Source: Agapetus fuscipes
Taxonomy: Eukaryota; Arthropoda; Insecta; Trichoptera; Glossosomatidae
Assembly: GCA_951799405.1 (NCBI GenBank)
Contig: OX637363.1
Location: 806,001-870,000, forward strand
Direction: 5' to 3'
Length of the DNA stretch: 64,000 nt
This document shows positions 1-64,000 of this stretch, in pieces; the first letter of the stretch is position 1, and every line of letters starts with the position of its first letter. The translations under genes and the position numbers were made by a program. The notes beneath the pieces were generated by a model. The model was not told the origin of the DNA and searched no databases. It worked only from the letters and a program-made list of their open reading frames with translations.

Positions 1-90
1 GTTACCATTCGAGATCTCGCCGAGATCGAATTTCTGATTCCTCGAGATCTCGACTTAGCGATCTCATCTCGAGATTGCATTCCCTAGTCA
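1..90. repeat. Cluster of GAGATCTCG-type palindromic words
   Basis: The first 90 bases repeat GAGATCTCG and CTCGAGAT words. The structure is cut by the window edge and I cannot assign it to a family. Confidence 0.3.
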
Positions 91-285
91 GGACAGATAT
101 TTAATATTTACTGGCTTGTGTCAACACAAATATAACTACAACGAAGGCAGGGAAATATACATATTGACTTTCACTGAGAGAGAGATTCCAGATTAAACAA
201 AACCCTAAAGTAATAGTTGCTACAAGATGTGTCTGGAATATTGGCGGTCTCTTGATCTCCAATTAACATACTTCCACTTATCTTA

Positions 286-778
286 GTCTAATCTAATCTA
301 AGTTGCAAAGTATGTAACATTGGGGATTCACAAAGTTCGCGCTTACAAATGCCGCATGTGGACTTACAATATAAAAACCCAAGTCTTTTATTTTTAATTT
401 TATAATTTGTGAAGAGGAATGCAATTCACCAACCTATTCTGCCTGGCCAGAAACAGTTATTAATATCATCAATTAATAATTCATTATTGTTTATTTTTTA
501 TGAATTATTCATTTATAATTACCCAATAACATCTGTTGAACCAGGGTCAAAGTTATAGTCAAATGACCCAAACGGGGATCGAACCAACGTTATTCTATTC
601 CAAATACGCTAGAATGATCAGCCCACTTGGTCCCCTCGGCCATAACACCGACATCTCAAATGAACATACACCTTGCAACTCTTGCAGACCTTCCCTGAAA
701 CAGGGGTGACATTGGAAAAGTGAACCATTTTCTGCAGCATGAGTGGTCAGCCGCATACTAACCTATAAGTCAAGGAAC
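286..778 (-). repeat. C repeat, interrupted by SINE D
   Basis: The TCTAATCTAA tail and TTGC end are at 286-305 and the CCTTGACTTATAGG end (reverse complement) is near 778. The copy is split by a SINE D at 391-652 and resumes at 653. Confidence 0.75.
391..652 (-). repeat. SINE D (tRNA-derived), nested in a C repeat
   Basis: On the minus strand the head has a GGCCGAGGGG A-box-like word and a GGTTCGATCC B box, then a body ending in TTCCTCTTCACAAATTATAAA. A second copy lies at 36390-36657, so this is a dispersed tRNA-Leu/Ser-type SINE and not a tRNA gene. Confidence 0.6.
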
Positions 779-940
779 ATACACAACAAATTACATTTTT
801 AAAATCAACAAATAATAATGTGTTATATATTTTTGTTATTTTGTCCAAAAATTGATGAATAAATTATCTTAATATTTATTTATCGATACAATATCCATCA
901 TTTCCCTTTTCTCATTATGGGAAACAGTTTTTTTGTACCA

Positions 941-1184
941 GTACCCTTAGTACGAGTTGCAAAACTTGAGAAAAGTAAAGTTTACGGAAAATATTAAAGA
1001 GTGATTTCTCCCAAAATCTGCCGTTTTTTTGTTTCTTACACTTTATGGTTTTAGCAAAAGAGTTACAGTGATGAAGAAAATCAAGTTCAAACAAACAAAA
1101 ACGACAGATTTTGGGAGAAATCACTCTTTAATAATTGCCGTAAACTTTACATTACTCAAGTTTTGCAACTCGTACTAAGGGTAC
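941..1184. mobile_element. Foldback element with about 100-bp arms
   Basis: GTACCCTTAGTACGAGTTGC at 941 recurs inverted, ending at 1184. Similarity between the arms continues inward for about 100 bp with few mismatches, around a loop near 1040-1085. The loop word TTTCTTACACTTTATGG also occurs in other repeats here (19690 and, inverted, 48350). No coding capacity. Confidence 0.7.
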
Positions 1185-1319
1185 GGAAATAGTTCTTTAT
1201 TGTGCGTTGACAGTTTATCTGTATGCAGGTGACGAGGTTTTCTTTGTGTTTCATTATTCTTCCGACAACTTGAAACACGGAAAAAAAAGTCCTTTGAAAT
1301 GCACGGTAGAGTATCACAC

Positions 1320-1575
1320 CTGGTGTATGATTCCAAATACCGGGAAAAATCGTTTAGTGAATCCCGGGGAAAAACTTTAAACGAATTCCGGGAATGATGT
1401 TCAAAGAATCCCGGCAAAAAACGTTTAATGAATCCTGTGATAAAACGTTTAATGCATCTGGGAAACAACGTTTAATGAACCCCGAGATAAAACGTTTAAT
1501 GAATCCCGGGATAAAACTTTAAATTAATCCCGGGATAAAACGTTAAATGAATCCGGGGATAAAAAGTTGAATAAA
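1320..1575. repeat. Minisatellite, about 24-bp unit (left block)
   Basis: About ten degenerate copies of a unit like AACGTTTAATGAATCCCGGG. The array stops near 1575 and resumes at 2341, separated by a foldback element. Confidence 0.8.
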
Positions 1576-1589
1576 TCCTAATATGAAAA

Positions 1590-2335
1590 AACTGATGCTC
1601 CTGAATGCTCCTGAAGATGCCTCATTAGGCGAAAATGTTTGAGCAAAACAAAAATAATAAAGTGAATTAAAACAATGTTTTTACCATTTTAATTTTTTAA
1701 ATATTTATGAAAAAACTAAAACTGATTAATTTACTTAATTCTTGAAAACAGTTTATTATCTCGAAAGTTGATCACATTACATTAAGTAAACTGCATCTTT
1801 TTTTAGACGTTGTATTATTTTATAATTCTGAAGAAAAAATTTTTTTCCAAAAGTACAAAAAAACAAAATTAGAAGGGAAAAATGTGAAAAAAAACGAGTT
1901 TTTTGGAATATTTCTTTGTGACATAATTTATAAATTATCTTGAGTTATTCAAACACTGTTTTATTTTCCCTAATTTTTTTTTTAAATTATTTGGACACAA
2001 ACGTTTTCGACTACACAGTAATTATCAGTAGCTTAGTTGCGTACCTGATGATGATTACTGTGTAGTCGAAAACGTTTGTGTCCAAATAATCAAATAATAA
2101 AGTAGTGAAAATAAAACAGTGTTTGAATAGCTAAAGATAAGATGAATTTTCACAGTGTTAATGCACCAACCATCCAAAATATTTTTTAAATTGTATTAAA
2201 AAAATAAAACTTTAAATTTGGATTAAAAAAATCAATAAACACGCGTGATTTTGGTCATTCATGTCACTTTTTTACTAAGGCCATAAAGTAAAATAAACAT
2301 TTATTTTTAAAAACAACGGAATTTTTTTTTGTAAA
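1590..2335. mobile_element. Penelope-like foldback element splitting the minisatellite
   Basis: This segment interrupts the array. It carries a hammerhead-like motif at 1607-1644 and a perfect 37-bp inverted repeat (1986-2022 and 2054-2090). Weaker arm similarity extends to about 1930 and 2145. Bases 2222-2310 match another repeat family (see 19686-19990). Boundaries are approximate and I found no target duplication. Confidence 0.5.
1607..1644 (+). ncRNA. Minimal hammerhead ribozyme-like motif 1
   Basis: Stem I is GCTC 1607-1610 with GAGC 1641-1644. The core CTGAAGA is at 1611-1617 (position 7 is variable in hammerheads), followed by an extra T at 1618. Stem II is GCCT/AGGC with loop CATT (1619-1630), then GAAA 1631-1634. 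A 4-nt loop replaces stem III, and T1639 T1640 form the UH cleavage dinucleotide. All other conserved core bases are present. Stem-III-less hammerheads are known from Penelope-like elements. Activity is inferred. Confidence 0.6.
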
Positions 2336-2410
2336 CGGACTCTCAATGAATCCCGGGAAAAAACGTTAATTGAATCCCGGGAAAAAATATTTAATGAATC
2401 CCGCGGGAAT
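2336..2410. repeat. Minisatellite, right block
   Basis: Three more AATGAATCCCGGGAAAAAACG units, continuing the array seen at 1320-1575. Confidence 0.75.
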
Positions 2411-2785
2411 ACAAATATTAATTTACTTTTTATAAGAATTGTATGTTCCTCTTTTTATCAACTTGTCGTTAATCCAATGGGATGGATTCTCGCCACGTAT
2501 TTAAATATGAAAAATTTATGTTTTTGTAGCAGAAGAAAGTTGTACTATGCTGCAACCATGGAGTCGATGGCTGTAACAGTAGCTCTTCTAATATCTCCAC
2601 TAGGATATTTAACTTTTTGTCTATCATTCATGTTCTTTGTAATTCTAATTTGTATCTACAGAATTTCTTCACTCCCATTTTTATGTTCACCTTTTTGTGA
2701 ATTCATATTTTATAAATTTCACACTTATTCCACTACGTTCTTCATTTTAATTATTACCTCTACATCAGTTAATTTATCAATCGTA
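2411..2785. other. Unassigned, no gene seen
   Basis: An open frame of 106 codons is present but is hydrophobic and low-complexity, with no family resemblance. I treat the stretch as non-coding. Confidence 0.4.
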
Positions 2786-3452
2786 TTCCTTGACTAAGGC
2801 CCGGTATATTGAACTGTAGTAATATTTTAGTTAACTATTACTTGAACTTTTATTCAAAATACTCAATCTCGAGTTAACTAAAACCGAACATTGCCGAAGT
2901 ATGAAGCCACGCCCCTAAATCTTGGAAATAATTAAAATGCCATTCAAAAGCTTTAAAACAAACAACTATTCATAAAAATCATATCCCTAACCCTCATTAA
3001 GCTAGAAAACGAGACAAAAAACGTTCAGTTTGCAACAATTTTGATGTATCCTTACATTAAAAAAGAACAGCGGCTGTCAGTGAAGCGCCGCCATCTTGAA
3101 AATCGAAAGTTAAAGTTACTAAATATTTACTGGCGAAATTCGGTGAGTGAAATATTATGATGATTTAACTAAAATTGCATTTTAGTTAACTTTACGATAC
3201 TTCAAAATACCGGGCCTTATAGGTTGCTATGAGGCTGACCATCCATACTGTAAAAAATGGTTCACTTTGCCAATGTCAACCCTGTTTCAGGGAAAGTCGG
3301 CAAGGGTTGCAGGGCATATGTTCATTTGAGATTGGGTTTTATATTGTAAGCTAACATGCGGCATGCTTAAGCGCGAACTTGAACGTGCTGCTTGTGGAAA
3401 TACGTTTAATATAAATCTTAAATGCAATATATTTTTGATTATAGAATATAGA
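2786..3452 (+). repeat. C repeat split by a MITE
   Basis: ATTCCTTGACT at 2785-2795 is the 5' end and the remainder (TATAGGTTGCTATGAGGCTG) resumes at about 3218, running to the ATAGAATATAG tail at 3452. Confidence 0.75.
2797..3217. mobile_element. TIR element with TA duplication, mariner-like size
   Basis: The ends are AGGCCCGGTATATTGAA and its inverted match TTCAAAATACCGGGCCT, with TA on both sides. TTAGTTAACT words are repeated inverted near both ends. It is 421 bp, non-coding, and sits inside a C repeat. The superfamily assignment rests only on the TA duplication. Confidence 0.65.
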
Positions 3453-3465
3453 AAGTAAGTAAAAA

Positions 3466-3729
3466 GGTCGATAGCTCAATTGGTAGAATGCTTGCATTCC
3501 ATGCCGAGAGCAAGGGTTCTATCCCAAGGCTTACTCAGCCTTCACAAGAAATGAGAACCAGCCCCCCCCAGGGAGCTGGGAAACCCCCACTTCAACTGAA
3601 AGTGGTTGGTGTGAGGCCAGCCCCCTTACCCGTAAAATTAAAAAGGTCCCGAATCGCCACATGCTACCCCTTCGGGGATAACGCAGGCAAGAAGTTACAC
3701 TATATGTGTAGCTTAGTTAAAAAAAAGTA
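3466..3729 (+). repeat. SINE B, internally deleted
   Basis: The tRNA-like head has GATAGCTCAATTGG (A box). The B box is degraded, and about 50 bp after it are missing. The body runs from TTACTCAGCCTTCACAAG to the GTAGCTTAGTT end. Confidence 0.75.
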
Positions 3730-4164
3730 AGCTTTACTCCAAAACATTATTTAAGGCCGGTAATCCTTTTTTTTTGGTATTCCCAACTCGTAACTTACAT
3801 CCATATTTTTACCGGTATTCGCAGGTCGTTTATCCTTGTTTTTTTAGCTGTCAGTTTATCCTGCCCCCCCCCCCCCTCCTCCCCTTTACCTGTCTTGTAG
3901 GGCTGACAGTTTACTTAACTCAGTGGCGTACAAAAAATGGTTTAAAAAATGCCCCGCAAAAAATTCCTACATTTGTGAAAATGTTTGTTAGCTTTTGTTT
4001 ATTTAACAAAAACACGTTGTTATTAATTTTGAAGTTTTTGTTAACACAAAAATATTATATTTCATTGCTATAAAAACACAATAAATTTTTTAAGCTTTCA
4101 TTGCCGGAAACCGTGGTTTAAATCTTTTTTTATGGAAGCTTCAAATAACCATTATAATATCCTT
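3730..4164. other. Unassigned; poly-C tract
   Basis: AT-rich DNA with a C14-like run near 3863. No gene or recognised repeat. Confidence 0.4.
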
Positions 4165-4372
4165 AAGAAACTTGGTTCACTTTCATCGATGCTACCTAGG
4201 TTTCAGGGAAAGGCAGAAGCAGTTGCAATGTTTATGTTCATGTGAGGTTTGGTTTATTTTGTATGTATACATACAGTTCATGTAATCACGAACTTACATG
4301 TGCTAGCTTGTGGGCATGCATTAGATATGAGACTTAAATCTTTGCAACTCAGATTACAGATCATACAGTAAC
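4165..4372 (+). repeat. C repeat, diverged copy
   Basis: Recognisable by GGTTCACTTT, TTTCAGGGAAAGG, CTTGTGGGCATGCATT and the TTGCAACTCAGATTA end. It is more mutated than its neighbours, so probably an old insertion. Confidence 0.6.
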
Positions 4373-4440
4373 AGCTTCACTACAGTTTTGACTCCCAATC
4401 TTTTTTATGAAGACAGTGCGCACCACACGAAAACAGAACA

Positions 4441-4681
4441 TATATAATCTATAATCTAAGTTGCAAAGATATGTATATTAACATTTTAAGCTCATATTGA
4501 ATGCATGCCAACGTAGTTCGTATTTACAAATGCTGAATGTGTACTTACAAATAAAATCCAAACCTCAAATGAACAGAAGCCCAACTTTGGGCGACCTTCC
4601 CTAAAACAGGGGTGACATTGGTAAAGTGAGGCATTTTTTACAGTATGGGTGGTTAGCCTCATATCAAACTATAAGTCAAAG
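4441..4681 (-). repeat. C repeat
   Basis: Full-length copy with a TATAATC-type tail. It is the first of three same-orientation copies in tandem. Confidence 0.8.
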
Positions 4682-4705
4682 AATATTTAAAAATAAGAAA
4701 CATCT

Positions 4706-4963
4706 ATAATCTATTTATAATCTATAATTTAAGTTGTAAAGATATATTAACATTTTAAGCTCATATCAAATGCATGCCCACAAGCAAACACGTGTAGTTC
4801 GCGCTTACAAACGCTGAATGTGTACTTAATGAAATCCAAACCTCAAATGAACATACACCATGCAAATCTTGCCGACCTTCCCTGAAATAGGGGTGACATT
4901 GGAAAAGTGAAGCATTTTTCACAGTATGGGTGGTCAGCCTCATACCAACCTATCAGTCAAGGA
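4706..4963 (-). repeat. C repeat
   Basis: Second tandem copy, full length, tail TATAATCTATAATTTAAG. Confidence 0.8.
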
Positions 4964-5142
4964 ATTCGCGCATACAAATGCTGAATTTGTACTTACAAAT
5001 TAAATCCAAACCGCAAATGAACATACACCCTGCAACTATTGCCGACCTTCCCTGAAACAGGGGTTACATCGGCAAAGTGAACCATTCTTCACAGAACGTA
5101 TGGGTGGTCAGCTAATACCAACGTATAAGTCAAGGAATATTT
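4964..5142 (-). repeat. C repeat lacking its 3' tail
   Basis: Third tandem copy. It begins inside the element at TCGCGCATACAAATGC, directly joined to the second copy. This suggests unequal exchange or insertion into an existing copy. Confidence 0.75.
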
Positions 5143-5574
5143 AAAAAGAAGAAGCGTTACATTAGAGCAAAATTTACAAAAAAAGCTTTGTACGAGATCT
5201 GACGTCACTGAAGCCAGTATCCTAGTTGCGCCTCTGCTCCCCCGCCCCCCCACACACATCGCCAGGTTACCGCACTGTTGACATAAGCTGAATGCCAAAC
5301 ATCTCGGTGCGCCTCTGGCACTGGAATTTTCTAAAGATTTCTCATCTCTTATACGTACATTTCCTTCGACGTGCCCATACACTGGATATTGAAAGAGCTC
5401 GACCTAAATACGGCGCCATCTTTAAATGATTTGAAAAAATATTTGCCGTGGAAATTTGTTCGATATTAAATGTTTTTAAAAAAGGAATTTCAAATACGAG
5501 TCTTCGGTATTTACAAAACAAATGGCGACTTATTATTATTTAAACTTTTTTTTAGATTTGCTGTATTTACGTAT
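5143..5574. other. Unassigned, no gene seen
   Basis: Short C-rich patch near 5237-5255, otherwise AT-rich unique-looking sequence. Confidence 0.4.
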
Positions 5575-5831
5575 CTAAAAATCTAATCTAAATCTAAGCT
5601 GCATATATATATTATTTAAGATTAATATTAAACGCATTCCCACAAGCAGACATGTATAATTTCGCGCTAACACATGCCGCATGTGGACCTACAATATAAA
5701 AACCCAATCTCAAATGAACATAAGCCCTGCAACTCTTGCTGACCTTCCCTGAAACAGGAGTGACATTAGCAAAGTGAACCATTTTTTACAGTATGGGTGG
5801 GCAGCCTCATACCAACCTATAAGTCAAGGAA
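5575..5831 (-). repeat. C repeat
   Basis: Full-length copy with a TCTAAATCTAA tail at 5575-5595. Confidence 0.8.
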
Positions 5832-5868
5832 AAGGTGGACACGGTGAAAACTCAATTTTATGAGAACT

Positions 5869-6057
5869 GTCTGGATGAAATGAAAGAAGTATGTAAGGAC
5901 AGGAAGAAGTGGCGGCTAATCTGCAATGTTGATTTGTAATGTTGGCTTATTCATTTATGTTGCATTTTTTGTAAAGGGAAAGTATTGACTTTTTTTGTAT
6001 AGACTTCTTTTTCAGGTTTTGTTGTTTTTATATACTTAAATGTTATTTATTATTTAT
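5869..6057 (+). pseudogene. RTE-like LINE, last coding codons and 3' UTR
   Basis: Bases 5869-5939 encode DEMKEVCKDRKKWRLICN, the extreme C-terminus of the RTE-like reverse transcriptase seen in longer form at 9242-9691. About 115 bp of AT-rich 3' UTR leads straight into a C repeat. The copy is heavily 5'-truncated. Confidence 0.7.
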
Positions 6058-6316
6058 ATTCCTTGACTTACAGGTTGGTATGAGGCTGACCACCCATAAT
6101 GTAAAAAATGGATCACTTTGCCAATCTCACCCCTGTTTCAGGAAAGGTTGCCAACAGTTTTAGGGTTTATGTTCATTTAAGGTTTAGATTTTATTTGCAA
6201 GTACGCATTCAGCATTTGTAAGCGCGAACTACACATGCTTGTTTATGGACATGAATTTGATATGAGCTTTAAATGTTAATATATCTTTGCAGCTTAGATT
6301 ATAGACTATAGAAGGC
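6058..6316 (+). repeat. C repeat (LINE 3' end)
   Basis: Directly follows the LINE 3' UTR, showing that the C repeat is the LINE terminus in this copy. Confidence 0.8.
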
Positions 6317-6711
6317 AATGAAGAAATCAGAATGATTGTTAGAAACAGTTTTTGTGATATTTGTGTAAGTTGGTTGAATCGGTCATTTCTGTTACAAAGA
6401 AAATCGTTATATCTTCGTCAGCAATTCCCTCTAATCTCAAGCCATTGTGTGTGGATTCCCCTCACGTCTCTCCCAGCCGAAGTTTCTTCAAGTTTTCTGG
6501 AGTTAGTTTTCCACTGTACATCGCGGTGGAAAGATCCAGAACGTACCTACTTTAATGTGTACCTATATAGTACCTACACTGTGGTCAGTAGGATTGTATA
6601 CGTCCGTGTTTCTGTTGGGATAGAATCACAACTAAATATACTCATTTTTTGGTATCTCGTTATTTTTAATATACTTATTACAACAGTTTTAGGCTTACAC
6701 TGCTGGCTGAT
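6317..6711. other. Unassigned
   Basis: Open frames up to 130 codons occur here, but they are overlapping, low-complexity and unlike any family. No gene called. Confidence 0.4.
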
Positions 6712-6876
6712 GATGCTGGAGTGATGCTTTCCGGGATCTGTTGCCGTGGTCTGTGGGAGCTGGAGCTTCCACAGCCGGAGCTTGAAGAAGCCCAACGGAG
6801 AAATGGGCGAAACGTCCGGAAGCTCCAGCTCCCACAGACCACGGCAACAGATCCCGGAAAGCATCACTCCAGCATC
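6712..6876. mobile_element. Perfect 59-bp inverted repeat, Penelope-like palindrome
   Basis: Bases 6712-6770 are exactly inverted at 6818-6876. The 47-bp centre contains GAAGAAGCCCA and TGGGCGAAACG, a degenerate hammerhead-like half-core. The base pairing is strong and GC-rich. No host gene is visible. Confidence 0.75.
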
Positions 6877-6894
6877 CCCTTATTACAATAGTTT

Positions 6895-7012
6895 GACCAG
6901 TTCGTAGTCCAGTGGCAACACTTTGGACTCGTAAATAGAAGGTTGTGGGTTCGAACCCCGGTGGGGCATACAAATGTATCATTTATATTTTTAAATATGC
7001 TCTTCACTGGGT
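6895..7012 (+). repeat. SINE A, 5' part
   Basis: A box TAGTCCAGTGG and B box GGTTCGAACCC are both present. The copy stops after CTTCACTGGGTT, where a C repeat tail begins. Confidence 0.75.
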
Positions 7013-7494
7013 TAATCTAAACTAATCTAATCTAAGTTGCCAAATATATGCAACATTAAAGATTCACATTATATGCACTTTCACAAACAGACATGCACAA
7101 GTTCGCGCTTAAATATGCCGCATGTGGTCCTACAATATAAAAACCCAAATCTCACATGGACATACAATACAGTTGTCCGGTCGATAGCTCAGTTGGTAGA
7201 GTGCTTGCATTCTACCCCGTGAGCTCGGGTTCGAATCCCACCGAGGAGGGTGTCAGAAATGATTTCCTATTTCGGTGTGTATTTCAAACCCCATAATATA
7301 AATACCGGCGAGGTTTACTCAGCCTTCACAAGAAATGAGTACCAGCCCCCTCGGGAGCTGGGAAATTCCCACTTCAACTGAAGTGGTTGGCGTAAGGCCG
7401 GCCCCCTTACCTGTAAAAATAAATAGGTTCAACTCGCCACATGCGACCCCTTCGGGGATAACGCGGCAAGAAGTTACACTATATGTGTAGCTTA

Positions 7495-7531
<37 letters not shown>

Positions 7532-7651
7532 ATACGAGTACACCCTGTAACTCTTGCCGACCTTCCCTGAGACAGGGGTGACATTGGCAAAGTGAACCAT
7601 TTTTACAGCATGGGTGGTCAGCCGCATACCAACCTATAAGTCAAGGAACAT
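7013..7651 (-). repeat. C repeat split by SINE B
   Basis: Segments 7013-7175 and 7531-7651 together make one full copy. Confidence 0.8.
7176..7530 (+). repeat. SINE B, full length, nested in a C repeat
   Basis: tRNA-like head with TAGCTCAGTTGG (A box) and GGTTCGAATCC (B box), the typical body, and a poly-A run of about 30 at the 3' end. ACATAC flanks both sides as a likely short target duplication. The intact boxes and long tail suggest a young insertion. Confidence 0.85.
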
Positions 7652-8082
7652 ACACACACGACAAATTACATTCCTCTTCACAAATCTATTAAGAAAAAAA
7701 AACTTCTCTCTCAATGATTTTATTGAAATTTTAATTATTTTAATCTTGCAGAGCCACGACCATCATGCCCTGCCACAATCCTTTCACAGGTTGTTGTATG
7801 GAGCTAAGGCCAGGGAGGTTTCTATGTGTAATGAATGAGGACCGCCCGCCTCCTTAGGGCACCAGCATGGGCGCACTTACTTAGAATGCTTGCGGTGTGT
7901 TCACAAGCGCTAAAAGCCGAGCAATTAGTGGGAATTAATCACGCTGCGTAGGGCAGTGAACGGACCTTGTGAATATTTTAAATACCAACATTTGCATACA
8001 CGAGAAAAATAAACAGTCCGCCCTCTTATCAGTGAAAATAAATAGGTTCTATTCACCACGTCATGTAGTCCGGTTGGCTCAG
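7652..8082. other. Unassigned, with a SINE B tail fragment
   Basis: GAAAATAAATAGGTTC near 8033 matches the SINE B body. The rest is not recognised. Confidence 0.4.
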
Positions 8083-8440
8083 CTCCAATAGCTCAGTTGG
8101 TAGAATGCATGCATTCTATGCTGAAAGCAAGAGCTCGATCCCCACCGAGGGTGTCAAAAACTATTTTCCGTTTCGGTGTTTATTTCCAACTCAAAATACC
8201 GGCAAGGTCTACTTAGCATTCACAAGAAATGAGAACTATCCCTTTGGGAGCAGGGAAACCCCTACTTCAACTGAAGTGGTTTGTGTGAGGCCGGCCCCCT
8301 TACCCATAAAAATAAATAGGTCCCGAATCGCCACATGCGACCCCTTCGGGGATAACGCAGGCAAGGAGTTACACTTCATTATAATTATGTCTAGCTTATT
8401 TGCGTTGCAACTCCTTAGTTTACCTTAGTTGAGTTGCGTA
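8083..8440 (+). repeat. SINE B
   Basis: Head ATAGCTCAGTTGGTAG at 8089, then the complete body ending near TTAGTTGAGTTGCG. The B box is degraded (GAGCTCGATCC). Confidence 0.8.
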
Positions 8441-8559
8441 TTACCCCGTTTATGAAAGAAAGGATTTCTAACGTTTCGTTGGAGTTCTATCCGATAAAAG
8501 CTCCACTAATAGTTTTTGCAGCTTTTGGGGGCAATATATATATATATATGATGAGGATA

Positions 8560-8885
8560 ATTTATTTTTTATTTAATTAATACATGACAAAAGAGCGCCG
8601 TTTTTGTGTGTGTCACACCTCAAGGGCCCTCCTAATCACGAATGAGATATTTTAAAAAGGTGCTGTTTGAGTGCTCCCTTAAAAATGCCAACAGATTCCG
8701 AAACCCTCACTCCGGGTGGCAGTCTGTTCCACACCATTGGTCCCGCAAACCGGAAAGCGCGATCCCCAAAATTAGTGCATATTTGACGGCGAGGCTGCAT
8801 CAACCTGACAGCTCGACACCCCGCTGACCTAAGTGTCCGCCCCCTCACACTCACCTTAACGGGGGAAAACATGTCTGCCAGATAT
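8560..8885 (-). pseudogene. CR1/L2-like LINE: RT C-terminus and 3' tail
   Basis: The minus strand encodes about 78 residues including FGDRAFRFAGPMVWNRLPPG and a SVGIFKGALKQHLF end, typical of the C-terminus of CR1/L2-type LINE proteins. It is followed by a tail with CCTTGAGGTGTGACACACAC and AAAAACGGCGCTC. That tail closely matches the 3' end of SINE A. Strongly 5'-truncated relic. Confidence 0.75.
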
Positions 8886-9146
8886 CTAATCTAATCTAAT
8901 CTAAGCTGCAAAGATATATATCATTTAAGATTTATACTAAATGCATTCCCACAAGCAGATATGTATAATTTCGCGCTAACACATGCCGCATGTGGACCTA
9001 CAATATAAAAACCCAATCTCAAATGAACATAAGCCTTGCAACTCTTGCCGTCCTTCCCTGAAACAGGGGTGACATTGGCAAAGTGAACCAATTTTTATAT
9101 TATGGGTGGTCAACCGCATAACAACCTATAAGTCAAGGAACATACA
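8884..9146 (-). repeat. C repeat (LINE 3' end)
   Basis: Tail is four TCTAA units. Differs from the copy at 33635-33893 by only about one base over 255. Confidence 0.85.
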
Positions 9147-9690
9147 TGACAAATTACATTTTTAAATCAAAGAATAAAAATAACAATATATACATGGACA
9201 TAAAAAACTAAATCATAAAACCAATTTCACTTTAACAAACCCTAGCCGCCAACATCACAGATCAACCGCCATTTCTTTCTATCCTTGCATACTTCTTTCA
9301 TTTCCTCCAGAGTCATAACCTTCTTCATACAAGCTCTTCTTTTATTATGACTCTGGATATTCCATTCATTCGCAATTTCGGATATTTGGTCCATCCATAC
9401 CTTTCTCGGTCTTCCTCTACCACGACATCCATCTATTCTACCAACATATACTTTCTTCGTCAGTCTTTCCTCATTCATTCTCTCCATATGCCCAAACCAT
9501 CTTAACAAACTTCTTTTAATCTTCACTTTCACACTCTCTTTTGCACCACATTCTTTTCTTACAAAATCATTCCTCACCCTGTCACTCCGTTTTTTCCCAA
9601 TCATACTTCTTAGAAAGTCCATTTCAACAGTATGGACTTTACTAATTTCACTTTCATTCACCGTCCGTATGATATGATGGAGCCAAACCA
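9147..9690 (-). pseudogene. RTE-like LINE, reverse transcriptase C-terminus
   Basis: An open frame of 149 codons ends at 9242. It contains LLRWFGHMERMNEERLTKKV, GCRGRGRPRKVWMDQI and VCKDRKKWRLI, the usual C-terminal signature of RTE-like LINE proteins. The upstream endonuclease and RT catalytic parts (YXDD) are absent, so the copy is 5'-truncated. 3' UTR 9147-9241 runs into a C repeat. The residues shared with the copy at 33112-33535 are identical, pointing to recent retrotransposition. Confidence 0.8.
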
Positions 9691-10169
9691 TTTAGAGCTT
9701 TATACAATATTATTTTGGACAAATTAATAACCTATTAAATAACTACACTCATATTTTTATTTATATGTAAGGGGGCAGAGCTCTCGTTTTTTATGAAGGC
9801 TGAGTAAACCTTACCGAACTTCGAAACGGGAAATCATGTCTACCACATTTTTGTTTTTCAATAATATTCACGTGAATTATTTAGTTATTTGTAGTTAAAC
9901 ATATAAATCTATTTTTCATGACAGTTTTATTGAGAAAAAACTTTTTCATTAATAAAATGTGATATCACAATTTTTTTGATTAATTATTACGCGCGAAATA
10001 AATTCAATTCAAAGCGCTAAAAAAGGAGCCGTCAGATTTGACGGATGGATTTTGGCGGGAAAAATGGCTAACACAGAAGTGTCAATACCTTTTCATACCA
10101 CGACGGTAATTTATTGTTAGGAAGTCTTTGAAAAATTATGTGCCAATTTAAAGTTGCCAATTTTGGTTA
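9691..10169. other. Unassigned, AT-rich
   Basis: No gene or repeat family recognised. Confidence 0.4.
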
Positions 10170-10670
10170 TGGGCATGTTTTTCGGATATGATAATATGTT
10201 TTTTTTCGGATATGACAGAATTTCACTTTTTCGTCTTTCTGTTGGTTATTACAGATAAAAGACTTTTCCAGCCCTGTGAGTCTCATCACCACGGTAATTC
10301 TTACCAACCGAATATCGGTAATATTTATATGAAGACTAATCAGGTGTTCTCTTGCGGTCATCTTGGATTTACAGGTTTTCATACAAATATTACGATATTC
10401 GGTAGGTAAGAATTAGGATGGATGATTTTTTGGATACATGCTTTTCAATGAGTTATTTTTGTTTTACATTTGTTTTTTTGGACACGTCTTTTTTTCGGAT
10501 ATAGGTACTTATTTCTTTGGACGTGAGTTTTTCAGATATGCTTATTTTTTAGGATGTGAGTTTTTCAAATATACTTACTTACATATTTCTTTTAATGTGA
10601 GTTTTTCGGATATGCTTATTTTTTGGATGTGAATTTTTCGGATTTGCTGATTTCGGATATGTTATTCTGA
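10170..10670. repeat. Degenerate TTTTTCGGATATG tandem repeat
   Basis: Words like GTGAGTTTTTCGGATATGC and TTATTTTTTGGA recur every 30-35 bp from 10485 to 10670, with isolated units at 10191 and 10204. A MITE G copy (10268-10414) interrupts the region. Confidence 0.6.
10268..10414. mobile_element. MITE G
   Basis: CACGGTAATTCTTACCAACC with AATATCGGTAAT on the left is inverted at 10389-10414. Same family as 31311-31484 and 41617-41781. Confidence 0.7.
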
Positions 10671-10905
10671 CACGTGTTTAATTCATGACAAATTCACAAA
10701 TTCAAAGGCAACGGTCTTGGAACTATGTATCTCTATAGACAACAAAATTGTATCGTCACACGGCCGAGTTGTTACAGAGAGTTATATTTTCTAATGTGTG
10801 ACTAGAATTTTCGAAAACATTACGTAAAATACAAACTTTGTTTTTAGAACATTTAAAGTCGAATACTTCATAAAAACACTAATCTTTTTAATGTCCCACT
10901 TATCT

Positions 10906-11140
10906 ATATATAATCGAAGTTGCAAGGATACATTCATTTAAAGTTCTCTAATTCTCTAATGCATGCACACAAACAAACACGTGTAGTTCGCGCTTACAAA
11001 TGCTGAATGTGTACTTACAAATAAAATCCAAACCTCAAATGAACATAAGCCCTACAACTTTTGCCGACCTTCCCTGACACAGGGAACTTTTTTTTACAGT
11101 ACGAGTGGTCAGCCTCATACCAACCTATAAGTCAAGGAAT
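10906..11140 (-). repeat. C repeat (LINE 3' end)
   Basis: Lacks about 20 bp of the CACCCCTGTTTCAGGG hairpin region. Continues directly into LINE 3' UTR. Confidence 0.75.
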
Positions 11141-11320
11141 ACAAGCAATTAATTGCATCCAGTTATACAAACAAACAAACACTAGAAAATCTACAAAATA
11201 TCTATAAAAATGAAAATTGGTTCTTGGCCTTAGCCGCTCACATTACAGATCAGCCGCCACTTTTTTCGGTCCTGTTTACATACTTCTTTCATTTCATCTA
11301 GAGCAATTATTCTACGAAAG
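11141..11320 (-). pseudogene. RTE-like LINE, 3' UTR and last codons
   Basis: Bases 11217-11310 on the minus strand encode the decayed end of the same LINE (MKEVCKQDRKKWRLICNVSG-like). Truncated. Confidence 0.6.
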
Positions 11321-11656
11321 CGAATTCATTTTCAGTCTCATACAAACATTCGCGATTTTATGTTTATTTCGAATTTCAATCTCGGAAATTCGAATAGTTG
11401 ATACGCTCGATCCTCCCTCGTTCACATAAAGGGGTCAAGATATCAAACCGCGGCGCATTCATAACAATTACCCCCTCTCTCCGATCCACTCTCTATTGAC
11501 CTATCGCTAAAGCAAGCACTAACACTTGCACTAAGCCACAGTGGAAGCGCAAGTAGACACTAACTCTGTGTGAATGTGCTCTGCTACGCGACTGATTTAG
11601 TGAAGCTTAGTAAGCAAGTGGCTTTGCTACTTAATTATGATGATGATGATGATGAT
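11321..11656. other. Unassigned; ATG microsatellite at the end
   Basis: No gene seen. An (ATG)n run at 11636-11655 abuts the next C repeat. Confidence 0.4.
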
Positions 11657-11897
11657 ATTCCTTGACTTATAGGTTGGTATGAGGCTGACCACCCATACAG
11701 TACAAAATGGTTAACTTTGCCAATGTCACCCCTGTTTCAGGGAATGTCGGCAAGAGTTGCAGGGCTTATGTTCATTTGAGGTTTGGATTTTATTTGTAAG
11801 TACACAATCAGCATTTGTAAGCGCGAACTACACGTGTTTCTTTGTGGGCATACATCTGAGAGCTTTGAATTAATATATCCTTGCAACTTAGATTATT
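11657..11897 (+). repeat. C repeat
   Basis: Sharp start at ATTCCTTGACTTATAGG. Its tail merges into an (ATT)n run at 11893-11907. Confidence 0.8.
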
Positions 11898-12255
11898 ATT
11901 ATTATTATGATGGATGATTTCTTTCCTGTGGCGCCAATTAATGGTCCAGGACCATCTCAAGGGCGCCACGGCTTCTGGAGAAAAGCAGTGTCTTCAGTCC
12001 CTTTCTGAAGGTGGTGGTAGGCTGGTTCGCGCGAACACCGACGGGCAAATTGTTCCAGGCAACCGGCCCGGCCACCGCAAAGCTCCTGTCTGCAAAATTT
12101 GATGTATTCGCTCTTTTGGGCACTATGACCTTGTTGACAGCAGTGAGGGCAGAGCGTAGTGGTCGTTTTGAAGGCTTATCGACAGAACATAGCTCAGCGA
12201 GACATGGGGGTGCCGTGCCGTTCAGGGCCCTATGTACAGTGAGACACAACTTAAA
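11898..12255 (-). pseudogene. CR1/L2-like LINE, RT C-terminus
   Basis: The minus-strand frame of 103 codons contains NFADRSFAVAGPVAWNNLPV and TTTFRKGLKTLLFSR, the conserved LINE C-terminal pattern, followed by a GGCGCC hairpin-like 3' end and ATT tail. Truncated relic. Confidence 0.75.
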
Positions 12256-12362
12256 TTCTACCCTTCTCTCGGATCCTCAGCCAGTGCAGTTCTGTTGTCG
12301 TTCAGTATGTTGTTAGTGTTTTTTTGTGCCACTTTTATAGAAAATCAGCGATCATCCTGAAG

Positions 12363-12530
12363 CGCTATTCTGCTAAATTCCTTACGACCTTAAGGCGACG
12401 AGCTGGCGATTTGTGTCCAAAAATAAGGTGTACTGTGATTTTTTATGTATGGAGTTCTTTCGCAAGCGCTAGCGCTCCCGACTCGTTATTCTCGTCGCCT
12501 TAAGGTCGTAAAGAATTTAGCAGAATAGCG
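12363..12530. mobile_element. MITE with 39-bp TIRs
   Basis: CGCTATTCTGCTAAATTC at 12363 recurs inverted, ending at 12530, with one or two mismatches over 39 bp. The core contains nothing recognisable. Confidence 0.7.
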
Positions 12531-12554
12531 TATCTGGCTGTTTCAACTTAAAAG

Positions 12555-12770
12555 TCCTGTAACTCTGTCGCCATTCAGCTAGGGGCGGCCAGAGCCTCAG
12601 CAGAGCTGCTTCAATTTCTTTACATACCTCTTTCAATTCATTCGTATCCATCAACTTTTTCATGCATTTTCTTCTTTTACGCTCGCTTTGTATATCCCAT
12701 TCTTTCACAATCTCCTCAATCTGATCACTCCATACTTTTCTCGGTCATCCCTTAGCTCTTTTTTCTTTCA
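12555..12770 (-). pseudogene. RTE-like LINE fragment, second subfamily
   Basis: The minus strand encodes KEWDIQSERKRRKCMKK followed by NELKEVCK, homologous to the NEWNIQSHNKRRACMKK part of the main LINE. Same subfamily as 35215-35740. Confidence 0.65.
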
Positions 12771-12869
12771 CACTTCCTTTGTTGCTGCAGCTCTGAGTGG
12801 GGTTTGGTGCTTTGATGATAGTAAGAAATGGAGACAACTCTATATATATTTATTTAGAGCTGCTTTAGA

Positions 12870-13124
12870 ATAAAATAAATTTAATATAATCTAATATAAG
12901 TTGCACAGATATATTATCATTGAAAGCTCACATCAAATGCAAGCCCACAAACAAACACGTATAGTTCGCGCTTAGAAATGCTGAATGTGTACTTACAAAT
13001 GCTTCAAATGAACATAAACCCTGCAACTTTTACCGACCTTCCCTGAAACGGGGGTGACATTAGCAAAGTGTAACATTTTTTACAGTATGGGCGGTCAGCC
13101 TCATATCAACCTATAAGTCAAGGA
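12870..13124 (-). repeat. C repeat
   Basis: Nearly full-length copy with a TATAATCTAATA tail and a short internal deletion. Confidence 0.8.
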
Positions 13125-13574
13125 AACACTATTTCTTTCTAATTATATCTAATAATTGTACGAAAAGCTACCGGCTGAACTCTATTATTTTTTGCTTGAT
13201 ATACGACCTTCATAACTTGATATACGACCATTTGCTCTCACTATGGGAAGCGTCCGCTTTATGGGGTTCTAAATCTGTGACATCACCCACTCGTGAGCCT
13301 TTCTCTGACGTCACGCCGCCTTTATATGACATAATATATTATTTTTAGCCGCGGACAATGGCAGCCTGTCAAACACACACTTAACGCGTTGAAGATCGGC
13401 TTACCGCAAATTATGGTTTACTGTATTTTTTTCACTTTCGCTCGCAAACATTACGAAAACCTGATATAAGTCCCCTCTAACTTGGAAAGCGAACAACTCG
13501 CTATACGACCTATTTCAGTAACAAACACAAATGACCTTTCCATAACAAGTACATATCGGCGGTTAAAAGGAGAT
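13125..13574. other. Unassigned; TATACGACC words repeated
   Basis: TTGATATACGACC occurs at about 13197 and 13217 and CTATACGACC at 13501. The pattern suggests an unidentified repeat. No gene. Confidence 0.35.
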
Positions 13575-13925
13575 GGAACCTAAATCTAAAATCTAAATCT
13601 AAGCTGCAAAGATATGTATCATTTGAGATTCATATTAAATGCATTCCCATAGGCAGACACGCATAATTTCGCGCTCACACATGCCGCATGTGGACCTACA
13701 ATATAAAAAAAAACAATCTCAAATGAACATAAGCCCTGCAACTCTTGCCGACCTTCCCTGAAACAGGGGTGACATTGGCAAAGTGAACCATTTTTTACAT
13801 TATGGGTGGTCAACCTCATACCGACCTATCAGTCATGGAATACAAGCAATTAAATACATTCAAATATATAAAACAAATAAACACTAAACAAATAGAACAC
13901 CAGCGAAAAAACTAAATTGTTCAGG
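13575..13925 (-). repeat. C repeat plus LINE 3' UTR
   Basis: C repeat 13575-13840 is followed by AT-rich sequence similar to the 3' UTR at 11141-11215. No coding part remains. Confidence 0.7.
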
Positions 13926-14284
13926 AGAGCAGTTTAAAGTTTGAGATTGCAGAAAAATATGCATAACTTTATTATTTTTTATCACATCTTTAAAATCAAC
14001 ACAGCTTTAGAATTAAACAAAATAAAGGCATTTATTGGAATCCCTATAAATGTGGTACGAGTATTACGATTTTTTTATGTCACAACCGCCTTTAGGACAA
14101 AAAAGGCCAAAATCTTCTCGGTTACACCAAAACCATACTTTGAAAACGCAGTTGTTTGCCTGGGTATAAACAACGAAAAAATCATCGTAGAGCTATGGGA
14201 GTTAGCGCATTAGAAAAAACGGAATTTTTTAAGTTGGACAACATTCATAGATCATTTTAGACTAAAATGTCACTTATGCCCTAC
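13926..14284. other. Unassigned
   Basis: An open frame of 90 codons (13941-14213) shows no recognised family. Not called as a gene. Confidence 0.35.
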
Positions 14285-14830
14285 TTCCTTTTACGTGATT
14301 CTTGGTTAGTTTCTCTGAGTAGTCATTTGGTTAGATTCTCTGAGTAGTCATTTGGTTAGATTATCTGAGTAGTCATTTGGTTAGATTATCTGAGTAGTCA
14401 TTTGGTTAGATTATCTGAGTAGTCATTTGGTTAGATTATCTGAGTAGTCATTTGGTTAGATTATCTGAGTAGTCATTTGGTTAGATTATCTGAGTAGTCA
14501 TTTGGTTAGATTATCTGAGTAGTTATTGGCTTAGATTCTTGGTTAGATACTCTGAGTAGTCATTTGGTTAGATTCTCTGAGTAGTCATTTGGTTAGATTC
14601 TCTCAGTAGTCATTTGATTAGATTCTCTCAGTAGTCATTTGGTTAGATTCTCTGAGTAGTCATTTGGTTAGATTCTCTCAGTAGTCATTTGGTTAGATTC
14701 TCTCAGTAGTCATTGGCTTAGATTCTCTGAGTAGTAATTTGGTTATATTCTCTCAGTAGTCATTGGCTTAGATTCTCTGAGTAGTTATTTGGTTAGATTC
14801 TCTGAGTAGTTATTTGATTTCAGTTTTGAG
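14285..14830. repeat. Minisatellite, 25-bp unit
   Basis: About 20 copies of TCTGAGTAGTCATTTGGTTA followed by GATTM. Copies in the centre (14340-14510) are almost identical and those at the flanks vary, as expected for array growth from the middle. Confidence 0.9.
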
Positions 14831-15282
14831 TAGTCCTCCGCTCTAGCTTGTTTTCCGTAAGTCATAATGAAACTTTTTCAAAGTTGACAACAACAAAAAA
14901 CAGGAACTCCAGAAGCATCAAAAGATACACCCATAGATAGTGTAAAAGTCGCCGGCTTGGCACTCTGCCCCTTCAGTGCTAAGTCCAAAATTCATCTGTG
15001 ATTTAACGCAAGGGGATTATGGAGTTGGCATGCGGCCATACTAAGCTCACAACTTGAACAAACTTAACTTGCATTATCGGAATTAGGAACTCCGGCGACT
15101 GCACCTTTGAATATCATTTGTGATTGAACTAATTGTGTTGATTTAAAGTTGGCAGATTTCGGTGCATCCAAATTAAGCAATATGCTTTTTTACTGAATAG
15201 AGGACAAGTGAAATGAAGTAGGTCCAGATAATGTAATTTTCAATAAATCATGTCCCAAATAAGTCATGAAAGACTCGCACAC
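14831..15282. other. Unassigned
   Basis: No gene or recognised repeat. Confidence 0.4.
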
Positions 15283-15533
15283 ATCTATCTAATCTCATCT
15301 AATCTAAGTTGCAAAGATATGTAACATCGAAGATTCGCATTATATGCATTTTTACAAGTAGACAGATACAAGTTCGCGCTTGCACATGCCGCATGTGAAC
15401 CTATATGCTCCAGTGTCAGTGCTCCCTATAATCTATAATCTAAGTTGCACAGATATATTAACTTCAAACTCATATCAAATGCATGCCCACAAACACTTTT
15501 GCCGACCTTCCCTGAAACAGGGGTGACCCTAAG
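15283..15533 (-). repeat. Two truncated C repeats
   Basis: 15283-15412 keeps the 3' half only. 15425-15533 has both ends of the 3' half joined to the CCTTCCCTGAAACAGGGGTGAC part, so it is internally deleted. Confidence 0.7.
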
Positions 15534-15567
15534 TCTAGATAATTATTTTATTGGAAGAATTCCAGTC

Positions 15568-15876
15568 GACAGCTCAGTGGGTAGAGTGCTTGCATTCCAA
15601 CACGGTAGCTCGGGTTCGAATCCTACCGCGGGTGACAGAAATGATTTCCCGTTTCGGTGTTTATTTCAAACCCCATCATAAAATACCGGCCAGTTTTACT
15701 CAGCCTTCACAAGAAATGAGTACCAGCCCCCTCGGGAGCTGGGAAACTTCCACTTCGACTGAAGAGGTTGGCGTAAAGACGGCCCCCTTACCTGTAAAAA
15801 TAAATAGGTTCAACTCGCCACATGCGTAAACCTTTGGCAAGAAGTTACACTATATGTGTGGCTTAGTTGCGTTTTT
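15568..15876 (+). repeat. SINE B
   Basis: A box CAGCTCAGTGGG, perfect B box GGTTCGAATCC, near-complete body ending GTGGCTTAGTTGCGTTTTTTT. Confidence 0.85.
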
Positions 15877-16143
15877 TTAATTTCATATTTATAGCGCTTT
15901 TCTTTATATAGCCTCATAAAACGTTTTGGCGAGAATTCGATTCAATGATTTTTAACTCAAAATAATTGTTTTTTTTGTCTCATGGCTGTTCATATTTCTT
16001 GACTTTGACTTGACCACTCTCCGCTATATAGTTCTTACGGTATATATATTTTTAATTTTTACGGTAAGTATATTTTGGTAAGGCTTTAACTTTGAAAAAA
16101 AAGAGAGTTTTATTGACACAACAATAACTTTATTCGGGCTATA

Positions 16144-16297
16144 TAGCCGTGGTCTGATAGATTCTTTCCGGACAGTTTCGCCCATTGCTCCGATGGGCAT
16201 TATCAGCGGTTGGCTAGTCGCTGTGATCTTCTTACAGGATCTGCTGATCGGAGCAATGGGCGAAACTGTCCGGAAAGAATCTACCAGACCACGGCTA
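16144..16297. mobile_element. Palindromic Penelope-like element, 51-bp arms
   Basis: Bases 16144-16194 are inverted at 16247-16297 with about one mismatch. Weaker inverted similarity (TTATTGACACAACAATAACTT versus GATTGTTGTGTCAACAAG) extends outward to about 16095 and 16345. The left half carries hammerhead-like motif 2. Confidence 0.7.
16168..16209 (-). ncRNA. Hammerhead-like motif 2, one core change
   Basis: On the minus strand: CCG stem I, core CTGATAA (G8 changed to A), extra T, stem II GCCCAT/ATGGGC, GAAA, loop CTG, then TC and CGG closing stem I. The architecture is as in motif 1, but loss of G8 would be expected to abolish cleavage. Confidence 0.5.
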
Positions 16298-16378
16298 CAT
16301 GGTCCGAAAAAAAAGTGATTGTTGTGTCAACAAGAACCGGCCGTGAAAGCTTCAATGTACAAGAGAGTTTTATTGTTA

Positions 16379-16840
16379 CTAACCGTTTGTACTGTACTGT
16401 ATCCAGCCGCCGTTCCTTTTCCGTCTCCACTTTTTTCTGTCCTTACAAACCACTTTCATTTCCTCAATATTCATCACATTTTTCATACATACTCTTCTCT
16501 TATTCTCACTCTGCAGATTCCATTCTTTCGCAATCTCACCTATTTGGTCTAACCATTTTTTCCTCGGCCTTCCCCTTCCGCGCTTTCCTCTGACATTTCC
16601 TTTGTACACTTTCTTCGTTAGTCGTTCATCATCAATTCTTTCGAGATGTCCGAACCATCTCATCGTACTTTTTTGTACTTTCATTCTCATATTCTCTTTT
16701 ATACCACACTCGTTCATCACCCAATCATTACGTACTCTATCATTCAGTGTCTTTCCAGCCATTGCTCTCAGGTTCTGTGTTTTTCCGAAACTTCTTTCAG
16801 CACAGTAACAAATCGCCACAGAAGTTTTCAGTTCGGGCAA
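16379..16840 (-). pseudogene. RTE-like LINE, RT C-terminus
   Basis: A minus-strand frame of 153 codons contains STMRWFGHLERIDDERLTKK, GKRGRGRPRKKWLDQIGEI and VCKDRKKWRRKRNGG. It is related to the copies at 9242 and 33112 but clearly a different subfamily. It lacks catalytic regions and is not followed by a C repeat. Confidence 0.75.
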
Positions 16841-17070
16841 GTTTTGACAATACTCGTCCTAACAATATACAACGCACATTAACAATTTTGTCCCAAAACA
16901 ATCACATCCTGTCCCGAAATATGTTTTTAGGGAAAAAGGACCCGTTTGTTATAAAGTGATATAGGTAGGCACCTATTGTTTTGTCAGATTTCAAAAGTGT
17001 CTTGTTTTCAAAAGGACAACTTGACGAAAAACTAACGTTTGGTTTTGAGTGTCCTGAAAGGTTTCGGGTC

Positions 17071-17573
17071 TTATCTAATCTAATCTAAGTTGCAAAGATA
17101 TGTAATATTGGCAATTTACATTCCTTGACTTATAGGTTGGTATGAGGCTGACCACCCATACTGTATAAAATGGTACACTTTGCCAATGATATCCCTGTGT
17201 CAGGAAAGGTTGGCAAAAGTTGTAGGGCGTATGTTCATTTGAGGTTTGGATTTTATTTGTAAGTACACATTCAGCGTTTGTAAGCGCGAACTACACGTGT
17301 TTGTTTGCGGGCATGCATTTGAGAGCTGTAAATGAATATATCCTTGCAACTTAGATTATAGATTATATAGACAGAATATACATTCTCACAAGCAGACACG
17401 TACAAGCACGCGTTTGCACATGCCGCATGTGAACCTACAACATAAAACCCAAATCTCAAATGGATATACACCCTGCAACTCTTGCCGTCCTTCCCTGAAA
17501 CAGAGGTGACATTGGCAAAGTGAAACATTTTGTACAGCATGGGTTGTCAGCCACATACCAACCTTTCAGTCAA
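17071..17573 (-). repeat. C repeat split by another C repeat
   Basis: Outer minus-strand copy in segments 17071-17120 and 17366-17573, interrupted by a plus-strand copy. Confidence 0.75.
17121..17365 (+). repeat. C repeat nested in an opposite C repeat
   Basis: Complete copy from ATTCCTTGACTTATAGG to AACTTAGATTATAGATTATA. Confidence 0.8.
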
Positions 17574-17664
17574 GTAACATACAGAACAAATTACATTTTT
17601 TTAAATCACAAATAATAATATTATGTACAAACATAAAAACAAACACAGAATGTAATATTCTAAT

Positions 17665-18131
17665 GATAAAGGAAAAACAGTTTTGTTTTCGATTACGTGA
17701 GTATATTTTTATAAACCACAACCGGTTTCGCAAACATCCGTTCGCATCATCAGGTGGATAAATTAATACTAAATGGTGTGGAAACGGAATCAATCTTAGA
17801 GGGTGTCATTGTGTGAGGGTATGAGGGAGAGAGGGGGGGGGGGTGCAGGATGGCCATGTGGCTTGTGTCATCTGGATCATTTAGCTTCCTTGGGAATATG
17901 GTCAACAGGGGGGATGGATTGGGTACTAACATATTATTTATAAGTGTATTAGGTGAATTTTTTAATTTGTTAATTTCGATTATTTCAAGTGCAGAGAGGG
18001 TTGGTCCGTAGGAACTAGGGTAAAGAACTAGGGTTATAAAAATATACTCACGTAATCGAAAACAAAACTGTTTTTCCTTTATCATTAATGATGAACGATT
18101 ACAAAGTTAATGCCTCTACAATCAATAAAAT
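17665..18131. mobile_element. Penelope-like non-autonomous element with 14-bp TSD
   Basis: TGTAATATTCTAAT flanks both sides (17651-17664 and 18132-18145) and interrupts a LINE 3' UTR, which fixes both boundaries. A perfect 50-bp inverted repeat (17665-17714 and 18034-18083) is followed by a 48-bp tail. A hammerhead motif adjoins the left arm. A poly-G run lies near 17831. Long variable duplications, inverted arms and a terminal tail fit Penelope-like elements. No coding frame. Confidence 0.7.
17716..17757 (-). ncRNA. Hammerhead ribozyme-like motif 3, consensus core
   Basis: Minus strand: stem I CCAC/GTGG, core CTGATGA (full consensus), extra T, stem II GCGAAC/GTTTGC with loop GGAT, GAAA, loop CCGG in place of stem III, TT as UH. 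It is the best-preserved core in the window. Confidence 0.65.
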
Positions 18132-18345
18132 TGTAATATTCTAATTTAAAAACCCTTGTCCTAGCCACCAAAATTACAGATCAACCACCATTTCTTTTTC
18201 TGTCCTTACACACTTCTTTCATTTCATCCAGAGTCATAACCTTTCATACAAGCTCTCCTTTTATTATGACTCTGGATATTCCATTCGTTCGCAATTTCGG
18301 AAATTTGGTTCATCCATACCTCTCTCGTCCATTTCTTTCCTTAAA

Positions 18346-19138
18346 AAATCGTCATTTTAGCAATCACAATATTTATAACGCGTAGGTATTATCTGTCGAT
18401 TCTAGCTGAGTTCGGACTTGTTCAGCAGCCGATATTATTCGCAATTGAATCAACTTTCTAGGCACATTTTTACATTCGACCGAGTTTTTTTTGTACACAT
18501 GGAAATGCAGCTGTGAAGATATTTTTTCTCTTTCTTACTAATGACCACTTTCGTAAGTAGGTTGAAACAGATATAGTATTTCTAGTCCGCAGATCGTGCA
18601 CACTTGTAGGTATTACACGGTGAGCCCATATTTTGCGATGTTTGGCCATAGAGCATAGAGCATAGACAATTCCGTCAAAAGGCAAAAACACTACGTGACG
18701 GGTTCCCGCCAAATTTATTACGAACGTTAATTTTGACGGCGGCGATTTATGAGAGGAGATGTATGAGGAAGAGTAGGGGGGGGGAGGTTGGAGGGAGGTG
18801 GGAGGGAGGTGGGAGGTGGGAGAGGCGGGCTGATGTAGGGCTGGCAAATAGAAAAAATTAAACCGGTTGTGAAATAAGTGACTAAAAAAAAGCCACCCAA
18901 CTAAGCTGCCCGCATTTCAGCAACGTAAGTTGTAAAATTCCGCGGTAAGGCCATCCTCAATTGTCGGGGAGAGAGTGTGCCTCCCGAAGACGCTGACTGC
19001 GTTGCGGATGAAACGTTGAAATTAATGTGTGTTCTCCCTAAAGAGGCCACTTACAAGAAATTGACCGTTATTTAAAAAAATACCAGTAAAAAAATATGCT
19101 TCTTACACTTTATTTGGTCATTTACAATTTAATTTGCT
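18346..19138. other. Unassigned; G-rich patch
   Basis: GGGAGG-type repeats at 18775-18825. A region near 18960-19020 resembles a decayed hammerhead half (GAAGACGC ... GATGAAACG) but does not fold properly. No gene. Confidence 0.4.
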
Positions 19139-19675
19139 ATAGACGCCAACGTAGACACAGATGTGAAACACAGGATAAACACTGCCTGGCTCAAGTGGAG
19201 ATCTCTGTCAGGTGTCTTGTGTGGCCAAAGGATCCCTATCAAGACTAAGGGCAAGGTCTACAAGACGGCAGTAAGGCCCGACATGCTATATGGAGCAGAG
19301 TGCTGGACTTGCAAAAACGTCCATGAACGACAAGTCCATGCTGCCGAGATGAAAATGCTGAGGTGGGCTGGAGGCGTCACTAGGCTAGACCACATAAGGA
19401 ACGAATACGTTAGGGGTAGCTTTAAGGTTGCCCCAATAACAGACAGGATTAGAGAATCCCAATTCCGGTGGTTCGGCCATGTGATGCGAAGAGACAATGA
19501 ACATATTGTCCAAAAAGCCCTCAGCATTCCCACAGGACCAAGAGGCAGAGGCCGCCCAATGGCAACATGGCGGGCCAATATTGAAAAAGAAATGCAAAAG
19601 GGAAACCTGACAGAGGAGATGAGCCAGGATAGAAAAGTTTGGCGTCTTCGAACAAGGAGGGCCGACCCCAAATGA
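19139..19675 (+). pseudogene. RTE-clade LINE, RT C-terminus (third subfamily)
   Basis: A frame of about 170 codons includes TAVRPDMLYGAECWTCKN, AEMKMLRWAGGVTRLDHIRN, SQFRWFGHVMRRDNEHI and GRGRPMATWRANIEKEM, the classical RTE-clade C-terminal block. The RT catalytic region is missing (5'-truncated). Stop at 19673. Frame intact, so fairly recent. Confidence 0.85.
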
Positions 19676-19685
19676 TGGGATAAGG

Positions 19686-19990
19686 CAAAGGGAAAGAAGA
19701 GCTTCTTACACTTTATGGCCTAGTAAAGAAGTGACATTAGCGAAAAAAATCAAGCGTCGTTATTGAGTTTTTTTTATCAAAATTGTAAAGTTTTTTTTTT
19801 TATATATACGTAACTTAAAAAATGTTCAAAAAACTCTTTTTTTTTCTTCTACTTTTGTTGTTTTGTATTTTCCAAATTATTTTTTGTCTAGAAAGTCTTT
19901 GAAAAATATTTTAGGTAATGTAAACAGTTTTCGAGATGATATGATAATAATCAAGAATTAATTAGTTTCGGCTTTTTTTTTGTAAGAAAA
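19686..19990 (+). repeat. H repeat (CTTACACTTTATGG family)
   Basis: CTTCTTACACTTTATGGCCT followed by AGTAAAGAAGTGACATTAGC and T-rich sequence. Related sequence occurs at 1035-1085, inverted at 2222-2310, and at 47906-48366. Confidence 0.5.
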
Positions 19991-20459
19991 TTCTAATCGC
20001 AGCTATATTTTCCACAACCCTGTATTTTTCATCCCCCACTAATCCGGCATAGAGATTACATCGGGGTGGGATTTCAAAAGCGGTCGACTGTGTAATTGCC
20101 CGTGGCCTAATTTAATCCTCCACAATGTTTAACGAAAAATTATGGATATCAAATTCGGGTGCTTTGCAAATTCGAGGACTTAATTTCTGTTTGCTTTTAC
20201 TTAGTGCCTCCGCCGTCTGTGCTAAAATGAATTATCCATTGTATTTCATTAACTTAAAATATTGTTGTGAGTCTGAATCCCCATGCGTAAAAAAAATGGT
20301 ACACTTTTTCCAATTTCATCCCTGTTTTGGATGTTTCCGTGCTCCAGAGGGGGCCGGCATTTTGATTTTGAGTTCGAAATAGATTATTTAATGTTAAAAT
20401 TTTGTTATGATTTTACTTGTGTTCTTTTAATTAAACTGCAATTTATTTTTCAAGATTCA

Positions 20460-20665
20460 TTTTATACAATGTCGGTTTACAATGTACTGATTTCTGGCTC
20501 TTGCTTTCGACTTCACGGCTCAATGTTTTAATCGACTCTGGTCTGCACACAATTGCGGCTTACATTTATATACGTTCACACGGACGTTTCTCGACTGTTC
20601 TCGACTTCTCGAGCATAGTGCACGATTCCAGAGCGTTGTTCTACCAGCGCCGTGATTAGAATCAT
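20460..20665 (-). repeat. LTR-like repeat E, single-enhancer copy
   Basis: On the minus strand: GAGCAACGCTCTGG-like start, three TCGAGAA-type words, then a TATATAAATGTAAGCC TATA box and GAGCCGTGAAGTCGAAAGC. Also at 24019-24490 and 32950-33111. Confidence 0.6.
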
Positions 20666-20732
20666 GTATGCACTAATACTACCATACGCTCGTAGCAATA
20701 TGCACTTTTCTGGGTTCTAAAAATCACACGTC

Positions 20733-20790
20733 TTAAATAGGTTACCAAAGATCCATCCAGCCTTGCAGAAACTAGGGCTGGGTCGCGGAG
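20733..20790 (+). repeat. SINE A fragment
   Basis: GGTTACCAAAGATCCATCCAG with CCTTGCAGAAACTAGGGCTG matches the middle of SINE A only. Confidence 0.5.
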
Positions 20791-20984
20791 AAGACGCTAT
20801 GGTCAAGCGGACAAGGCGATGGCACTCGAATTATCGTTTTTTAAATAATTACAATTGACCATAACTTTGACCCTGTTTGCATAGATTTCATTGATTATTA
20901 TCAGCAGTCAGCATTAGGCACCTTCCATGTTCATTTACACCTGGAGATGGGGGGTTGTACCGAAACAATATTAATAATATTAGG

Positions 20985-21222
20985 ATTCCTTGACTTATAG
21001 GTTGGTGTGCGGCTGACCACCCATGCTGTAAAAATGGTTCACTTTGCCAATGTCACCCCTGTTTCAGGGGAGGACGGCAAGAGTTGCAGGGTGTATGCCC
21101 ATTTGAGATTTGGTTTTTATGTTGTAGGTTCACATGAGGCATGTGCAAGCGCGAACTTGTACGTGTCTGGTTGTGAGAATGCATGTATTGTGAATCTCCA
21201 ATGTAACATATCTCTGCAACGT
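20985..21222 (+). repeat. C repeat
   Basis: Starts GATTCCTTGACTTATAGG and runs to CTGCAAC, where a minus-strand SINE A begins. Tail missing. Confidence 0.8.
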
Positions 21223-21433
21223 CTCTGTAAAAACGCCAATTCTCAACCAAGATCCAGTTGCTGTAAGACTGGATGGACCTATAGTGACCGATCTTTGGTA
21301 TATGAATTTTTCACACAGCGAAGAGCACATTTTAATACATAAATGGTATATTTTGTTGTGCTCCGCCGGGGTTCAAACCCACATACTTTCATTTTTGAGT
21401 CAGAAGTGTTAACTTCTAGATTACGGACCGGCA
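21223..21433 (-). repeat. SINE A, 5' two-thirds
   Basis: B box GGTTTGAACCC (one change) and a degraded A box. Its tRNA-like start abuts the Transib-like element at 21434. Confidence 0.7.
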
Positions 21434-23688
21434 CACAGTGGGCGGGATTCCAAATCTAGCGCATGATAAGTCCAGTTTTGAAGTATTGCCAATTCTAAGA
21501 AAAGTACCTGCATATGATAAATAGATAGCCCAGAAACAGTTCCTTATGGCAAAAATATTTTTTTTTTTGCGGGATAATCCCCGAGAGTCAGGTAAACATG
21601 ACTTTGTCGGAATAATGTCCGGTTTGAAAAATTATTCAGTTATTATTTGCCTTTCTACCTGGAAGCACTGTGCCTAAAGTTCTAGTCCAATCGTGTTCAT
21701 TGTTTTTGCATATTAAAGCTGAAGGCATGAACTTTGTTTTTTAAGAATGTTTGTTGTGTTTGCTTTATTATTTTGTCCAAAAATGTTTTTTGAATCACGT
21801 TGAGTATTTGGATTAATAAAATTACAATGTATACCTTTTCAGTAGACTCGGAATCAAAAGTTTGACCGGGATTGGCCATAATTTTAAGTGTCATATTAAG
21901 AAACACTTATGAGGCTTATTTTGTGGGTAAAAAATTTTGCTAGTTTTTGCGACTAATGTTTTTACGAATTTTTAAAGGAACCATGTCAGTCCAGAAAAAT
22001 AACTCTTCTTAGTATGGCAAAATGAAAGGACCGTAGCAAAAAAAACTACGGCAGTACAGGATTATTTATTTTCACAAATTAAGCTTCACAATGATGAAAA
22101 TAATGAATTTTGTATTAAAGTAAGACTAAAATTAAAATCGTGAATAAATAATCTGCGTTTAAAATGGGCACATTCATGCCGTAATGTTAATTTTTTTGAA
22201 AAAAAAATAAAAATGTAAATGGTTGTTGAAGAACATTACTTTGCCTGACTTCGATAATGTATCAGCACCCTCATTGTCTATGGGACGACTATTAGCTCAT
22301 TTTTTTCAAGTAAGTGACCAAACAAAACGTAAAAAGTTTATTCACTTCTTGAAACAAGAAGTCACTAAGAAATCATGTTTGCGTCAAAACTAATTTTCAA
22401 AACTCAGGCAAAAGAGATGCTGCTAAGGTCCTTACGGATCTTGAAACTACTTTACATCGTGCATCAAAGATAAAAAAAATATATGTATCTGCGTAGCCAA
22501 GTACACGTCCGAAGAAGCACTTGCATTGTATTTTGACGCAACTTTAGCCGAACACTCATACAGACTAATTGAATGGAGATGTTATTAGGGAAGCTAAAAA
22601 AATATTGTTATAACATTAAAAAATATATATAACCTAGTGAAAGCCTTATAAATACGTCCGATATTTCTGTGGTAGTAACCGTGCAAGGACTCGTCAACCA
22701 CACAGTGCAGAGGTTCCTGGAGAGTCAAAAAAGTGTTACAGCAAGCTCTCCTAGATTCAACATCTTCAGCATCAGACTTTACAATGCTGTACAAATGGAG
22801 AGACGACAAAAGTGCCAGTCAGTTCACTTATTTGTAAGCCTTCAGTCCATCAACATCTGAAGCTGAAGGAGTCTGAAACTGAAGGGACTGAACATCCAAA
22901 AAAAACGGATGCGTATTTGTTTGTCATATTTTGTATTGTGCCGCTTCTAGTAAAAAGGGGGGGAAAAATGATATGGAAAAATCCTCGACTATCTTCCACA
23001 AGGTATCTGTTGCAAGCCAACACAAATAATATTTGCAAAAGAGACAATCGAATAAACACGAAAAGGGAAATCGACAATGTGCAAAATCATATTCATGAAA
23101 TTATTTCGACTACAGTTACTTTTTGTGATTTTAATATTAGAGTAACTCATGTTTTTAAATTGACTAAGATTGATGAAAAGACATTTAATGTTATTACTGA
23201 ATCGTCATTGAAGACCTGTGAAGTATGTTGGACAGCCCCAAAAATAATACACAACATATGTAGATGAAGTGATGTGCTTGGGGAAAAATAAGTGTCTGTA
23301 CGAATATGGCTTCCACATTACATCCACATTACATGCGTAAATAAGATGTTTTGAGAGCTTGGTACATACTTCATATCGACTTTCTAAAAAAATGGCAAGT
23401 TTTTGAAGTGTCAGATAAAGCAGCCACTGAAAAAAAACAAGAATAAGTGATTGATGGGTTTACAGAAAAAAATAGTAAGTTTTTAAAATTTTAAAAATAA
23501 AACTTTCGACTTTACTCTTAATTTGTTCAATAATTGTGCATATTTTTCACAATATTTTGTGTCAGTTTTATCCAAAAACAACCACTTCTATCAATTCAAT
23601 AAAAAAAACCGGATATTTTTTCGATAAAAGCATAAATTTTCAGTATGACGACTTATCACGCGCTAGATTTAAGATTCCGCCCACTGTG
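21434..23688 (+). mobile_element. Transib/RAG1-like DNA transposon, decayed but with both ends
   Basis: The element begins CACAGTGGGCGG at 21434 and ends with the inverted match CCGCCCACTGTG at 23688. Similarity of the terminal repeats continues about 40 bp (ATCTAGCGCATGATAAGTC versus GACTTATCACGCGCTAGAT). The flanking 5 bp CGGCA (21429-21433 and 23689-23693) is an exact target duplication. CACAGTG ends with a GC-rich 5-bp duplication are hallmarks of Transib and RAG-type transposons. Internal coding is broken (see 22226-23360). Confidence 0.8.
22226..23360 (+). pseudogene. Transib/RAG1-like transposase remnant
   Basis: No intact frame remains, but successive fragments in order match my memory of arthropod Transib-type transposases: TLPDFDNV (22237), YTSEEALALYFD (near 22506), GLVNHTVQRFLESQKSV (22687), a decayed YKWRDDKSASQF segment near 22790 where the first catalytic Asp (KWGFDG-like) would be, WKNPRLSSTRYLLQ (22975), TESSLKTCEVC (near 23198) with a C-x2-C-like site, and a FHITSTLHA block near 23312. 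The C-terminal part with the last catalytic Glu is missing. Stops and frameshifts make it non-functional. Family assignment from memory plus the element's ends. Confidence 0.65.
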
Positions 23689-23693
23689 CGGCA

Positions 23694-24018
23694 TAGGTTG
23701 GTGAATCGCATTCGTTTTCACAAACGTACTCATACGGCCAGGAATGGACTGAGGAACAAGATGAAGAAAAAATGGGGTGACAAAATTTAAGATATTATTC
23801 TTTAGCTGATTGTTTAAATAAGTCGAGATTTTCAGGAGCAGGAGTTATTCAGGAATATCTTAAAAGTTGTGTCGGCCAGAGAGTGCTGCATGATAAGTGG
23901 ACCAATTAGGAGGAAAGCGTGCGGCGACTCTCAAGTCCGCTCTATTCTCCTCTGGAAGTCGATGTATGAATACTCTAGATACGACAATAGCTGTGCTAAC
24001 TGGTGAGATGTTTTTTTT
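23694..24018. other. Unassigned
   Basis: No gene or recognised repeat. Confidence 0.4.
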
Positions 24019-24490
24019 TCAATATATTTATGAAGAGGAATGCAATTGATGATGATGATGATGGAGCTGGTAGAGCAACGCTCTGGAATTATCCACTATG
24101 CTCGAGAAATCAAGAACAGCCGAGAAACGTCCGTATGAATCAATATACTTATGAAGAGGAATGCAATTGATGATGATGATGATGCGCTGGTAGAGCAACG
24201 CTCTGGAATCATCCACCATGCTCGAGAAATCAAGAACAGTCGAGAAACGTCCGTATGAATCAATAGACTTATGAAGAGGAATGCGGTTGATGATGATTAT
24301 GATGATGCGCTGGTAGAGCAACGCTCTGGAATCATCCACTATGCTCGAGAAATCAAGAACAGTCGAGAAACGTCCGTATGGACGTATATAAATGTAAGCC
24401 GTAATCGTGTGCAGAGCAGAGTGTCGATTAAAACATTGAGCCGTGAAGTCGAAAGTATATTGTACACTAAGAAGAAGTATATTGTACAGT
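24019..24490 (+). repeat. LTR-like repeat E with triplicated 120-bp upstream unit
   Basis: Three units start at about 24019, 24140 and 24260. Each has GAAGAGGAATGC, (GAT)n, GGTAGAGCAACGCTCTGGAA and three GAGAAATCAAGAAC/TCGAGAAACG words. They are followed by one TATA box (CGTATATAAATG, 24382) and a leader ending GAGCCGTGAAGTCGAAAG. I read this as an LTR promoter with its upstream part amplified. Confidence 0.65.
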
Positions 24491-25200
24491 AAGAAAATAT
24501 AGAGGAAGTATACTGTATAGTAGGAGAAGATAGAGGAAGTATACTGTATAGTAAGAAAAGATAGAGGAAGTAAACTGTATAGTAGGAGAAGATAGAGGAA
24601 GTATATTGCACAGTAAGAAAAGATAGAGGAAGTATACTGTATAGTAGAAGAAGATAGAGGAAGTATAATGTATAGTAAGAGAAGATAGAGGAATTATACT
24701 GTATAGTTAGAGAAGATACAGGAAGTATACTGTAAATTAAGAGAAGGTAGATGAAGTATACTGAATAGTAGGCGAAGATAGAGGAAGTATTTTATTTTAT
24801 TTTAATTTATTTTAATAGGACAGCAAACAGCGTTACATAAGAAATATAATAATAGCAATTACAAAAAACATGGCCAATTATATGTTGCCACGGATATCAA
24901 ATTTAGGAAGTTGGAAAGAATTACAAGATGTTAATTACAAGAAAAAAAATATTGCTCTCAAAACAGATTATGATGTAATTTTAAAAATAAAGGAAATCAG
25001 TTCTCCCTGAGTGAAGCACCCACCGCTTTGCGAAAGTGCGCCGTCTCTAAATGAAAAATATCAATGCTACTGAAACACTTGTTATAAGTTTCACACACCC
25101 GGTAAATTAAAGTATACTATATAGTAAGAGAAGATGGAGGAAGTATACTGTACAGTAAGAAAAGATAGAGGAAGTATAATGTATAGAAAGAGAAAAAAGG
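24440..25200. repeat. 29-bp minisatellite with a 320-bp insertion
   Basis: Units of about 29 bp (GATAGAGGAAGTATACTGTA with TAGTAAGA) fill 24455-24790 and resume at 25112-25200. Between them, 24790-25107 holds unrelated AT-rich sequence, presumably an inserted element or the end of one. Confidence 0.8.
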
Positions 25201-25724
25201 AATGGTTGATCTTGCACCTTTTTATACATCCCTCCTATACAAGGGACGATTTAATCTTTCAAACTGAAAACTTGCTCCGCATTAGAATGGAGATTATTTC
25301 AGGAAAATGGCGGGTTTTTTTTGTGTTTTTATATCGACCGTTAAAAGTAAAAAGGCCATAGTTTTAAATTGAGCAGATTAAATGTAACTTTATCTACGTT
25401 TTAACTGTCTTCTGTTTATATTTTATATATTTTTTTTAATGTTTCTTCCGATCAATGTTTATTTTCTTTCAATGTAATTTTACTTCTCTGTTTATATTTT
25501 CTTTCTCTGTTTCTATTTTCCTATATGTATTTTTCGATCAATGTATTTATTTTAATATGACTGGTCACGTATTGCACCTTCCGCGTGACCGGGCTGGCAT
25601 AAAGCTTTTGTTATTATTATTATTATTATTTAACAGTGTAATCATCCGTGAGTGGACCTCTAAAAAATAGTTATTGTATTTCCATTGAAATCTAGAGAGA
25701 TTCTTATCGATACTGTTTTTCAAA
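25201..25724. other. Unassigned; (TTA)n microsatellite
   Basis: AT-rich, with (TTA)n at 25609-25631. No gene. Confidence 0.4.
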
Positions 25725-26095
25725 TCACTATATGGAGAGAATAAATGATGAAAGACTGTCGAATAAAGTATATTTAAATTTAGGTAGAATAGATGGATGT
25801 CGTGGTAGAGGAAGACCGAAAAAGGTATGGATGCATCAAATTTTAGAAATAGCGAATGAAAGGGATATCCAGAGTAATAATAAAAGGAGAGCTTGTATAA
25901 AGAAAGTTACATATGACTCTGGATAAAATGAAAGAAGTGTGTAAGGACAGAAAGAAATGGCGATTTATCTGTAATGTTGGCGGCTAGGGCTAAGACTAGG
26001 GGTTTTTAAATTAGAATTTTGTATTATGTTTTAGTTTTGATGTCCATACATATCATTTTTTGTTGATATTAAAAATGTAATCTGTTGTGTATGTT
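25725..26095 (+). pseudogene. RTE-like LINE, RT C-terminus, frameshifted
   Basis: MERINDERLSNKVY, GCRGRGRPKKVWMHQI and a one-base-shifted DKMKEVCKDRKKWRFICN show the same LINE as at 9242, with a frameshift near 25910. 3' UTR then C repeat. Confidence 0.75.
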
Positions 26096-26328
26096 CCTTC
26101 ACTTATAGGTTGGTATGCGGCTGACCACCCATACTGTAAAAAATGGTTCATTTTGCCAATGTCACCTCTGTTTCAGGGAAGGACGGCAAGAGTTGCAGGG
26201 CTTATGTTCATTTGAGATTGGGTTTTTATAATGTAGGTCCACATGCGGCATGTTTAATTAAGCGTGAAGAAAATGCATTTAATGTGAATCCTTAATGTTA
26301 CACATCTTTGCAACTTAGATTTGATTAA
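26096..26328 (+). repeat. C repeat (LINE 3' end)
   Basis: Copy with a deletion near CGTGAAGAAAATGC. Ends AACTTAGATTTGATTA. Confidence 0.75.
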
Positions 26329-26685
26329 ATAATTTTGCTGGAATCTCTTGAAAAATTCCATTGAAAATTACAAGCATCAAAATGGAAACTCTTCCATGAA
26401 TTACCACTGGAATATCACTCAATCTATGCGGTAAATATCCGGCGCAGTATCCCTAACACAGCAGTGGTATATTACCAGCGAATTTGCGGTTAATTTCCTT
26501 GATAATACTTTGTCGTCGGTGGAAAATTACCAGATCAATCGATGCCAGAGCGCGTCATTTGTCTGAGCTCCTCTCTCGACAACGCTAATGATTTTAGCTT
26601 CGCTTTTTGCTCCCTACTTTATCAACAAGGGTGGCAGGCGTTAAGAGAATTACATGGAACAGAAAATATACATTTTTTAAAGTAT

Positions 26686-27105
26686 TGTTATGTAAATATG
26701 AAATATAATTATTAAAATAAGTAGGTATTAGTTATAGTTATAGGAATTCTGTATTGTATTGGTGGGTAGGATTGATTGTTGTGTGTACATGGAGAAGTCT
26801 CTAGGCTAAGTAGGTATTTCGAGAAGCATCAAGCAAAAATATCTTCCAGAGTATTCGATTCTCTTAGTATAAAAAGGGTGCAAGTTGCTTGAACGAGTTA
26901 GTTATTATTCAAGCTCTCACCACTACAGTCTCCTGCCAGCTTTACAAATACATTGAACTAACTTGACCAGTGAACAGAAACCAAGTGTAATGGAATTATC
27001 GAGACTATCTTTGTGAAAATAAATTATTAAAAGTGTAAAATAAACAACTGTAAAAAAGACCAGTGTTTTTAATTGAAAGACTTTTGGAACCCTAAAATCG
27101 TAACA
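26686..27105 (+). mobile_element. Solo LTR, probably Ty3/gypsy type
   Basis: 420 bp from TGTTATGTAAATATG to AAATCGTAACA, flanked by GTAT on both sides (26682-26685 and 27106-27109). It has a TATA box (AGTATAAAAAGGG, about 26868) and an AATAAATTATTAAAA polyadenylation region near 27020. TGTTA...TAACA ends and a 4-bp duplication fit a gypsy-like LTR left after recombination. No internal coding sequence is adjacent. Confidence 0.8.
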
Positions 27106-27224
27106 GTATTTCTTTCCCCTTCACTAAATTTGTGTTTTTTTTCTTCTTTAAAAAGCCTGTGAGGGAGACTCCCTAGATTCAAGAGATGGGTGTATGGGTG
27201 TATGACACTTGTTATAATAATAAT

Positions 27225-27640
27225 AATTGGGCAATTTGTATACAGCGCCGTTTAGTGGCACTAGCCACCCCAAGGGCGCTTTTATGTGTTGAAGCTTCTG
27301 TTAGATAAATGTGTCTTAAGCAACTTACTGAAACTGCCAACACTGGTCTCTGTTCCCAACTCCAGAGGTAGACTGTTCCAGCAGGATGGACCAGGCGAAC
27401 TAAAAGCCCTGTCTCCGAAACCGGTTCTGTTACGTCGAAGTGGCAGTTGAAGCCTGTTTACGGCGTCACTCTGTGCAGAACGAAGAGTGCGTCGTTTTCC
27501 ACCTATCTGGTCGACTCTGCACAATTCCCACAAGTACGATGGGGCAACTCCTCTGAGGGCGTTAAAAACAGAAACACATATTTTGTACTCAATCCTCTCT
27601 GGATTATAGTGCCGTAGAGGTGTTCTCTATGGGTGTTAGT
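27225..27640 (-). pseudogene. CR1/L2-like LINE, RT C-terminus and 3' end
   Basis: Minus strand encodes TGFGDRAFSSPGPSCWNSLP and a SVGSFSKLLKTHLS end, then a TGGCACTAAACGGCGC hairpin-like 3' end and (ATT)n. Truncated. Confidence 0.75.
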
Positions 27641-27769
27641 GATGAGACACTGAGAGTAAATGGCGATTGATATTGGATTTGAAAAGTGCAAGGCTAAATT
27701 TGGATGGAAACACAGATACCGTTAACTCATTCCATAAGCGGGCAGTTTGGCAAAGGAATGATAATATTA

Positions 27770-28053
27770 TGCTGATTTATTTTGGTGAGTGCTGTTTTTT
27801 GTGTGTATCACACCTTAAGAGCCCTCTGCGAGCTTGGTCGCTGTAGAAAGCACCAATGCTCAAGCAAAACCCATTTGCTGTAAGGCTGGATGAACCTTTA
27901 GTGACCGGTCTTTGGTAAAAGTATATGAATTTTTCACCCAGCGAAAAGCATATTTGAAAATATAAATGGTATTTTTTTTTGTGCTCCGCCGGGACTTGAA
28001 CCCATAATCTTCCATTTACGAGTCAGAAGTGTTAACCACTAGATTACGGACCT
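27770..28053 (-). repeat. SINE A, full length
   Basis: Both LINE-like tail (CACCTTAAGAGCCCTC) and tRNA-like head are present. B box changed to GGTTCAAGTCC. Confidence 0.8.
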
Positions 28054-28359
28054 TTTTCGAAAATAAAGCGGTAATAAGCCATTACCATGTACAAATTAGA
28101 AAATATAATAAAAATCATGTTGATTTCAATTTCAAAGAAAGAAAATACACTCCTTTTCGTCTCCTTCGTTTCAAACCTGTTCTTTACGAAGTGGTGTAAT
28201 TCCCCCATGTGTTGAAAGTCTATGGGAAGTGAACCCAATTAGTATCTACCTACGACCTTCATTCTACAATATAGAGTTAATTAAAATTATATATTGCATA
28301 GGGAAAATAAAACAAAGAATTGAATTAGCTGTCGGAGAATCTAGGCGGGAAAATTTCTA
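28054..28359. other. Unassigned
   Basis: No gene or repeat recognised. Confidence 0.4.
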
Positions 28360-28851
28360 ATCTATAATCTAAGTTGCAGAGATAAAAATGAATGCCCCCA
28401 AACAAACACGTGTAGTTTTATAATCTATAATCTAAGTTGCGAGGATATATTCATTCAAAGTTCTCAGATGTATGCCCACAAACAAACACGTGTAGTTCGC
28501 GCTTACAAATGCTGATTGTGTACTTACAAATAAAATCCAAACCTCAAATGAACATAAGCCCTGCAACTCTTGCCGACATTCCCTCAAACAGGGGTGACAT
28601 TGGCAAAGTGAACCATTTTTTACAGTATGGGTGGTCAACCTCATACCAACCTATAAGTCAAGGAATTTGAATTTGAAAAGTTCGCGCTTACAAATGCTGA
28701 ATGTGTCCTTACAAGTAAAATCCAAACTTCAAATGAACATAAGCCCTACAACTTTTGCCGACCTTCCCTAACACAGGGGTGACATTGGCAAAGTGAACAA
28801 TTTTTTACAGTATGGGTGGTCAGCCTCATACCAACCTATAAGTCAAGGATA
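28360..28851 (-). repeat. Three C repeats head to tail
   Basis: Fragment 28360-28420 (3' end only), full copy 28421-28664, and copy 28677-28851 lacking its 3' tail. Confidence 0.8.
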
Positions 28852-28944
28852 CACAATACACATAATATATCACATATCAGCGTGAAGGATTGGGAGTTAG
28901 TATTATTAAAAGAACCACAAGTCAAATCATATTATCACGGATAT

Positions 28945-29113
28945 TTTCAAATATCCTCTTTGCTGGATAAAAAAAGAATTTACCTTTATTAACATCGGTC
29001 ACCAAAGATCCATCCAGCCTTCCGCAACTGAGGCTTGCTTTTGAGTATTGGCGCTTTACATACAACGACCAAGTTTACAGAGGGCTCTTGAGGTGTGAAT
29101 CACACAAAGATAA
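28945..29113 (+). repeat. SINE A, 3' part
   Basis: From ATATCCTCTTTGCTGG to the GGCTCTTGAGGTGTGAATCACAC tail. Lies about 160 bp upstream of the first Nmdar2 exon. Confidence 0.7.
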
Positions 29114-29273
29114 TATTTTTCCGATTATCACAGAAAACAGTCAGATCTTACTCCGCCATGTCTTTTCAACACTGTTGATATCATGTACAAACAAAGATCA
29201 TGCTATTCAACTTTCTAAAAATGGTATTAAATCGTAAATAATTTTTAATTTGCTTCCTTTTTTCTTGTTTCAG

Positions 29274-30636
29274 AGAGCTTAAAGACATAGTCGAGGACTC
29301 CTTGGCCGGGAAAAAGACATCAGCTGACAGAACGGAGAGGCCGTACAAAGATCTTATGTCAAACTTTGATGTCCTTAATCTGGTGCCAGATACTGAGACC
29401 AAGAAAGGAAAGGAAGACAATGAAAGAGGTCAAGATGGAAAATTAAAGTGGAGATCTGTTGGACAAGTAGCTGGGAGGGCTGTCAGTCTTGACACAATCG
29501 TTTGGCCTGGAGGAGACATCGTGGTTTCTGGATTATCAGCTCAAGCTAGAAGTGTCTTCAGAATTGTGACGGCTCTTTCTCCACCTTTCGTCATGGAGAG
29601 CGAGTTGGATGAAGATGGACAGTGCCTTCGCGGTATAATCTGTCACAGAGTTCTAACGTCAGATAAAGATAACCTCACTTTGGTGTTTAGCGAAATGGAA
29701 GCTATTGAAAGACTCGAAGATGAAGTTGAAGAAGAAGCGCAAGAGCGACAGGGTTCGTTTTTTCCACATTTGAAGTATCACCCGCAATATGAAAGCTTCA
29801 AAGAGAAATTCATGCCTTTTCAAAACAAGTATCGGTACCGTTCTAACTGCTGTTACGGCTTGACGATGGATTTGCTTGAAAATATCGCCGACGAATTGGA
29901 GTTTGATTTTCACTTGTACATAGTTAGCGATGGCTTATTCGGCACTAGGAAAATGTCCAGAAGGTACATCAAGAACCGTGAATACAAGTTGATGAGGAAA
30001 GATGCCAACAACAAGAAAATAGACTACGCAGCTGATGAATCGAGGACGTTCTCTGAATCCGACAGAGCATACGATGTCATCAAGCAAGACCCGGCTTCCG
30101 AAGAAGACATGAAATGGAACGGAATCGTTGGCGATTTGGTATCGGGCGCAGCTCACATGTCTTTTGCTGCTTTAAGTGTCTCGAGTGCAAGATCTGAAGT
30201 AATTGACTTTAGTGCACCATATTTCTACAGCGGAGTCTCATTCTTAGCAGCACCTCAAAAAAAATCCGAAATTCCTTTACTAGCTTTCCTTCTTCCGTTC
30301 TCTCCTGAACTTTGGATCGCAATATTCACATCGTTGAATGTCACAGCTATTGCTGTTGCTATTTATGAGTGGTTGTCTCCTTTCGGGTTGAATCCTTGGG
30401 GAAGACAGAGGTCTAAAAACTTCAGTATGTCTAGCGCACTTTGGGTGATGTGGGGTCTGCTTTGTGGACATCTGGTTGCTTTCAAGGCTCCTAAAAGCTG
30501 GCCCAACAAGTTCCTGATCAACGTTTGGGGCGGATTCTCGGTGATATTTGTGGCCAGCTATACTGCCAACATTGCTGCTCTGATCGCTGGACTTTTCTTC
30601 CACAATGCTGCCGTTGATAACTATCACGATAGAAGT
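29274..30636 (+). CDS. Nmdar2: Nmdar2 exon a: linker, S1, M1, pore loop, M3
   Basis: Acceptor TTGTTTCAG ends at 29273 and one base completes the preceding codon. Reading ELKDIVEDSLAG onward gives 454 residues. S1 includes CCYGLTMDLLENI, WNGIVGDLVSGAAHMSFAAL and RSEVIDFSAPYF; M1 is LLAFLLPF ... AVAIYEW; the pore loop is SSALWVMWGLLCGH; M3 is FSVIFVASYTANIAALIAG. The donor is GTAAGT at 30637 (phase 0). The in-frame codons after 30636 are intron. An acidic and Lys-rich insert lies in S1. The pore lacks the vertebrate tandem Asn. Confidence 0.95.
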
Positions 30637-33600
30637 GTAAGTTTTGCTTTATTTATCAATTGATTTGTCATTTTTAATCTCATTATCAATCTCTGCTTTG
30701 TGAACTATTGTAGAAAGTGTTAATTGTCATTTTTATAACAAACAAGACACAGTAGTGTTAAGATAATTATTACGTGTCTGGAATCTTCGAGCTAGTGCTA
30801 GTACATGTCAAATATGAACCGTAACAAAGGCGACAATCTAGGATTAGCAACACAGAAAATGACTCTCATTTATCTCATTATTTAAATCAAACTCTTAAAA
30901 TTTTCCCGTTTGGTAAGCTACGACTCTTGTAGCAGCCTCTAAATCTATTTCATTTTGATGCCTAAATAGTCTGTGTGACTAGAGGCTTTAGCAACCGATA
31001 ACAAATGTTAGCTTTCCTTTCATTTAGCAATTCGACCGGGCGACGTAATTTTTTGGATCTAGAAAATTCGTACCGAGTCAATTGTTGAAAGTAATTGCGA
31101 ATATCACTTCCCTACATTCTTCTTCTTCGCTGAGTCAGGCGCTTCACTATTTTTGGTCAGTATCGGGCAACCTCCACGGCTCCATCATTACCCTCCATCA
31201 GGTCGGCCAGTGAGCAGCTTGTTGGGCAGGCCGGGCAGATCCGAAGATGATACATGGGCTGTTGGGCTCCGCATTCGCAGAGCGTGGTGTCATCCTGATG
31301 CAAGATTCCCCAGGTCTGGGAGTCTCACCACCACGGTAGATCCTACCTATCGAATATCATTCAGATTAGTATGAAGACAAGATGGACGCAAGTGAACATC
31401 TGATTGGATATTGACAGGTCGTCATACAAAGATTACCGATTTCAATAGGTAAGAATCACCGTGGTGAAGAGACTTCCAGCCCTGTTTGCATGATTAAAAT
31501 ATGGTATTTTAGTTGAATTTTCTTCGTTTTTCAGCTTCTTTCCCAGCGTGTTGGTGCACCGAGGGCATCAGCAGCAGAATACTATGTGCAGAGAGCCAAC
31601 CATCTCCTGTGGGATCACATGAAGCATTTCACGCTATCTGACGTGGAAGACGGCATCAAGAGACTAAGGTAAACTTAATGAAATTTAATAATAATATTAG
31701 GTTATTTTATTTGGTGAGCGCTGTTATTGTGTGTATTACACCTCAAGAGCCTCCTGCGAGCTTGGTCGCCACTGTAGAAGAGACTGTCAATTAAGCTGTT
31801 GATGACCTTATGAGAGAGCACTATAAGGGACCCGTTGCGCCTCGTTGCCAGGCTTTCAAAGTTGCTCCCCATGCTGCATAAATTGTGGATAACTTCCACG
31901 CATTACCCCTATTTCGGAAGACGGCAGCAAAAGTTGCAGGGCTTATATATATATTTATAGTTGGATAATTTGTTTTCTCTTTTGGGCGCCGTTTGGTGAC
32001 TCCAGCCCCCCCAAGGGCGCCCATTCTTCGCTTGCTTCCTGGAAAACATGTAACTCTTCAACTCCTTCTTGAAACGTTCTTCATCGGTCTCCAACCTCAG
32101 CTTCAGAGGTAGCTGGTTCCAGCACAACGGTCCCGCTGAGCCAAACGCCCTTCATATCCCCAAAGCCCGTTCTGCTCCGTCGAGGTGGCATTTTCAGCCT
32201 GTTGATAGCATCACCTCTCGCTGAGTGAAGGGTTCACCGCTTACCAACAATCTCCTCAACCTCACACAGTTCAGTTAAAAAAGACGAGGTTGATGTATGT
32301 TGGTTTTCTTTGGACTTGCGTGTAACCAATTTGCTTAACATTTCAGGAATGGATCTCTGGACCTCCTCATAGCTGACTCTCCCATCTTGGACTACTACCT
32401 CGCAACGGACCACGGATGCAAGCTGCAAAGAATCGGAGAAAGCATCAATGAAGATACGTACGCTGTTGGAATGGCTAAAGGATTTCCTTTAAAGGTATAA
32501 TGTACTCCAACTTTATTTTTAGTTTAAGAAGAATCGAAAGATTGAAGAGAAGGCTGGGGGTGAGGCGAGGAATTGAGGGAAAGACATGTGGAAGAGAAAT
32601 CAAAGAATGAATGTAATGGAGTGGCTTTGAATGGATCCTTTAGGAGTGTAAGTGAAGATGACATAAATAAATGACAAATAACCAGGTTGATATGTTTGGT
32701 TAGAGTTTACAACTGCTGTTACAAATTCCTCTGTTAGAACTATTGATATTAGTCAAGAAAGTTCACTCATTTAGACTCAATAGGGTAATTTCTCTGGCTT
32801 AGTTTTTCAACTATAGCTCTTTACAATTCGCGCATTTTCGATTTCCGCGAAAACAGGACTTTTTTTTTTAATTAGGCAGATGTGAAATCGGTGGATCTTC
32901 GGAGTAAGCCGATCGGATCCATCTACGTCATTTTTACGTCACAGCGTGGCTAGCCGGCCGCGATTGATGTTCGAGAAATCGAGAACAGTCGAGAAATGTC
33001 CGTTTAGACGCTACATATTTGGACCGCAATCGTGTGAGAGAAGGTGTCGATTGAAACACTGAGCCGTGAAGTCGATAAACCAAGAGCTAGAAATCAGTAC
33101 ATTGTAAAGCGAAATTGTGTTGAAATGGACTTTACTGTTGGAATTACTGTTGAAATGGACTTTCTAAGAAGTATGATTGGGAAAAAACGGAGTGACAGGG
33201 TGAGGAATGATTTTGTAAGAAAAGAATGTGGTGCAAAAGAAAGTGTGAAAGTGAAGATTAAAAGAAGTTTGTTAAGATGGTTTGGGCATATGGAGAGAAT
33301 GAATGAGGAAAGACTGACGAAGAAAGTATATGTTGGTAGAATAGATGGATGTCGTGGTAGAGGAAGACCGAGAAAGGTATGGATGGACCAAATATCCGAA
33401 ATTGCGAATGAATGGAATATCCAGAGTCATAATAAAAGAAGAGCTTGTATGAAGAAGGTTATGACTCTGGAGGAAATGAAAGAAGTATGCAAGGATAGAA
33501 AGAAATGGCGGTTGATCTGTGATGTTGGCGGCTAGGGTTTGTTAAAGTGAAATTGGTTTTATGATTTAGTTTTTTATGTCCATGTATATATTGTTATTTT

Positions 33601-36600
33601 TATTCTTTGATTTAAAAATGTAATTTGTCATGTATGTTCCTTGACTTATAGGTTGTTATGCGGCTGACCACCCATAATATAAAAATTGGTTCACTTTGCC
33701 AATGTCACCCCTGTTTCAGGGAAGGACGGCAAGAGTTGCAAGGCTTATGTTCATTTGAGATTGGGTTTTTATATTGTAGGTCCACATGCGGCATGTGTTA
33801 GCGCGAAATTATACATATCTGCTTGTGGGAATGCATTTAGTATAAATCTTAAATGATATATATCTTTGCAGCTTAGATTAGATTAGATTAGAAATTGTGT
33901 AAAATAAATCTTGAAAAATAAATTGCAACGCAAAAAAAAAAGCAACTTAGCTACACATATAGTGTAACTTATTGCCTGCGTTTCCCCCGAAGGGGTCGCA
34001 TGTGGCGCTTCGGGACCTATTTATTTTTACAGGTAAGGGGGCCGGCCTCACACCAAGCACTTTCAGTTGAAGTGGGGGTTTCCCAGCTCCCAAACATGCA
34101 GTTTAATTAAAAGAACCCAACTAAAATCATAACAGCATGTTCAGTGGTGTGACTTTGTGAACAAATAAAAAAAAAAATAGAAAACTAATCCACAGAATAA
34201 AAACTGATTACTAGATAAGTCAAATTTAAAATTAATCTTCCATCCGCCAAAATAAAAATAAAAACTGTTTTTTTTCTTCGCTCACTTTTTTTTGCCGAAA
34301 ATTAAATTTCGCGTACTAACTCACGGGCAGCAGAAATTACATTTGGCTAGCAGAGAAATTCATGTTAAATGTAGCGCTGATTGCATATTAAGGGCACCTA
34401 TCTACGCTGAGCACCCTGTGGCCATTTTTAAAACACCCAGTGATATTATTTAAAAAAAAAATTTGGAGTATAATAATAATAATATTAGGATGATTTATTT
34501 GGTGAGCGCTGTATTTGTGTGTATCACACCTCAAGAGCCCTCTGCGAGCTTGGTCGTCGCTGTAGAAAGTGCCAATTCTCAAGCAAGACCCAGTTGTTGT
34601 AAGGTTGGATGGACCTTTCAGTGACCGGTCTTTGGTAAAGGTTTATGAAATTTTTCAACCCAGCGAAGAGCAAATTTGAAAATATAAATGGTAGATTTTT
34701 TGTGTCCCGCCGGGTTCGAACCTACAACCTTAGTTACGTGTTCGAAGTGTTACCACTTGGACTACGGACCGGTCGTAGTGTGACTTCGTGCCTGCGTTAT
34801 TCCCGAAGGAGTAGCATGCGGCGATTTGGAACCTATTTATTTTTACGGGTATGGGGGCCGTCCTCACGCTAACCACTTTCAGTTGAAGTGTAAATTTTGT
34901 TAAAATAAATATTTGCAGTTGAATTAAAAGAGAACCCCGGTAAAGTCGTTACAATGTATTTGTATATTTCCAGGAAAGCATATCTTCAGTGATCGCCAAG
35001 TATTCCACAAACGGCTACATGGACATTCTCCAGGAGAAGTGGTACGGAGGACTTCCATGCTTCAAGCTGGCGACGGACTACGGGATACAACCTAAGCCCT
35101 TGGGTGAGAAACCGTTACCAGTCAAATGTTTAAATGATGACAAAAACTAGCGAAAGAATTCAGCATTTAATTTGACATACAACGTATTCAAAAATAACTT
35201 TTTCCATGTATGTACGATAACTGTAACTGTAACTCTGTCACCATTCCGCTAGGGGTGGCCAAAGCCTCTGCAGAGTTGCCTCCATTTTTTCCTATCCTTA
35301 TGGGGCATCCACACGCTTGGGGCAAACGCCTTGCGGCGCGTAGTCTTAGAGCTTAGACGTATGAAACCTTACCTCGCAGAGACACTGTCAGGCTGGTAGT
35401 TTGCATCGAATACATGATTTTTTTCACAGATCTGCCTTTTCCTATCCTGGAGCGATTTGGATCTGTGAAAAATTCATGTACTCGATGCAAACTACCAGCC
35501 TGACCATGTCTTTGCCTGGTAGTGGATGAGGTAAGGTTTCATACGTCTAGCTCTAAAACTACTCACCGCAAGGCGCTTGCCGCAAGCGTGTGGATGCCCC
35601 ATTACATACAATTCATTCATATCCATCACCTTTTTCATGCGTTTTCTTCTTTTACGCTCACTTTGTATATCCCATTCTTTCACAATCTCCTCAATCTGTT
35701 CACTTCATACTTTTCTCGGTCGTCCCTTCCCTATTTTTCCTTTCACACTTTCTTTGTATACATACTGTGTGGGTAAAACCATCTGGGAGTAGTCCATGAT
35801 GGTGGTAGTGCATAGAACGACGTTCTGGTGTGAGCGAGACATCGAAGAATGATCTGGAATATGCAAGGAAGATCTCTGTTGCACCAGTATAAAAGGAAGG
35901 GCATAAACCAAAGTAGACGCTCGGAGCATTTTACCGTGAAAACAATAAATGCAGAGATTATCAACTATTTCAAATTGTGAACCAAGCTGTGTATAAGAAA
36001 TAATTGCAGTTTAATTAAAAGAGAACCCCATCAAAAACATAAAAATAACATTACACCACTTGTTACACGTCATGATTGAGTTCCACTGTTTCTGCTGCAG
36101 GAGTGGCAGCCGTGGCCGGAGTGTTTGCCCTCCTGGGAGTGGGCATGGCCGTGGGCCTGCTGATCCTGCTGGTGGAGCACCTGTTCTACAGGTACACGCT
36201 GCCCATCCTGCGCCACAAGCCCAAGGGCACCATCTGGAGGAGCAGGAACATCATGTTCTTCAGCCAGGTCAGTCGGAACCAACAAAAAACAAAACAAACC
36301 TCATGGAAGTGAAATTAATAAGAATTTGATACGCAGCGTGTACCTGTAGACCGGGTACACGCTGGTCCAACGCTTGGGTCTAATCTTATCTAATCTTTTT
36401 TATTGAAAAGATTTGTGAAGAGGAATGTAATTCACCAATCTATTCTGTGTGGCCAGAAACAGGTATTAATATCATCAATTAATAATTCATTATTGTTTAT
36501 TTTAATGAATTATTAATTAATAATTACCCGATAAAATCTGTTGTACCCGGGACAAAGTTATGGTCAAATGACCCAGGCGGCGATCGAACCAACGTTGTTC

Positions 36601-39600
36601 TATTCTAAACACGCTAGAAAGATCAGCCCACTTGACCCCCTTGGCAAATAACACCGACTATCTAATCTAAGTTGCAAATATATGTAACATTAAGGATTCA
36701 CATTATATGCATTTTCACTAACAGACACGTATAAGTTCGCGCTTAAACAAGCCGCGTGTAGACTTACAGTATAAAAACCAAAATCTCAAATTAACATACA
36801 CGCTGTAACTCTTATCGACCTTCCCTGAAACAGGGATTACATTGGCAGAAGTGAAACGCAACGCAACGCAACACAAACGCAACTAAGCTACACATATAGT
36901 GTAACTTCTTGCCTGCGTGGCTCTTCGGGCTGTGAAGGTGAAGGCTGAGTAAACCTTTGAGATCGAACCCTTGCTCTCGGCATGGAATGCAAGCATTCTA
37001 CCAATTGACCTTTTTACGAGCTTAGTCGTCGTCGCTACAGAGCGCCAATTCTCAAGCAAGACCCAGTTGCTGTAAGGCTGGATGGACCATTGGTGACCGG
37101 TCATTGGTAAAGGTTTTATGAATTTTTCAACCCAGCGAAGAGCAAATTTGAAAATATAAATGGTATATTTTTTGTGCTCCGCCGGGAATCGAACCCACAA
37201 CCTTCCCATTCAGAGTCCTCAGTGTTACCACTGAGCTACGGACCGGTCAGTACAACAATTTGTACAATATCAGCCTCATACCAACCTGCAAGAAAAAATG
37301 TGTTGACGAGAGAGGGTGAACACTGAGGTCAGTGCAAACCATTGGCAGCACCCTGGAGCTTCCGAGGAGAAGCCCGACTACCGTGTTTGGTGATCGGGCT
37401 TTCCGTGTTGCTGCGCCCATGGCCTGGAACTCTCTGCCGGCAGGACAAGGACAACGGACAAGGAGGCAGCTTCCAGAAAAACCCTGAAAACACATTTGTT
37501 TTCACAATCTGCAGCGCCTTTGGGGGGACCAACGGTCATGAAAAGCGCAACAAATATTGTAGTGTTTTTAGGGTTCTAATGTTTTGAAAATTTAAAATGA
37601 TGGTCTTATTAAATTAAAACGGCCGAAGATTTATTTTCAAGTAATTTATTTGGTTCACAATTTATTTTACAAAACACTTCGACAGTTCACTTTCGCTGAC
37701 TTGGCCTGTAAAGGCTACGAGTACTTTTAAACTGCCCTACTTGCAGGCGATTTACGCCTTATATAGCTATTACAATCAAACATTCTAGGCTTAAATTCGT
37801 CTGGAAACGTCTATGATATTCAAAAGCTTCCAATACAATTATTACTTATATAATATTTTCTTACTCTAGGTATTTAATAATAATTCATCCTACAGCTAGA
37901 GTCTATATACACCTACCCTATTTATTTTGTTTATACCTAAGTACTATTTACATAAAAATATAATAATACAATTCGAGGACCTATAATTTAAGTGGGCTAA
38001 AATGAATTGATAAATATTTATTGTCCTTGCAGAAACTGTACCGCTTCATCAACTGTGTGGAGCTGGTGTCTCCCCACCATGCGGCCAGGGAACTCGTGCA
38101 TACTCTGAGACAAGGACAGATCACGTCCCTGTTCCAGAAGAGCGTCAAAAGGGTAAGTGGGAGCTTCAATACCAAGTCGCATATTTAGGGCCTGTTGCAC
38201 CAACCTCCAAGCAATATTTGATGGACACATCAAATATTGATTCCTTAATTATCGTAAAGACTTCGATTAAATATTTCTGGGAAGTGGGTAAAAATATGCT
38301 GTTATTTGGAATTTTGTGTTTTTGGAAGAAATCACACTTAAATTTGATTTTTGTTTGATTGGAGTTTGGTGCAACAGGCCCTTAAAAGTGTGCACTCACA
38401 CGCTAGACAGCTTTACTTGATTAGGTACTGTCTGCCTCCTTAACAAGGTACTGTCTGCTCCCTTAACAAGATACTGTCTGCCCCCATAACAAGGTACTGT
38501 CTGCCCCCTCAACAAGGCGCCAGTATGCAAGCTTATTAACTGCCAAAAATCAGCTACCAGCAACTCGAGTTGCTAGAGACTTGCAGTAGCGTGTGCTGCC
38601 CTCTTTTGTACCTTATGATACCTGCTATGAATGCTCTCTTGTGTACCTTATGAAACCTGCTACGAATGCCCTCTTGTGTACCTTATGATACCTGCTATGA
38701 ATGCTCTTCTGTGTATCCTCTGATACCTGCTATGAATGCCCTCTTGTGTACCTTATGATACCTGCTATGAATGCCCTCTTGTGTACCTTATGATACCTGC
38801 TATGAATGCCCTTCTGTGTATCCTCTGATACCTGCTATGAATGCCCTCTTGTGTACCTTATGATACCTGCTATGAATGCCTTTCTGTGTATCCTCTGATA
38901 CCTGCCATGAATGCCCTCTTGTGTACCTTATGATACCTGCTATGAATGCCCTTCTGTGTATCCTCTGATACCTGCTATGAATGCCCTCTTGTGTACCTTA
39001 TGAAACCTGCTACGAATGCCCTCTTGTGTACCTTATGATACCTGCTATGAATGCCCTTCTGTGTATCCTCTGATACCTGCTATGAATGCCCTCTTGTGTA
39101 CCTTATGATACCTGCTATGAATGCCCTTTGTTTCAGAAGGAACATGAGCAGCGCAGGCGGAGAAAGAGCAAAGCCCAGTTCTTCGAGATGATACAAGAAA
39201 TAAGAAGGTAATATTTTTTTGTTTGTTAGTTTTTTACTAAAGTTGATGGAAGACCTAGCTTCCAGCCATTTAGAGACCTGGGCGTAGTAAATGGCGCAAC
39301 GGTTCTCTTATGGTGCTTTGTTACAAGATCATTAACTGTTGAATTAAAAGCCTCACTCTGTAAGAGAGTTTTAACTTTATTTGCCAAATTATTTTTTTTG
39401 CGTTTTTGCGAATTTTACACAAAAAGAAAATGTAGTAAAAATTGATAATGAATATTTCAGGGTTCAGCAAGAAGAACGAGATCAGCCATTGGAAGCCGTA
39501 ACGGAGATAGACTCAGAGACCACATCTCCAACCAACACCAAATCTTTGATGTCACCTCCAAAGAAGATCAACTTTTTGTCATTGACACCAAACGAAAACA

Positions 39601-40742
39601 AGATAAAGTCCCCACTGAAAGCCAAGCTCTTCACAAAGGACATTTTCAAGAGTCCACGCGCCAAGAACAAGAAGAGAAAACAGAGTGCAGGAGGACTGAA
39701 CGTCAGGAGGTTCAGCACAGACAGCGTGTTCAGCTCCCACTCAATGTTGCGCTTTGAAAACACAAGCGTCGCGATCGGACGTCGATTGAGCAAAGACACT
39801 GTCGGCTTAACCAACAGTCCTCCAGATATCAACAGCAGGCGATCCAGCTACTTAGATTTTTCAAATTTCGGTTCAAGGAGTCCAAATGTGTCAACAGATA
39901 GTTTGGACGCCACGAAAAAAGTAGCGACGATTCCAAAGTATAAAGGAAGGCAGTTCTTAGATTCGTCACCGAGTAGTTTTAATAAAAATGCAAAACCAAG
40001 GCCTACCTTAGGTGGAGCGTTTAGTAAGGATAGTAACGATGGCTATCCCACTGAAGCTAGATCATTTCAAAATGTATCCGAACGTGAAAAAAGCGAATTC
40101 GATCCGGAGACTTCTACTAGCGTAGGAGACTTGCATTCAAAACCAGAATACTCTCAATCTGAATTGCAGAAAAAACACAAGAAAACCTTTGAAGAGTTGC
40201 AAGAGCATTTGAGTTCAAAAGGAGATGCTAAAAGTCGGGGTAAATTACCAGTTCGAAGGTGTTTCAGCCAACAAACAGAAAACAAAACGCATTACCCGAT
40301 AAAAATACAAATAGAAGATCATTCCTCGCCTTCTGCGAGCGATAGAAATGTAAGGCAGAGACATAAGAGCTTAGAATTAGATGAAAACGACGATAGACTG
40401 CATCGATCTTATACTCCGGAATACGCTTCCAAACACGAAAGCAGGAAGAGTTCCGATAGATCGTATATTGATGTAGAACAGCCCAGAGAGTTACCTATTC
40501 CAGCTGTTAGGTCTAGAAGTGGATCTAGCACGGATCAGAATAATTGTAGATCTATGTATGATGATAACCTCCCACCAGCGCCTCCATATCCTAACGTGGC
40601 ACCTAGAAACTCCGACGGGAAATCTCCGTTAGACCGGCTCACTAAAGATGAACTGGTTTTGCTTTGGCGAAGTTCCGAATCGGAATTGAGGAGTCACTTG
40701 TTGACGGCGCTTAGGGAAAAGGAGAACTCGGAGCCACCTTGA
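29274..40742 (+). CDS. Nmdar2: NMDA-type glutamate receptor subunit 2 (GluN2), 3' eight exons
   Basis: Ligand-gated cation channel subunit that binds glutamate and pairs with GluN1 at excitatory synapses. Eight exons joined by consensus GT-AG introns keep one frame: a linker and S1 ligand-binding half, M1, pore loop, M3 with SYTANIAAL, S2 half (LLIADSPILDYYLATDHGC), M4 and a cytoplasmic tail of about 450 residues. Glutamate-contact equivalents are visible: Arg in SSARSEVIDF and Asp in IADSP. The signal peptide and the amino-terminal domain are not in these exons. No upstream exon was recognised in 1-29273, so they are either short or beyond the window. Introns hold many repeats. Insect-like sequence, very high confidence in family. 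Confidence 0.95.
30637..31310. other. Nmdar2 intron, unassigned part
   Basis: No repeat recognised except the MITE G that follows. Confidence 0.4.
31311..31484. mobile_element. MITE G in Nmdar2 intron
   Basis: CAGGTCTGGGAGTCTCACC ... inverted as ... GAGACTTCCAGCCCTG, with CACCACGGTA/CACCGTGGTG in both arms. Confidence 0.7.
31535..31668 (+). CDS. Nmdar2: Nmdar2 exon b: start of S2
   Basis: Acceptor TTTTTCAG, donor GTAAAC. Encodes LLSQRVGAPRASAAEYYVQR ... DVEDGIKRLR, the first part of the S2 ligand-binding lobe. Ends two bases into a codon. Confidence 0.92.
31697..31783 (-). repeat. SINE A, 3' end only
   Basis: Tail ATTTGGTGAGCGCTG and ACACCTCAAGAGCC, cut off after GTAGAAG. Confidence 0.65.
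31870..31952 (+). repeat. C repeat fragment
   Basis: ACCCCTATTTCGGAAGACGG and AAAAGTTGCAGGGCTTAT only. Confidence 0.55.
31955..32260 (-). pseudogene. CR1/L2-like LINE, RT C-terminus
   Basis: Minus strand has RRSRTGFGD and CWNQLPLKLRLETDEERFKK ELKSYMF, with a frameshift between, plus a GGCGCC hairpin-like 3' end. Confidence 0.65.
32347..32494 (+). CDS. Nmdar2: Nmdar2 exon c: S2 with glutamate-binding Asp
   Basis: Acceptor CATTTCAG, donor GTATAA. Encodes NGSLDLLIADSPILDYYLA, TDHGCKLQRIGESINEDTY and AVGMAKGFPLK. The Asp of IADSP aligns with the amino-group-binding Asp of glutamate receptors. Confidence 0.93.
32775..32935 (+). repeat. I repeat
   Basis: AATTCGCGCATTTTCGATTT with CCGCGAAAACAGGACT and GGATCTTCGGAGT. 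A second copy lies inverted at 62858-63075. Confidence 0.5.
32950..33111 (+). repeat. LTR-like repeat E, partial
   Basis: TCGAGAA words, a diverged TATA region, and GAGCCGTGAAGTCGATAAAC. It joins a LINE fragment, creating a chimeric open frame (33044-33535). Confidence 0.6.
33112..33634 (+). pseudogene. RTE-like LINE, RT C-terminus
   Basis: Codons to 33535 are identical in protein sequence to the copy at 9242-9691 from MDFLRSMIGKK to the stop. The 3' UTR is also nearly identical. 5'-truncated near 33143. Lies in an Nmdar2 intron in sense orientation. Confidence 0.8.
33635..33893 (+). repeat. C repeat (LINE 3' end)
   Basis: Tail of four TTAGA units. Confidence 0.85.
33930..34098 (-). repeat. 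SINE B, 3' half
   Basis: CAACTTAGCTACACATATAG to CCCAGCTCCC. Confidence 0.75.
34470..34773 (-). repeat. SINE A, full length
   Basis: Complete from (ATT)n tail to tRNA-like start, with B box GGTTCGAACC. Confidence 0.8.
34776..34894 (-). repeat. SINE B fragment adjoining SINE A
   Basis: Keeps the 3' part of the body without its terminal GTAGCTTAG. Confidence 0.65.
34905..34955 (+). repeat. LTR end fragment
   Basis: GCAGTTGAATTAAAAGAGAA with CCCCGG...CGTTACA resembles the end of the LTR-like block at 35764-36050 and a short piece at 34100-34130. Confidence 0.45.
34974..35103 (+). CDS. Nmdar2: Nmdar2 exon d: end of S2
   Basis: Acceptor TATTTCCAG, donor GTGAGA. Encodes ESISSVIAKYSTNGYMDILQ, EKWYGGLPCFKLATDY and PKPLG. 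The Cys in LPCF fits the S2 disulphide partner of C in DHGC. Confidence 0.92.
35215..35740 (-). pseudogene. RTE-like LINE fragment split by a MITE
   Basis: Minus-strand KEWDIQSERKRRKRMKKVMD at 35602-35690 and its continuation at 35215-35300 are one LINE copy, of the 12555 subfamily. Confidence 0.7.
35301..35601. mobile_element. Harbinger-like MITE with TTA duplication
   Basis: TGGGGCATCCACACGCTTG is exactly inverted at the right end, with TTA on both sides (35298-35300 and 35602-35604). Imperfect inverted similarity covers most of the 301 bp. Confidence 0.8.
35764..36050 (+). mobile_element. Probable solo LTR in Nmdar2 intron
   Basis: TATA box CAGTATAAAAGG (35888), AATAAATGCAGAG downstream, and GAATTAAAAGAGAACCCC-like end. 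Start TGTGTGGGTAAAACC. Edges uncertain; no target duplication found. It ends about 50 bp before the M4 exon. Confidence 0.5.
36101..36267 (+). CDS. Nmdar2: Nmdar2 exon e: M4 helix
   Basis: Acceptor TCTGCTGCAG, donor GTCAGT. Encodes VAAVAGVFALLGVGMAVGLL and ILLVEHLFYRY (M4), then KPKGTIWRSRNIMFFSQ. Markedly GC-rich at third codon positions compared with the other exons of this gene. Confidence 0.93.
36390..36657 (-). repeat. SINE D
   Basis: Second copy of the family at 391-652, with GGTTCGATCGCC B box on the minus strand. Confidence 0.65.
36658..36851 (-). repeat. C repeat, 5' part missing
   Basis: Tail TATCTAATCTAAG to CTGAAACAGGGATTACATTGG, then a SINE composite starts. Confidence 0.7.
36858..37246 (-). 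repeat. Composite SINE A-B
   Basis: On the minus strand, SINE A (37246 to 37013, both Pol III boxes) is fused without its LINE-like tail to SINE B (37012 to 36858). The junction is CTCGTAAAAAGGTCAATTGG. SINE B is internally deleted. Confidence 0.75.
37318..37545 (+). pseudogene. CR1/L2-like LINE, RT C-terminus
   Basis: Plus-strand codons SPTTVFGDRAFRVAAPMAWN SLPAG, then a frameshift before a KTLKTHLF-like end. Confidence 0.65.
37546..38032. other. Nmdar2 intron, unassigned AT-rich
   Basis: Nothing recognised. Confidence 0.4.
38033..38152 (+). CDS. Nmdar2: Nmdar2 exon f: proximal cytoplasmic tail
   Basis: Acceptor TCCTTGCAG, donor GTAAGT. Exactly 40 codons: KLYRFINCVELVSPHHAARE ... GQITSLFQKSVKR. 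Confidence 0.92.
38188..38381. mobile_element. MITE with GGGCCTGTTGCACCAA TIRs, TTA duplication
   Basis: GGGCCTGTTGCACCAA and its inverse TTGGTGCAACAGGCCC bound 194 bp. TTA flanks both ends. Confidence 0.8.
38420..38515. repeat. Short tandem repeat, about 27-bp unit
   Basis: Four copies of AACAAGGTACTGTCTGCCCC-like units. Confidence 0.75.
38590..39128. repeat. 35-bp minisatellite adjoining an Nmdar2 splice acceptor
   Basis: About 15 copies of two alternating 35-bp variants (CTCTTGTGTACCTTATGATA... and CTTCTGTGTATCCTCTGATA..., both ending CCTGCTATGAATGCC). The last unit supplies ATGAATGCCCTTTG just before the TTTCAG acceptor. Confidence 0.9.
39137..39207 (+). CDS. Nmdar2: Nmdar2 exon g: basic tail segment
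   Basis: Acceptor CTTTGTTTCAG, donor GTAATA. Encodes KEHEQRRRRKSKAQFFEMIQ EIR. A 35-bp minisatellite ends 8 bp before the acceptor AG. Confidence 0.9.
39461..40742 (+). CDS. Nmdar2: Nmdar2 last exon: C-terminal tail
   Basis: Acceptor AATATTTCAG ends at 39460. The frame runs 427 codons to TGA at 40740-40742. The tail is Ser, Arg, Lys and Asn rich, with many potential phosphosites and a PPAPPYP segment. It ends with DRLTKDELVLLWRSSESELR ... REKENSEPP. No ESDV-type PDZ ligand is present. The in-frame codons at 39381-39460 are intron. Confidence 0.92.
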
Positions 40743-41217
40743 GGTTTACAGGTCCGCGGATTGGTGGAATCAATTTTGGCCTCGAAAATGGAATTTTTGA
40801 GGTGCTCCATGTTGCCCTAGGCTGCGATTGGTCAGATTTTTTTCGGCATCGAGTAGTAACGCTTCAAACGGCTAAGTGCATACATACATTAGAGTCAAAC
40901 TAATTGGCGGAGCATATGTTTAGATAGTTGACGAGAATATATTGTAGATGAAGAAAATGACTAAGTAGCTTAAAGAATAGTTGTTATATTATGAAGCAGA
41001 GAGCACAAATCAGTACCTATTGAAGTATATACTCAGTAACTTAATGAATTACGGACTCGGGTCTTTGGCAGAAATCGGAAATTCTTAGTCCTTCAATTTA
41101 GCACATACCTACTACACATTTTAGTGGTCTCGATTTTCTTCAACATTTTGCATTTGCAACATTTTAGTTACTCTCTTGATAATGGTGTGAAAACATCGAA
41201 AGCGCTCGAGAAATAAA
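40743..41217 (+). other. Probable Nmdar2 3' UTR with AATAAA
   Basis: AT-rich sequence after the stop. The first AATAAA hexamer I see in context is 41212-41217; others follow at 41270-41300. The real end needs transcript data. Confidence 0.4.
41173..41210 (+). ncRNA. Degenerate hammerhead-like motif 4
   Basis: CTC/GAG stem I, core TTGATAA (two changes), extra T, stem II GGTGT/ACATC with GAAA loop, GAAA, loop GCGC, TC. Same architecture as motifs 1-3 but two core changes, so probably dead. Two bases before AATAAA. Confidence 0.4.
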
Positions 41218-41616
41218 TCAACTCGCGAAGAAAAACTTTGTTTAATTTGTACATTATTATTTTATTAATAAAAGTTGTATCGTGTTTACATTTATGTTCA
41301 AATCAAACTTTATTTATTACATTGCTTTGATATTCTCCTTAACCACGCATAAAAAAAAACTTAATATTTTTTACATTACCTATTTCTGCCAAAAACCTGT
41401 GAATAAAATAATAATTAAAAATTACATGATACATCTTTATAATGGTATTTTTTATTGAATTTGAACATTTTAAATTAATATAGCATGAATTTTGTGACTT
41501 TATATCGGCCAGCAAAAAATATTTTACTACATCATATATAAAAATGTACACAATATTTTACAGGAGATCTAAGACGTATTTAATATTTATATCTTTTATT
41601 AAAAAATTATCATTCG

Positions 41617-41781
41617 ACTGGAAGTCTGATCCCCACGGTAATTCTTACCTACCAAATATCGGTAATATTTGTGTGAATACAAATCAGCTGTGCACTTGCG
41701 GCCATCTTGGATTGACAGGTCTTCATACAAAATTACCGATATTCGGTAGGTAAGAATTACCGTGGTGATGAGACTTTTAGA
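41617..41781. mobile_element. MITE G
   Basis: CCACGGTAATTCTTACCTAC with CAAATATCGGTAAT inverted at the other end as ATTACCGATATTCGG with TAGGTAAGAATTACCGTGG. Confidence 0.8.
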
Positions 41782-42009
41782 CCTATCATTACTGCCTTCC
41801 GGTAGTCTCCCCACCATGATTCTGTTCTCTGTCTTGTGCAGCCTCAGTAAATGCTCCACTTACTCCTAGGACTTAAGTGGCATAATAATAATTATGTTGT
41901 GAGCACAGAATTTTGAAAAAAAAAATCATTTGTTTCTTCCTTGGTTTCACAATCACTCTCGAAAGTTCTGTAACCCGAGTATAAAAGATTGCGTAAAAAA
42001 TAGGAGATC

Positions 42010-42100
42010 TTGATTGCGTAAATCATAAATGTATGGAATCAACAACGGCTCTCCTAGAGGGTAATTTAATTTTCATACATTTTTCGATTTACGCAATCAA
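42010..42100. repeat. Small inverted repeat, 26-bp arms
   Basis: TTGATTGCGTAAATC with ATGTATG, inverted at 42074-42100. Confidence 0.6.
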
Positions 42101-42843
42101 TCTGAGTTGAAGCAACGATTTATACTCAGCCTACTGATATTATTTAAATTCACAGCAGACTGAAGTTCATGGGATATTTGAGTAAACAAATAAACTTTCC
42201 ATGCTTCTCCAAACCTTAGATTTCAATACAGATGGCCACATTAAGAAATTTAAGTAGCATTTTCTTTTCTAATAACATTTATGTAAATGCTAGGTCATTG
42301 TTAAATTTTGTTAATGAACCCAAATCAAATAAGTAAGTCTGTTTATACAATAGACATTTTTTATTTTAAAATGTGCCAAATCTACAGTGTCACTTTGTAG
42401 CATTTTACTTGTTAAAGAAAAAAAAGTAAATCCATGTTTACATGTTTATTAATCTCTGCCAAAGAAATCACATACATAATTTTATTTTTGGATGTATTAT
42501 TTTGTTAAATTCCCCTGTGTGCCATATTTTTTTGAATCAAAGAAATATATATGAAATCGCTTTTTTATGAAAGAAATAATTAATATTTACTTGTAGCTAT
42601 TTTATAAATATTTTGATGTATTATTCTGAAACTGCCATCAATGTAAGCTTAAATTTTAACTTATTTTAAATATATTTATATATATTTAAAATGCTACACT
42701 TATTAACAAAATAAAACAAACCTTTTATTTTTTAAATTTTAAATATTTGAAAATCTCTTCAAAGATGGCTACAAGCGGCACCACGTCCTAAAAAGGGATA
42801 TAATTAAAGATTTTAAATTATGATTACGGTCGTTAGACATTTT
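42101..42843. other. AT-rich intergenic, unassigned
   Basis: Nothing recognised. Confidence 0.4.
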
Positions 42844-43009
42844 AAAGAATGAAAAAAACGGATTTTACGGACCGTGCAAAAGAGAAGAACGATTTTCTCT
42901 ACGTTTCGTCCGAGTCATTGTACAACTGGGGCTATAGCGACATCTATGGATGTATCTCTGAAGGTTAATAAAAAATAAAAATACCTACAACCTTCGGCCT
43001 CGATCTATA

Positions 43010-43182
43010 ATATAATATATAATCTATAATCTAAGTTGCAAGGATACATTCATTTAAAGCTCTCAGATGTATGCCCACAAACCAACAAGTGTAGTTCGCG
43101 CTTACAAATGCTGAATGTGTACTTACAAATAAAATCCAAACCTCAAATGAACATAAGCCCCACAACTTTTGCCGACCTTCAA
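43010..43182 (-). repeat. C repeat fragment nested in a Penelope-like element
   Basis: Keeps the TATAATC tail through GCCGACCTTC. Confidence 0.75.
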
Positions 43183-43230
43183 ACAACAATAATTCAACAG
43201 TTCGTGGTTCCTCCTTATAGAGGACACACG

Positions 43231-43272
43231 TCTCCTGAAGACGTCGGATATGACTCCGACGAAACGTAGAGA
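43231..43272 (+). ncRNA. Hammerhead ribozyme-like motif 5
   Basis: Stem I TCTC (43231-43234) with GAGA (43269-43272), core CTGAAGA 43235-43241, extra C, stem II GTCGG/CCGAC with an 8-nt loop, GAAA 43261-43264, two-base loop CG, then T67 A68 as UH. All conserved core bases are kept. Confidence 0.65.
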
Positions 43273-43327
43273 AAATCGTTCTTCTCTTTTGCACGGTCAG
43301 TAAAATCCGTTTTTTTTTCATTCTTTA

Positions 43328-44109
43328 AAAGGGATATAATGAAAAATAAATCATTTATTTCTAAAAATAAAATTACTATTAAGCTCGTAGACAATTTTAA
43401 AAATGATATTCAAAGAAAAAAATCGCGAACATTGGACCAAAAACAAAAGCAAAATTTGTAAAGATAACTACAAATATCAGTGTGTAAAAAAAATGTGTAA
43501 AAAAAGCGCGAAACGTTCGAAAAATAAAAATATATATTATAATGAATTGTCTAGTGATATTTAAAGTCTTATGCACCCTTTTTCTCTTAAAAATATATTA
43601 AATACTATATAATGTTAGTAATTCTAAAACTGTTTTTTTAAATACATTCTACTTTCGAGAAAGGAGCACAGAATTTCGAAAAAAAAAATCATTTCATTTC
43701 ACTGTAAACAGCTTTTAATTCACATTGTATTATTTAAATATTTCAATTTATTTTAAAGACATTTCCGTATTTTTGAAAAAATGTCAGCAAGCTAATTTAA
43801 TTAGTAAAGTGTGGAAAACTTATTAACCAAGAATTTCCAAAAAAATACCCAATGTTATCTTGTAACAAATTAAAAGATTTAAGCTATTTTTTAAGAACGA
43901 GTTATTTTTATTTCTGATTTATATCATTGAAATTTTTGTAGTTTAATGTTCATAATTTATTTCCAATGGAGTTGGCACAAATTAAAAAAATTAAAGAAAT
44001 GTGATGTCATCCAGCCAGCAACCTGGCAAATCTGTAATAGGTAAACAATGATTTTGTTATTGGTTGCTACCGATTTTTGCCACATCGAAGTGTGACATTT
44101 GATCACGCT
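43328..44109. other. AT-rich intergenic, unassigned
   Basis: Nothing recognised. Confidence 0.4.
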
Positions 44110-44236
44110 ACTAAGGTACACATACAGCATAACTTTTTGCCGCGTTTTCCGCGAAGGAGTCACATGTGGCGAGTAAAACCTGTTTATTGTTGCAGGTAAG
44201 GGGGCCAGCGTTATGCTTACCATTTCTTTTGAAGTG
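44110..44236 (-). repeat. SINE B, 3' part, diverged
   Basis: GTACACATACAGCATAACTT to CTTTTGAAGTGA. Confidence 0.6.
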
Positions 44237-45178
44237 ACTCACAGAGAAAAAAAAACTTTCAAATTTGTGCCGAGTATATTGTTGCATTTTTATTCTTAAT
44301 TAATACATGCATTTAAATGAATCTATTTGTCAAATATTTTCAATCTTTAATTTCTAAGGGATAGTCAATTTGTAGAATTAACTATTTTTTGCCGAAATCA
44401 AAGAAGCTCTAGGGATATATCAATATTATAAATGAAAGAATGGATAAAAATACATAATAGGCATCTACGTAAATATTAATTAAATAGAGAATATAATTAT
44501 ATTTAAAAAATAGTGTAGTGTTTTGTGTCAATATCTACGAAAATACTTTTTTTTTGTAAAAACATATTTTTTCACTTTATGTCAATATTTTTTAACTGAT
44601 AAAAGACTCAAAATAACAATAACCAGCCGTGAAAGCCAGCATTGGGTAATAATTAATGAATGATTCATAAAAAATATTAGATAATGAAATAGATTTGTAA
44701 GTTTCAGTTCTCTTCGCAAATCTTTTCTTTTTCTTACGGCCTTAAAGAGATTTATGTAAGGCTTTTAAAAAATATTGACATAAAATGTAAGCGAGTTTGC
44801 TTTTTTATTGTGAAATAGATAGAGGAAAAATATATACACCAAAGAAATATATTTAAAAAAGAAAGTACGAGTATATTTATGAATTTTGAAAATTATATTA
44901 ATTCATTTATTGCAGGTATACGAAATAATGTTATTGTATTTTGCCAAATTAATGCCGTCTTGAATGCCATAGACAAATCAAAATAAAAATATGTAAAAAA
45001 TAAAATGGCTGTAGAAAATATCTGTTACGACGTACCTCCTCATTTATGTACTTTCTTACTAAGTAGCTTACTCGATCTGTTTTCTTTACAGGGCAAAATG
45101 CAAAGGCTGAATAAAAATACCTGTTTGTCACCCTTCGAATAGTGGCCTTTTGGGTAGGTGACCTTTTTAAATAGAGAA
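44237..45178. other. AT-rich intergenic, unassigned
   Basis: Nothing recognised. Confidence 0.4.
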
Positions 45179-45506
45179 CGGTCGATAGCTCAGTTGGTAG
45201 AGTGCTTGCATTCTACCCCGTGAGCTCGGGTTCGAATCCCACCGAGGAGGGTGTCAGAAATGATTTCCTATTTCGGTGTTTATTTCAAACCCCATAATAA
45301 AAATACCGGCAAGGTTTACTCAGCCTTCACAAGAAATGAGTACCAGCGCCCTCGGGAGCTGGGAAACCCCCACTTCAACTGAAGTGGTTGGCGTAAGGTT
45401 ACCTGTAAAAATAAATAGGTTCAACTCGCCACATACGACCCCTTCGGGGATAACGCGGCAAGAAGTTACACTATATGTGTAGCTTAGTTGCGTTTGCGTT
45501 GCGTTA
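45179..45506 (+). repeat. SINE B, full length
   Basis: A box TAGCTCAGTTGG and B box GGTTCGAATCC intact. Almost identical to the copy at 7176 in its first 150 bp; a short deletion removes part of GGCCGGCCCC. Confidence 0.85.
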
Positions 45507-45830
45507 CCCTTTGGGTAGAGGTCTTTTGAGTAGCTTTTTTTTACTTGAAGACAATATCTGCAACAGTGCGAGCAGACCTAAGATTCTAGCAATAAACTGG
45601 GACACTATGTTTTGTTTTTGTCAGTTCTTATGGATGTTATTTAAATCCGAGCAGGAAAATTGTGTTGGCGAAGCCGGGCTTAAAACTAGAATGCCGTAAT
45701 CGTGCGCAGCACGAGTAGGCAGGCTAGTTTCTTTATAAAATTCAATGTCCAACATAATTTTTTCAATGCATAGGTATATTGCGAGTTGTATCGACAGATA
45801 TTTTCTACAATTGTTTGACATGCCTGGCTG

Positions 45831-45946
45831 GTATTTTCAACGTTAGCTTACGTGACTTTAACCTGTCAAAAAGAACTACCCACACGATTGGCAAGAGTGC
45901 GTCCTTTGCATTCCGTATAAACTCGCTATGCTAACGTTGAAAATAC
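45831..45946. mobile_element. Small MITE, 17-bp TIRs
   Basis: GTATTTTCAACGTTAGC and GCTAACGTTGAAAATAC bound 116 bp. Confidence 0.6.
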
Positions 45947-46197
45947 TAGGGCTTAGATTTATAACAAAGCTTAGGATTGTTCACAACACCAACCATAAAT
46001 AATGTAAAATATTTTTGTGCATTATTTTAATTTAGTTTTTTAGTCTATGGTGCTCTTTTACGTGTTTAGCTAAAACAACAAGTAAAATAAAAATGTTACC
46101 AAGGAGCTGGCCTCTGGGAATTTTTTCCAATTTGAGAAATGTGCTTATCAGAAAAAAAAATCACACTATTAAAAAGCATATTGTAAATTAAGCGCGG

Positions 46198-46429
46198 CAG
46201 TGGCGAGGGTGACATACAACTCGATTCCCATCGGCTTCCCTTTTAAAATGATGCAACAAAGTAGTTAAAAAAAATATATAGGCACAAAGTAAGAAAATAC
46301 ATTTAAAACCAAAGAAACAATACATATTTTTCCCCCATTGAAACCATGCAGTCTACTTTATTTTCATTTTTGACTCATTTTAAAAGGGAAACCGATGGGA
46401 ATCGAGTTGTATGGCACCCTTTGCCACTG
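46198..46429. mobile_element. hAT-like MITE
   Basis: Starts CAGTGGCGAGGGTGACATAC, and the arm of about 58 bp (ACTCGATTCCCATCGG) returns inverted, ending GCCACTG. CAGTG ends suggest hAT. No clear 8-bp duplication. Confidence 0.65.
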
Positions 46430-46504
46430 CGTGTTTAAAATATATTGCCTCGAGTATAATCCTTTAGTTTTAACAAAACCTACTTAGTACTCAGCCTCAT
46501 GATT

Positions 46505-46655
46505 GAACCAGTCCGTAGTCTAATGATTCAAAGACGGACTCATAACCGGAAGTACATAAGTTCACTTCCCAACGCTTTATATAGCGAAGACCTAGCTCGC
46601 AGAGGGCTCTTTTCACACAAAAACAGCACTCAACAAATAAATCTTCCTAAAAAAT
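46505..46655 (+). repeat. SINE A, internally deleted
   Basis: Head GTCCGTAGTCTAATG joined to tail AAGACCTAGCTCGCAGAGGG. Confidence 0.6.
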
Positions 46656-47701
46656 ATACTAAATTAGCATTATCCTGAAAATGTATGGAAATTTAAACGC
46701 TCAGAAGTGGCGCTGCTTAAATTCGCATAAACTTTTGGTGAACTGTTAAGGCTGAGCTGAAACGTAAAGCTTTATACTTGGGGTGTTGTAAAAATCTTTA
46801 ATATTGGCATTTGATGTTACCAAATTTTAATTTAGAACTAAATTTCATACAAAAATTTTGAAGCAATATACTGATAGTGACCGACTTGTACCTGGATTTA
46901 TTTTTTGCTTTATAAAACAACAATTATTCACTTCTGTTTTTTTCTTAAAATTAGCAATCCTTTCAACGCAATCAGATATAATTATATTTCAATTTTGCTG
47001 ATAAATTTCTAATTTTTAACTTTTTAGGAGCGATTCAATGATATTTTCAAGTATACATAATAAATGCCCTTTTTTATTTAATCACATTTTCATTTAAATT
47101 CTATTGAACATTAAAATTCTCTAAAACTGATGTAAATATTTAAAAATCCTATAAACGTAACTACATAGAAATTTCACATGTTATATTTTGCCAAACAAGT
47201 ATATTATAATCTTAGTGAGAAGCATATTAGAGAAAAACTGAAACGCTGCCTGTGTATATAGTTAAATCTTTAAAATATTAATTATATAATAATATCTAGA
47301 AGCTCACCGGAGCGTAGCACAGGTGGGCACGCTGGTAATCTGTTAAATTCTTCAGAAATAATTAATTATAAACAATGCAATAAATCAATGAAATATATTA
47401 GACTTAAATATTATTCATACTCATTTTGAAAAAGTATTGTAACAAATTTTCAAAATCGCCTTCTCTTAGAGTTAGTTAATAATACATATTATATCTTTTC
47501 ATTATTAAAAAAAAAACAAAATGCATTCTCACGATTGTATTAATTTATTATTATTATTTATTGAAGATATTTTTTTTAACCTAAACACTGGTTCACACGT
47601 TCTGGTTCCGTGCCGCATAGCAGAAACCGAGTCGTGTAAAAAGGCACTTACTTTCAATACCTCTGATTTAAGACGGTTCCTTCCAAATATTGATGTTTCT
47701 T
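46656..47701. other. AT-rich intergenic, unassigned
   Basis: Nothing recognised. Confidence 0.4.
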
Positions 47702-47905
47702 GTAGATAGATAGATAAGACAAAATTTGTATAGCGCCTTTATGACAGTGTGTCACTATAAAGGCGCTTGTCCGTATGATTGGACGAAGAGGTGAGTCTTG
47801 AGACCTCTTTTAAATGGTCTCTCCATATCCAGTTCCCTCAGTGAGGCGGGAATAGCGTTCCAAGTCATTGGAGCGGCTGCCTTGAATGCTCTGTCTCCAA
47901 AACAC
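47702..47905 (-). pseudogene. CR1/L2-like LINE, RT C-terminus and 3' end
   Basis: Minus strand encodes FGDRAFKAAAPMTWNAIPAS and MERPFKRGLKTHLF, then a stem-loop (AAGGCGC pair) and a (TATC)n tail. Confidence 0.75.
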
Positions 47906-48366
47906 ATGGTCTTATTAAAAAAGTGGCATTAATGAAAGAAATCAGGCATGCTTATCTTAATTTAAAAGAGCAAAAAACTGTATACTTTTGTTTCCACAAA
48001 AAAAAAACAGGATTATATTTCGAAAACATTTTTTTTTTTTTTTTAATTACAGAATGATACAATGTGAATAGTTTTTTGAGAATATTTGAAAACGCTTTTT
48101 CAATAAATTAAAATTTATTAGTTGGTTTCAGCTGTTTTTTTTCATATTTTCTCGAAAACTATTCACATGATCAAAAATCAACCCTTGGGCGACTAGCCAT
48201 TGTACCATTCTCTACTTACAAAGATAATATATGTTTATCTAAAATATAGCGCATCACAAAAATGTAAAAGAAAAGTTTTTTCGTATAAAAGTTTAGACGA
48301 TGTTCAATATTTTAGTAGCTTTATAATTTAAATAAATAATTCGTCAACACTCTTAATAAGACCATA
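47906..48366 (+). repeat. H repeat, larger copy
   Basis: Begins TGGTCTTATTAAAAAAGTGG and ends with inverted TTAATAAGACCATAAAATATA. The interior is A/T-run rich with further inverted stretches. Confidence 0.5.
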
Positions 48367-48431
48367 AAATATAAGAAACATATTTAAAAACAAAAAGACG
48401 GCATTTTTTTGTCAAGAGAAACACAACTACC

Positions 48432-48764
48432 TAACTAAGCTACACATAAGATAGTGTAACTTCTTGCCTGCGTTAAGTGGGGGTTTCCCAGCTCCTGGGG
48501 GAGCTGGTTCTCATCTCTCGAGCTATCGACCGGACTTTGCACGAGCTTGGTCGTCGCTACAAAACGTAAATTCTCAATCAAGACCCAGTTTCTGTAATGG
48601 TTGCTGGATGGACCTTTGGAGACCGGTCTTTGGTAAAGGTTTATGAAATTGTCAATCCAGCGAAGAGCATTTTGAAAATATAAATGGTATATTTTTTTGT
48701 GCTCCGCCGGAATTCCAACCCACAGCTTTCCGTTTACGAGTCCGAAGTAGACTACGGACCGGTC
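48432..48764 (-). repeat. Composite SINE A-B
   Basis: SINE A (48764 to 48535) fused to a short SINE B (48534 to 48432). Both are eroded. Confidence 0.7.
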
Positions 48765-50177
48765 TAAAAGCCGTCTTAAAAAATACATAATAAAAGTAGT
48801 ACAGAGTTTAGTACCTATAGGAACCAAGAAGAAAGATGTAAATCAATGCTCCTAGTAGTTGGAGATATGGCTTTGTAATAATCAACAATAACATCACTTA
48901 ATTAATTTCTTATCTTGCTTACTTAAATATTTTAAAGATTCATATTTTATAGATTGAGTTGCAATTCATTTCTTACGTCAATCGTTTCAAAAAAAATGTT
49001 TTAAAATCAATCAAAAATTTGATTACTGAAAATTTGATCAATGCAATGGCAAATTTTAAAACGACATTTTTACCCTTAAGTAGTAAGTAAAAAATGGCCG
49101 TAATTAAAGGCAAACAATGATTTTTAATCCCTTTTTAGTGATACTTTCTCCTATCTTTCACTTTTTGTAGAAAAAAATTAGCTAGAGTAATAAAAAATGT
49201 ACTTACTTGAGAAAGTGCTAATCCATTGAAATTTTAACATGACAAAATAGTATGTAAAATGTATTTTGCTGCAAATAATATATTGTAAAACTATAAATTG
49301 ATGGTTTTCTTTCCAAAATAATACTCGTTGAACTCACTTTTTTTAAATGAAAATCCCTTTTTGTATGTGTTTTTACGATATGGTGATTTTGCATCTAATC
49401 CTAAATTCAAAGGAGATTGTTTTTTTTTATATAGAACCCAAAATATTATATCTTGTAAAACTGTGCATATGTATCATAGAGATCTTCATTTCATTCTTTT
49501 GATTTAAATGGTAAAGATTTCTTTCATTTTTAGTCGTAAATTGCTAAATTTCAATTGCTTTTAGGCATTTTTTATCTCAAAATTGTCAATGCGCTGTTTA
49601 AGAAAAGCAAAAAGATTTCTCTGTAAATAAATATTTACTTAGCCATCTGTGAAATAAAGTTTGAAGTTTTTTTTTAATTACTTGTAATTCAATCTCATAG
49701 ATGACTATTTATATGACCTTTAAGTTATTTTCTATTTATATTTACAATCAAAGCCAAATTTAAAAACATTCTGAGCAGCAATTAAATTTTGAAGGTTATA
49801 AAGGAGAGGAATAATCAGTATAATTAATTACAATGCCATTTACACATCTTAGCGAGAGTAAACTATAAAAAAAGAAATCAAACCGTCAGGACTCAATTAT
49901 AAATTGAAGTAATTATTCATTAAAATGTCATCTTTGAGGATTCAAAATAGATTTAAAAGAAAAGTCACTTACAAAAGAAGTGTTTCTGTCTGCAATAAAA
50001 AAAGATTTCACTGACATTGTATAGAAAAGAAAAGTTCCTCAATGCTACGTCAGAGTCGTATCAGAGAAGTCTGTCACTTCTTTATAAACAAAGCACAAAT
50101 TGAAACGTCTGAGGAAGTTGTCGCTATTATGATCTAAGATTATAGGTATATTATTTTGCATCTACAGATGGCGCAAA
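48765..50177. other. AT-rich intergenic, unassigned
   Basis: Nothing recognised. Confidence 0.4.
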
Positions 50178-50665
50178 AGCACGCAACACAACGCAACTAA
50201 GCTACACATATAGTGTAACTTCTTGCCTATGCATGTGGCGCTTCAGGACCTATTTATTTTTATATGTAAGGGGGCCGGTCTCCACCAACCACTTTCAGTT
50301 GAAGTGGGGGTGTCCCAGCTCCCGGGGGGACTGGTTCTCATTTCTTGTGAAGGCTGAGTAAACCTTGAGATCGAACCCTTGTTCTCGGCATAGAATGCAA
50401 GCATTCTACGAATTGAGCTATCGACCTTTTTACGAGCTTGATCGTCGTCGCTACAAAGCGCCAATTCTCAAGCAAGACCCAGTTGCTGTAAGGCTGGATA
50501 GACCTTTGATGACTGGTCATTGGTAAAGGTTTTATGAAATTTTCAACCCAGCGAAGAGCAAATTTGAAAATATAAATGGTATATTTTTTGTGCTCCGCCG
50601 GGAATCGAACCCACAACCTTCCCATTCAGAGTCCGCAGTGCTACCACTGAGCTACGGACCGGTCT
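50178..50665 (-). repeat. Composite SINE A-B
   Basis: SINE A (50665 to 50432) with GGTTCGATTCC B box, then SINE B (50431 to 50178) at the same A-B junction as at 37013. Confidence 0.8.
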
Positions 50666-51355
50666 ATAATACCTATATTCAAAAGGGACTATTAGTACAA
50701 CATCATATTTTGTTAAATGTGTAGATCAATAAGAGGGCGATGGATGCGAGAATTGTATCTATTCTCAAAACGATTTGAACATCTCTATAGTACTTAGTAC
50801 GGTTTTAAGAAAATAAAATATTACACAGATACTTTTATGTATACTTCATGAAAAAAACATTATGAGTAGCCTATAGGACACTATTTCAAAAGAAATAAAT
50901 AAAATTATGTACTTAATGAATTGTAAATAAAGTTATATGTGTTTGTTAAATCGAAAATGGAGAAAAAATAAAAAGAATAGAAATGAAATTTTAGTTGTTT
51001 TATTTTTTGTAATACATTATTCACTTATGACAGATTCCAGAAGAACCAGTGCCGCAAGTATGAATAGAATTCACCAAAAATATTTGGACACTAAAACAGC
51101 ACCTCTAGGCAGCGCTTTAGTTCCCATTTATTTTTTGGTTAAATATAATGGTATTAAAAGGCATTTGATTTTTTTTTATCAATCCCAGCCACCACTGCCT
51201 GTTGAACACCTTCCTCCTGCAGTCCCATACTCTTCACAATTAGTCGCTAAGAATATCTGCCACCATTCCATTTCAACATTTGAATCTTCTCTGTATTTCT
51301 CTTTCATCTGAGTTAAAATACCATGATGCTATCGAGTATCGAGTCTCGCACAACT
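50666..51355. other. AT-rich intergenic, unassigned
   Basis: An open frame of 124 codons (50937-51311) shows no family; not called. Confidence 0.35.
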
Positions 51356-51915
51356 TCCGCTTTCCGGTGACTCGGCATACTATACAGAGCCCGTAGGTTT
51401 TTTACTTCAGCCCAGTTATTGACTCTGTATACATCCCAAATCCACCCCATTATCGAGTATGGCAGCCATCTCTGGTCTGGTATGTCCAAGATGTTGAGTG
51501 ACCAACTTGATTCTGTACAAAGGAGGGCAGTGAGGTTGATCAATGATCCTTCTCTGACATCCGATCTGCAGCCTCTCCGGCACAGAAGAAAAGTTGGAAT
51601 GCTCGGTCTTTTTTACAGATATTACCACGTAGCTTGTTCTAATGAGCTCCCTCTCGCATTTCAGAAAGGGAAACTCGTAGTACGACTCTCATTCATCCCT
51701 TTGCAGTCGATTTTCATGACGTTTTCATGACTCATTCCTTTGCCAAACTGCCCGTTAATGGAATGATCTACCAGTATCTGTGTTTCCTTCTCCATTTAAT
51801 CCAATTTTATTCAAAACCAACATCAATCACCACTTCCTTGCAGAGCCTCACGACACATCTGCGGCACCCATCCGACGTAGACCCCCAAGACTTTAAAAAA
51901 TTGGGGAGCCTCCCA
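51356..51915 (+). pseudogene. Jockey/CR1-type LINE, RT C-terminus
   Basis: LYTSQIHPIIEYGSHLWSG, DQLDSVQRRAVRLINDPS and LRHRRKVGMLGLFYRYYH are a standard LINE C-terminal block. Frameshifts follow before a WNDLPVSVFP-like end. RT catalytic region absent. Confidence 0.75.
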
Positions 51916-52539
51916 CACAGGATTCCTTAAAAAAACATTCAGCCATCTTGATCTAATTCCTCCCAATGCGCTGCCCCCATCTGGATTTGTCACTACGATT
52001 ACTCTTTTCCAGGCTCTGATGGCAGGACGTGCCCCAGCTAACCCAGTCCTGATTTTAATTGAGCGAACTACATTGAAGTCTTGTAACAGTTTTTATTTGT
52101 TATTCTTCACACTTTAAAAGCTTGTACACCAATATTTTGTTTGGATATCAAGAAAATAAATTTGAAGTAAAATGTTTTGCCTTTTTCACTGACATTTGCC
52201 TATGTTTATTTATTAGACATTTTTTCCCCTTCAGCAGCATACTGTCTGTGAAAAATCATCTCAAGGGCGCTTTCCATCGTTAGATATTGACAAAAATGTT
52301 TAACCATGGTGAAACTAAGTTAGGCTCCATCAAATGATGCAGAAAATAATGCTGATTCTATATTCTACTGTGTGTTTCAGCAAGATGCTCAAACCGCAAA
52401 TCTTCTATAGTTGCAGACTATCCGGGAACAAGAACAGGAGCCAATGATAAAGTAGACAGAATTTACTGCACTCCCGTGTAATTGTTTTTTAATTATTTTT
52501 TGTATTTTCTGGTTTTCCTGTCAATCGGGCACGTCGGGG
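51916..52539. other. Unassigned
   Basis: Codons near 52400 (ADYPGTRTGANDKVDR) look repeat-derived, but I cannot name the source. Confidence 0.3.
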
Positions 52540-52765
52540 ATGCACAGTTTGAGGAACAATTTATGTCTATCTGCTCCCAATGTTACAGTTTTGTGATGAA
52601 TCAGTACAAGGGCATTATTCCACTGTAACATCTCCAAAACAAACATGATTTCAATCCCAACCTAAACGCACTTGCACTCTCTACGGCTCTAAACTCATGA
52701 GGTAGGGCATTCCATAGCACAGGGCCGGCCATGTAAAAGGCACAATCAAATCCACGATCCATGAG
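52540..52765 (-). pseudogene. LINE, RT C-terminus
   Basis: Minus strand encodes DRGFDCAFYMAGPVLWNALP and SASAFRLGLKSCLF, the LINE C-terminal pattern. Confidence 0.6.
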
Positions 52766-53787
52766 GTAAAATGAAATATCGAATCAAATAAGGAAATTCA
52801 ATGAAACTCTACTCTAAAAGACAATTAGTAACATAAAATAGGGTAGGTACCTACCTACAAAAATTAAGATAAATATTATTTTAAATTTCTATGGAAAGGA
52901 CTGGTAATGAAAACAATCTAGAAGCATTTTTTTCCATTAAATATATATATGTATATATATTTCAAGTTTCAAACGACAAATACATAATATTTAGCAATTT
53001 ATACAGCATTTAAAAATTACATAAATTTTCTTAATAACCTTAACAAAGGAAATTACGATGGGGTAATTAAATTTAGTATATTTTTTGTTATAATTGGATA
53101 TAAACACATTATATTTACTTAAAAATACAAGAAAATGTTACAAAAGTTTCATAGTACTTACTGAGTTGACAGTTGATTGAGATGCTTGGCATCAAAAAAG
53201 AAAGACCATTTTACTGTTAATTGAAAAAATAAATCATTCACGTCTTCAAACCACTAAACATTCATTAAATCTGTACAAAAAAATAGGATAGCACAAATTT
53301 CATAGCAGAAAATAAGAATTTAAGCACAAAGAAATAATTAACGCCATCTGTGTGTGAATCAAAAAAGTTTTATAACTTTTGGGTTCGTGTCTTGGGAAAA
53401 GATACACAAATAAACAGGATTTACATGAAAAGAATGTAGTGTATATTTTGTTATATTTTATTAGTTACTATGCTATCCTTATAAAATTATTTGAACCCTT
53501 ACTAATTAGAATAATGATAGTTATAGTCGGTGTATGGCTACATTCAACAATGTGTTTTTTTTCATTCCTACTCGTACAAGTGAAGTATTTTTTTTACCTT
53601 AATACATCTTTTAACACTCTAATAGATATGCCGATCCGTCCCAAACTCTATGCCTTCAATTTTATTACACAGGAAGTAGACATGCAATACTTTTCTTTCT
53701 CCATAATATATATTAAGAATCCTGGAAAGTATGAATATAGAAATGATAACTGTTGAACATACAACATATAATAAGTTTAGCAACATG
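52766..53787. other. AT-rich intergenic, unassigned
   Basis: The 125-codon frame at 53379 is hydrophobic low-complexity; not called. Confidence 0.4.
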
Positions 53788-53791
53788 TTAA

Positions 53792-54026
53792 CCTTCCCCT
53801 TTCTGTGCTAAAAAAAATTCACGCGCAACTGTGTTGTGTAGTGACTACACGCTCATAAAAGTCGGATTTATGATCAGTAAATGATGTATATAATTAGCTA
53901 ATCGCTTTAATTATGTATAATTGAAGTCTAATGAAGAAGTAAGTAAATGACAATAATTAGTATTCAAATGCTAAAAACATCTAAGTATTAAGTGTGTACT
54001 ACTTACACTGCACAGGGAAGGGAAGG
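53792..54026. mobile_element. piggyBac-like MITE with TTAA duplication
   Basis: CCTTCCCCTTTCTGTG and the imperfect inverse CACAGGGAAGGGAAGG bound 235 bp, with TTAA at 53788-53791 and 54027-54030. Confidence 0.7.
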
Positions 54027-54242
54027 TTAAGCAACATTGCACAACGTCCCAGAAGAAGCCAAACTGTTGAATAGTATCGAGACTTAATTATTTGCAAAGA
54101 AGCAATACAATTAATTAAATTTTTAATTAATTGAGGGTTTTTTAGTGTTATCTATCACTTTATAATGTTCTTTACAACCTTTAACAACAATTTGCATCAG
54201 AAACATCCAGATAAGATTTTAAACTTCTTAGAAATAAATAGG

Positions 54243-54342
54243 ATAAGGACGATTTATTTGGTATGCGCTGTTTTCGTGGGATTTGAACCCACTAGCTTTC
54301 AATCACAAGTCTGAAGCGTTAACCGCTAGACTACGGACCGGC
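54243..54342 (-). repeat. SINE A, internally deleted
   Basis: Tail ATTTATTTGGTATGCGCTG joined to head with GGTTCAAATCC-like B box. Confidence 0.6.
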
Positions 54343-55397
54343 CAAATAAAAAGAAATAATGACCATGAACAAATTTTTGCAATCGTAGAATGGTTTATTG
54401 AAGAGAGAAGATTATGATTCTCCAAATTTAAGGCCAATTACATTTTTTATTGCAATTTTTGTTGCAGAAACAGGCAAGTTATAGACAACCATTGTAGCTG
54501 CATACAAGTGTCTTTTAATCTGTTGCAACAAATTGTTTTTTTTTTTTTTTGGCATCTGAAGGATGTAACAGCCATGGATTCATCTTTTAGTTGCAGGAAG
54601 GTTTAAGAATTAATTTTAAACATATTGGTGGCAATTTTAGATTTTTATACAATTTTTAAGAATAGATTTGAACAAAATGCTATTAATTTGGAGGAATTAA
54701 ATGCCAGAAGGTGTTCTATGTTTACCGGAAATGAAATTTATTTGAATATGAAATAAATTTCTAATGCATCTCGTAAAGGGCGAACAAATTGTTCCGAAAG
54801 CCAAATTTTTAAATTAAAAAAATATTTGAAGACAGTTATTTGATAAACTCTTTGCAGTAACTTATCCAGGTATACTTAAGTCAATGTTGCAAAATAAGAA
54901 AATCTCATTTAAAATGTTGTTTAACAAATAATTGAAAAACATTTTTACCAAATTTCAATAATTATTAACACAAACTTCGATGATTAAATATGAACATAAA
55001 GTTGCAGTTTTTCTTATGACAGGTATAATATTGTGACAAGACACAGATTTACTTATTTATTTTTTATATTGTCTATGACCATAAGTAAGAATTTCTACCC
55101 AACTTTTACATCTCCTTACAAGCAAGCAAATTATGAATATATTTTTTAAATCAATTCAGACATAACAGATAATTGTATCTACCATCATCTTTTGACAGAT
55201 AATGAAAGCTCAATTTTTTTTCATCTTAAATGTCTGATTTTTCCATTTTACGGGTAATGTTAGAAGAATAGGGTAATGTCGCATCTACGTTTTAAAAAAA
55301 ATTTTTTTTTCATAAATAATACTATATACAGACTTCAAAAATAATGGCATATTTTTTAAATTCTAGCTGTTTCAAATTCCCGTATTTTTTATTTCTG
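54343..55397. other. AT-rich intergenic, unassigned
   Basis: Nothing recognised. Confidence 0.4.
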
Positions 55398-55400
55398 TAA

Positions 55401-55883
55401 GGGGCCGTCCATAAATTACGTCATCGATTTTGGCCGATTTTCGACCCCCTCCCCCCTACAATCCTCTAATAGTCATTATCTAAGTCACCCCTGTTTCAGG
55501 GAATGTCGGCAAGAGTTGCAGGGCTTATGTTCATTTGAGGTTTGGAGTTTATTTGTAAGTACACAATCAGCATTTGTAAGCGCGAACTACACGTGTTTGT
55601 TTGTGGGCATACATCTGAGAGCTTTGAATGAATATATCCTTGCAACTTAGATTATAGATTATAGATTATAGATAATGACCCCCTCCCCCCCCCCTTTTGC
55701 TGTAATAATGGATGAGCTTAATAATTAATAATGTTATATTACTTCCATAATATATTGTATATTTTGTAGAAATTGGTATTTACAAGAACGACGTCACTTT
55801 TGGTACTCGTACATCATTTGCCATCATCCGCAGACCAGACTCCCCCCCCCTTAATGCGAATGACGTAATATATGGACAGCCCC
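55401..55883. mobile_element. Harbinger-like MITE, TAA duplication, with nested C repeat
   Basis: GGGGCCGTCCATAAATTACG and its inverse CGTAATATATGGACAGCCCC, with TAA on both sides (55398-55400, 55884-55886). A C repeat occupies 55486-55671. Confidence 0.8.
55486..55671 (+). repeat. C repeat nested in a MITE
   Basis: From CACCCCTGTTTCAGGGAATG to a GATTATAGATTATAG tail. 5' part absent. Confidence 0.75.
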
Positions 55884-55886
55884 TAA

Positions 55887-55980
55887 GCGCAAACTGCACG
55901 TGTTTGTTTGTGGGCATGCATTTGATATGAGCTCTTAATGTTAATATATCTTTGCAACTTAGCTTATAGAGATTATAGAT
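55887..55980 (+). repeat. C repeat, 3' third
   Basis: GCGCAAACTGCACGTGTTTG to the tail. The MITE may have inserted into it, since the C consensus reads TAAGCGCGAAC here. Confidence 0.7.
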
Positions 55981-56158
55981 GTACACATCACAGCACATGT
56001 ACAAAATTGCAGACTCTGATGGTTGTAACACGTTGAAAGACTGAGTGATACGTTAACCAGTGGCGGAAGATGAAGTAATGAAGTAATGGGGTGGAAAGGG
56101 AATCGCAAGCTCTATGCATGACCAGTTGGCTTCGAGAGGTGATAAGAGCAAAAAGATG

Positions 56159-56392
56159 ACCGGTCCATAGTTCAGTGGCAGCACTTCGAACTCGTAAATG
56201 GAAGGTTGTGGGTTTGGATCCCGCCGGAGCACAAAGATAAACCATTTATATTTTCAAATATGCTCTTCGCTGGGTTGAAAAATTCATAAAACCTTTACCA
56301 AAGACTGGTCACTAAAGGTCCATCCAGCCTTACAGCAATTGGGTCTTTTTCGAAAATTGGCGCTTTGTAGCGACAACCAAGCTCGTAAAACA
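56159..56392 (+). repeat. SINE A without LINE-like tail
   Basis: Head GGTCCATAGTTCAGTGG to GCGACAACCAAGCTCGTAAA. It stops where the A-B composites have their junction. Confidence 0.75.
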
Positions 56393-57248
56393 TTTCTGCG
56401 GTACTACAACAAGTGTCATAGACCCTTAGAGTCTCTGAAATTTAGGGAGTCCCCCGCGCAGGATTTCTTAAAAAAAAAAGGGAAGCAACTATCCTCAACT
56501 CCAAGAATCCCACCTTAAGTTGTAGTGAAAATTATGACCATGTTGAGGAAAGCTTGATCTTACATAGTCCTAACTATTTTTGTAAACAACAAAGTTAATC
56601 CCTTCCAACATTACCCTTTTACAGATAAACAGATGCCATGGTTATACCGCTATTTGGATTATCTAGCCGTAGGACAATTTATAATAGTTTTCATTTGTTT
56701 TTATTTACAGATTATACACAATAAACAGCTTAGTTTTCTTTTTCTTCTTTCGTGGATTTTAGCTACACATAGTTTTTTAAACATTTCATACAGCAGTTAT
56801 TTTTAAATATAACACATCCTTAAAATAATTGTTATGAATAGGTATATTTGTTTTCCATACACAATAAATTTATAGAATAATGTAACGTATATTTGTTTTT
56901 TTTTGTATGCACACTACTACATTAAAATATGTATGTTTTAATTGAGTTTTAACATTAAACAACAACAAAAAACTTCTTACAAACAATTTTACTACCCCAA
57001 TGCACAATATAATGAATGAATACAAAACCAAAGGCGGCTAATCATTTAGAATTGTTTTTAAAACTGGAATAAATATATGAAAATAGAGAGAAGGGTATTC
57101 TTGGTGGTTCCATACACTTATGTCAACAACAATACCATGTTGAAAGCACCGGCTCTCATCAGATCACCAAAGATAAGCAACATTGGGCGCGGATGCTACT
57201 TGTATGGGTGACCGCTAGGTACACCGTTTGTTGTTGTCATTTCTTGGA
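56393..57248. other. Unassigned
   Basis: AACAAGTGTCATAGACCC with GGGAGTCCCCCGCGCAGGA near 56405-56470 resembles pieces near 27150-27215 and 51873-51925, so a minor repeat. Otherwise AT-rich. Confidence 0.4.
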
Positions 57249-57522
57249 TCGGTCCGTAGTCCAGTGGCAACACTTCGGACTCGTAAATGGAAGGTTGTGG
57301 ATTCGAATCCCGGCGGAGCACAAAAGTATACCATTTATATTTCCAAAATGTGCTCTTCGCTGGGTTGAAAAATTCATAAACCTTTACCAAAGACCGTCAC
57401 TGAAAGGTCCATCCAAGCTTACAACAACTGGGTCTTGCTTGAGAATTGGCGCTTTCTACAGCGATGACCAAGCTCGCAGAAGGCTCTTGAGGTGTGATAC
57501 ACACAAAAACAGCGCTCACCAA
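57249..57522 (+). repeat. SINE A, full length
   Basis: Best-preserved copy: A box TAGTCCAGTGG, B box GATTCGAATCC, tail GGCTCTTGAGGTGTGATACA ending GCGCTCACCAAAT, then a C repeat tail. Confidence 0.85.
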
Positions 57523-57776
57523 ATATCTAATCTAATCTAAGCTGCAAAGATATATATCATTTAAGATTTATATTAAATGCATTCCCACAAGCAGACATGT
57601 ATAATTTCGCGCTAACACATGCCGCATGTGGACCTACAATATAAAAACCCAATCTCAAATGAACATAAGCCCTGCAACTCTTGCCGTCCTTCCCTGAAAC
57701 AGGGGTGACATTGGCAAAGTGAACCAATTTTTTATATTATGGGTGGTCAGCCGCATAACAACCTATAAGTCAAGGA
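57523..57776 (-). repeat. C repeat
   Basis: Close to the 8884 and 33635 copies (CATAACAACC variant). Confidence 0.85.
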
Positions 57777-60719
57777 ACATACACAAATAAATCATCCTTA
57801 TATTATTATTATTTATTTCATTTTTAAAGAAAATCGTTAATTGCCGCCTTTAATTCTACACCATTTAATTCAAATTGGAACTACAAGTATTTTTTCTATT
57901 ACCCATACATTTTTATTGAGTCAAATATTCTTGTGAAAAGGTGCCAAAAGTGTTTTGGTTATAAAAATCTTTTCATAATAACAATAAGATGATAAAGTGC
58001 ATCCTAAATAATTATAAAATTGAAAAAATATATTAACTTCAATGTTTATCCATCAGTAAAATTATATTGTGCAAAGTATGGGAGAAGGGAGGAAATTTGC
58101 AGCAAATGAATTTGAAGAAAAGTGTGAATTTTATGTCATATGATTTTAGACAATCTATTTTCATTTGACTAGCATACACTCATTAAAAAAATATTTGCAA
58201 TAAAAATTCAAAACTCTCACCAAATGCTTTGTAAAATATCTTGACTGATTATAAAAAAAAAATCTTCATTTCTTTCACACCACTTGAAATTGTTTTTTCA
58301 AATGATAGTAAAAATGACAGCTACCACAATAGAAAAATAAAACAATTAAAAATGGGAAAGTGCTTTCTATGAATTTTTCCCAAAACTATTTTCAAAAAAT
58401 AAAACAAAGCAATTCATTTTCTTACATAACCTAAAGTATGTATTTACACGTAATCTTGATCTCTACAAAAACTTTGTGTTTTTTTTTTTACCAATGTTTG
58501 AAATTAATTCCTTGAGAGCAGAAATGAATTATAAAAATACACTTTTTTTTTAAATTGCTAAAAAGGAATTTGTAAAGAAGGTTTATACAATATGTCCTTT
58601 TTAAGGTATCGCAAATCAATGTCGTTTAAATAATATTTCTTATGCTTAACTTAAGTAAATACAAGGGATATTTTTCTTAATTAAACATGAAAAATTTCCT
58701 ACTGTAAAAATCCCTGTTTTTGGGGTTTTTTTATTTTTACTAACAGGGAAAGCGTGAGCTAGATATTCAATGGGTATTTTGTTGTCATTATAAATTTATT
58801 AATAGACATAAGTACTAAATGCAATTCAAGAAATGGACTCTGCACAAATCCCACAGACAAAACACTGTGAAGTCATATGGCGGATTTTTAGGGAATATAG
58901 CCGTGTCCGGGGAGCTAGCTTGAGCACTGTGACCGCTTACAGTAAAAATCGTGGTGGGGGTAGCTCGATCACAAACCTCCCCGAACGATCATAAGCGAAT
59001 TTCATATGTCAATCAGAAAACAGCTGTCAAAGCTCGGCAGAACGGATGTAGATTTATCTTAAAACGCATTACTGAGCCATGATTCTAATATTTCCAGCAG
59101 AATTTCCAATTATTGAAGAGCTTTTGATATCTCGAATCCATTATTTAGAATTGAGAATTGTGTCTTATATTCGTGTTGTTGAGGTTAGCTGTCAACTGTC
59201 AGTGGAACGGTATGAACCATTAGTGTGAAATTAGGAACGCTTAAGCCGACCCACCTTCGCAAATAAGCGAAATAGCGCACGGCCGAGCTGTCGTGTGTGA
59301 TGTCATAGCTCATAATATTTGTTTGCGATGAGCTTCCCAAACGGTGTGTGAGCGCTTGCTTGAAGCGCGCTCCCCGACCACGGCCTAGGTAAACTATTAT
59401 AGTTCGCCATTGGGTGCTTACGACCCTATTCATATAGAACTGTGAACTGTACCTACCTGCCTAAAATAATCTAATGTCAAGTTTTGTGCCTAGTCCATTA
59501 TAATATTTTATACATAGTAAACTATAATATTACAAATGAAGTAAGAACCAATTTCATAATATATTTAAATAATTAAACAACTACAATACTAAGAAATGCA
59601 GGTTTTGTATACCCAGTAACAAATAACTATGGTAAAACAATGCTCCTAGTAGTTCCTTCCTACCACGGTTGATATAATGTTAGGTTCCCCTTTAAAAGCG
59701 CTGTAGTCGTTCCGAGTGTGGAAGTTTATCGGCTGCCGTAAAATGCACATGATAATAACAAAGATCAGCTGTTTGCGCTTTAGCTCAGGCACTGCGAGCA
59801 GTGTTAGTAAGCAAACTATGATTGTGGGACACCCTCGCAATGATCGCCATCACGCTTCAAACAAGATTTCTCACCCTTTTGACATTCATCTTGCTTGCAA
59901 CTACATTTGGTTATGAGAAGGATTGACAGCAGTAACATATTTCACATCCAGTTTATACTAAAAGCAATTTTAATTGTGTAAATAAAAAATGGAATAAACT
60001 TCTTACCGATATTTTTTGTATCATTTGATCAATTAACTTGAAGTTATTGATTTACATCCGAGAGATTTCGTAGAATTTCATAAAAGGCAGCTTTTTAAAA
60101 ATTGTTTGAAATACAGTTTGCTTTCTTCTGATTGGTTCAGAGGAATCATTAAATACCATCATTATTACATATCATCATCAAAAAAATAGATAAGGAAATA
60201 ATAAGCCTACAACATTTTTAAAGTAAACTTCTGGAATAGAAACAAACCAGGTTTAGCTGGTTTGTAATAGAATCTTTTACGGAAGTTGAATCACCTTTCG
60301 ATATTAATATTGAAAAAATAGCATTGTGTTTGACACAAAAGAGAAGGATGATGGATTTGTGAGGTCATCCTACTGGAGTTCTAGAAAAAGCTAATCAAAA
60401 TTTTGTTTTGGTTCCTATGGACCCTAGTAAATTAGACCTGTGAAGTCTCTTTTTGATGCGAACTCAGAATGTTTGGACTCTATTCTACGAGAAATCAGCA
60501 AACAAATATGTTTTTTTTTTCAGTTTTGTCACAGGATTGAGCTGCTTTTTTACGCATTTCACAAATAATAACCTAAGTAACTTTTTAAGCAATCCAAATA
60601 CATTATTTTCGATCTTGCTTTCAACGCAGAGGTACAACGAATGAATCATTTGTTCTCCGGCAAAGTGGCAAATGATTGCTGTCAGCCGATGCTAGGATTT
60701 ATGCACGCTGTTTAGAATA
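57777..60719. other. Intergenic, may include the Rab3 3' UTR
   Basis: Mostly AT-rich and free of the families above. A less AT-rich patch at 58860-59440 contains a few inverted words but no coding pattern. Since Rab3 stops at 60720 on the minus strand, part of this may be its 3' UTR. Confidence 0.35.
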
Positions 60720-60866
60720 TTAGCAGTTGCAGTTGGCTGCCTGAGGGCCCTGAGGTGGTTCGGTGAGGCGCTGGCCCTTCTGTCCGCCGGCCATCAAGTT
60801 GGGATCCGAGTCCAGGCTTTCCGACATCTTGTCGCATATTATATCTACTAGCCGCTCAAATACCGC
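60720..60866 (-). CDS. Rab3: Rab3 last exon: hypervariable tail and CXC
   Basis: Acceptor AAATTTCAG then [38 protein letters not shown] and [10 protein letters not shown] with TAA at 60720-60722. The two cysteines are the geranylgeranylation sites. Confidence 0.96.
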
Positions 60867-63828
60867 CTGAAATTTGAATAAAATACCAACTTATTATGTA
60901 CAGGAAATAGATTAATACGTGAAATCATAGGCGAACCCGGGGGGGGGGGGAGGAGCAGCTGCTCCCATACCTAGTATGGTTATTACATTTTGTTCTGGAG
61001 TTTATTACCACCATTATAATAGTCAAAATAAATTGAAAAGTAGACTGCACATGACTTTATAGCATAAAATAAGACTGTGTTCAATTTTTCATCTTCAATT
61101 CTCAAACTTTGCCCCCGTCTAGTTTTGATCCTGAGTACGCCTTTAGGTAAAATTCTAAAAACACCCTTGTTTTTCTTTACTCCCTTTACGCCCTTGAAGC
61201 AGTCGTGTGTGGCGAGTTGAACCTGTTTATTTTCACACGTAAGGAGGTCAGCCTTACAGCCATAGCAATAATCCCTCAGCCCCTCAGCAAAAATGTAGTT
61301 AATAATAAGTCCGGATGATAGCTCAGTTGGTAGAGTGCTTGCATTCCATGCCTTGAGCTCAGGTTCGAATCCCACCAAGGGTGTCAGAAATGATTTCCCG
61401 TTTCGGTGTTTACTTCAAATCCCAAAAAATACCGGCAAGGCTTACTCAGCCTTCACAAGAAATGAGTACCAGCCTCCTTGGGAGCTGGGAAACCCCCACT
61501 TCAACTGAAGTGGTTGGCGTAAGGCCGGCCCCCTTACCTGTAAAAATAAATAGGTTCAACTTGCCAAATGCGACCCCTTCGGTGATAATGCGGCAAGAAG
61601 TTACACTATATGTGTAGCTTAGTTGCGTTTTTTTTTCCCCTTGACTTATAGGTTGGTATGAGGCTGATCACCCATGCTGTAAAAAATGGTTCACTTTGCC
61701 AATGTCACTCCTGTTTCAGGGAAGGACGGCGGCAAGAGTTGCAAGGTGTATGTTCATTTGAGATCTGGGTTTTTATGTTGTAGGTTCACATGCGGAATGT
61801 GCAAGCGCAAACTTGTACGTGTCTGTTTGTGAGAATGCTTATTATGTGAATCCCGAATGTTACATATCTTTGCAACTTAGATTAGATTAGATCAGATTGG
61901 ATTAGTTTGAATTAAACACCAAAATCAAAAACAAGCTGAGCCATCGACCGGACGTTGAAGGGGCATGCAGTGTTTTGGAGGCCAAGGATTGATTTGAACA
62001 GCAGCACCATATTGACCAGTCTGTAATCTAGTGGTGAACACTTCTGACTCGTAAATGGCAGGTTATGGGTTCGAATCCCGTCGGAGCCCAAAAAAATATA
62101 CCATTTATATTTTAAAATACCCTCTTCGCTGGGTGAAAAATTCATAGGTACCAAAGACTGGTCAATAAAGGTCCATCCAGCCTTACAGAAACTGGATCTT
62201 TCTTGAGAATTGGCGCTTTATACAGCGACAACCAAGCTCGCAGACAGCTTTTGAGGTGTGATACACACAAAAACAGCTCTCACCAAATAATTCATCCTAA
62301 TATTATTATTATTATTAGGCTGGTTGCATTACCTTAACATTGACGTTCTCCTTGGCGCTTGTCTCGAAGAACTCGACGCCCAGCTGGTCGGCGAGCTGCT
62401 TGCCTCTCTCAAAGCTGATGACTCTCTCCTCCTCCATGTCGCATTTGTTGCCCACGAGGATCACCTGAGCATTGTCCCATGAATATGTCTTGATTTGGGT
62501 CACCCTGAAATTAATGACGAATTAATTATTAATATTATGGAAGGAATCGCAGCGTTAATACTTTACTGAGATCTAAGTATTTTCATTGCACAGAAGTAGC
62601 GTAGGTAAAACGAGGCATTAAAATGACAGAATTAAATATAACTAAGTAATTGCCAATAGGGAAGTTGCAGTGGTAGGGAAAACGGTTGAAAATAATATGG
62701 TTGTGTAGAGTACAATTCAAGGATCACAACCATATATTTTTTAAGTAGTAAAAATAAAGATATCATTGATAATTTTGAAAAATAAAATGCGGAGAATTTA
62801 CAACCCACCAAAAAGGCAATGTAAACGGTTAGGGACGTGTGTCGTCATTTTGACGACAAACGTCGCTGTCAAACCGACTACCTGGGCCATTTGACACCTA
62901 AACTCCGAAGATCTGACGTCATATCCGCCCGAATAAAGCAATGACCTGTTTTAGCGGAAATGGAAAATACGCGAATTTTAAAGAGCTATAATTTAAAAAC
63001 TAAGGCACATATAATTTTTTTAAAAACGCAAATGCATTTAAAAAAATATAGCCTACCATTTTATGAAATAAAATAAAAAAGTGCAAATACCCTATTGGAT
63101 ATTCATGTCGTTAATGTCAGTGAACATTGGACTGAGGCTGCACAAAACAGAGAGTTCTGAAGGATGGGGGTGAGACTGGAAGGTGATTTTGACACTATAA
63201 CCCATAACACTTTTTTTTTGGTGCACAACAGGTTGCCCTAATTACAGTGCACCCTCACAGCCATCAACAAGCTGGGAGGAACTCTTTCACCATACTTTTG
63301 TAGGTGTCGAAGAACTTTCTCATGTCGCACATCTCTAGAGGTAAAAAAGGCAAACCATGATGGATAAACAATTTACGTTTATATAGTTTATTTTTATCTT
63401 CCAGGAGGCTTTCAGGAGGCAGCTGCCCCTTTCTAGTTACGCCCATGGTGGACAGACTACCACCTAATGTGAGGAAGACAAAAACAGTTGGTATCTTTAA
63501 AAGAGCACTAAAGACGTATTTTTACAAAAAATCTTATCTGTGCTTTGAGAGGGCTCTTGCTCACATTAGGTTACAGTCTGTCTACTCCACTGGACTGGCG
63601 AACAGGAAAGCACGGTCTCCATAATTAGTGGGGATCTGACGGTGTGGTTCGATGTGCTTCTGTTGCGGGTCGGTGTGGAGCGGGGTGAGATATATAGACA
63701 AAATCTCACCAGTCCTGCACACTGTTGAAGCTCTCCTCGTTAGTGATGTCGTACATGAGGATGAAGCCCATGGCCCCTCTGTAGTAAGCGGTCGTTATGG
63801 TGCGGTAGCGCTCCTGCCCTGCAGTGTC
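60720..63828 (-). CDS. Rab3: Rab3 small GTPase, last three exons
   Basis: Rab3 is the synaptic-vesicle Rab that binds GTP and regulates vesicle tethering and release. Three exons read in frame on the minus strand: [20 protein letters not shown] (switch II), NKCDM (G4) and ETSAKEN (G5, SAK), then a variable tail ending CNC, the CXC double-prenylation signal typical of Rab3. The P-loop and switch I exons are upstream of 64000. Both internal introns contain repeats, including a SINE A and LINE debris. Convergent with Nmdar2. Confidence 0.96.
61200..61262 (-). repeat. SINE B fragment
   Basis: GTGTGTGGCGAGTTGAACCT to GTCAGCCTTACA only. Confidence 0.5.
61311..61633 (+). repeat. SINE B, full length, in Rab3 intron
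   Basis: A box TAGCTCAGTTGG, B box GGTTCGAATCC, complete body to GTAGCTTAGTTGCGTTTTTTT. Antisense to Rab3. Confidence 0.85.
61634..61898 (+). repeat. C repeat in Rab3 intron
   Basis: CCCCTTGACTTATAGG to the TTAGATTAGATTAGATCAG tail, directly after SINE B. Confidence 0.8.
62016..62319 (+). repeat. SINE A, full length, in Rab3 intron
   Basis: Head GTCTGTAATCTAGTGG, B box GGTTCGAATCC, LINE-like tail and (ATT)n. It lies just inside the 5' splice site of the G4/G5 exon. Confidence 0.8.
62333..62504 (-). CDS. Rab3: Rab3 exon: G4 and G5
   Basis: Acceptor TTAATTTCAG, one base completes Trp, then [40 protein letters not shown] and [17 protein letters not shown], donor GTAATG. The (ATT)n tail of a SINE A ends about 15 bp past the donor. 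Confidence 0.96.
62858..63075 (-). repeat. I repeat in Rab3 intron
   Basis: Inverted relative to 32775-32935, sharing TTCGCGTATTTTCCATTTCC-like sequence and CTTCGGAG. Confidence 0.5.
63433..63625 (+). pseudogene. LINE, RT C-terminus, in Rab3 intron
   Basis: Frame from ATG 63445: [20 protein letters not shown], then [20 protein letters not shown] and a TAA. The LPP...[10 protein letters not shown] pattern is that of a LINE C-terminus. Confidence 0.6.
63710..63828 (-). CDS. Rab3: Rab3 exon: switch II
   Basis: Acceptor TTAATGTCCAG then [39 protein letters not shown], and TG of Trp before donor GTGAGA. The Gln of AGQE is the GTP-hydrolysis residue. Confidence 0.95.
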
Positions 63829-64000
63829 CTGGACATTAAAAACAAATCCCGCTTAACGATCATGTCTAACGATGAGCATTCTGGATTACAAATAAAATAA
63901 TCTGTGAAAAATAATCTGTACAAATGTTAACATTGAATAAAATGATGCTCCCTTAATTAGTGATGTTTGGTATAACGAGTTATGTACCTAGATAAAAACG

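Follow-up and report, generated by a model that had tools for sequence, protein, structure and literature searches.

A 2,255-bp element that spans 21434-23688 of the window (the whole 64-kb stretch of DNA analysed, to which all positions refer) carries CACAGTG at its left tip and the inverse, CACTGTG, at its right tip. A preliminary description of this locus read the element as a dead copy of a Transib transposon, the group related to RAG1, and the question is whether its ends, its flanks and its coding remains bear out such an origin. We conclude, with a probability of about 97%, that the element derives from a Transib DNA transposon and represents a copy that has decayed and been shortened internally. 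The features on which this conclusion rests are collected in Table 1.

Table 1. Coordinates of the element, its coding remains and its insertion target
Feature	Position	Strand	Basis or remark
tRNA-like SINE, insertion target, outside the element	21221..21431	-	blastn copies elsewhere in the window
Left target-site duplication, CGGCA	21429..21433		Overlaps the first bases of the minus-strand tRNA-like SINE on the left
Left terminal inverted repeat, CACAGTG heptamer first	21434..21472	+	Repeat comparison of the ends
Probable transposase frame start, ATG-TCA-GTC; tenth codon a stop	21983..22012	+	Inference; a frame change then leads to the first piece that matches
Broken Transib transposase gene, nine partly overlapping pieces in three frames	22003..23443	+	Profile, tblastn and read-through
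Longest intact piece, 170 codons, with the second aspartate in LTKIDEK and a conserved CxxC	22755..23264	+	Profile E 3.2e-25
Internal deletion: 173 bp where ~600 bp of coding sequence (C-terminal part with the glutamate) is expected	23477..23649	+	Best E 0.033
Right terminal inverted repeat, CACTGTG at its end	23650..23688	-	Repeat comparison of the ends
Right target-site duplication, CGGCA	23689..23693		Sequence read, SINE comparison

Ends of the element and target duplication

The two heptamers were found exactly at the tips (21434-21440 and 23682-23688), where they form part of 39-nt terminal inverted repeats that align without gaps and are identical at 34 of 39 positions, in agreement with the repeat of about 40 bp first described. 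Local alignment of the two 100-nt element ends gave a score of 31.5, whereas none of 1,000 shuffles exceeded 19.0. Directly outside both tips stands the same GC-rich 5-bp sequence, CGGCA, so that the perfect duplication claimed earlier was recovered on both flanks. With the tips included, CACAGTG occurs four times and CACTGTG five times across the 64 kb, and the heptamer by itself is therefore no proof; what counts is its position at both tips, together with the long repeat and the adjoining duplication.

The kinship of the ends with RAG recombination signals, also put forward in the preliminary description, held for the CACAGTG heptamer but did not extend to the nonamer. With at least six of nine matches to ACAAAAACC required, the scanned positions within the first 60 nt of each end, those 12 and 23 bp from the heptamer among them, contained no RSS nonamer. 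The RSS likeness of the element ends is confined to the heptamer.

Ends that begin with CAC can also be found in CACTA-type elements. The element might accordingly belong to another superfamily (CACTA-like or hAT-like), with a chance likeness to the heptamer and with Transib pieces brought in by a nested insertion. We regard this as extremely improbable: a 5-bp duplication is described as typical of Transib (PMC4411706), as is a GC bias of the duplicated target (PMC8289069); the Transib pieces lie in order and start near a probable start codon; and a search for inner inverted repeats in the element found none above 24 nt, which speaks against a nested insertion.

The SINE at the insertion site

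The sequence on the left flank is a SINE, copies of which allowed the duplication to be read against its target. Because tRNA gene calling gave nothing in the 64-kb window, the description of this SINE as tRNA-like reflects a visual reading of a T-arm-like stretch and of its head. Seven blastn copies in the window extend to the end that adjoins the element, and the starts of six were inspected. Taken as alignment start points, three of the six read CCGGTCCG, two more start one or two bases further in than these (CGGTCCG and GGTCCG), and one reads CCAGTCTG. Read in the orientation of the SINE, the flank is TGCCG-GTCCG, and the duplication TGCCG seems to be composed of two bases of older flank followed by the first three bases of the SINE. 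The right-hand CGGCA would thus carry SINE bases severed from the SINE, and therefore a true duplication is favoured over a chance match; the reading supports an insertion that split off the first bases of the SINE and left a real target duplication. A short stretch to the right of the element has similar copies at 406-437 and 36412-36443, and neither copy is directly preceded by CGGCA.

Two further observations concern the SINE and its surroundings. A SINE copy at 57250-57464 lies in the same orientation as a diverged full-length match to 5S rRNA (57122-57239, 66 bits), which stops 10 bp before it; the pair may represent a 5S pseudogene beside a SINE, or possibly a 5S-tRNA composite SINE. Directly to the left of the SINE at the insertion site lies a repeat of about 170-235 bp (20986-21220) that has some 30 further blastn matches in the window; the family is dispersed, and tandem in two places (examples are 61639-61876, 4733-5138 and 28468-28849).

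A broken transposase gene inside the element

The coding remains were assembled into a read-through protein, in which the frames were chosen and an X was placed at each break, a choice of frames that favours a match. At E <= 1, the search with this protein retrieved 26 proteins among 2,840 candidates, the best being P0001 (E 6.3e-56, 34% identity over 99%; 163 identities with the relic in 434 aligned residues). P0001 to P0008, which come from Logan 'lgn' assemblies and are known here from their proteins alone, cover 69-100% of the read-through at 30-34% identity; seven of these eight are 601-689 residues long, and P0008 has 542 residues.

A profile of 24 of the 26 relatives, the relic being left out, was queried against stop-to-stop pieces of at least 20 codons on both strands, with 2,137 stop-to-stop pieces of the reversed window as the control. 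Nine of the 2,129 window pieces matched at E <= 1, all on the plus strand within 22003-23443, as opposed to none in the control. Six of these matches had E values of 7e-4 or lower (best 3.2e-25), one had 0.011, and two were weak (0.66 and 0.95). The tblastn search at E <= 0.01 gave a consistent picture: 24 of the 26 relatives matched the element, all 68 matches lay inside it, and none of the 26 matched elsewhere in the window or in the reversed window. Neither test involves a choice of frames, yet the relatives themselves had been collected via the read-through.

The order of the pieces was preserved, as had been stated from the bare sequence. The tblastn matches of P0001 are collinear (residues 8-75, 177-200, 216-264, 288-417 and 423-457), and the pieces extend from the N-terminal part past the second conserved aspartate. 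The M-S-V start that we propose for the frame is also present in 4 of the 24 relatives.

The transposase is of the Transib type

In the PDB, the only match of the read-through at E <= 1 was the HzTransib transposase (6PQN, E 1.9e-11; five further entries represent the same protein), with both aspartates aligned, and no RAG1 or RAG1L chain was retrieved. Of two pieces searched separately, one had a chance match (E 0.27) and the other had no match. For P0001, the E value was 6.5e-113 with HzTransib, 4e-8 with RAG1L (6b40), 1e-7 or weaker with RAG1, and 4.7e-8 with the Pfam family RAG1. Among five relatives scanned with Pfam, RAG1 (PF12940) appeared in all five, four of them above the cut-off and P0009 just below it (24.9 versus 25). 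PF26100 is precomputed for many relatives and was missing from our own scan of the five relatives and the read-through. The broken pieces and the read-through, searched with Pfam, yielded chance matches below the threshold and neither RAG1 nor a transposase family. When viral contigs were scanned with the alignment, none of the 65 pattern matches was confirmed.

These comparisons bear on whether the element could be what remains of a RAG-like transposon (ProtoRAG/RAGL) that carried both RAG1L and RAG2L. RAGL elements are likewise described as having heptamer-like ends and 5-bp duplications (PMC7204232, PMC8289069), and the relic resembles them and vertebrate RAG1 in these two respects, with a distant homology of the core that is visible through the relatives. 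It differs from them in having no nonamer. The only stop-to-stop frame of at least 130 codons that overlaps the element is the transposase piece, and no RAG2-like gene was seen among frames of this length in what is a shortened copy. As judged from the proteins, the element is Transib rather than RAGL, because the read-through matches HzTransib only and P0001, the single relative compared with the PDB, is much nearer to HzTransib than to RAG1L; the RAGL origin is very improbable. The comparison with Transib and ProtoRAG transposases that the preliminary description had suggested for full-length copies came out, for the read-through and P0001, on the side of Transib.

HzTransib comes from Helicoverpa zea (PMC8355894). 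According to PMC8289069, most Transib families, Hztransib included, have symmetric terminal repeats that resemble the RSS heptamer and show little or no likeness to the nonamer; the relic shares heptamer-like ends and the lack of a nonamer with them. Unlike the few Transibs described with 12/23-like ends (PMC8355894), it is without such ends. It differs from HzTransib in being broken, in lacking the C-terminal part and in its protein sequence, where the similarity is no more than distant.

Decay and internal shortening of the copy

The alignment of the relatives contains three conserved acidic columns, D, D and E, which we take to be the catalytic residues of the transposase. All 24 relatives have D in the first column, and 23 have it in the second, where the remaining one has a gap; both aspartates are present in the relic. 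In the third column, 21 relatives have E, two have a gap and one has I; this column is without a counterpart in the relic, where the region of the glutamate is missing. The acidic triad, named at the outset as a feature to be checked, is therefore preserved in its two aspartates and lost in its glutamate. Because most relatives keep all three columns, the missing glutamate is a decay of the relic copy itself.

The alignment of the read-through ends near residue 486 of the 685 of P0001, and the P0001 tblastn match ends at residue 457. Across 23400-23693, tblastn gave no significant match to the remaining C-terminal ~200 residues (best E 0.033). This best hit, at 23520-23588 (P0004 residues 629-651), was considered as a surviving extreme C-terminus and was set aside as not significant. 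With 173 bp left from 23477 where ~600 bp are expected, about 420 bp or more have been lost. Since frame changes and stops occur throughout, the relic is dead as a coding unit, as the preliminary description had held.

We propose the following history. A full-length parent would have encoded a transposase of ~690 residues that bound the CACAGTG-starting repeats. By analogy with RAG, this enzyme may have excised the element at the heptamers via nicking and hairpin formation, and the excised element would have been inserted with a 5-bp stagger into a GC-rich target; nicking, hairpins and 5-bp duplications are described for both RAG and Transib (PMC7204232, PMC8355894, PMC8289069, PMC11844651). 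An internal deletion removed the C-terminal part together with the catalytic glutamate, the relic accumulated many frameshifts and stops, and the enzyme can no longer be encoded by it.

In a variant of this explanation, the deletion came first and the shortened form spread as a short non-autonomous family by means of a full-length Transib. Cut-and-paste elements commonly give rise to internally deleted derivatives, and the ends of the relic are well matched (34 of 39) despite a badly broken gene. On the other hand, no second copy lies within the 64-kb window, and loss of the middle from a lone copy after its insertion accounts for the data equally well. We consider such a family unlikely.

Significance of the relic

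The relic adds to the traces left by Transib activity; its ends are clean, and a SINE provides the reference for its target duplication. The kinship of Transib with RAG1 is already accepted, and this copy confirms that picture rather than altering it. Its use would lie in drawing attention to an insect lineage in which intact CACAGTG-ended copies could be sought. Tentatively, and with more doubt than confidence, we raise the possibility that its Transib family is undescribed, carries the exact vertebrate consensus heptamer CACAGTG and may have active copies in the insect. If true, the family would be a further natural substrate on which to test how far the recognition of V(D)J signals is older than RAG.

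Neighbouring sequences in the window

Four frames (9242-9691, 16379-16858, 19133-19675 and 33038-33535) presumably resemble the C-terminal tails of non-LTR reverse transcriptases; the two tested, at 9245-9691 and 19133-19672, had no Pfam match at 0.001. An open frame of 455 codons at 39375-40742 is rich in Ser and Lys, has no Pfam match at 0.001 and may represent a host-gene exon. At 29242-30663 lies a frame for part of an ionotropic glutamate receptor (by Pfam), NMDA-receptor-3-like and of insect type; its relatives place the host among the insects, and megablast of this exon against phage records gave no match. Its top matches are two assembly proteins (79% and 76% over 94%), and its best named relatives are found in Cryptotermes secundus (76% over 58%) and in beetles (64-65% over 96%).
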